Positions 1 through 35,567 of a DNA stretch of 35,567 nt are shown here, one piece after another. The notes beneath the pieces were generated by a model. It ran no database searches. It was not told where the DNA came from and saw only the letters and a program-made list of their open reading frames with translations. The position numbers and the translations under genes were made by a program. The stretch is from contig JADLGX010000039.1 in the NCBI GenBank assembly GCA_020849095.1, positions 1-35,567 on the forward strand. Reading direction: 5' to 3'. Numbering within the stretch: the stretch's first letter is position 1; the number at the start of each line of letters is the position of its first letter. The DNA comes from Candidatus Eiseniibacteriota bacterium. GTDB lineage: Bacteria; Eisenbacteria; RBG-16-71-46.

Positions 1-248
1 ACGTCGTTGGTGGGGCGCTCGTTGGCCATGACGGGATTGAAGGTCTTGGGGCTCGCCGTGGCGCCGATCACGAAGCGCCCGCCGTACTCCCCCGCCTCGC
101 GCATGCGCATCGTGAGCGTGTCGGCCGGAAGCGGTTCGCGGTCCACGAAGGGCGCGTGCTCTCGCGCGCCCCCGGAGCAACCGGCGGCGCCGGCGCAGGC
201 CAGGACGACCGCCCCCGTGATCCACCAACGCTCGAGCACACGTCGCAC
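1..248 (-). CDS. Oligopeptide-type ABC transporter substrate-binding lipoprotein (family 5), N-terminal fragment
   Basis: Only the first 82 codons lie in the window; the gene continues past the left edge. The start is taken as GTG at 248-246 because a GGAGG ribosome site sits 8 nt upstream; an in-frame GTG lies a little further up. The product begins with basic residues and a hydrophobic stretch ending in Ala-Ala-Gly-Cys (Cys near residue 24), a plausible lipobox, followed by Ser-Gly-Gly. After a polar linker comes a Gly-Gly-Arg-Phe-Val-Ile-Gly segment and then Pro-Lys-Thr-Phe-Asn-Pro, the usual entry into SBP_bac_5 (OppA/DppA-type) proteins. It would be membrane-anchored and bind peptides or similar solutes for an ABC importer. 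The permeases are not visible. The family is inferred from the first 60 residues only. Confidence 0.72.
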   Translation of the reverse strand, partial: MRRVLERWWITGAVVLACAGAAGCSGGAREHAPFVDREPLPADTLTMRMREAGEYGGRFVIGATASPKTFNPVMANERPTND

Positions 249-305
249 GCCGCTTCCCTCCGTGATCCTCACCCGGTGCACGCCCGGCGGGAAGGCCGGG
301 TGCGC

Positions 306-335
306 ATCATAGGAACGCGCCCGCGGGCGGCGCAA
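306..335 (-). promoter_or_regulatory. Candidate sigma70-type promoter for the substrate-binding lipoprotein gene
   Basis: On the minus strand TTGCGC (335-330) is followed after 18 nt by TATGAT (311-306), a good -10 match. Transcription would start near 299, about 50 nt before the GTG start at 248. It lies just downstream of the preceding gene's stop at 344. The -35 is only a partial match, so this is a candidate. Confidence 0.45.
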
Positions 336-343
336 ACCCCGGT

Positions 344-1120
344 TCATCCGCCCGGGGCCTCCCCGTCCAGCAGGGCCACGCCCTCGTCCCCGACGACGCG
401 ATGGACGCCGGGCAGGTGCGCGGCGAGCGCGCCGGCGAGCGACTCCAGCGGCGCGTCGGCCGCTAGGTGGGCGCCGGCGTCACAGGCCGAGCGCGCGAGC
501 GCCGCGCGCAGGCCGTGCCGCCGTTCCTCCGGCACGCGCATCCAACGCGCGAGTTCCAGGTGGGACGGCCCGAGCAGCAGGCTGCCCTGCTGAAGGAGCG
601 TGTCGCGCACGGCCCTCTGGGCGATGCCCGCGAACTTCCGCCCCCCGAGCGTGAGTTCGTGGCGCGCGGTGGACGCGAAGCAGGGCGGCGCGGCGCCATC
701 GGTCCCGCGCGGGCTTCCCACGCCGCGCGCCGTTCCGGCGGAAAGCTCGACCGGAACGCCCAGGTCGCGCAGCGCGGCCGCCAGCAGAAGACAGGTGCGC
801 TCGTACGCCGCCGAAGGGGAGGATGCCCAGCCGGCGGCCCCGAGCGGGGCGCGGAGCGAGAACGTCCATTCCTCGTCGTGCCAGATCGCGCGGCCGCCGG
901 TCGGGCGCGACGCCCACTCGATGCCGCTTTCGCGCAGGGCCGGCAGATCCAGTTCGGCGGCGGAGTCCTGGCTGTTGCCCAGCGTGATGCCCGCCGGATG
1001 GAAGCGGAACAGCCTCAGGACCGCCGGGAACGCCCGCCCTGCCGCGCCCGCCTCCAGCAGCCGCGAGTCGCGCCGCATGTTCTCGATCGCGCCGTGGGCG
1101 CCGTCGAGCCAGAGGATCAT
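344..1120 (-). CDS. Lipoate-protein ligase A / LipM-type octanoyltransferase family protein
   Basis: The protein has 258 residues and belongs to the BPL_LplA_LipB fold. It shows the family motif Arg-Pro-Thr-Gly-Gly-Arg-Ala near residues 72-78 followed by His-Asp-Glu, and Gly-Gly-Arg-Lys-Phe-Ala-Gly-Ile-Ala-Gln near 159-168, whose Lys162 is the conserved lysine. A Cys-Phe pair at 147-148 matches the region where LipM-type octanoyltransferases carry their catalytic cysteine, so the enzyme may move octanoate from ACP to GcvH rather than activate free lipoate with ATP; both are possible. A GAGGGAG site precedes the ATG at 1120. The likely target, GcvH, is encoded about 7 kb upstream, and no lipA is seen here. 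Family assignment is firm; substrate is inferred. Confidence 0.85.
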   Translation of the reverse strand: MILWLDGAHGAIENMRRDSRLLEAGAAGRAFPAVLRLFRFHPAGITLGNSQDSAAELDLPALRESGIEWASRPTGGRAIWHDEEWTFSLRAPLGAAGWASSPSAAYERTCLLLAAALRDLGVPVELSAGTARGVGSPRGTDGAAPPCFASTARHELTLGGRKFAGIAQRAVRDTLLQQGSLLLGPSHLELARWMRVPEERRHGLRAALARSACDAGAHLAADAPLESLAGALAAHLPGVHRVVGDEGVALLDGEAPGG

Positions 1121-1149
1121 GCCGCTTGCTCCCTCACCCGAAAGTCGAA

Positions 1150-1172
1150 CCCCCGGCTGCGTGGGCCGGGGG
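1150..1172 (-). terminator. Hairpin terminator after the four-gene membrane cluster
   Basis: A perfect 8-bp G+C stem (1150-1157 with 1165-1172) encloses a 7-nt loop and is followed on the minus strand by a T-rich stretch (TTCGACTTTCGG). A second 9-bp inverted repeat (1179-1187 with 1199-1207) lies directly before it and overlaps the stop of the upstream gene. Together they probably end transcription of the cluster starting near 4.67 kb. Confidence 0.5.
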
Positions 1173-1206
1173 CGGTGAATCGCGGCGGAGTCGGGTCACG
1201 CCGCGA

Positions 1207-1881
1207 TCACCTCACATGAAGCCAGTCCGTGAGCAGGAACTGGAACCGCCCGATCAGCAGCGACACCCGGGACATGACGGTGTAACCGTAGCCCGCGCCG
1301 AAGGAGATCATCAGGAACCAGACGCCGATGCGCGACGACACGCCCAGCGCGCCCTTGTGCTCGCGACTGTAGAAGAAGAACAGCAGGCTCGTCACCAGGC
1401 CGACGGTGAACAGCACGGCGTTGAAGCTCGCCCAGAGGTCGCCCGGAATCCACAGCGGGATCAGGCTGGCCTGCACCTGCGCCACCAGGTCGCCCTGCGC
1501 GAAGCCCGTGGTCTTGAGACCGGCGAACACTCCCATGATCACCGCGAGCGACCAGCGGGACATCCACGAGAGCCGCGTGAACAGCCGGGTGAACAACAGC
1601 ACGCCCAGCACGGCCGGGATCACGAGGAAGGCGCGATAGTCCTGCAGCCGGGCCTGGAACGGTCCGCCCTCGAGTTCGCCGCGGAACACCTCGCCCAGAG
1701 GAAGCACGAGGTACTGGTGCACGACGGTCCAGTAGTTCAGGCAGATGTAGTAGCCCGCGGACACGCCCACGAAGAGGTGCTCGGCGAACTTGTAGAGCGG
1801 GTTGTCCCGGTACAGGAACGAGAAGATGCACAGGGTGAGCAGGGCCGCGACCCACACGCCGAAGTCGGAGGAGAAATGCAT
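1207..1881 (-). CDS. Polytopic membrane protein, fourth gene of DUF6754-type cluster
   Basis: This 224-residue protein of unknown function is almost entirely membrane. Hydrophobic segments are visible near residues 8-23, 36-55, 84-101, 110-127, 153-171 and 184-204, giving about six helices. I recognise no catalytic motif. The ATG at 1881 overlaps the TGA of the preceding gene by one base and has a GGAGG site 9 nt upstream, so it is read as the last member of a four-gene operon. A longer open frame extends upstream but lies inside the neighbour. The tight packing suggests it forms a complex with the three genes before it. A transport or membrane-remodelling role cannot be told from sequence. 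Confidence 0.8.
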   Translation of the reverse strand: MHFSSDFGVWVAALLTLCIFSFLYRDNPLYKFAEHLFVGVSAGYYICLNYWTVVHQYLVLPLGEVFRGELEGGPFQARLQDYRAFLVIPAVLGVLLFTRLFTRLSWMSRWSLAVIMGVFAGLKTTGFAQGDLVAQVQASLIPLWIPGDLWASFNAVLFTVGLVTSLLFFFYSREHKGALGVSSRIGVWFLMISFGAGYGYTVMSRVSLLIGRFQFLLTDWLHVR

Positions 1882-2720
1882 CAGGCCTGTCCTCCCGCCG
1901 GCCGCGCGCGGTGCACGACGTTGCCGAGCACGATGCACAGCGCGATGAACACGTGCGCCAGGGACTGCGCGTCCATGCCCCGGGTGGCGGAGCCCTTTTC
2001 CTTGCGGAGCAGTTCGTACTCGGCCGCGCCCGCCATGCCGCCGAGCAGCCCGCGCAACTGCCCGGACTGCAGGTACGGGAAGAACTCGGGAGCGCTCACC
2101 GCCGTGCAGCCGGAGACCATGGGCAGGTGGAAGCGCGAGTTCACCTGCTGCACCCACTCCTTCGTGCCGGGATAGCCCGCCGAGATGTTCACGAGCAGCG
2201 GAAAGCCGGAATAGCCGGACACGTTGCGCATGATCGGGAGCGTGGCCGTCACGCGCCCGTGCTGGTCCACCGGAAACGCGCTCGCGATCCCCTGCCCCAT
2301 CAGCACCATGACCGCCTCGTTGCCCGACTTGTAGCCGAGGTTCACGTAGTCCACGCCGTCCACGAGTTTCACGCCGCGGGCGCGGAACTCGTCCGCGACC
2401 TCCTCGATGGTCTGGTCCACCACGACCGAACCGCCGTTCCAGAGCACGGTCACGACCACCTTGCAGCGCTTCTCCCACAGCTGCCGGAGCGCGGTGCGCG
2501 TCATGGGACCCAGTTCCGGGGTCGACGCCGGGTCATAGTCGCAGGACATCAGAATGGTGGACCCGTCGGGAACAGCCTCGAGGGCGTCGTGGAACTGGAT
2601 GACGGGCGTCGAGGGCTTGAGCGGCAGCCCCACGGGCCACAGCAGCGGGATCAGCACGAGCAGGCCGACCACCAGGAAGATCCAGCGGGGATCGAGCTTT
2701 TCGAGGGCGCGCAGGTTCAT
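1881..2720 (-). CDS. Membrane-anchored protein with a DUF6754-like domain, unknown function
   Basis: The product has 279 residues: one hydrophobic helix near 14-32, an alpha/beta-looking domain from about 38 to 245, and a C-terminal helix near 253-269. Around residues 202-233 it carries a pattern of Cys, Glu, Tyr-Leu, Gly, Arg, Gly-Gly and Gly-Ala that recurs in the first gene of the cluster (3412-4617), which suggests related domains. I recognise no enzyme motif. The ATG at 2720 follows a GGGAG site 8 nt upstream and starts one base after the preceding stop. The domain between two helices could face either side of the membrane. Its function is unknown. Confidence 0.8.
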   Translation of the reverse strand: MNLRALEKLDPRWIFLVVGLLVLIPLLWPVGLPLKPSTPVIQFHDALEAVPDGSTILMSCDYDPASTPELGPMTRTALRQLWEKRCKVVVTVLWNGGSVVVDQTIEEVADEFRARGVKLVDGVDYVNLGYKSGNEAVMVLMGQGIASAFPVDQHGRVTATLPIMRNVSGYSGFPLLVNISAGYPGTKEWVQQVNSRFHLPMVSGCTAVSAPEFFPYLQSGQLRGLLGGMAGAAEYELLRKEKGSATRGMDAQSLAHVFIALCIVLGNVVHRARPAGGQA

Positions 2721-2721
2721 T

Positions 2722-3402
2722 TCAGTCGCTCCCTCCCAGGTAGGAGCGCTCGATGCCGAGGATCACCCGCAGCCCCGTGGCCATCACGCCCATCGCGGCC
2801 CCGATGAGGATCGCCCGCTTGGCGGCGTTCTGGGGGAAATCCATGATCCACTGCTGCACGGGCTCGAGCCGCCAGTGGCGCACGAAATCCGGCAGCCCCT
2901 CGTGGTCGAAGAGGCCGGCCATGACGAAGTCGCCGAGCGGAACCCGCCCGAGCATCACGATGAGCGCGGACGCGGCCAGCAGGGCCGCCTCGGTCGAGCG
3001 GACCCGGAACGCCCGGAACGCCGCGGAAGCGATGAAGAACGCGAGCAGGGCGAACATGGTCGAGTTCATCGGCACGTAGATGTTGTCGTAGATCCAGACC
3101 GACACGGTCCCGGGATCCTGGAACGCGGCGCGGTCCACGAAGAGCCCGAACACGAGCGTCGCGAGCATCCCGGCGAGCAGGACGAGCTTGTACGGCCAGT
3201 CGGTCTGGCGGCGCGCGATTCCCTCGAGGTTGACGCGGATCACGTTGGCGCCCCCGAGCGCGTAGCCGAAGGCCACCACGATCACGGCGCAGCGCTGCAG
3301 GAAGTCCGCGGGAACGCTGACCCACTGGTGCGGCACGAAGAATCCCGCCACCACGATGGCGCCGATGAGCGCCGTCAGGAACAGGGGGATCTCTCGCTTC
3401 AA
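2722..3402 (-). CDS. Polytopic membrane protein, second gene of DUF6754-type cluster
   Basis: The protein has 226 residues with probable helices near 5-23, 35-53, 71-89, 112-131, 138-152 and 196-213. The start is a TTG at 3402 with a strong AGGAGG site 5 nt upstream; no ATG in this frame fits as well. It begins 9 nt after the stop of the DUF6754-type gene and ends one base before the next start, so the four genes are almost certainly co-translated. It resembles the fourth gene in size and helix number but I cannot align the two by eye. No motif suggests a substrate. The charged loop between helices 2 and 3 is the longest polar stretch in the first half. Confidence 0.8.
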   Translation of the reverse strand: MKREIPLFLTALIGAIVVAGFFVPHQWVSVPADFLQRCAVIVVAFGYALGGANVIRVNLEGIARRQTDWPYKLVLLAGMLATLVFGLFVDRAAFQDPGTVSVWIYDNIYVPMNSTMFALLAFFIASAAFRAFRVRSTEAALLAASALIVMLGRVPLGDFVMAGLFDHEGLPDFVRHWRLEPVQQWIMDFPQNAAKRAILIGAAMGVMATGLRVILGIERSYLGGSD

Positions 3403-3411
3403 CCGTTCCTC

Positions 3412-4617
3412 CTACTGCGTCTGCATCCAGGTCGTCAGACCGTGGATGCCGAAGGTTTCGAGCGCGCAGCCGATCAGGACCACGGCAACGATGACGAGCT
3501 TCAGCATGTCCGCGCCCTTGAGTCCGCCGACGAGCCGGGCCTCACCCGACAGGTAGGCGCTCGCGGCGAAGATCTCCTCGCCGATCAGCGTGTAGTCGCA
3601 CGCCACGACGAAGAAGGGCAGCTGGTGGACGTTGGCCGTGCCCGCCACCTGGATGGCGCCGTTGGCGAATCCGGTCTCGGCGAGCATGAGGGACTCGCCA
3701 TAGAACGAGCCCATGAAGATGTGGGCCGCGGGCTTCTCGCGCATCATGATGCCGGTGATCGCGGCCACGTAGGCGAACTGCTCGGGCGAGACGAACTGCA
3801 CGCAGTCCGGATCGTAGGCGTCCGGCCGCCCCGCGTGCGCGTGCCCGCTGCGGACCATCTCCTGCGCGATCGTGAACGGGATCGGGTACGCGACCGGGAC
3901 GCGCAGCGGCGTGTCGTAGCGCGCGGTCATCCGGGCGACGCTTTCGAGGATCACGAGGCCCGCCACGGTCTGGATCTCGTCGATGTCCTGGACCCCGGGC
4001 ACGTAGAGCACCGGGCGGCCCATTTCGGTGGCGCGTCCGATGGCCTCCTCGATGGCGTCGATTCCCGCGAGCCGGCGGACGAACGGCTTGCGCCCGAGTT
4101 GCGCCATGTACATGTAGTAGAGCACCAGCAGGAAGAAGAGCAGCAGGAACGCCAGCACGCTGGCCCGCGAGGAGTGGAACCAGGACGAGCGCCCGATGGC
4201 CGGTCCGGCCGCGGCGCCGGCGAGAACGCTGCCGCGCGGGCCGAAGACACCGACCCGGTAGAAGTAGGGCGTGTCCCGGCGGATGCTCTGGTCCGTGTAC
4301 GAGGCGGTGCGGGCGACGACGCTGTCCACCACGGTCCACGGCCCGCCGGGCGCCGTGGAGCGCTCCAGGAAGTACCCGGTCACGAGCCCGGTTCCCACCG
4401 AGTCGTCGGGCGAGAGCGTCCAGCTCAGCTCCACCGCGAGACCGGCATCGCCGGGCACGTCCGCGTAGACGAGCCCGCGCGGAGGCGCGAGTGCGGGCAC
4501 GGAGTCGGCCGGGGCGGACTGCGCGCCGGCGAATCCGGGCGCGAAGGCGCCCAGCGACGCCAGGAGCACCACGAGGGCGCCGAACCGAACGAACCGACTG
4601 CGCAAGCCGAGGGGCAA
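3412..4617 (-). CDS. DUF6754-type protein with signal peptide and fibronectin type III domain
   Basis: I place the start at TTG 4617-4615 because GGAGGA lies 6 nt upstream and the resulting 401-residue product begins with a clean signal peptide (basic start, hydrophobic 12-28, Ala-Gly-Ala-Gln near 30-33). In-frame ATGs at 4650 and 4731 are alternatives, but 4731 lies upstream of the predicted transcription start. A fibronectin type III-like domain covers about 43-140, a transmembrane helix 152-171, a large conserved domain about 180-370 and a last helix 371-386. The large domain looks like the family I know as DUF6754; the name is from memory. Conserved-looking points are a Tyr-Val-Pro-Gly-Val run near 205 and Cys340-Asp341-Tyr342. 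The FnIII part should sit outside the inner membrane. Function is unknown; it is the first gene of a four-gene unit. Confidence 0.82.
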   Translation of the reverse strand: MPLGLRSRFVRFGALVVLLASLGAFAPGFAGAQSAPADSVPALAPPRGLVYADVPGDAGLAVELSWTLSPDDSVGTGLVTGYFLERSTAPGGPWTVVDSVVARTASYTDQSIRRDTPYFYRVGVFGPRGSVLAGAAAGPAIGRSSWFHSSRASVLAFLLLFFLLVLYYMYMAQLGRKPFVRRLAGIDAIEEAIGRATEMGRPVLYVPGVQDIDEIQTVAGLVILESVARMTARYDTPLRVPVAYPIPFTIAQEMVRSGHAHAGRPDAYDPDCVQFVSPEQFAYVAAITGIMMREKPAAHIFMGSFYGESLMLAETGFANGAIQVAGTANVHQLPFFVVACDYTLIGEEIFAASAYLSGEARLVGGLKGADMLKLVIVAVVLIGCALETFGIHGLTTWMQTQ

Positions 4618-4673
4618 CGAGGATCCTCCGTGAACCACGCTCACCGGCATTCCGGTACGGAACCGCGCCGGGC

Positions 4674-4703
4674 ACGCTAGCAACGCGTCTCTCGCCGAGT
4701 CAA
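4674..4703 (-). promoter_or_regulatory. Candidate promoter of the DUF6754-type cluster
   Basis: TTGACT (4703-4698) and TAGCGT (4679-4674) are 18 nt apart on the minus strand. Transcription would begin near 4667, about 50 nt before the TTG start at 4617, and the ribosome site falls inside this leader. The placement separates the four-gene cluster from the GlmL-type cluster. Confidence 0.5.
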
Positions 4704-4727
4704 CGGCCATGCGCGGCGGGCGGACGC

Positions 4728-5849
4728 TCATCCGGAGATGCGCTCCACGTTGGCGCGCGGCACCACGTGCCGTCCCGCGCCCGGTCCGAAGTCCACTTCG
4801 AGGACGCGGACGAGCGCTTCGGTCTCGAGCGCGCGCAGCTCGCTGGGCAGCGCCGTGACCTTGCCGATCACCCCGAAATGCGGCTCGCGGATCACGCGCA
4901 CCTGGGCGCCCAGTTCGAGCCCTCCCTCCGGCTCCGCCTCGGCCCCGCCGGCGGCGCCGTCGAGCGGAATGAGAATCTCGGGGCGCATCACGCCGGCGCG
5001 AATCTGGGTCGCGCCGCTGATGGACGCCACCTTGCCCTCGTGCGAGCGCAGCAGGTTCCAGGTCCGCTGCGCCATCGGGATCCGCCCGAACCCCTCGGTC
5101 AGCACCAGCGTCAGCCCGATGTCCTCCGCGCCCGTGATCGCCACGCCGAGGTCCCGCCCGAGCAGGCGCTTGAGGTCGCGGTCGTCGAAACCACCCACCA
5201 CGATGGCGGCCACTCCCATGTCGCGCGCGTGCATGAGCGTCTCGTGGCTGACGTACGAACCGCCCACCACGATGCAGCCGCGGTGCTGCGGCCGCAGGTC
5301 GCCGGGGCGAAGCTCCGCCGCCGGATCGCCGAGCGGCACCGCGATCGCGCCGAAAGTCTCGCCGCCGACTCCGAAGATGCCCTGCAGGAAGGCGCCGCGC
5401 ATCTCGACCACCACGCCCTCACCGGGCAGCACCTGCGCGACCGTTCCGCGGACGTAGGCATTCACCTCGACCGGGATCGGAGGCTCGCGAAGCAGCAGTT
5501 GTCCCGTCACCGGGGACAGGCTCTCGATCACCCCGGCGCAGGGCGCCTTCACTTCGTTGCGCACGAGCCCGAAGAGTCCGCGCGACGTGGCGATGAGCTC
5601 CTCCGCCTCCACGGCCTGCCCGATCGCGACGACGAGCGTGTCCACCACCTTGGCGGGGTCCGCCGAGAGGCGCGCGGCGAGGTTGACCAGCTGAACGTTG
5701 CCCGGCAGCTCCGTCCGCGCGACGACGGTGTCCGCGCCGACCGCATCGCCGGCCCGCACCAGCACGTTGCCCGCCAGCGGCAGGCGGCGCTCGCGGCGGA
5801 TGACCGCATCGCCCGTGACGCGAAGCCCGGGCGTGTAGGAGTGCGCCAT
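4728..5849 (-). CDS. Barrel-sandwich and KOW-like protein linked to GlmL-type ATPase, unknown function
   Basis: The protein has 373 residues, is soluble, and has no signal peptide. Residues 20-45 and 98-150 are rich in Gly and Val turns resembling lipoyl-like or RnfC-like barrel-sandwich segments, including a Lys-Ala-Pro-Cys-Ala-Gly-Val-Ile run at 101-108. Residues 190-295 form an alpha/beta segment with Val-Val-Gly-Gly turns. Residues 311-372 look like a KOW-type beta domain. No lipoylation-type lysine in a beta-turn is obvious. The ATG at 5849 has a GGAG site 8 nt upstream and follows the GlmL-type stop by one base, so the two are probably made together. I know similar proteins only as hypothetical neighbours of GlmL homologues. 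An accessory role with the ATPase is inferred. Confidence 0.78.
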   Translation of the reverse strand: MAHSYTPGLRVTGDAVIRRERRLPLAGNVLVRAGDAVGADTVVARTELPGNVQLVNLAARLSADPAKVVDTLVVAIGQAVEAEELIATSRGLFGLVRNEVKAPCAGVIESLSPVTGQLLLREPPIPVEVNAYVRGTVAQVLPGEGVVVEMRGAFLQGIFGVGGETFGAIAVPLGDPAAELRPGDLRPQHRGCIVVGGSYVSHETLMHARDMGVAAIVVGGFDDRDLKRLLGRDLGVAITGAEDIGLTLVLTEGFGRIPMAQRTWNLLRSHEGKVASISGATQIRAGVMRPEILIPLDGAAGGAEAEPEGGLELGAQVRVIREPHFGVIGKVTALPSELRALETEALVRVLEVDFGPGAGRHVVPRANVERISG

Positions 5850-5850
5850 G

Positions 5851-7680
5851 TCAGAGCTCCCTCGGGTAGACGGCCAGCGCGCGATTCCACTCGCGCAGCC
5901 GCGCGATGCGCGCCTCCGCGCCGTCGGGCAGCGCGAACGGCGACCGCCCGCGCGCATCGAGCACCAGCCCGACGACTCCCGCGCGCACTTCGCGGGCGAG
6001 CGGCTTGCCCTTGCCCGCCCCCACGTCGAAGCCGCGCTCGGGCGTGACGGTCAGCGTCAGGCGGCCGCTCCCAGGCGTGGGCACCAGGCGGAACTCGCCG
6101 AACGCGACCCGGTGCGCCGCGGGCGGAACTCCCTCCCCGCGGACCTCGACCGTCATGCACGACTGCCCGGGCTTGCCCGCTCCGACCGGCGCGACGCTGG
6201 GGCCGAGCACGACGAGACAGTCGCGCTCGAACACTTCGGTGGCCGCCTGCTCGTGGACGGTCGAGAGCACCCCGAGCTGCGGCGTCATGAAGATGCTGTC
6301 CACCGCCAGCTCGGTGATTCCCTCCGGCAGGAAGGCGTCGAGCATCATGAGCATCGCCTGCGCGCGCCTCGGGGCGTGCGACAGCACGCCGCCGGAGCCG
6401 ACGAGCAGCCCCAGGTCCAGCAGGTCCACGAGGCTCGAACCCGAGGCGCTCTGGTCCATCGCATCCGAGATGTCGCGCGACTGCTGGCGCCCCTTGAGGC
6501 CCACGGCGAGCGAGCGGTGCTGGCTGAACGACAGCCGCAGCGCCTCGCGGCAGATGGCCTGCTCGATGGCGAGATCCTCGAGCGTCTGTGGAATCGTGGT
6601 CGGACGGATCATCTTGTTCTTGATCCGGTTGCGCAGGTCGAGCTCGTCCACGGAGAACGGCACCCAGCGCAGGATGTTCTCGATGCCCGCCTCGGCCATG
6701 ACGTTCGATACCGAGTAGCTCATGCCCAGATTGGCGGAAACCGTCCGGTTGAAGACCGTCTCCCCCTCTCCCTTGACACGGAAGACCGAGAACACGTCGG
6801 TGGTGGCGCCGCCGATGTCGACGCCCACCACGGCCATGCCGTCGCGCTTCGCGATCTTTTCGATGATCAGCCCCACCGCTCCGGGCGTGGGCATGATCGG
6901 CACGGGACTCCAGGTCATGAGCTTCTTGTAGCCCGGAGCGTGCGCCATGACGTGTTCCATGAACAGGTCGTGGATCGCGTCACGCGCGGGGCCGAGGTTC
7001 TCGCGCTCGAGCTCGGGGCGCAGGTTGGGCACCACGCTGAGCGCCGTGCGCGAGTCGAGGCTGCCCTGCACGGCCGCGGCGGCATCCTTGTTGCCCGCGT
7101 AGATCACGGGCAGTTCGTAGCCCGCGCCGAGCCGCGCCTTGGGGTCGGCGGCCGCGAGGAGCTCGGCCATCTCCGCCACGCGCTTCACGTCGCCACCGTC
7201 CGTCCCGCCCGACAGCAGGATCATGTCCGGGCGCAGCTGGCGGAGCAGCTGGATCTTCTCGTGCGGGCGGCGGCCGTCGTTCAGCGCCATCACGTCCATC
7301 ACGATCGCTCCCGCGCCCAGCGCCGCGCGCTGCGCGCTCTCGCCCGTCATCTGCTTGACCAGGCCGGTGACCATCATCTGCAGTCCGCCGCCCGCGCTCG
7401 ACGTGGACAGGTACAGGTCCACGCCCACGTCGCCCTGCTGCGGGCTCACGATGCGGTCGCCGTCGAGCAGCCGGCGCCCGCACAGCTCCTCCACCTCGCG
7501 CACCGCATTGAGCACACCGCGCGTGACGTCCTCGAACGGCGCTTCAACCGTGGTCGGGGCCTCGCCGCGCACCCGGAGCCGGTAGCCGTCCGGGCCGCGC
7601 TCGATGAGGATGGCCTTGGTCGTGGTGGAACCGCAGTCGGTGGCGAGTATGGAGCGAATGTCGTCGGGCAACGATGTCAT
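5851..7680 (-). CDS. GlmL/MutL-family ASKHA ATPase (mutase-activator-like)
   Basis: The protein has 609 residues. It has the ASKHA-fold phosphate 1 loop Asp-Cys-Gly-Ser-Thr-Thr-Thr-Lys at 15-22 and the phosphate 2 motif Val-Asp-Ile-Gly-Gly-Ala-Thr-Thr-Asp at 287-295; a Ser-Gly-Gly-Thr-Asp-Gly-Gly turn lies at 157-163. This is the pattern of GlmL (also called MutL), which accompanies B12-dependent glutamate mutase and is thought to maintain the cofactor. No mutase S or E subunit is seen in the window, so the partner here is open. The ATG overlaps the stop of the small upstream gene by 4 nt and has no clear ribosome site, consistent with translational coupling. It is not the DNA-repair MutL. 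Family is firm; role is inferred. Confidence 0.88.
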   Translation of the reverse strand: MTSLPDDIRSILATDCGSTTTKAILIERGPDGYRLRVRGEAPTTVEAPFEDVTRGVLNAVREVEELCGRRLLDGDRIVSPQQGDVGVDLYLSTSSAGGGLQMMVTGLVKQMTGESAQRAALGAGAIVMDVMALNDGRRPHEKIQLLRQLRPDMILLSGGTDGGDVKRVAEMAELLAAADPKARLGAGYELPVIYAGNKDAAAAVQGSLDSRTALSVVPNLRPELERENLGPARDAIHDLFMEHVMAHAPGYKKLMTWSPVPIMPTPGAVGLIIEKIAKRDGMAVVGVDIGGATTDVFSVFRVKGEGETVFNRTVSANLGMSYSVSNVMAEAGIENILRWVPFSVDELDLRNRIKNKMIRPTTIPQTLEDLAIEQAICREALRLSFSQHRSLAVGLKGRQQSRDISDAMDQSASGSSLVDLLDLGLLVGSGGVLSHAPRRAQAMLMMLDAFLPEGITELAVDSIFMTPQLGVLSTVHEQAATEVFERDCLVVLGPSVAPVGAGKPGQSCMTVEVRGEGVPPAAHRVAFGEFRLVPTPGSGRLTLTVTPERGFDVGAGKGKPLAREVRAGVVGLVLDARGRSPFALPDGAEARIARLREWNRALAVYPREL

Positions 7681-7988
7681 GGGCGCTTGGCGGGGATGGA
7701 GGACGAAGAGTCGCGCGCCTCGGCGGCGGATTCGATGAGCTGCACGAGGGCTTCCAGCGCGTCACGGCGCTCGGCGAGCGCGGCGTAGCGGCGGTAGTCC
7801 CCCAGCCGGAAAAGCGACTGCACGAAGGGCTCGAAGAAGATCATGGCCTGACCCGCGACCAGGGAGACGGGCCGCGCGGTTTCGAGCGCGAGGATCGCGG
7901 GCGTCTCCATGCGCAGTTCCGCCACGCGCGCCGCGAGCCGGCGGAGCAGCTCGGTGTCTTCGGCCGAGAGAGGCTCAGGCGCGCTCAT
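7677..7988 (-). CDS. Small helical protein next to GlmL-type gene
   Basis: The product has 103 residues and looks mostly helical: an amphipathic start, a hydrophobic middle near 32-62 (too broken and polar to be a sure membrane helix), a basic/acidic helix near 66-90 and a Ser-rich tail. I recognise no named domain. The gene overlaps both neighbours, 12 or more nt upstream and 4 nt downstream, which supports a real, coupled gene despite its size. The ATG at 7988 follows a GGAGG site only 3-4 nt away. Its position directly before the GlmL-type ATPase suggests a partner or regulator of that protein, but this is context only. Confidence 0.7.
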   Translation of the reverse strand: MSAPEPLSAEDTELLRRLAARVAELRMETPAILALETARPVSLVAGQAMIFFEPFVQSLFRLGDYRRYAALAERRDALEALVQLIESAAEARDSSSSIPAKRP

Positions 7989-8436
7989 GCGCCTCCCAGG
8001 CGGCCCGCACGAGGGCGAGCAGCTCGTCGCGGCGCGCCGCCGGCACGGGGAGCGTGAGTCCGCGCTGTGCGTCCAGCAGGTGCCTGCGGGCGTAGGGCGA
8101 AAGCAGGATCGCGGACGGCAGCGCCTCGATGCGCCGGATGGCGGCCCACGGCCGGCGCTCCCATCCCAACGGCCCGCGGCGCGCGGCGCCCCGCTCGTCG
8201 GCGCGGCACTCGGCCGGGCTGATCGCCGGCGCGAACGCCGCGACGCAGACCAGCACGAGCCCGGCGGTGACGAGCAGCGGCTCGCGCAACGACGTCACGA
8301 GAGCGCAGAGCAGGGCCGCGCACGCCGCGGAAAGTCCGGCGACCCGGGCGTTTTCACGCCACGGGTCGTAGGTCCATTCGATGCCGGAGCGGGCCGACTC
8401 GCCCGCCGCCGGTGGATTCATGCCGGGGGTCATCAT
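7975..8436 (-). CDS. Small membrane protein with two helices, unknown function
   Basis: The product has 153 residues with two adjacent hydrophobic helices near 32-49 and 53-70, a basic linker and a C-terminal region with a Trp-Ala-Ala-Ile-Arg-Arg-Ile pattern. The overall plan resembles small two-helix proteins with a PH-like tail (YcxB- or DUF2244-like), but I cannot confirm a family. Tandem ATGs at 8436 and 8433 follow a GGGAGC site; I use 8436. The C-terminus overlaps the next gene by 14 nt, and gcvH ends 56 nt upstream. It probably belongs to the gcv-GlmL transcription unit. The cytoplasmic tail is rich in Arg. Confidence 0.65.
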   Translation of the reverse strand: MMTPGMNPPAAGESARSGIEWTYDPWRENARVAGLSAACAALLCALVTSLREPLLVTAGLVLVCVAAFAPAISPAECRADERGAARRGPLGWERRPWAAIRRIEALPSAILLSPYARRHLLDAQRGLTLPVPAARRDELLALVRAAWEAHERA

Positions 8437-8492
8437 CGCGACGCTCCCCGCACGGCCGGCGCCGCGATGCCGGCGGCCCGGACCGGAAGGAA

Positions 8493-8882
8493 TCAAGCGT
8501 GGTGCTCCTCGATGAGCTTCTCGTAGTCCGCGCTGCCGAGCAGCTTGGCGAACTCGGCCGGATCGGCGAGCCGGATCTTGACCATCCAGCCTTCCCCGTA
8601 GGGATCCTGGTTCACGATGGCCGGATTGTCTCCGAGAGCGGGATTGATCTCGACCACTTCGCCCGCGACCGGAGCGAAGAGATCGCTCACCGTCTTCACC
8701 GCCTCGACGACACCGAACGTCCCGCCGACCTCGACCTTGCGGCCCACTTCGGGCAGCTCGACGAAGACCACGTCGCCCAGCTGGTCCGTCGCGTAGCTCG
8801 TGATGCCCACGGTGACGACGCCGCCCTGCTCGCGCGCCCACTCGTGCTCCGCCGTGTACCGAACGTCATCCGGATATGCCAC
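8493..8882 (-). CDS. gcvH: Glycine cleavage system H protein
   Basis: The protein has 129 residues, the normal length. It carries the lipoyl swinging arm of the glycine cleavage system, which passes the aminomethyl group from GcvP to GcvT and electrons to the L protein. The lipoylation site is Lys63 in Val-Glu-Ala-Val-Lys-Thr-Val, with the usual Gly-Asp-Val-Val-Phe-Val-Glu-Leu-Pro upstream and Gly-Trp-Met-Val-Lys-Ile downstream. The start is GTG at 8882 with AAGGAGG 6 nt upstream. It follows gcvT by 18 nt. No gcvP lies nearby. A weak 6-bp palindrome with no T-run follows the stop, so transcription probably continues into the next genes. The lipoate/octanoate transferase at 344-1120 is a likely partner. 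Confidence 0.96.
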   Translation of the reverse strand: MAYPDDVRYTAEHEWAREQGGVVTVGITSYATDQLGDVVFVELPEVGRKVEVGGTFGVVEAVKTVSDLFAPVAGEVVEINPALGDNPAIVNQDPYGEGWMVKIRLADPAEFAKLLGSADYEKLIEEHHA

Positions 8883-8900
8883 GTCCCGCCTCCTTGCCGC

Positions 8901-10013
8901 TCAAGAGCGGTGCGAACCGCGCGTATAGAAAGGCCGCGCGGTGACCCGCGCGGGCAACATCGTCGTTCCAGCCTGGATCTCGAGAGCCGTGCCCGAAGCC
9001 GTCAGGCCGGTCTCGACGTAGCCCATGCCGATCGGGCGTTCGAGACTCGGGCTGAACGTTCCGCTCGTCACGTGTCCCACCTGCCGGCCGCCCGAGAAGA
9101 TCGCCATGCCGTGCCGGGGCACGCGGCGCCCATCGAGCTGGAAGCCCACCAGCTTTCGCTTGAGGCCTTCCGCCTTCTGCTTCGCGAGCGCGTCGCGCCC
9201 GGTGAAACCGGACTTCGCCATCTTGACCGTCCAGCCGAGTCCCGCTTCGAGCGGGCTGGTGGTGTCGTCGATGTCGTTGCCGTAGAGCATGTAGCCCATC
9301 TCGAGCCGCAGCGTGTCGCGCGCGCCGAGCCCGATCAGCTCGAGCCCGTGCGCCGCGCCGGCCGCCGCGAGCCCCTCCCACACCTTCACGCCGTGCTCCA
9401 TCGGGAAGTACAGCTCGAAGCCGTCCTCGCCGGTGTAGCCCGTGCGCGAGAGCGTGGCCTCGACTCCGAAAACCGGGCCGGGCATGAAGCGGTAATAGCC
9501 CAGCTCGAGGGCGGCATCGGGAACGTGCCCACGCAGCACCTCGGCGGCCTTGGGCCCCTGGACGGCGAGCAGCGCGGTGGAGTCCGAGTGGTTCTCGAAC
9601 GTGACCCCGGTGGCCGGCAGCTGCTGCTGCATCCACGCGAAGTCCTTGGCCATGTTCGAGGCATTGACCACGACCATGTAGTGGTCCGCGTACCGGTAGA
9701 CGAGCAGGTCGTCCACGATGCCGCCATCGGGCCGGCACATGGGCGAATAGAGCGCCTGGCCGACGGCGAGCGACGAAACGTCGTTGGTCACGACCTGGTC
9801 GAGGAAAGCCAGGGCTCCTTCACCGCGAACGATGAATTCGCCCATGTGGGTGATGTCGAAAAGGCCGACGCCCGTGCGCACCGCCTGGTGCTCGCGAACA
9901 TCGCCCGTGTAGCGGACCGGCATCTCGAAACCGGCGAAATCCACCAGCTTCGCCCCGGCGGCCCGATGAAACTCGGTGAAGGGGGTGCGTTTCAGCGTGG
10001 TTGGTGCGGTCAC
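8901..10013 (-). CDS. gcvT: Glycine cleavage system T protein (aminomethyltransferase)
   Basis: The enzyme has 370 residues and transfers the methylene group from aminomethyl-GcvH to tetrahydrofolate, releasing ammonia. The N-terminal Asp-Phe-Ala-Gly-Phe-Glu-Met-Pro and Gly-Leu-Phe-Asp-Ile-Thr-His-Met-Gly-Glu motifs are present. Asp101 in Gly-Gly-Ile-Val-Asp-Asp-Leu matches the catalytic aspartate of E. coli GcvT. The start is GTG at 10013, with AAGGAG 6 nt upstream and a promoter about 27 nt before it; the open frame extends further but runs into the terminator region. It is the first gene of its unit, with gcvH next. GcvP is missing from the window, so the rest of the system must be encoded elsewhere. 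Confidence 0.96.
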   Translation of the reverse strand: MTAPTTLKRTPFTEFHRAAGAKLVDFAGFEMPVRYTGDVREHQAVRTGVGLFDITHMGEFIVRGEGALAFLDQVVTNDVSSLAVGQALYSPMCRPDGGIVDDLLVYRYADHYMVVVNASNMAKDFAWMQQQLPATGVTFENHSDSTALLAVQGPKAAEVLRGHVPDAALELGYYRFMPGPVFGVEATLSRTGYTGEDGFELYFPMEHGVKVWEGLAAAGAAHGLELIGLGARDTLRLEMGYMLYGNDIDDTTSPLEAGLGWTVKMAKSGFTGRDALAKQKAEGLKRKLVGFQLDGRRVPRHGMAIFSGGRQVGHVTSGTFSPSLERPIGMGYVETGLTASGTALEIQAGTTMLPARVTARPFYTRGSHRS

Positions 10014-10046
10014 AGGACGCTCCTTGGCGTGGGAAAAACCCGCCCG

Positions 10047-10075
10047 AAGGTAGGCCCGCCCCGCAACAGGGTCAA
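10047..10075 (-). promoter_or_regulatory. Promoter of gcvT operon
   Basis: TTGACC (10075-10070) is followed after exactly 17 nt by TACCTT (10052-10047) on the minus strand. The predicted start near 10040 gives a leader of about 27 nt that contains the AAGGAG site. The same -10 hexamer occurs upstream of the Yip1 gene and of asnS. Confidence 0.6.
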
Positions 10076-10094
10076 GGAGCGGCCATGCTCCGAA

Positions 10095-10134
10095 GACGAA
10101 GAAGGCCGGCGCACCGGCGCCGGCCTTCTTCGTC
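10095..10134 (-). terminator. Strong hairpin terminator after the subtilase gene
   Basis: An uninterrupted 18-bp stem (10095-10112 with 10117-10134) has a 4-nt loop. It lies 19 nt after the subtilase stop and just before the gcvT promoter. On the minus strand the distal arm ends in a T/C-rich stretch rather than a long T-run. It cleanly separates the two units. Confidence 0.75.
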
Positions 10135-10153
10135 GTTGCGGATTTCCGCGATG

Positions 10154-12898
10154 CTACCGCGAGAGCACGATGCGGCTGCTCAGCGTGCGCCCGCCGGTCT
10201 GCAGCCGGACGAAGTACATGCCGGACGAGACCGGACCGCGCTCCGACATGCCGTTCCACACCGCCTGGTAGCGGCCGGCGTTCTGCACGCCGTCCATGAG
10301 CCGCGCGACTTCACGCCCCATGACGTCCACGACGCTCAGCCGGACGCTCGCCGCCCGCGGCAGCGCGTAGTCGAACCGGGCGACGCCACGGGTCGGGGTC
10401 GGCGTCACGCGGCCGAGCGCGAACTCCGTCACCGCGACGCTCGACTGCGCCGAGATCGGGCCGAACGTGTACGTCTGCGTCCCCCGCGTCACGATGAGCC
10501 GGTACCAGTAAGCGCGTCCGGCTTCGGCCGTGGCGTCGAGCGCCCGCACGGCTTCGCTCTGCGCCTGCTGGGCGGCATCCACCGCCACGTACTCCCCGAG
10601 TTCGGAGTCCGAACGCTCCAGAACCACCGTCGCGCCCGAGAGCGCCGAGCTGAGCGTCCAGGTGACGGCGATGCCGTCGTCCACCGACTCGGCCGCGAGC
10701 ATGGTCAGCAGCGTCGGCGTGGCGGAATCGAAGACGATCCAGTCGGCGTCGCTGATGTCATCGCCCGCGTTGCCGTTCGCGTCGTGCGCCACGACGCGGG
10801 TGCGGCAGGTGGTCGAGTACGGAGTGGTGCCGACCCACGCGTACGAACCGGTGTTCGCGATCCCGATCGCGATGGTCGTCCAGTTAACGCCGCCGTCGTG
10901 GGACTCGTAGAGGTCCACGCTCGTCACGCCGGAGTTGTCCGTCGCGGTCCACGTCACGTTGTAGCTCTGGCCCGCCTGGTAGCTCTCGCCGCCGTTCGGC
11001 GAGGTCACCGTCACGACCGGGTTCGACAGGTCGCCGAGGAACAGCTTGCCGTAGCCGTAGTCCTTGTTGGGAACGGCGCCGGTCTGGCCGTCCACCACCG
11101 CGTGCGTCTGCAGGTAGCTGCGGACGAAGGCCGGCGTCACGGCGCCGAACTTCTGCAGCAGCAGCGCCGCGGCGCCCGCCGTGTGCGGCGAGGCCATCGA
11201 GGTGCCGGAGTTGATGATGTGGTTGATGCCGTCATCGAGCGTCACCGAGGGCGTCGAGCAGACGATCGCCTGGTCGAACGACCGCGTGGAACCCACGGCC
11301 CAGCCCGAAGCCACGATGTCCGGCTTCTGCCGCCCGTCACGCGTGGGCCCGCGACTCGAGAATCCCGCGAGGCCGCCGATCGCGGGCGGACTGCTGAACT
11401 GGATCGAAGCGCCGGTGCAGTCGAGCCAGTTGACCTTCGTGGCGTAGGCTCCGGTGGTGATCACGCCGGTGGCATTGCCCGGTTCGCTGATGATCTCCTC
11501 GTTCACCTGGTTGCCGGTGACGAAGTTGGCCGTGATGGCCGTGGTGCTGGTGTAGAAGCGCCACAGGTCCACTTCCCCGTTGGCCGCGCCGAGCGTCACG
11601 GGAATGAAGCGGAAGGTCCACGTGCCGTTGAAGTTCTGTCCGGTCGTGGGGCTGATCTCGATGTACACCTCTCGGGCGCCGGTCGAGGTCACCGAGGCGC
11701 CGTTCTCGACGTAGACACGGCCGTTCGCGGTGGAGGCGCCGGTCGGGTACGAGCCGTTGATGGTGCCCATGGTGTACGGGCCGAGCACGGTGCCGTTGGG
11801 CGTGGTGATCTGCAGGCTGAGGTTCTCGGTGCCGTTGTAGTAGCCGTCGATGCCGATGATGCGGTTGGTGCCGGAGCCGCCGGCCGTCATGGTGATGTTG
11901 GTGCCCGTGCCCGCGGCGAACGCCTCCGCGTGCTTGGACGAGCCGCCGTCGTTGCCGGCCGACACGCAGATGATGCGCCCGGGGCCGGTCAGCGCCGTCA
12001 GCCCGCTTTCGAACGCGCTCGTGCCGTCGTGCGGGCCGTACTGGGATCCCAGAGACAGGTTGACGACGGCGTTCTTGCCGAGCGCCGTGGCCTTGCCGAA
12101 CACGTACGCCACACCGTCCAGGATGTGCGTGGTCGTGAGGTCGGTCTTGACCATGATCAGGTCCGCGGCGGGCGCCATGCCGGTGTACGTGAACGCGGGA
12201 ATCGCGCCACCCGTCTGGCTGCCGTCACCCGCGATGGTGCCGAGCACGTGCGTGCCGTGTCCATTCACGTCCACCTCGGTGGCGGTGTTGGCGTTCAGCT
12301 GGGCCGGCAGCCATTCGGTGCCGTACGGATAGCCCGCCGGGGCTCCACCGGCCACCGTCTGGTCCCAGACGGACACGAAGCGCGTGTTGCCGAGCGGATC
12401 GAGAAAGTCGCCGTGGTTGTAGTCCACGCCGGTGTCCACGTCGGCCACCAGGACGCCGGCGCCGTTGAGTCCCGTGAAGTTGGGGCCGGGGCCGCGAAGC
12501 GCCGGAGCTCCCGTCGCCGCGGTGCCGGTGTTGTTGTTCAGTTCGACGGGCGCGGCTCCCTGGATGCTGGTCACGCTCGAGAGCATCTCGACGGCCTCGA
12601 GCGACGCCTGCGGCACGAACGCCGTGAACAACCCCGGGAGTTCGGTGCGCACGGTCACGCCGAGCGCCTCGAGCTGTGCCCGCGACACGCTGCCGGTGAT
12701 GAACACGTCGAGCTCACCGCTGAGCGTGAGCGCGGCGGCGTCCGTCTGCTGCCGGGTGGCCGGGTCCGCGGAGCGGGCGCGGGCGAGCGAGACCCGGGCG
12801 CGCGCATCGAGCTTGCCGGGGGCCTGGGCCCAGGCAGCGGCGGCGACCGTCAGGAGGACGAGGGCGGCGGAGAGGACGCGGAGTGGCCAACGAAGCAT
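10154..12898 (-). CDS. Secreted subtilisin-like serine protease (S8) with FlgD/T9SS-like C-terminal domain
   Basis: The protein has 914 residues. It starts with a signal peptide (hydrophobic 8-23, Ala-Trp-Ala-Gln) and an inhibitor-like propeptide to about 120. The S8 catalytic triad is visible: Asp155 in Asp-Thr-Gly-Val-Asp, His214 in Gly-His-Gly-Thr-His-Val, and Ser567 in Ser-Gly-Thr-Ser-Met-Ala-Ser-Pro-His. The oxyanion Asn is near 316. An insert of roughly 140 residues (about 330-470) splits the catalytic domain. An Ig/FnIII-like domain follows near 627-740, a second FnIII-like region after it, and the last 85 residues resemble FlgD-like or T9SS type A sorting domains. The ATG at 12898 has GGAGG 8 nt upstream. 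It is probably an extracellular or cell-surface protease; the sorting route is inferred. Confidence 0.93.
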   Translation of the reverse strand: MLRWPLRVLSAALVLLTVAAAAWAQAPGKLDARARVSLARARSADPATRQQTDAAALTLSGELDVFITGSVSRAQLEALGVTVRTELPGLFTAFVPQASLEAVEMLSSVTSIQGAAPVELNNNTGTAATGAPALRGPGPNFTGLNGAGVLVADVDTGVDYNHGDFLDPLGNTRFVSVWDQTVAGGAPAGYPYGTEWLPAQLNANTATEVDVNGHGTHVLGTIAGDGSQTGGAIPAFTYTGMAPAADLIMVKTDLTTTHILDGVAYVFGKATALGKNAVVNLSLGSQYGPHDGTSAFESGLTALTGPGRIICVSAGNDGGSSKHAEAFAAGTGTNITMTAGGSGTNRIIGIDGYYNGTENLSLQITTPNGTVLGPYTMGTINGSYPTGASTANGRVYVENGASVTSTGAREVYIEISPTTGQNFNGTWTFRFIPVTLGAANGEVDLWRFYTSTTAITANFVTGNQVNEEIISEPGNATGVITTGAYATKVNWLDCTGASIQFSSPPAIGGLAGFSSRGPTRDGRQKPDIVASGWAVGSTRSFDQAIVCSTPSVTLDDGINHIINSGTSMASPHTAGAAALLLQKFGAVTPAFVRSYLQTHAVVDGQTGAVPNKDYGYGKLFLGDLSNPVVTVTSPNGGESYQAGQSYNVTWTATDNSGVTSVDLYESHDGGVNWTTIAIGIANTGSYAWVGTTPYSTTCRTRVVAHDANGNAGDDISDADWIVFDSATPTLLTMLAAESVDDGIAVTWTLSSALSGATVVLERSDSELGEYVAVDAAQQAQSEAVRALDATAEAGRAYWYRLIVTRGTQTYTFGPISAQSSVAVTEFALGRVTPTPTRGVARFDYALPRAASVRLSVVDVMGREVARLMDGVQNAGRYQAVWNGMSERGPVSSGMYFVRLQTGGRTLSSRIVLSR

Positions 12899-12974
12899 CG
12901 GGGGGCCTCCATCTGGAGTTCTGGCGAGGTGTCGGGTTCCCGGAGGTCCGGGCGCAGCGGTGCACGAAGAGACG

Positions 12975-12980
12975 AGCCTA
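12975..12980 (-). promoter_or_regulatory. Weak candidate -10 element for the subtilase gene
   Basis: TAGGCT on the minus strand fits the TAnnnT pattern seen elsewhere and would give a leader of about 70 nt, but no TTGAC-like -35 sits 17-18 nt upstream. The rest of the 267-nt gap holds the kbl terminator and nothing else I recognise. Confidence 0.2.
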
Positions 12981-13105
12981 GCCTTCGCGCGCGAGCGGCG
13001 GCACGCGAAAAGCGCGCCTCGGGACGCGAATCGGGCCGCCGGATCGCGCGAGTGTCGGATGCGGCGACACTTCTCCGCTTCCGGCGGCGCGCGGCGGCAC
13101 GAAGT

Positions 13106-13137
13106 GGGCGCGCCCGCCGTGACCGGCGGGCGCGCCC
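13106..13137 (-). terminator. Hairpin terminator after kbl
   Basis: A perfect 14-bp stem of almost pure G+C (13106-13119 with 13124-13137) encloses a 4-nt loop, 28 nt after the kbl stop. No T-run follows; the stem strength is the argument. Confidence 0.6.
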
Positions 13138-13165
13138 TTCGCAATTCGCAACGACCTCCCGCCGC

Positions 13166-14371
13166 TCAGCTTCGGGCGGCGAGCACCCCCAGCTCACGGC
13201 CGACGGCCGTGAACGCCTCGATCGCGCGGTCGATCTGCGCGTCGGTGTGGGCCGCCGACAGCTGCACGCGGATGCGCGCGAGGCCGCGGGGCACGACCGG
13301 GAACGAGAACCCGATCACGTAGATGCCCCGTTCGAGGAGCCGCGCCGCCATGTCGTGCGCCAGCTTCTCGTCGTAGAGCATGATCGGGACGATCGGGTGG
13401 TCCCCGGGCTTGAGCTCGAACCCGGCCGCGCTCATTCCCTGCCGGAAGCGCTTCGTGTTGGCCTCGAGCCGGTCGCGCAGCTCGGTGGTCTCGGTGAGCA
13501 GGTCGAGCACTTCGATGCTCGCCCCCACGACCGCGGGCGGAAGCGCGTTGCTGAAGAGGTACGGACGCGAACGCTGCCGGAGCATCTGCACGATCTCGCG
13601 GCGGCCCGACGTGAATCCGCCGAGCGCGCCACCCAGCGCCTTGCCCAGCGTTCCCGTGATGATGTCCACCCGCCCCTGCACGCCGTGCAGCTCGGGCGTG
13701 CCGCGGCCGGTGCGCCCCACGAATCCCAGGGTGTGGCACTCGTCGGTCATCACCATGGCACCGTACTTCTCCGCCAGTTCGACGATCCCCTTCAGGTTGG
13801 CGACGGTGCCGTCCATGCTGAACGCGCCGTCGGTCACCACCAGCTTCTGGGGACAGCCCTTCTCGGCGGCTTCCTTCAGGCAGCGCTCGAGGTCGGCCAT
13901 GTCGTTCGTCTTGTACCGCCAGCGCTGGGCCTTGCAGAGCCGGATGCCGTCGATGATGGAGGCGTGGTTCAGCTCGTCGCTGATGACGGCATCGGCCTCG
14001 CCGAGCAACGGCTCGAAGACGCCGCCGTTCGCGTCGAAGCAGGCCGCGTACAGAATGGTGTCCTCGGTCCCCAGGAACTCGGAGATCCGCTGCTCGAGCC
14101 TGCGGTGCAGGTCCTGCGTGCCGCAGATGAACCGCACCGACGACATGCCGTAGCCGTGGGAGTCGAGCGCCCGGTGCGCCGCGGCGATGACCCGCGGATG
14201 GCTCGAGAGACCCAGGTAGTTGTTGGCGCAGAACACCAGCACTTCACGCCCGTCCTCGAGGCGGACCTCGGCGCCCTGGGGAGTGGCAATGACCCGTTCC
14301 GACTTGTACAGGCCCGCATCGCGGATCTTCTGGAGCTCCGCGCCGAGCACCGGCTTCATGGATTCGAACAT
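13166..14371 (-). CDS. kbl: Glycine C-acetyltransferase (2-amino-3-ketobutyrate CoA ligase)
   Basis: The enzyme has 401 residues, close to E. coli Kbl. It is a PLP-dependent alpha-oxoamine synthase that splits 2-amino-3-ketobutyrate with CoA into glycine and acetyl-CoA. The PLP lysine is Lys244 in Thr-Leu-Gly-Lys-Ala-Leu-Gly-Gly. Other family marks are Asn-Asn-Tyr-Leu-Gly-Leu near 50-55, Asp-Glu-Leu-Asn-His-Ala-Ser near 132-138, and Thr-Asp-Glu-Cys-His near 209-213. The gene starts 9 nt after tdh, so the two enzymes of the threonine pathway are co-expressed. Close paralogues (HemA, BioF, Spt) share the fold, but the neighbour tdh settles the call. A G+C hairpin terminator follows. Confidence 0.95.
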
Positions 14372-14380
14372 GGCCGCCCC

Positions 14381-15474
14381 CTATGCCTTCTCGCCCCACG
14401 GCACGAGCACGACCTTGCCGGCCTTGCCCTCGCGCAGGAGCGCGATCGCGTCGTCGAACTTCTCCATGTCCATCACATGGGTGATCGCCGGGCGGATGTC
14501 GAGCCGGCCCGACCCCATGAGCTGGTCCATCTGGTACCAGGTGTCGTACATGCGGCGCCCGATGATGCCGTGCAGGGTGATGCCCTTGAAGATCACGAGC
14601 CGGTTCCAGTCCAGCTCGAACGGCTCGGTCGGCAGCCCGAGCATGGACATGCGGCCGCCCATGCGGAGCGCCGCGAGACCGTCACGCATGGCCGCCGGAT
14701 GCCCGCTCATCTCGAGCACGCCGTCGAGGCCGCGGCCGTGCGTCAACTCGTGCACGCGCTCGACGAAGTTCTCCTTGGACGAATCGATGACCGCGTCCGC
14801 CTGCATCTTGCGCGCGAGATCGAGCCGGTAGGCCGACACGTCGGAGGCGAACACGCGCGCGGCGCCGGCGGCGCGAGCGACGCCGATCGCGAAGAGCCCA
14901 ATGGGGCCGCACCCCGTGACCGCGATGTTGCAGCCCGACAAGGGGCCCGCGAACGCGGTGTGGACGGCGTTCCCGCACGGCTCCATGCAGGCGGCCATCT
15001 CGATCGGGATGTTCGGCGGGACGTGCCAGGCGTTGACCGCCGGCACGGCGACGTATTCCGCGAAACCGCCGTTGATGTCGACGCCGAGGATCTTGGTGTT
15101 CTCGCAGACGTGGCCGTTGCCGGTGCGGCAGGACAGGCAGGTCTGGCAGACCACGTGGCTTTCGCAGGACACGAGGTCACCGAGCGTCGCGCTGGTGACA
15201 CCGGGTCCCAGTTCGATCACCTCGCCGACGAACTCGTGGCCGATGGTCACCGGGGGCTTCATGCGGGACTGCGCCCAGCGGTCCCACGCCCAGATGTGCA
15301 GATCGGTGCCGCACACTCCCGCGCGCTTCACCTTGAGCAGGATCTCGCCCGGGCCGGGCACCGGAACCGGCACCTCGCGAATCTCGGCGCCCTGCGCCGC
15401 CTGCGTCTTGACGATCGCCCGCATCGTGGCCGCGCGCGTGTGCGTGCGGGTGGTCTCAGCCGTCATGGTCTGTG

Positions 15475-15478
<4 letters not shown>
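14381..15478 (-). CDS. tdh: L-threonine 3-dehydrogenase
   Basis: The protein has 365 residues as given. It is a zinc-dependent medium-chain dehydrogenase that oxidises threonine to 2-amino-3-ketobutyrate with NAD. Catalytic zinc ligands are Cys56 and the Gly-His-Glu at 80-82; structural zinc cysteines are at 111, 114, 117 and 125. The nucleotide loop is Gly-Cys-Gly-Pro-Ile-Gly. The ATG at 15478 overlaps the uvrA stop by 4 nt. The true start may instead be ATG at residue 19, which gives 347 residues and the usual Met-Arg-Ala-Ile-Val beginning; neither has a clear ribosome site. The product feeds Kbl directly downstream. The link to uvrA is positional only. Confidence 0.94.
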
Positions 15479-18351
<2,873 letters not shown>

Positions 18352-18360
18352 GGCCGGCGG

Positions 18361-18369
18361 ACTATACCA
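18361..18369 (-). promoter_or_regulatory. Candidate extended -10 element just before uvrA
   Basis: On the minus strand TGG is joined to TATAGT, an extended -10 pattern with 5 of 6 matches. No good -35 lies 17 nt upstream. The transcript would start near 18354, only about 3 nt before the uvrA ATG. Confidence 0.4.
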
Positions 18370-18387
18370 GCCGGACGCCCCCGCGCA

Positions 18388-19659
18388 TCACTCGTAGCGC
18401 AGCGAGTCCACCGGGTCGAGGCGCGATGCGCGCATCGCCGGGTACAGCCCGAAGAAGACTCCGACGACGGCGGAGAACACGAGTCCCGTGACCACCGACC
18501 ACGCCGACACGTACGTGGGCAGCGGGGTCGCCGCCTTCACCACCACGGCCACGCCGGCGCCGAGCAGCACGCCCACGAGTCCGCCGATGGCCGTGAGCAG
18601 CATGGCCTCGACCAGGAACTGCATGAGAATGGCCTTGCGCTGCGCGCCGAGCGCCTTGCGGACCCCGATCTCGCGCGTTCTCTCGGTGACCGCGACCAGC
18701 ATGATGTTCATCACGCCGATGCCGCCCACGAGAAGCGAAATGGAGGAGATCAGGGTCATCAGGGCGAAGATGCCGCCCGTGATCGTGTTGTAGAGCGACA
18801 GGAAGGCGTCGTCGTTGAAGATCGCGAAGTCGTTGGGCTTGTTGCTGGGCAGGTGCCGGCGGACGCGCAGCACGTCGCTGATCTCCTGGATCGCCTTGGC
18901 GCTCAACTCCGGAGAAACGGCGACCGCATCGAGGAACAGCTCGCCCTTGCGCGGGAACCACGGCGGAGCGTCGGTCGGCGCCGACCAGTACTTGTCCACG
19001 ACGGGGTACGGCACGCACGCCACCTCGTCGAAGTTGTTCCCCAGCATCTTGCCCTTCTTCTCGAACTCCCCGATCACGGTGAACGGGATGCCGTTCAGGT
19101 GAACGGTCTTGCCGAGCCCGCTGGCGTCCCCGAACAGGGTCTCCCGCGTGTCCTTGCCCAGGACGACCACGCTGGCGCGGCTCTCGACCTCGCTCAGCGT
19201 GAAGAAGCGGCCGGCGGACAGGTCGTACCCTCGCACCACGAGGCACTGGTCGTCGGTCCCGAACACGAAAGTGGACTTGGTCAGCTTGTCGCGGTGACCG
19301 AGCTTGATGTCCGTGTAGGGAAACTTGAACGGTGTGATCGCCTTGACCGCGGGGGCGCGGTCCATGATCGCGCGCGCGTCGGCCATCGTGAACGCCTTGC
19401 GCGCCTTGAGGCTGTCCGGAATGCCGTCGGAAAAGCTCACGCCCGGCCGGATGCGGCGGATGTAGATGGTGTTGTTGCCGAGCGACTGGATGCTCTGCTG
19501 GAACGAGCGCTGGAATCCGTTGATCAGCGAGACCATGCCGATCACGGTGGCCACGCCGATCACCACGCCGAGCAGGGCGAGCAGCGAGCGCATGCGGTTC
19601 GCCACCAGAGCGCCGCGCGCCATCGCGAAGGTTTCGCGGAAGAGATCGAACTGGTTCAT
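18388..19659 (-). CDS. MacB/FtsX-type ABC transporter permease, second copy
   Basis: The protein has 423 residues with one N-terminal helix (about 24-45), a periplasmic MacB-core-like domain (about 50-285) and three C-terminal helices, the FtsX/MacB layout. A [16 protein letters not shown] coupling segment and a terminal Arg-Leu-Asp-Pro motif are clear. It has no ATPase domain of its own. It begins 4 nt after the other permease, which it matches in motifs but not closely in the periplasmic domain. With the ATPase, adaptor and outer-membrane protein upstream it forms a tripartite pump or lipoprotein/peptide export system. The paired unlike permeases recall LolC/LolE, but the HlyD and TolC partners favour MacAB-TolC. 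Confidence 0.9.
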   Translation of the reverse strand: MNQFDLFRETFAMARGALVANRMRSLLALLGVVIGVATVIGMVSLINGFQRSFQQSIQSLGNNTIYIRRIRPGVSFSDGIPDSLKARKAFTMADARAIMDRAPAVKAITPFKFPYTDIKLGHRDKLTKSTFVFGTDDQCLVVRGYDLSAGRFFTLSEVESRASVVVLGKDTRETLFGDASGLGKTVHLNGIPFTVIGEFEKKGKMLGNNFDEVACVPYPVVDKYWSAPTDAPPWFPRKGELFLDAVAVSPELSAKAIQEISDVLRVRRHLPSNKPNDFAIFNDDAFLSLYNTITGGIFALMTLISSISLLVGGIGVMNIMLVAVTERTREIGVRKALGAQRKAILMQFLVEAMLLTAIGGLVGVLLGAGVAVVVKAATPLPTYVSAWSVVTGLVFSAVVGVFFGLYPAMRASRLDPVDSLRYE

Positions 19660-19663
19660 GGCT

Positions 19664-20881
19664 TCACTCGTACCGAAGCGCCTCGATCGGATCGAGGCGG
19701 GCGGCGCGAACCGCCGGGTAGGACCCGAAGAACACTCCCACGCCGGTGCTCATGACGAGCCCCAGCACCACGGCCGGCATGCTGACGGCGGCGGGAAGCG
19801 GACTGACCGCGCCCACGAGCAGCGCGAGTCCGCCGCCGAGCAGGATTCCGATGATGCCGCCGGAGAGCGACAGTGTGGTCGACTCGACGAGGAACTGGGT
19901 CATGATGTCGCGGCGGCGGGCGCCGAGCGCCTTGCGCACGCCGATCTCCTTGGTGCGTTCGGTCACCGACACCAGCATGATGTTCATGATCACGATGCCG
20001 CCGACGATCAGCGAGATCGCGGCCACGCCGATCGTGAGGATGAAGATGCCCCCCGTGAGCGTGCGGTACAGCTCGAGCCAGGTTTCCGACGTGGTGATTC
20101 CGAACTTGTCCGGCTGCCCGGGGCGCTGGTGACGGCGGGCGCGCATGACGTTGCGCGTCTCCTGCTCGACCAGCGAAAGAGAACTCTCGTCGACGCTCTT
20201 GAGCGCGATGCTGAACGAGCCGCGCTCCTGCCAGTACTTGGAGAAGGTCTGAATGGGCACGACGATGAACCGGTCCTGGCTGTTGCCGAACATCTTGCCC
20301 TTGGCGACCGTGAGCCCGATGACCTCGAACGTCCAGCGGTCGATCCGCACCTCGCGCCCGATCGGGTCGAGATTGCCGAACAGTTCGTCCGCCACCTCGG
20401 GGCCGATCACGCAGACGGGCCGGCGCTCGGTGTCGTCGAACTCGGACAGATGGCGTCCGGTGGCGATCTGGATGTCGTCGACCACGTCGTAGCCCGAGCT
20501 GCGGCCGTTGATCGAGACCGCGCGCATCGCCTTGGCGCCGTAGCGCACGGGGGCCGCGGCGCCGGACTGCGCCACGATCATGCTCGCGTGGACGACCGCC
20601 TTGCGCAGCGCCACGACGTCGCCCCAGTTCACGTCCGGCCGGCGATTGGCCTCCTCGAAGGCCTCCTGGCTCGTGATGAATCCGTACTTGTCCACCACGA
20701 GGACGTTGGCGCCCGCGTTGAGGATCTTCTGCTTCACGAACCGGTTCAGCCCTTCGACGAACGAGAGCACGGCGATGACCGAAGCCACACCGATGATCGT
20801 GCCCAGCAGCGTCAGGAACGAGCGGAGCTTGTTCGCCCGGACACCGCCGAGGGCGATGCCGATGCTCTCGCGCAGGTTCAT
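19664..20881 (-). CDS. MacB/FtsX-type ABC transporter permease, first copy
   Basis: The protein has 405 residues: one N-terminal helix (about 20-42), a periplasmic domain and three C-terminal helices. The [16 protein letters not shown] segment and a final [11 protein letters not shown] are near-identical in plan to the next gene. The ATG at 20881 overlaps the ATPase stop by 4 nt and has no own ribosome site, so translation is probably coupled. The pair most likely arose by tandem duplication and then diverged, forming a heterodimer driven by the shared ATPase. The substrate cannot be told; candidates are lipoproteins, peptides or antimicrobial compounds. Confidence 0.9.
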
Positions 20882-21603
20882 GCGTGGCCGGAGGCAGCCG
20901 AACGGGGGCGGTCGTTGAGCGTGTCGCTCTCGATGCGCCCGTCCTTCATGCGGACGATGCGGCGGGCGTGCTCGGCGATGTCGGCTTCGTGCGTGACGAG
21001 GATGACCGTGTTGCCCTGCTTCCAGATGTTCTCGAACGCCATCATGATCTCCTCGCCCGTGCGCGAGTCGAGATTTCCGGTGGGTTCGTCGGCCAGAATG
21101 ATGCTGGGCCGGTTCACGAGCGCCCGGGCGATGGCGACGCGCTGGCGCTGGCCGCCGGACAGTTCGTTCGGGCGATGCTTGATGCGGTCCTTGAGCCCGA
21201 CGGTTTCGAGCGCTTCCTTGGCTCGCTGCCGGCGCTCTTCGTGCTTCATGCCGGCGTAGACCAGCGGCAGTTCGACGTTGTGCAGCGCGTCGGCGCGCGG
21301 CAGCAGGTTGAACGTCTGGAACACGAAACCGATCTCCATGTTCCGGATGCGGGCCAGTTCGTCGTCCGACATCTTGCCGATCTCGGCGTCCTTCAGGCGG
21401 TAGGAGCCCTGCGAAGGAGTGTCGAGGCAGCCGAGGATGTTCATGAGCGTGGACTTGCCGGAGCCCGAAGGACCCATGATGGCCACGTACTCGTTCTTCT
21501 GGATGTCCAGGTCGACGCCGTCGAGGGCGCGCACTTCCTGGTCACCGACCTGGTAGACGCGGTGCAGGCCGCGAATGGAGATCAACACCTGTTCGTCGCT
21601 CAC
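20878..21603 (-). CDS. MacB/LolD-type ABC transporter ATP-binding protein
   Basis: The protein has 241 residues, one ABC domain. Walker A is Gly-Pro-Ser-Gly-Ser-Gly-Lys-Ser-Thr near 40-48, the signature is [10 protein letters not shown], Walker B is [11 protein letters not shown], and the switch histidine is in Val-Thr-His-Glu. These are typical of the MacB/LolD/FtsE group. The start is GTG at 21603, which overlaps the adaptor stop by 4 nt; a much longer upstream frame exists but lies within the adaptor gene. It powers the two permeases that follow. The C-terminal tail after the H-loop carries the usual Met-Lys-Asp-Gly-Arg-Ile. Confidence 0.94.
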
Positions 21604-22898
21604 TTCTTGCCCTTTCCGGCGGCTTCCTTCTTCACCTTGCCGCCCGGCTTCAGTTCGCGAAGCGCCTTGTAGGGTCCCGAAACCACGGTGTCCGCTTCCT
21701 TCAGGTCGCCGAACACCTCGATCATGGTTTCGCTGGCGAGGCCCGTGCGGACGGGGACGAACGTCGCGACGCCCTCCCGGACCACGAACACTCCGGTGAT
21801 CTCCTTGTCCCGGCGGCCGACCGTATCCTCGTCGGCCGTCACCGTGAGCTTGCGCGGCTTCTTGGGTTCCTTGGCCGCCGCCCCCTTGACACCCTTGCGC
21901 GCGGCGCGCTCCAGCTCGCGCTCGGTGCGCACGACGACCGACTGGATGGGCACCGCGATCGCGCCCACGTGCGTTCCGGTCTCGATCTCGACGTCGGCCG
22001 TCATGCCGGGCCGCACCTCGGGAACGTTTGTGTCGAACACCACCTTCACTTCGAAGTTCGTCTGGCCCTCGACGCTCGACGTGATCGAACGCTTGGCCGT
22101 ATTGCCGATCTCGGACACGGTGCCGGAGAAGGTCGTGTCGGGGAACGCGTCCACGGAGATCTTGGTGACCTGGCCCAGCTGCATGTCCACGACGTCCGTC
22201 TCGTCGACGTCCGCGCGCACCAGCATTCGGGAGAGGTCCGACACCACCAGAATCTCGGTGCCGATGTTGTTCATCGTGCCGGGGATCACGTTCTCCCCCG
22301 CCTCGACGTTGAGCGCGCTCACCACACCGTCGAACGGCGCGCGGAACTGGCACTTGCTGAGGTTGTCGGCCGCCGCGTCCAATCCCGCCGAAGCGCGTGT
22401 GGCATCTTCCTGCGCCGTGGCGAGGGCCACCCGTGCGCCCTCGTGCGCGTTCTGCGCCTGCTCCCACTCGGCCGTCGAGAGCAGCTTCTGGTCGTAGAGC
22501 GACCGCTGCCGGCCGAACGCCGCCTCGTTCACGCGCATCGCCGACTGGGCTTCGCGAAGCCGGGCCTGGGCCGCGGCCAGCGCCGCGCGCGACTGGGCCG
22601 TCGCGCTGCGGTACTGCGTGTCGTCGAGCTGCAGCATCAACTGGTCCTTGCGGACCCGGTCGCCTTCCTTCACGTACAGGTGAACGATCTTGCCCATGAT
22701 GTCAGCGCTGACCTTCACCTGGGTGCGCGGCTCGATCTTGCCGGGCGCGCGAACGCGGGAGGTCACGTCCTCTCGACGGACCCGTGCGAGCTGGACCGAT
22801 TCCACCTTACCGCGGGCATTGTTCGCGATGCTGGCTCCCGCCAGGCCGCCGACCACGATCACTCCGAGGATGACCCACAGCCACACCTTCTTCTTCAT
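21600..22898 (-). CDS. HlyD/MacA-type periplasmic adaptor protein
   Basis: The protein has 432 residues with an N-terminal membrane anchor (about 5-22). A lipoyl-like half motif lies near 50-90. A long Ala/Gln-rich coiled-coil hairpin (about 95-180) comes next, then the second lipoyl half (Phe-Arg-Ala-Pro-Phe-Asp-Gly-Val-Val), a beta-barrel domain and a membrane-proximal domain. It would bridge the inner-membrane permeases and the TolC-like protein. The ATG at 22898 has AGGAAG about 10 nt upstream. A Lys/Ala-rich insert near 330-350 and a Lys/Gly-rich tail are unusual for the family. The gene follows the TolC-like gene by 22 nt. MacA is the closest named relative by context, but I do not assign that symbol. 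Confidence 0.92.
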
Positions 22899-22920
22899 GG
22901 TCGTCGCGCTTCCTTTCGTG

Positions 22921-24237
22921 TCACTCGCCGAGGCCGCGCACCTGGTCGAGATTCGCTTCCGCCACACGGATGTCCGCCATGGCCGAAACGAGGTCGCTCT
23001 GTGCACGCTGCAGCTGGACCTGCGAATCGATGAGGTCGAGGATCGTCGCCGACCCGACGTTGTACTTCTGCTGCACGAGGTTCAGGTTCTCGCTCGCCGA
23101 TTCCAGGGTGCGGCGGGCGAGCGACTCGCGCTCGGTCGCTTCCTGATAGGTCAGCACCGCGATCTGGACTTCGCTCTGAAGATTACGAACGAGCGCGTCG
23201 CGGGTTTCACGGGCGCGCATCACGCCGGCACGCGCCGAGACGACGCGGCTCTCGAGCAGCATTCCGTCGAAGACGTTCAGGTCAACCGACAGCCGTCCGC
23301 CCCAATCGCCCTCGCTCCAGCCGCTCGACGAGGTCACCGGTCCCTCCGCGCTGCCCGCATGCGAGCTGCCACTGAACACGGACTTCGGCGTGTACGACCC
23401 CGTCGCGGAAACCGACGGGAGGCGCGACCATTGCGCCGAGCGCAGCCGCAGTTCGGCCGCGCGCAGCTCGGCTTCGACGGCCTTCACGTCCGGGCGGTTC
23501 TTGCGTGCATCGCTCGCCACGGCGGCGGCGTCCACCGGCATGCGGGCGATGTTGAGCGTCGAGTCCACTTCGCCCAGCGCCGACTCGGCCAGTCCCAGCT
23601 TCGTCGCGAGCTGCACGCGTTGCGAGGTCACGTTGTGGTCGGCGAGCAGGGAGTCCAGTTCGCCCTGCGAGGTGCGCACGCGGGCCTTGAGCAGGTCGCT
23701 CTTGGAGACCGACCCCACCTCATACAGGGCTCGAACCCGCCGCTCGTCGTCACGCGCCAGCTTGACCGCCTGGCTGGACACCTGGGCGAGGTGCATCGCC
23801 TTCACGACCTGGTAGAACTGGCGCTTCGTGTCGAGAACGATCTGCGAACGGGTCGCGGCGCGCCCGTGCTTGGCGGCCCTGGCGTTCTGGCGCGCGGACG
23901 ACAGCGACACCCAAGAGGACAGGTTCAGCACCCCGATGCTGCCGCTCAGTCCGTACGAGCCGCTGTAACCGCGATCATCGAAGACGCCGGACGAAGTTTC
24001 ACGCGTCAGCGACCCGCTGCGCGTGGCATCGGCCGAGATGTGTGGCAGGACCTGCGAGTAGGCGCTCCACAGCCCGGAGCGGGCGTCGAGCACGGAGGCC
24101 TCCGCCTGCACCGACTGGGTACCCTGCCGAAGAGCGAGTTGCACGGCCTGGTCCGCCGTCAACGTGGCGGAGCGGGCGGCCGGCGCAGCGAGAACGAGCA
24201 AAGCGAGAGTCCAGGCGGTAGCGAGCTTCCGATTCAT
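22921..24237 (-). CDS. TolC-family outer membrane efflux protein
   Basis: The protein has 438 residues with a signal peptide (Ala-Ala-Arg-Ser-Ala near 19-24) and two outer-membrane efflux (OEP) repeats rich in Ala, Gln and Ser helices. The repeats are marked by Leu-Thr-Ala-Asp-Gln-Ala-Val near the start and by Lys-Tyr-Asn-Val-Gly-Ser-Ala-Thr-Ile-Leu-Asp-Leu near the end, a hallmark of the family. It should form the trimeric outer-membrane duct of the export system encoded downstream. Tandem ATGs at 24240 and 24237 follow GGAGG; the second has the better spacing, so I use it. The 96-nt gap before it shows no convincing promoter, and the real one may lie inside or before the Yip1 gene. Confidence 0.93.
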   Translation of the reverse strand: MNRKLATAWTLALLVLAAPAARSATLTADQAVQLALRQGTQSVQAEASVLDARSGLWSAYSQVLPHISADATRSGSLTRETSSGVFDDRGYSGSYGLSGSIGVLNLSSWVSLSSARQNARAAKHGRAATRSQIVLDTKRQFYQVVKAMHLAQVSSQAVKLARDDERRVRALYEVGSVSKSDLLKARVRTSQGELDSLLADHNVTSQRVQLATKLGLAESALGEVDSTLNIARMPVDAAAVASDARKNRPDVKAVEAELRAAELRLRSAQWSRLPSVSATGSYTPKSVFSGSSHAGSAEGPVTSSSGWSEGDWGGRLSVDLNVFDGMLLESRVVSARAGVMRARETRDALVRNLQSEVQIAVLTYQEATERESLARRTLESASENLNLVQQKYNVGSATILDLIDSQVQLQRAQSDLVSAMADIRVAEANLDQVRGLGE

Positions 24238-24333
24238 CATTCCTCCGGTTCGGGCAAATCGGCGGGCCGGCGTTCCGGATGACCGGCGACGCGACTCGTT
24301 TACGCCCAACGCGGCAGCGAGGTTGCAGTGATT

Positions 24334-25095
24334 TCAGGATCCCGGCGAGAAGATGGCCGAGACGACGGCTCCGATGGCGAAGAGCGCGAGGTAAAGCGAG
24401 ACCAGCACCCACGCGACGCTGCGGCGAGGCGCCGCGGCGAGAGTGCTTCCGGCGAGCACGAGCACGACCAGGTTCCATGCGGAGAAGGGACTGATCGCGT
24501 CGAGGAACACCGTGAGCCCGACCATGAGCTTGGAGGGCTCGTCGGACTGCGGCAGCAGCGCCGCCAGACCGATGTGGACACCTTTCATCGTCTCCTGGCT
24601 CCATGCGATCGCCGTGACGATCAATTGTCCCGGCAATGTGACCAGGTTGGACCAGCACACGGCCTCCAGGGCGAGGCGATAGCGGAACTTGGCGCCGAGC
24701 ACGAAGCCGATCCCGAACCAGACGACCGCGGCGACCAGGAACGTGATGAGCGTCACGGCCAGCACCTGGCCCCCGACCATCAGGTAGCGCGCTCCGCCGC
24801 CCGAGTACGCCGCTTCGATCTTGTCGAACTGCTCCGCCGGAAGCTGCCCGCTCGCGACCTGCTCTTCCATCTGCTCGAGCATCATCGGGAGCACGGCCCG
24901 GTCGTAGAGCAGGAAGAACACGCCGGCGCTGAACAGCGCCGTGATCAGCAGGGGAATCCACCACTGCACCTGATGCTCGAGCCCCTCCCACGCCTTCACG
25001 GGAGAGACGAATACGCGCATCGCCCGGGTCCCGGGAGAAACGCGCGGCGAGTCGCCTGGACCGGCCGTCTGGGGAACGGGATCGACGATGGACAT
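24334..25095 (-). CDS. Yip1-family integral membrane protein
   Basis: The protein has 253 residues. After a polar N-terminus come helices near 45-64, 106-131, 150-166, 190-204, 206-222 and 228-248, with an amphipathic loop from 66 to 97. The Pro-Val-Lys-Ala-Trp-Glu-Gly-Leu entry and the order of helices fit the Yip1 domain found in many bacterial proteins of unknown role. The ATG at 25095 has AGGAG about 10 nt upstream and a well-spaced promoter. An upstream in-frame ATG is possible but precedes the predicted transcription start. It may share its transcript with the TolC-like gene 96 nt downstream. Function unknown. Confidence 0.8.
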   Translation of the reverse strand: MSIVDPVPQTAGPGDSPRVSPGTRAMRVFVSPVKAWEGLEHQVQWWIPLLITALFSAGVFFLLYDRAVLPMMLEQMEEQVASGQLPAEQFDKIEAAYSGGGARYLMVGGQVLAVTLITFLVAAVVWFGIGFVLGAKFRYRLALEAVCWSNLVTLPGQLIVTAIAWSQETMKGVHIGLAALLPQSDEPSKLMVGLTVFLDAISPFSAWNLVVLVLAGSTLAAAPRRSVAWVLVSLYLALFAIGAVVSAIFSPGS

Positions 25096-25144
25096 GGGAC
25101 TTGGGCTCCTGAGGGCTGTCGCGGGTGGGGACGGACTCCGGCCC

Positions 25145-25173
25145 AAGGTAGGGAGCCGGTGCGCGGGGGTCAA
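25145..25173 (-). promoter_or_regulatory. Promoter of the Yip1-family gene
   Basis: TTGACC (25173-25168) and TACCTT (25150-25145) are 17 nt apart on the minus strand. Transcription would start near 25138, 43 nt before the ATG. Both hexamers equal those upstream of gcvT. Confidence 0.6.
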
Positions 25174-25229
25174 ACCTGCACGCAACCGGCGCGGTAAAAC
25201 GCTCACCGGCGCGGCCGTAACAAGCGAAA

Positions 25230-25255
25230 ACGCACGCGCCCGGAGGCGCGTGCGT
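25230..25255 (-). terminator. Intrinsic terminator after tonB
   Basis: A perfect 11-bp stem (25230-25240 with 25245-25255) with a 4-nt loop is followed on the minus strand by TTT and then a T-rich CGCTTGTT. It lies 20 nt after the tonB stop and ends the exb-tonB operon. Confidence 0.75.
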
Positions 25256-25275
25256 CGCTCAGGAACCGATTGCCG

Positions 25276-25995
25276 CTAGTGCAGCGAGAACTTCACCGGA
25301 CAGCCCACCCAGACGGCGACGGGCTTGTTGTTGGAAAGCGCCGGCTTGAACACCCAGCCCTTCACGGCCTGGATGGCAGCCGCGTCGAGCATGGGGATGG
25401 ACTTCACGACCCGCACGTCCTTGACCCGGCCGTCCTTGCCGACCAGGGCCTGAACCATCACCGTTCCATCGACGCCGGCTTCGCGGGCGATGTCCGGGTA
25501 GACGGGCTGCACGTGCGTGATCTTCTCGGGAAGCTCGTCCGTGTAGACGTACTCGCCGAATCCGGGGAGCGCGTCTTCCTGGGGCGGAGCGACCACGATG
25601 TTGTCGCCATCTCCCACCGTGCTGCTGCCCTGGACCGCGGACAGCTCTTCCTGCGAGGCGATGGTCTGCTCCTGCGGCGCTTCCGCGTCCGGTACGGGCA
25701 CGGGGATGGCGGCTGCGGGAGGCGCGACCTGCGTCGCCACCTGGACCTGGGGCGGCGGAGCCGCATCGGTCAGGGGCGGCGGTGCCTGCAGCTCACGATA
25801 GGGAACCACGATCGGTGCCACCTCTTCCTGATGCTGCGAAAGGTAGTAGTTCAGACCCAGCAGCGCGACGAACACCAGGACCAGGGCACCGGTCGCCAGC
25901 GTGAGCGCACGAGTCAGATACTTCTTCGCAACCTCGAGGAGTTCGGGGGCCCCGTAGGGCATGAACTCGTACAACGCGACTTTGGGCTCGCTCAT
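25276..25995 (-). CDS. tonB: TonB-family energy transducer
   Basis: The protein has 239 residues. A cytoplasmic start of about 30 residues is followed by a membrane helix (about 32-53), a Pro/Ala/Gln-rich periplasmic spacer (about 57-150) and a TonB C-terminal domain (about 155-239). That domain shows Tyr-Pro-Asp-Ile-Ala-Arg-Glu, Gly-Thr-Val-Met-Val and Gly-Trp-Val-Phe-Lys-Pro-Ala. It passes inner-membrane proton energy to outer-membrane receptors. The long cytoplasmic start differs from E. coli TonB and fits the FCB style. A GGAG site 6 nt upstream precedes the ATG at 25995, which overlaps the exbD stop by 4 nt. No TonB-dependent receptor lies in the window. Confidence 0.93.
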   Translation of the reverse strand: MSEPKVALYEFMPYGAPELLEVAKKYLTRALTLATGALVLVFVALLGLNYYLSQHQEEVAPIVVPYRELQAPPPLTDAAPPPQVQVATQVAPPAAAIPVPVPDAEAPQEQTIASQEELSAVQGSSTVGDGDNIVVAPPQEDALPGFGEYVYTDELPEKITHVQPVYPDIAREAGVDGTVMVQALVGKDGRVKDVRVVKSIPMLDAAAIQAVKGWVFKPALSNNKPVAVWVGCPVKFSLH

Positions 25996-26492
25996 AGGTT
26001 CTCCACCTCCGCCTTGTCGGCCGGGGTGAGCTCGAGAATCGAGAAACGTCCCAGGTTCGCGAGATCGAGCTGGTCGATGATGCCGACCATGTTGTCGAAC
26101 GTCGCTTCGCGATCGATGTTGAGCAGGATCACGATGGTGTCGTTGTTGGCGAGCGGCTTGAGAACGTCCTTCATCCCGGTGACCGTCGTCCGGATCCAGG
26201 GATCCGTCTTGGGGCCACGCTTCCAGAACACGCGATCCTCACCGAGGACGCGCAACTGGAGGATCTTGGACTCACCCATCTGCAGCGGAGTCTTGTTGTC
26301 CGGAGGCAGGTTGATCTCCATGGCCTGCGGCGTCATGAAGACCGTCGTCACCATGAAGAAGATGAGCAGAAGGAACGCGACGTCCACCATCGGCGTCATG
26401 TCGATACGAATACCGACACGGCGCTTCGGGCGGTGGAAGCCCTTGCCTTTCTTGCCGCCACTTCTCGGTTGGGGGGTGTCTACAGCACCCAT
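25992..26492 (-). CDS. exbD: ExbD/TolR-family biopolymer transport protein, second copy
   Basis: The protein has 166 residues with a basic start, one membrane helix (about 33-53) and a periplasmic domain. The Asp-Met-Thr-Pro-Met-Val-Asp-Val motif is present; Asp37 corresponds to the proton-path aspartate. The start at 26492 has an AGAGG site 9 nt upstream, and the gene follows the other exbD by 30 nt. The periplasmic part differs from its neighbour. Two ExbD proteins next to one ExbB suggest a mixed or alternative stator, as in Bacteroidetes-type clusters. It acts with ExbB and TonB at the inner membrane. Confidence 0.93.
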   Translation of the reverse strand: MGAVDTPQPRSGGKKGKGFHRPKRRVGIRIDMTPMVDVAFLLLIFFMVTTVFMTPQAMEINLPPDNKTPLQMGESKILQLRVLGEDRVFWKRGPKTDPWIRTTVTGMKDVLKPLANNDTIVILLNIDREATFDNMVGIIDQLDLANLGRFSILELTPADKAEVENL

Positions 26493-26522
26493 CGGGGTAT
26501 ACCTCTCAGCGCGAGTGGCGCG

Positions 26523-27026
26523 TTACTTGGTGGGTTCAGTGCCGGGGGCGCCACCGAATGCACCGCCGCCCTTCATCAGGTTGGTCTGGACATTGAAGCG
26601 GGTGGCGTTGGACTCCTGGAACGCCGACATCATGTCGGCCATCACGCCGAACGGAGCGCCCCGGTCCATCTTGACCAGTACACGCGACTTCGGGTTGGCC
26701 GCACGAGCCGTGCTCAGCACCGGACCGAGATCGAGCTTCACGGCTTCCGGCGGAAGGACACGGTCGACTTCCTGACCGCCCTGCCGGAACGTGACGCGAA
26801 CCTGCGACTGGAAGTTGTTCTCCGCCTTGGGCGCCGTCACCGAGATCACGATGATGTCGGATTCGGGCGACTTGGCCGGAGAGTTCGAGTCGGGAAGGGT
26901 GATCTTGTCCTTTTCGGGTGGCTTGAACTGCGTCGTACACATGAAGAAGATCAGCAGGAGGAACGCCACATCGACCATCGGCGTCATGTCGATGGCGATG
27001 CCGATGCGGCGCATCTTTTTGAGCAT
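26523..27026 (-). CDS. exbD: ExbD/TolR-family biopolymer transport protein, first copy
   Basis: The protein has 167 residues with a short basic start, one helix (about 15-32) and a periplasmic domain. Asp19 in Pro-Met-Val-Asp-Val is the expected proton-path residue. GGAGG lies 8 nt before the ATG at 27026, and exbB ends 18 nt upstream. The tail is rich in Gly, unlike the second copy. The shared Asp-Met-Thr-Pro-Met-Val-Asp-Val-Ala-Phe stretch shows the two are paralogues, but their periplasmic domains have diverged, so they probably do different jobs in one complex. Confidence 0.93.
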   Translation of the reverse strand: MLKKMRRIGIAIDMTPMVDVAFLLLIFFMCTTQFKPPEKDKITLPDSNSPAKSPESDIIVISVTAPKAENNFQSQVRVTFRQGGQEVDRVLPPEAVKLDLGPVLSTARAANPKSRVLVKMDRGAPFGVMADMMSAFQESNATRFNVQTNLMKGGGAFGGAPGTEPTK

Positions 27027-27044
27027 GTGCTCTTCCTCCCCCGG

Positions 27045-27785
27045 TTACTTCTTGTCGGAAGCGTTGGCCGCGAGCAACTGCACGGCCTCGTACGACGCCT
27101 CGTCCATCATGTAGTTGAAGCCGTCCACGCGCGTCACGAACACGTTGTACATCACGATGCCGATGATGGCGACGATGAGGCCGCCGGCCGTGTTGATGAG
27201 CGCTTCGGAAATACCGACGGCGAGCTTGGTGGCATCGACGGCGCCGGTGTGACCGAGAGCGGCGAACGAACGGATCATGCCGACGACCGTGCCGAGCAGA
27301 CCGACCATCGTTCCGATCGAGGCGATCGTGGAGAGGGCGATCAGGTTGCGCTCGAGGAGCGGCACTTCGAGGCCGTTGGCTTCCTGGATGGCGGCCTGCG
27401 TCTCGGCCACGATCTTGTCCTTCGGGGCGCCTTCGGCGATCAGGCGCTTGTAGCGCTCGAGGCCGGCACGCATGACGTTCGCCGCCGAGCCGCGCTGCTT
27501 GCCGCACAGGTCGATGGCGCCGTCCACGTCGCCCGTCTGGATCTTCTTGCGGACGTTCACGAGGAACATGGGCATCGAGCCGGTGCCCTTGGCCTTGTTG
27601 AGGCTCCAGGTACGCTCGATCACGAACGTGATCTGCAGGATGAGGAGCAGGAACAGCATGGCCACCAGCGGGCCGGCTTCCTTCATCTGCTTGCCGAGCT
27701 CGCCGAGCGCCGGCAGGTTCCACCACATGGCAAAGGAAACGGCGACCGAGGCCGCGAAATAGAGCGGGACGATAAAACGGTTCAT
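27045..27785 (-). CDS. exbB: MotA/TolQ/ExbB-family proton channel protein
   Basis: The protein has 246 residues. Helices lie near 6-24, 40-58, 148-172 and 195-215. A cytoplasmic region includes Cys-Gly-Lys-Gln-Arg-Gly-Ser-Ala-Ala-Asn-Val and is followed by the long Leu-Leu-Gly-Thr-Val-Val-Gly-Met channel segment. The extra first helix and this cytoplasmic sequence fit the ExbB type of the FCB group. It forms the channel pentamer around ExbD and drives TonB. The ATG at 27785 is preceded by GGAGG 12 nt away, a little far. The 165-nt gap upstream holds a weak promoter candidate and a small hairpin over the stop of the preceding STAS gene. Confidence 0.93.
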   Translation of the reverse strand: MNRFIVPLYFAASVAVSFAMWWNLPALGELGKQMKEAGPLVAMLFLLLILQITFVIERTWSLNKAKGTGSMPMFLVNVRKKIQTGDVDGAIDLCGKQRGSAANVMRAGLERYKRLIAEGAPKDKIVAETQAAIQEANGLEVPLLERNLIALSTIASIGTMVGLLGTVVGMIRSFAALGHTGAVDATKLAVGISEALINTAGGLIVAIIGIVMYNVFVTRVDGFNYMMDEASYEAVQLLAANASDKK

Positions 27786-27910
27786 TGCGGGGTCATTCCT
27801 CCATCGCCTGTCCCCCGCTGGATGCGGCGGAGAGGCTGTTCATGTCAGCGGGTGAGAGTCCCTCAACCGCCCGGGTCGCGGAGCGATGAATGTTCCGGAC
27901 CTGCTTCGAA

Positions 27911-27940
27911 TGTCTACTCCACTCCCCCCGACCCGGTCAG
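27911..27940 (-). promoter_or_regulatory. Weak candidate promoter of exbB
   Basis: CTGACC (27940-27935) and TAGACA (27916-27911) are 18 nt apart on the minus strand. Both depart from the pattern seen at other genes here, and the -10 lacks the final T. The leader would be about 120 nt. Confidence 0.25.
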
Positions 27941-27950
27941 GCGGAGGCTG

Positions 27951-28298
27951 CTACTCCACCGAAGCGAAGGAGGCCAATGCTTCCTCTTCCGTCTCATAGT
28001 GGTCGAAAACCATGATGAGCCGCGTCATCACGAAGAGATCCTTGAGCCGCTTGCCGAGCCCGCACAGCTTCATTTCGCCGCCACGACCCCGGTAGTTGGC
28101 CAGTCCTCTCGTCATCACCCCGAGCGCGACCGAGTTCATCGACTCGCAATCCTGGAGGTTGACGACCAGCCGCGTGTTTCCGGCCGCTGCCTCGGCCATG
28201 ATCGCTTCTTCGAGCTCATCCGTCTCGGTATCACCGAAAAAACGACCGCGGGCCATGAGCACCGAGATGCTCAAGAGCTGCTTTCGGACGACGCCCAC
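27951..28298 (-). CDS. STAS-domain protein (anti-anti-sigma factor-like), second copy
   Basis: The protein has 115 residues, one STAS domain. The Met-Asn-Ser-Val-Ala-Leu-Gly-Val-Met segment near 54-62 contains the serine that is phosphorylated in SpoIIAA-like proteins. Cys-Gly-Leu-Gly-Lys-Arg-Leu follows near 79-85. The start is GTG at 28298 with AAAGGA about 7 nt upstream. It resembles the STAS gene 37 nt upstream, so the two are tandem paralogues. A kinase or phosphatase partner is not seen nearby. It may regulate a sigma factor or respond to envelope state, but its targets are unknown. A 7-bp hairpin overlaps the stop. Confidence 0.88.
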   Translation of the reverse strand: MGVVRKQLLSISVLMARGRFFGDTETDELEEAIMAEAAAGNTRLVVNLQDCESMNSVALGVMTRGLANYRGRGGEMKLCGLGKRLKDLFVMTRLIMVFDHYETEEEALASFASVE

Positions 28299-28335
28299 GA
28301 TTCGTTCCTTTCCCGGCCCGAGACCGACAATTGCT

Positions 28336-28692
28336 TTAAGAGTTGCCGGCTTCCGCGAAGCTGGCGATGGCCTGCTCCTCGGTGGTCAGCACGTCGAAGA
28401 CCAGCGACAACTTGGTGATCACGAAGATGTTCTCGATGCGCTTGTCCACGGCGCAGAGCTTCATCTGGCCGCCCCGGCGCACGTAGCTCGAGTGCGCCGA
28501 GATGAGCACGCCCAGGGCCGTCGAGTTCAGGTGCTGCGTGTCGCCGAGATTGATGATCAGGTGCTTGTTGCCGTCTTCGCCGAGCTGCCGGATGGCCTTC
28601 TCCAACTCTTCCGTCTCCTCGCCGCCCGTCAGGTACCCCTTGGGCGTCAGGATGGAGATGGTGCCGACCTGTCGACTCTTGAGTGTTGCCAT
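28336..28692 (-). CDS. STAS-domain protein (anti-anti-sigma factor-like), first copy
   Basis: The protein has 118 residues, one STAS domain. Leu-Asn-Ser-Thr-Ala-Leu-Gly-Val-Leu near 55-63 matches the SpoIIAA phosphoserine loop. A GGAGGAGC site precedes the ATG at 28692. It lies between the TPR gene (51 nt upstream) and the second STAS gene, all in one direction, so an operon with the exb-tonB genes is possible. The pair shares Leu-Cys and Val-Phe-Asp positions. A role as a phosphorylation-controlled switch is the family expectation; the specific pathway is unknown. Confidence 0.9.
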   Translation of the reverse strand: MATLKSRQVGTISILTPKGYLTGGEETEELEKAIRQLGEDGNKHLIINLGDTQHLNSTALGVLISAHSSYVRRGGQMKLCAVDKRIENIFVITKLSLVFDVLTTEEQAIASFAEAGNS

Positions 28693-28743
28693 CCGTGCTC
28701 CTCCGTACCGGCTTCGGCTCGCCGAGGCGGCGCCGCGACCTGA

Positions 28744-30528
28744 CTAGTTGCTCAACGACTGGATTCCCTTTTTCGCGTCGGCGTTCCCGGGGTCCAGCTG
28801 CAGCACCCGACGATAGGTCTCGATGGCCTTCGTCTTGTTGCCCGCGTTCTGGTAACCCTGAGCCAGCCACACCAACGTGCTCACGTCTTTGTCGTTCAGG
28901 GCGACGGCACGCTCGAGGAGCTGCGTGGCCTTCCCCCATTCCTTGGCGAGGAGGCTGCGATAGCCCAGCTGCTGGAAGGCGATCGCGGCGTTCTTGCCGG
29001 TGGAATCGATCTCCGTGGAACTCATGAGGAAGGCCGCAGACACATCCGACGAGTCGGGCATGCTGGAGAGGACGATGCCCAGCCAGAAGTGCCTGTCCGC
29101 CTTGCCGGGGGCGAGCGAAACCGACTGACGGAGCGCCTCGACGGCCTCCGGCATCTGTTTCATCTCCTTGTACGACAAGCCCATGTAGTAGTAAGCCTCG
29201 TCGGAGTTCGGGTCAAGCGCGATTCGGCGCTGCATGGCCGTGACGGTGCCCGGGAAGTCCTTGAGGCGGAACTTGAGCTTGCCCAGCTCCTGCATCGCGA
29301 ACTTCGCCTCGCTCGAGGTGGAGTCCTTGGCGATCATGCCCTGGTAGACCGAGTCGGCGCCGCTGGTGTTGCCGAGGAACACGAGAACCTGCCCGATCTT
29401 GAACATGTCCTGCGTGTTCGGATCGCCCTTCTCGTAGGCGGCGATGGCGTTCGCCCATTCCTTGTTGTCCACGTAGGCGCGCCCGAGCACGGTGTACATG
29501 TCCTTGCTCTTCTCGCCCAGCTCCGCGGCCTTGGTCATGGCCGCGATCGCTTCGGTCTTCATCTTGAGGTAGTACAGGTCCTGGCCCAGGTACGCCCAGC
29601 CGCGCGCGTCCGCGGGCATGAGCTCCGTGTACTTCTCGAGATGCGGCCGCGCCTCCGCGTAACGCCGGGCGTCTGCGGCTCCCGAGAGATAGTAGAGCTT
29701 GCCGAGAGAGAACCGCCCGGGCGCGAATTCGCCGTCGCGCTCGACGACCCACCGGAACTGCTCGAGGGCGTCGTTATAGCGCTGGTCGAAGTACAGTGCC
29801 GTACCGAGGGCGTGGCGAAGCTCCACGTCTGAGGTGTCCAACTCGACCGCGCGCTGGTAGGACGGGATCGCGAGCGAGCCGATGCTGCGCTTGAGGTAGA
29901 AGTCGCCGAGCGCGCGATTCGTGCGCGGGTCGTCGGGCGCCGCCTGCTGCGCCTGCGTGAAGTAGATGCCGGCATCGCGCAGCGAATCGCGCGCCAGCTC
30001 CACGTTGCCGTGCGCCACCAGGAAGAGGTGACGCCACTTGGGCCCCCAGTTCAGGCCCGGCGTGAGCGCGGTCAGCGCCGCGGCATACTGCTTCTGCTCG
30101 CGCAGGCAGTCGCCCAGCGCCAGCTGCGCCTCGGGGAACTTGCGGTCGAGGTCGACGGCCTTGCGGTAGTTCTCGATGGCGCCCGCGCAGTCGCCCTGGT
30201 TGCGCTGCACCTCACCCAGTCCGTACCACGACAGGGCGAGATTCGCGTCCATGCGCTGGGAGAGCTCGAAGGCCTCCTTGGCCTTGACGTAGTCGCGCTT
30301 GCGCAGCTGGACCAGCCCGACGCCGGCCCGCCCTTCGGCGAAGCCCTGGGAGGCGACCTTCTCGAACAGCTGCTGCGCCGTCTCCAGCTGGCCGGCGGCC
30401 AGCGCCGAGCGCGCATCCTTCAGGTCGTCCGCCCGCGCGGGGATCGCGCAGGCCAGACCCAACAAGGTGACGATTGCGAGGCGGCGGAGCGCCCGGGCGT
30501 TGTCGCGAATGCCAGTCGTTCGGTTCAT
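28744..30528 (-). CDS. Large secreted TPR protein
   Basis: The protein has 594 residues. A signal peptide (hydrophobic about 17-30, Ala-Arg-Ala-Asp) is followed by TPR units to the end; roughly a dozen can be picked out from the repeated Gly-x2-x3-Ala and Pro pattern. It should sit in the periplasm as a protein-binding scaffold. The ATG at 30528 has no close ribosome site; a GAGGAG lies about 17 nt upstream in a small near-palindrome. It follows the PstS-like lipoprotein gene by 27 nt and precedes the STAS pair. As I recall, TPR and PstS-like genes sit beside ExbB-ExbD-ExbD-TonB in Bacteroidetes, so it is probably part of the same envelope system. Confidence 0.9.
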   Translation of the reverse strand: MNRTTGIRDNARALRRLAIVTLLGLACAIPARADDLKDARSALAAGQLETAQQLFEKVASQGFAEGRAGVGLVQLRKRDYVKAKEAFELSQRMDANLALSWYGLGEVQRNQGDCAGAIENYRKAVDLDRKFPEAQLALGDCLREQKQYAAALTALTPGLNWGPKWRHLFLVAHGNVELARDSLRDAGIYFTQAQQAAPDDPRTNRALGDFYLKRSIGSLAIPSYQRAVELDTSDVELRHALGTALYFDQRYNDALEQFRWVVERDGEFAPGRFSLGKLYYLSGAADARRYAEARPHLEKYTELMPADARGWAYLGQDLYYLKMKTEAIAAMTKAAELGEKSKDMYTVLGRAYVDNKEWANAIAAYEKGDPNTQDMFKIGQVLVFLGNTSGADSVYQGMIAKDSTSSEAKFAMQELGKLKFRLKDFPGTVTAMQRRIALDPNSDEAYYYMGLSYKEMKQMPEAVEALRQSVSLAPGKADRHFWLGIVLSSMPDSSDVSAAFLMSSTEIDSTGKNAAIAFQQLGYRSLLAKEWGKATQLLERAVALNDKDVSTLVWLAQGYQNAGNKTKAIETYRRVLQLDPGNADAKKGIQSLSN

Positions 30529-30555
30529 GGGTTGTGGTCGAAGACTCCTCGAGTC

Positions 30556-31494
30556 CTAGTGACTGCCCAACAGCGGGGAGCGTCTGGCGAAACGGACCGG
30601 CACCGTCATCGGTACCGCCCCTGCTTCGTGAACCAGCTTCTGTCCTGCCGTAGTCGAGACGAAGGTGACGAATCCGCCCGAGAGCCGTGGGCCCGTGGAG
30701 CGGAGGTACATGTTGTAGTTCCGGAGGAGGGGATACTCCCCCTTGTACACCCTTTCCGCATCCGCCTTCCAGTCGGGCAGCCCCCGAAGAGCGGCAACCC
30801 GGACCCGGCGGACCCCTGCTTCACTGCTCGCCATCGAGACGAAGCCGATGGCGCCGGGCGAACGGCGCACCCGCTCGAGAACCGCCGAGTCGCTCGCCGC
30901 CCGGAAGGCCGGCGCCGTGGGCGCCATCCCGCCGAGCACCCGCTGGCCGAAGGCCATCGTCAGGTCGCTCCCGGGATCTCCCACGATCGGCTCGATCCTC
31001 CCCTTGCCCACGTTCAGCTCGTCCCAGTCATGCACTTCGTTGGCGTAGATCCGCTTGAGGTCCTCGACGGAGATGGATTCGAGCAGGTTGGACGGGTGCA
31101 CGACCACGCAGATGCCGTCGCGCGCGAACCGGAACCCCTCGATTTCCATGCCCCCTTCGACCTGGACCGTCCTCTCCTCCGGCTCCAATTCCCGGGCGAC
31201 GACCGCGAGGTCCGCCCGCTGCGACAGCAGGTCGGTGACCGCCTCGCGCGACGTCCCCGTCCGCACCTGGATCTGCGCCTCGGGATAGAGCTTTTCGAAA
31301 GCCGCCTTCTCGGAGTCCACCAGCGAGCGGAGTTCCGGGACGACGACGACCTGAATACGCCCGGAGGTCTGGGAATCTTCCACCGCTCGTGGCGTCGCGG
31401 GGGGCTCGCCGCCACACCCCGGCAGCACCGGGAGGGCAAGGACGAGCAGGAGCGAAGCCGGGAAATGGAAAGGCCATCCGGCGCTCCGGTTCAC
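30556..31494 (-). CDS. PstS-like periplasmic binding lipoprotein
   Basis: I start this at GTG 31494: the product of 312 residues then has a basic start, a hydrophobic stretch and a lipobox Leu-Pro-Gly-Cys at 24-27. The more distal ATG at 31530 overlaps the -35 of the predicted promoter and cannot be used from it. The body is a PBP-like (phosphate-binding) fold with Ser-Gln-Arg-Ala-Asp-Leu-Ala-Val-Val, Gly-Asp-Pro-Gly-Ser-Asp and Gly-Ala-Ile-Gly-Phe-Val patterns. It lacks PstCAB neighbours, so phosphate transport is not implied. Together with the TPR and Exb/TonB genes it may sense or bind a ligand at the periplasmic face. A TTG at 31506 is another possible start. Confidence 0.85.
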   Translation of the reverse strand: MNRSAGWPFHFPASLLLVLALPVLPGCGGEPPATPRAVEDSQTSGRIQVVVVPELRSLVDSEKAAFEKLYPEAQIQVRTGTSREAVTDLLSQRADLAVVARELEPEERTVQVEGGMEIEGFRFARDGICVVVHPSNLLESISVEDLKRIYANEVHDWDELNVGKGRIEPIVGDPGSDLTMAFGQRVLGGMAPTAPAFRAASDSAVLERVRRSPGAIGFVSMASSEAGVRRVRVAALRGLPDWKADAERVYKGEYPLLRNYNMYLRSTGPRLSGGFVTFVSTTAGQKLVHEAGAVPMTVPVRFARRSPLLGSH

Positions 31495-31505
31495 GAAGGA
31501 CTTCA

Positions 31506-31535
31506 AGCTTAGGACTCCGCGGTGGGGCATGTCAA
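31506..31535 (-). promoter_or_regulatory. Promoter of the PstS-like / TPR / STAS unit
   Basis: A consensus TTGACA (31535-31530) is followed after 18 nt by TAAGCT (31511-31506). Transcription would begin near 31499, about 5 nt before the GTG start, so the message would be nearly leaderless. Confidence 0.55.
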
Positions 31536-31559
31536 TCGCTCATTGGCCCGGGGGCACCC

Positions 31560-32879
31560 TCAGGGAGCCAGGCGGGTCAGCATGCGGGGGAATGCGATGC
31601 TCTCCCGGACGTGGTCGAGCCCGGCGATCCACGCCAGCGTGCGCTCCACCCCGATCCCGAATCCCGCGTGCGGCACCGAGCCGTAGCGCCGCAGGTCCTT
31701 GTACCACTCGAACGCCGACTGCGGCAGGCCGTGCTCGTCGATCCGGGCGGTGAGCAGGTCCAGCGACGACATGCGCTGCCCTCCCCCGATGATCTCGCCG
31801 TAGCCCTCGGGCGCCAGGCAGTCGCACGACAGGCTCAGCAAGGGATTCGCCGGGTCCGGCTCCATGTAGAAGGCCTTCACGGCGGCGGGGTAGTTCGTGA
31901 CGAAGATGGGAGTCTCGAAACGGTTCGAAAGCTCGGTCTCGTCCGGCGCCCCGAAGTCGTTGCCATACTCGAATGGCAGCCCGGCGTCGTGGAGCATCTT
32001 CACGGCGTCGTCGTAGTGGATGCGCGGGAACGGCCCGACGACCCTCTCGAGCTTCGAGGTGTCGCGCTCGCACACCTTGAGGTCCTCGGAGCGCGCTTCG
32101 AGCACCCGGCCCACCGTGTAGGTGAGAAGGCGCTCCTCGAGCGCGATGACGTCGGGCAGCGTGCCGAACGCCCATTCGGGCTCCATCATCCAGAACTCGA
32201 TCAGGTGGCGGCGCGTCTTGCTCTTCTCGGCCCGGAACGCCGGCCCGAAGCAGTACACGCGGCCGAACGCCATCGCGGCGGCCTCCATGTACAGCTGGCC
32301 GCTCTGCGTCAGGTACGCCTTGTCGTCGAAGTACTGGGTCTCGAACAGGTTGCTCGTGCCCTCGCAGGCGCTGGGCGTGAATACCGGCGCGTCCACGAGC
32401 AGGAAGTCCTCGCGGTTCATGAAGTCGCGGAAGGCGGAGATGATCTCGGCGCGGATGCGCAGGACCGACTGCTGCCGGCTCGAGCGCAGCCACAGGTGGC
32501 GATGGTCCATGAGGAAGTCCACGCCATGCTCCTTGGGCGTGATCGGATACTCGTGGGCCACCGAAACCACCTCGACCGACTGCAGCCCCATCTCGACGCC
32601 GCCCACCTGCCGCGGGTCCGCCTTGAGCACGCCACGGACGACGACGGCGGACTCGGTCGTCAGCTGCGCGGTGGCCTCCCACTGCTCGGGAGACAGGTCC
32701 TTGACCCCGGCCACACACTGCATGTTCCCGCTGCCGTCCCGGACGACGAGGAACTGCACTTTTCCGCTCGACCGGCGATGGGTCACCCAGCCCCGGATTT
32801 CGACCGTCTCGCCCACGTGCCCGGCTGCGTTCCGGATGCGGATCCAGGCCGCCGAACCGGCCATCTGCGACTCGCTCAT
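31560..32879 (-). CDS. asnS: Asparaginyl-tRNA synthetase
   Basis: The enzyme has 439 residues. An N-terminal OB-fold anticodon-binding domain (about 12-110) is followed by a class II core with motif 2 [11 protein letters not shown] near 215-225 and motif 3 Gly-Ile-Gly-Val-Glu-Arg near the end. The Cys-Glu-Gly-Thr-Ser-Asn-Leu-Phe-Glu run at 172-180 and the lack of the large AspRS insert favour AsnRS over AspRS. It charges tRNA-Asn with asparagine. A GGAG site 7 nt upstream supports the ATG at 32879; the frame is open further upstream but lies in a structured leader. The gene is divergent from the TPR gene at 33063. Confidence 0.94.
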
Positions 32880-32912
32880 GGCGGATCTCCAGGGCCTCTC
32901 GGCCCACGAAAA

Positions 32913-32973
32913 CGCCCCGCTTCCGGCGACGGGTCCCGGCCGAGCGGCCGGAGCGATGCCTGGAACCGGGGCG
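32913..32973 (-). promoter_or_regulatory. Structured leader with terminator-like hairpin before asnS
   Basis: The transcript from the promoter at 33030-33058 would form an outer stem (32913-32919 with 32967-32973, extended by 4 bp after one mismatch) around an inner 6-bp hairpin (32936-32941 with 32946-32951). On the minus strand the outer stem is followed at once by TTTT. A further small stem with a GAGA loop sits just before the ribosome site. This could be an attenuator. No run of Asn codons or T-box-like feature is seen. Confidence 0.45.
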
Positions 32974-33029
32974 GACTTGTGTCTCAAGGGTCGGCGCACA
33001 ACCGCCGATAACGCTGTCGTTCGCGCCGC

Positions 33030-33058
33030 AAGGTAGGAGCGCTCACACGGAGTGTCAA
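33030..33058 (-). promoter_or_regulatory. Promoter of asnS
   Basis: A consensus TTGACA (33058-33053) and TACCTT (33035-33030) are 17 nt apart on the minus strand. The predicted start near 33023 gives a leader of about 144 nt. This is the clearest of the promoters in the window. The plus-strand gene at 33063 starts directly beside it, and I find no convincing promoter for that gene. Confidence 0.65.
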
Positions 33059-33062
33059 GGGA

Positions 33063-35102
33063 ATGGGCCTGCGGAAGACTCACCACCGAGGGATCCTTCA
33101 CGTCGCGGCGAAACCGGCCGTCGGCGTGCCGTGGATCGCGCGCGAGAAGAGTCCCTCCCTCGCCTCCCGATTCGCCGCCGGCCGGTTCCTGCTGGCGCTG
33201 GCCCTGACCCTCGCGTTCAACGTGGTGGCCTTTGGCGCCACCACCCCGCCGGCGCAGCGCGCCCCCTCGAACGCGGACCGCGCCTCCTCGATGGCGCCCC
33301 CGGCCGACCTTCGCAAGGTCTCGGACTGGATCGCCTACAAGCAGGCCCGTCACCTGACTTCGCTGCCCGTCGAGTCCCACCTCTTCTTCCGCCGCGGGCT
33401 CATGGCCAAGCAGGCCGGACAGGACGAGCAGGCGCTCATCGACGTGCGCGGCGCCGCGGAACTCGATCCCACTTTCGTCGAGCCGCACCTGACGCTGGCC
33501 GCTTGGATGCTGACGCGCGACCCGAGCCAGGCGCTCCAGCGCTACGCCACCGCGCTCGAGCAGCTCGCGGACAACTTCGGCCTGCAGCTGTCGCTCGCGG
33601 CGAACGCGTTCATCCTGCTCTTCCAGGCCCTGTTCGCCGGGCTCACGCTGACCGCCATGCTCGTCATCTGGGCCCGGCGCCACGAACTAGTGCACCCGAT
33701 CCGCGAAACCCTCGGCCGCTTCGGTTCGCCCGAAGGCGCCCGCTGGTGGAGCTGGGCGGTTCTCGTGCTGCCCTTCTGCGCCGGCTTCGGCCTGACGCTT
33801 CCCGCCATCGCCATGCTCGCGTACCTCTGGCCGGTCGTGCGGGTCCGCGAGCGCGCGCTCTTCGTCACGCTGACCGCCTTCGTGCTGGTCACGCCGCTGT
33901 CGCTCTCCGTGCTCGAGCGCATGGCGCTCCCCATGCACGAAGCCGCCGCGCCCTTCTACGGCGTCCCGACGCTCGAGAACGCGCCGTGGACATCCGCCCG
34001 CCAGGCGCAGCTCGGGCGCATCGCTTCGGAGCAGGGGGACAATCCGATCGTCCACTTCGGGCTCGCGTGGGTCGCCCGCCGCGGCGGTGATCTCGCCACC
34101 GCCGAAAAGTCCTATCGCCGAACGCTCGAACTGTGGCCCGGCGACTCGCGCGCGCTCAACAATCTCGGCAACGTGCTCGCCATGCAGGGCCGGGCGAACG
34201 ACGCGCTCGACGCGTACGAGAAGAGCGCCGCCGCCGATCCGACCAACGCCGCCGCGCTGTTCAACGCGTCGCAGATCCGCACGCAGCGCTTCGAGTACCA
34301 GCAGGCGTCCGACGCGCTCAACCGCGCGAGCGCGCTCAACTTCGAGCTCGTCAAGAGCTACCAGTCCCAGGCGACGACCGACGGGCTGCTGCCGCTGGCC
34401 GACCTGTGGCTGTCGCCGTCGCTGTTCTGGAAGGCGCTCGGCAAGGCCACGAACCCGCGCGAGCTCCGCGGCTCGCTGCCGACCGGGCTGCGCAACAGCA
34501 TGGAGGCGTCGGGCTGGCCGTTCAGCATCCTCGCGCTGCTGCTCGCCGCGCTCGGCGTGTGGGCCGGCATCCTGCAGTCCGCCAAGCTCCCCCTGCGCAC
34601 GTGCAGCAACTGCGGCACGACCGTGTGCCGGCGCTGCGCCGAGCGCCGACGCGAGCACGCGCTGTGTCCCGCGTGCGCCGAGGTCGAAGGGCAGGCGGAG
34701 ACGCACGAGTTCTCGCGCGTGCTCCTCATGCGCCACCGCATGAAGAGCCGCCGGTCCGAGCAGCTGGTCCGCACCGCGCTCGCCACGCTTCTGCCCGGCT
34801 ACGGAATCGTCTCGCACCGCCACGTGTTCCGCCCCGTGCTGCTGCTGTCGCTCACCTGGCTGCTCGTGCGCCTGTGGAGCGGCTCCCCGATGCCCTTCTC
34901 GCTCGATCCGCGCCTCGCGCTGCCGGGGCAGGAAGTGCCGGCGGCCGTGCTCACCGGCGGCCTGCTCTTCATCTACGCGATCTCGCTGCTCGGCTACTTC
35001 CACCTCAACGCGCGCGAGGACGACCGCGAGGCGTCGCTCAACGCCGGCATGCGGGGACGCATCACCCAGTCCACGCGCCGCGCCAGCGCGAACGCGGCGT
35101 AG
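33063..35102 (+). CDS. Polytopic membrane protein with TPR repeats and a zinc ribbon
   Basis: The protein has 679 residues. A hydrophobic signal or anchor lies at about 41-58, a TPR-like region at about 105-170, and helices near 181-203, 230-254 and 266-284. Three TPR units cover about 325-425, a helix lies at 493-508, a zinc-ribbon-like cluster has Cys at 514, 517, 522, 525, 535 and 538, and one or two C-terminal helices follow. The ATG at 33063 has AAGGG only 2 nt upstream; a GTG at 33126 would leave a tidier signal peptide. The mix of scaffold and metal site is unusual and I know no named family. It probably anchors an envelope assembly together with the PATAN gene 8 nt downstream. Confidence 0.75.
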
Positions 35103-35110
35103 GAGCCACG

Positions 35111-35567
35111 ATGGCACTCCAGGGCAACCTCCGCGACTTCTCGGCCACCGAGATCCTCCAGCTGATCGCCTCGCAGAAGAAGTCCGGCTGCCTGTCGCTC
35201 GAATGGAACACCGAGCGCGCCTCGATCTGGGTTCACGAGGGACGCGTGGTGTCGAGCCGCCAGCCCGGCGTGAGCAAGGACGATCCCCTGCTCGCGTTCC
35301 TCCGCGTGACGAACCGGCTGTCCGAAGAGCAGGCGCGCGGCGTGCTGGGCATCCAGCGCGAGTCCAATCGCGACCTCGAGGACCTGCTCATCAACGGGCG
35401 CTACCTGGACGCCGAGGAGCTCGCCGGATACATCGAGCGGCAGATCCTCGACGACCTCATGCGCATCGTGCGCTGGGACAGCGGCACGTATCGCTTCGAC
35501 CCGAACTCCAAGTGGCCCAACCCGCCGCTCGTGCTGCTCAGCATGGAGGGCGTGGTCATCGAGGCCG
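35111..35567 (+). CDS. PATAN/DUF4388-domain protein, N-terminal part
   Basis: At least 152 residues are seen; the gene leaves the window. Residues 1-80 match the DUF4388 (PATAN) pattern: Gly-Asn-Leu-Arg-Asp-Phe-Ser, Glu-Ile-Leu-Gln-Leu-Ile, Lys-Ser-Gly and Val-His-Glu-Gly-Arg-Val-Val. A second region near 80-125 looks like an MshEN-type helical segment (Leu-Leu-Ile-Asn-Gly-Arg-Tyr-Leu). Such proteins act in bacterial signalling and gliding or pilus control. AGGAG, which overlaps the stop of the preceding gene, lies 5 nt before the ATG at 35111. Co-transcription with the TPR/zinc gene is likely. The C-terminal domain is unknown. Confidence 0.88.
   Translation, partial: MALQGNLRDFSATEILQLIASQKKSGCLSLEWNTERASIWVHEGRVVSSRQPGVSKDDPLLAFLRVTNRLSEEQARGVLGIQRESNRDLEDLLINGRYLDAEELAGYIERQILDDLMRIVRWDSGTYRFDPNSKWPNPPLVLLSMEGVVIEA

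Follow-up and report, generated by a model that had tools for sequence, protein, structure and literature searches.

The four genes between positions 4617 and 1207 on the reverse strand of the window (the whole stretch of DNA analysed, 35,567 nucleotides from Candidatus Eiseniibacteriota bacterium), here termed A to D, make up the latter half of a run of eight genes on one strand, E-X-MutL-KOW-A-B-C-D (8436-1207); the conserved set is this larger one. The composition of the module is well supported. Many little-studied bacterial phyla keep A to D in one gene order, mostly alongside a single common set of helper genes that includes an ATPase. The module is probably an unrecognised membrane machine, since no known function was found for it; a literature search for it returned nothing. 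The locus comprises the following features:

344..1120, reverse strand: lplA-like lipoate-protein ligase, downstream neighbour (PF21948, E 5e-25)
1150..1172, reverse strand: G+C-rich hairpin after D
1207..1881, reverse strand: D, 224 aa, six-TM protein
1881..2720, reverse strand: C, 279 aa, TM, six-stranded alpha/beta domain, TM
2722..3402, reverse strand: B, 226 aa, TTG start, six-TM protein
3412..4617, reverse strand: A, 401 aa, TTG start, signal peptide, FnIII ectodomain, TM, DUF6754 alpha/beta domain, TM
4674..4703, reverse strand: weak promoter-like site, TTGACT-N18-TAGCGT
4728..5849, reverse strand: KOW, 373 aa, soluble protein
5851..7680, reverse strand: MutL, 609 aa, GlmL-like ASKHA ATPase
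7677..7988, reverse strand: X, 103 aa, small protein with its own HMM
7975..8436, reverse strand: E, about 153 aa, small protein, two hydrophobic segments, bPH-like end, with its own HMM
8493..9998, reverse strand: gcvH and gcvT, upstream neighbours (PF01597 and PF01571)

The preliminary description had given A to D spacings of 9 nt, 1 nt and a 1-nt overlap, and a make-up of one FnIII and DUF6754 protein, two six-helix membrane proteins and one membrane-anchored alpha/beta protein, all of which was borne out. It had further taken the four genes for one independent unit with a promoter and a terminator of their own. This claim fails, because the promoter and terminator argument is unsupported and four further conserved genes of the module (KOW, MutL, X and E) lie immediately upstream of A in the same orientation, neighbours overlapping or standing no more than 111 nt apart. 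The site at 4674-4703 exists, but only 3 of the 6 positions of its -10 element fit the consensus, and no promoter is listed there by a consensus scan; the hairpin at 1150-1172 also exists, but the region folds no better than shuffled sequences (z -0.7), has no clear T-run and is unlisted by the scan. A GGAGGA motif is found at 4629-4624, six bases 5' of the TTG start of A. The lplA gene downstream and the gcvH and gcvT genes upstream are neighbours retained in some phyla only.

When the neighbourhoods of 195 DUF6754 loci were tabulated, A-B-C-D appeared in fixed order at 171 of them, representing at least ten phylum-level groups, while 14 of the remaining 24 loci are interrupted by contig ends. 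This conservation of gene order across unrelated phyla is far above chance. The full module occurs in two arrangements in different phyla, E-X-MutL-KOW-ABCD and ABCD-E-X-MutL-KOW. The earlier reading of A to D as a dedicated membrane complex of undescribed function thus holds, but its boundaries were drawn too narrowly, as E, X, MutL and KOW are also included. Genomes carry 1 to 7 ABCD operons and KOW is single in nearly all cases; within the window's phylum, each of 43 genomes has one full-length place for KOW, as against 1 to 7 copies of A. In multi-copy genomes, correlations between the distances of the four proteins A to D across operons are 0.67-0.79, compared with a highest value of 0.37-0.48 in 300 within-genome shuffles, showing that the four co-vary operon by operon. 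Among 294 planctomycete genomes, (i) A and C are both present in 76, C only in 1 and A only in none, and this co-occurrence persists when the genes are scattered (in genome G168, the position of A is 3.91 Mb and that of C 5.87 Mb), (ii) D is present in 73, and (iii) A and KOW are both present in 68, A only in 8, KOW only in 2 and neither in 216, such that 68 of the 78 carriers of either gene have both. Incompleteness probably accounts for some of the eight genomes with A and no KOW. An inference of the substrate from the neighbours of the paralogous operons was given up, as the flanks are too diverse: no substrate-specific neighbour is consistent, with 61 families among 92 downstream and 58 among 81 upstream neighbours.

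A is a full member of DUF6754 (PF20539; E 1.7e-108, 362.1 bits versus a cut-off of 27, positions 3-255 of 257), a family without assigned function for which a literature search found no paper, whereas its partners B, C and D have no family. The FnIII profile of A matches FnIII chains in the PDB; this ectodomain varies in length, and some A proteins, such as that of locus L022 (about 290 aa), lack it. One candidate locus, L196, was rejected as DUF6754-like, its match being confined to the FnIII part. The AlphaFold2 model of the DUF6754 domain (pLDDT 95.1) is a TM-flanked alpha/beta fold, for which Foldseek returned no match in the PDB at E <= 1e-3. The highly conserved polar residues R55, E58, Q140, E168, Q192, D201, E207 and E208 (domain numbering) sit mostly just before or after strands in this model, a placement that would fit the pattern of a ligand site; A also has a conserved Cys/Asp/Glu cluster, CDYTLxGEE. 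By positive-inside topology (counts of 5.1 versus 1.3), the globular domain of A is suggested to face the cytosol.

Hydropathy averaged over 37 relatives gave about six hydrophobic segments each for B and D. B, with a K+R count of 10.2 versus 3.6, is predicted to be N-in/C-in, while the orientation of D (4.4 versus 5.7) is uncertain. The AlphaFold2 model of C (pLDDT 94.8) consists of an alpha/beta domain between two TM segments, and positive-inside topology (K+R count 6.9 versus 2.7) suggests that this domain faces the periplasm; the A and C domains, whose sides the preliminary description had left open, probably lie on opposite faces of the membrane. No transporter or secretion family is clearly matched by all four proteins, three of which match none known. 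Indeed, none of B, C, D, E, X and KOW matches a curated family: B has no match in Pfam, NCBIfam or PADLOC, D has no credible family match, and the sequence profiles of B and D have no credible match in the PDB. An MrpF-like match of B (E 0.32) was taken as chance. Foldseek comparison of C with the PDB gave at best GT-B enzymes (E 2.5e-4, TM 0.31) and no close solved relative. Homology of B and D was rejected (hhalign 0.4%), as was detectable homology of A and C (hhalign probability 3-23%, in short stretches only, with and without secondary structure). Kinship of A and C is kept as a possibility on the order of their secondary elements, which is the same in both models, and on an LLG-x2-KG-like segment that precedes the final helix in both.

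In the upstream set, MutL matches PF13941 at 423.6 bits and, like the mutase accessory proteins GlmL and OR-4, carries the whole GlmL region. It differs from them in falling below the NCBIfam equivalog cut-offs (GlmL NF040745, 223 versus 475 bits; OR-4 NF040744, 208 versus 600) and in its additional C-terminal part (609 aa protein). Its surroundings may differ as well: no mutase stood out among the conserved neighbours in a clustering of which selected neighbours were annotated. Elsewhere, MutL and a KOW-like part occur as a fusion or as a pair, which supports a putative physical coupling of MutL and KOW; as a functional clue these fusions were uninformative, with a YjbQ-like neighbour in three loci. 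KOW itself reads as a barrel-sandwich part followed by a KOW-like C-terminus. Its matches to Biotin_lipoyl, RnfC_N and NQRA_N are all sub-threshold, and those of one relative to RnfC_N (E 1.7e-4) and NQRA_N (E 1e-3) are both below cut-off. X is conserved beside MutL or A, in the order E-X-MutL-KOW. E, detected in 32 loci, always beside X and on the same strand (E 1e-43 for the window copy), lies directly upstream of X and matches bPH_6 at E 0.014, below cut-off. An anti-phage defence system was rejected, seven module proteins having no PADLOC match at E <= 0.1.

Short of even confidence, we tentatively favour a four-subunit transport-like membrane complex that exists in paralogous copies and is served by one MutL/KOW/X set. 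A, B, C and D would be subunits of one hetero-oligomeric inner-membrane complex, in which B and D, with six TM helices each, would make the membrane path and ligand-binding alpha/beta domains would lie outside on C and inside on A, the FnIII ectodomain of A being optional. Most likely, a small solute or ion would be moved across the membrane, and the 1 to 7 paralogous ABCD sets of a genome would differ in what is handled. The soluble proteins MutL, KOW and X, with the membrane protein E, would be common to the ABCD sets and may energise, assemble or reactivate them through ATP hydrolysis. Composition, gene order, co-occurrence, operon-wise co-variation, the copy-number asymmetry of A and KOW and the predicted folds of A and C are shown by the data; together with the MutL-KOW fusions, the polar residues of A and the topology counts, they speak for this reading. 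Transport as such is a tentative assignment with the balance somewhat against it. Points against the reading are that B, C and D match no transporter family, that A and C have no close solved relative, that no neighbour points consistently to a substrate, that the orientation of D is ambiguous, that eight planctomycete genomes have A but no KOW, and that we know of no ASKHA ATPase that energises transport. In ECF (group II) transporters, one energising set is common to several membrane units, and the module resembles them by analogy; it differs in lacking an ABC ATPase and any ECF family match, and the common role is read here from copy number alone. A bolder version, which we consider rather unlikely, would be an undescribed class of multi-copy machine in which A+B and C+D form two halves oppositely oriented in the membrane, perhaps the outcome of an inverted duplication long ago. 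Ligand-binding alpha/beta domains would lie on either face, and a common ASKHA ATPase, not an ABC, P-type or redox engine, would drive or maintain the machine.

The alternative that survives best, possible if unlikely, is a membrane-bound multi-subunit enzyme, of which A in the cytosol and C in the periplasm would be catalytic, the substrate bound by B and D would be a lipid or quinone-like, and MutL would be a GlmL/EutA-type reactivase exchanging or activating a cofactor. The CDYTLxGEE cluster of A, further polar residues close to the ends of its strands, the placement of MutL in a family whose GlmL relatives assist mutases, and the linkage to gcvTH and lplA in some lineages would all suit such an enzyme, but the curated matches include no B12, Fe-S or flavin family, no adjoining enzyme is common to all lineages, and 1 to 7 paralogues would be unusual for an orphan enzyme. 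It is improbable that the module is a cell-envelope sensing or assembly complex, with FnIII and C sensing or binding envelope polymers and A passing the signal inward; the variable length of the FnIII ectodomain and the weak likeness of E to bacterial PH proteins agree with this, whereas some A proteins dispense with FnIII altogether and no kinase, cyclic-nucleotide or DNA-binding partner is prominent among the conserved neighbours. Slightly less probable still, A-B-C-D alone might belong together, the link to E-X-MutL-KOW being synteny common to related genomes. Such a limit would be consistent with the 91 of 169 ABCD operons that lie away from MutL/KOW and with the clustering of the linked copies on the tree (26 changes versus 56 with shuffled labels), but the two distinct arrangements in different phyla and the co-occurrence of A and KOW across planctomycete genomes, unlinked cases included, argue against it. 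Finally, an Rnf/Nqr-like redox-driven ion pump, with KOW as RnfC/NqrA, B and D as the inverted six-helix pair RnfA/RnfE and C as a periplasmic subunit, is very unlikely, for although the barrel-sandwich stretch of KOW is similar (below cut-off) to that of RnfC/NqrA and there are two six-TM subunits, no Cys that could serve a [2Fe-2S] cluster is conserved at >=85% in B or D (A has a single conserved one), the absence on which Rnf/Nqr identity was rejected, no FMN-binding or NADH-binding family is matched, and B and D have no sequence relation to a solved structure.

If MutL powers or maintains the module, GlmL-type ATPases would be tied to membrane machinery, a link for which we know of no precedent. 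Assigning the function of the module would open a basic part of the physiology of uncultivated phyla and of planctomycetes to test. Nearly all sampled genomes of some uncultivated phyla have the module, among them 45 of 47 in the window's phylum, with as many as seven copies, as do roughly a quarter of the sampled planctomycetes; the planctomycete carriers include genomes in a single large contig, which suggests complete, possibly cultured hosts.

Four genes, A to D, all on the minus strand, lie as the preliminary description had placed them, 9 nt and 1 nt apart at two junctions and overlapping by 1 nt at the third (gene starts were assigned mechanically, only that of A being checked). A is indeed an FnIII/DUF6754 protein (PF20539 at 362 bits, cut-off 27, plus an FnIII stretch), and the six helices ascribed to B and D agree with about six hydrophobic segments apiece, averaged over 37 relatives. 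C is predicted to be a TM-alpha/beta-TM protein (pLDDT 94.8), and searches of Pfam, NCBIfam and PADLOC gave nothing of weight for B, C and D. The promoter proposed for the set exists as a sequence, but its -10 element fits only half of the consensus and the promoter scan did not list it, and the hairpin of the proposed terminator folds no better than shuffled sequences.

The conserved unit is bigger than these four genes, and its surroundings in the window are as follows:

4728-5849, minus strand, KOW (soluble protein with a putative barrel-sandwich part), directly upstream of A with a gap of ~110 nt
5851-7680, minus strand, MutL (GlmL-like ASKHA ATPase), 1 nt gap to KOW
7677-7988, minus strand, X (small protein), overlaps MutL by 4 nt
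7975-8436, minus strand, E (small protein), overlaps X by 14 nt
8493-9998, gcvT and gcvH, farther upstream than E, running straight into it
lplA, downstream of the A-D set

Many relatives carry ~3 kb with a gcvPA-like gene between gcvH and E/X; as this is missing between gcvH and E in the window, the glycine decarboxylase genes lie elsewhere in the genome or are absent. Several Eisenbacteria (L036, L037, L039, L042, L043, L045, L062, L063 and L096) have a putative peptide-ABC-transporter-like run downstream of lplA, comprising, by sequence inspection only, a solute-binding protein, two permeases and an ATPase. Permeases of the MacB type cluster at 18388-27785 of the window with an ABC ATPase, an efflux protein of the outer membrane and a set of ExbB, ExbD and TonB.

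Using HMMs built up from the window proteins, we found B, C and D after A, in the same order and strand, in 171 of 195 A genes; 14 others lie <=3.2 kb from the end of their stretch, and the remaining 10 include some planctomycetes with a split set. In planctomycetes L151, L155 and L157, the operon is interrupted after A or B, and C and D are far off on the chromosome. The arrangement X-MutL-KOW-ABCD recurs in Eisenbacteria, the Fermentibacter group and planctomycetes, and ABCD-X-MutL-KOW in Riflebacteria, with E directly adjoining X in both (32 loci). That these genes compose one functional unit is, in our view, very probable.

DUF6754 is present in 45/47 genomes of the window's phylum, at 1-7 copies each (incomplete assemblies distort some copy numbers), in 30/40 genomes from the phylum to which a Riflebacteria locus belongs and in 76/294 planctomycetes, and in none of the control genomes. 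Almost all sequences in the analysis stem from metagenome-assembled genomes. A genome contig search returned at least 550 relatives; the titles of the 80 retained name Eisenbacteria, Zixibacteria, Latescibacteria, WOR-3/Stahlbacteria, Cloacimonadota, Poribacteria, Riflebacteria, Fermentibacter/Aegiribacteria, Edwardsbacteria, Armatimonadetes and Planctomycetes, a taxonomic range to be read as a lower bound. Among the 294 planctomycetes, A was found in 76, C in 77, D in 73 and KOW in 70. By hand tally from the genome lists, (i) the C carriers are all 76 A carriers plus G130, and (ii) A and KOW occur together in 68 genomes, A alone in 8 and KOW alone in 2. As A, C or D stand at far-apart places in several genomes (G168, G150, G346, G087, G200 and G257), this co-occurrence does not stem from linkage alone.

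For A, B, C and D, the correlation between their distance matrices is 0.67-0.79 (71 operons, 27 groups with >1 operon; groups are genomes or, in some cases, loci, so that the genome number is approximate), versus means of 0.21-0.27 and a maximum of 0.48 when operon members were shuffled within groups. Members of one operon evolve together, as expected of the subunits of one complex, and a physical four-subunit A-B-C-D complex is likely. In contrast to the 1-7 copies of A, each of 43 genomes of the window's phylum has a single full-length KOW; several specialised ABCD copies per genome would all be served by a single ATPase set, and we give even chances to MutL/KOW/X having a role common to the ABCD sets.

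The predicted models of A's DUF6754 domain (pLDDT 95.1) and of C share one layout (TM, helix, six strand-helix repeats, TM); sequence profile comparison showed no A-C or B-D relatedness. Mean K+R near the membrane is 5.1 versus 1.3 for A, 6.9 versus 2.7 for C and 10.2 versus 3.6 for B, which would put A's domain inside, that of C outside and B N-in; D (4.4 versus 5.7) shows no clear orientation. The proposed membrane complex would carry binding domains on both faces, with a path formed by B/D. Transport as its function is a tentative suggestion, and ABCD operons that stand on their own have neighbours too diverse to point to a substrate. The main rival, an enzyme in the membrane whose ATPase would be of the reactivase type, is judged little less probable than transport. 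Against the PDB, C gave weak Rossmann-like matches, with GT-B enzymes at E 2.5e-4 and TM 0.31, and A's DUF6754 domain had no match at E <= 1e-3. MutL is a GlmL-type ASKHA protein scoring far under the GlmL and OR-4 equivalog cut-offs, and so a relative in sequence that falls outside both equivalogs. A membrane complex served by one ATPase set is the most economical reading.

KOW gave barrel-sandwich matches, all sub-threshold. At loci away from ABCD, a MutL homologue and a KOW-like part are fused or paired, which supports a putative physical coupling of the two. ORFs of ~825-991 aa in L188, L189, L190, L191, L192, L193 and L195, in which the MutL homologue is apparently fused to the KOW-like part, form a second, paralogous system distant from ABCD; a YjbQ-like gene adjoins the fusion in three loci. 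At two planctomycete loci (L196:2001-5017 and L197:4391-7332) the MutL-KOW pair is divergent, and the enlarged KOW protein seems to hold an additional barrel-sandwich stretch.
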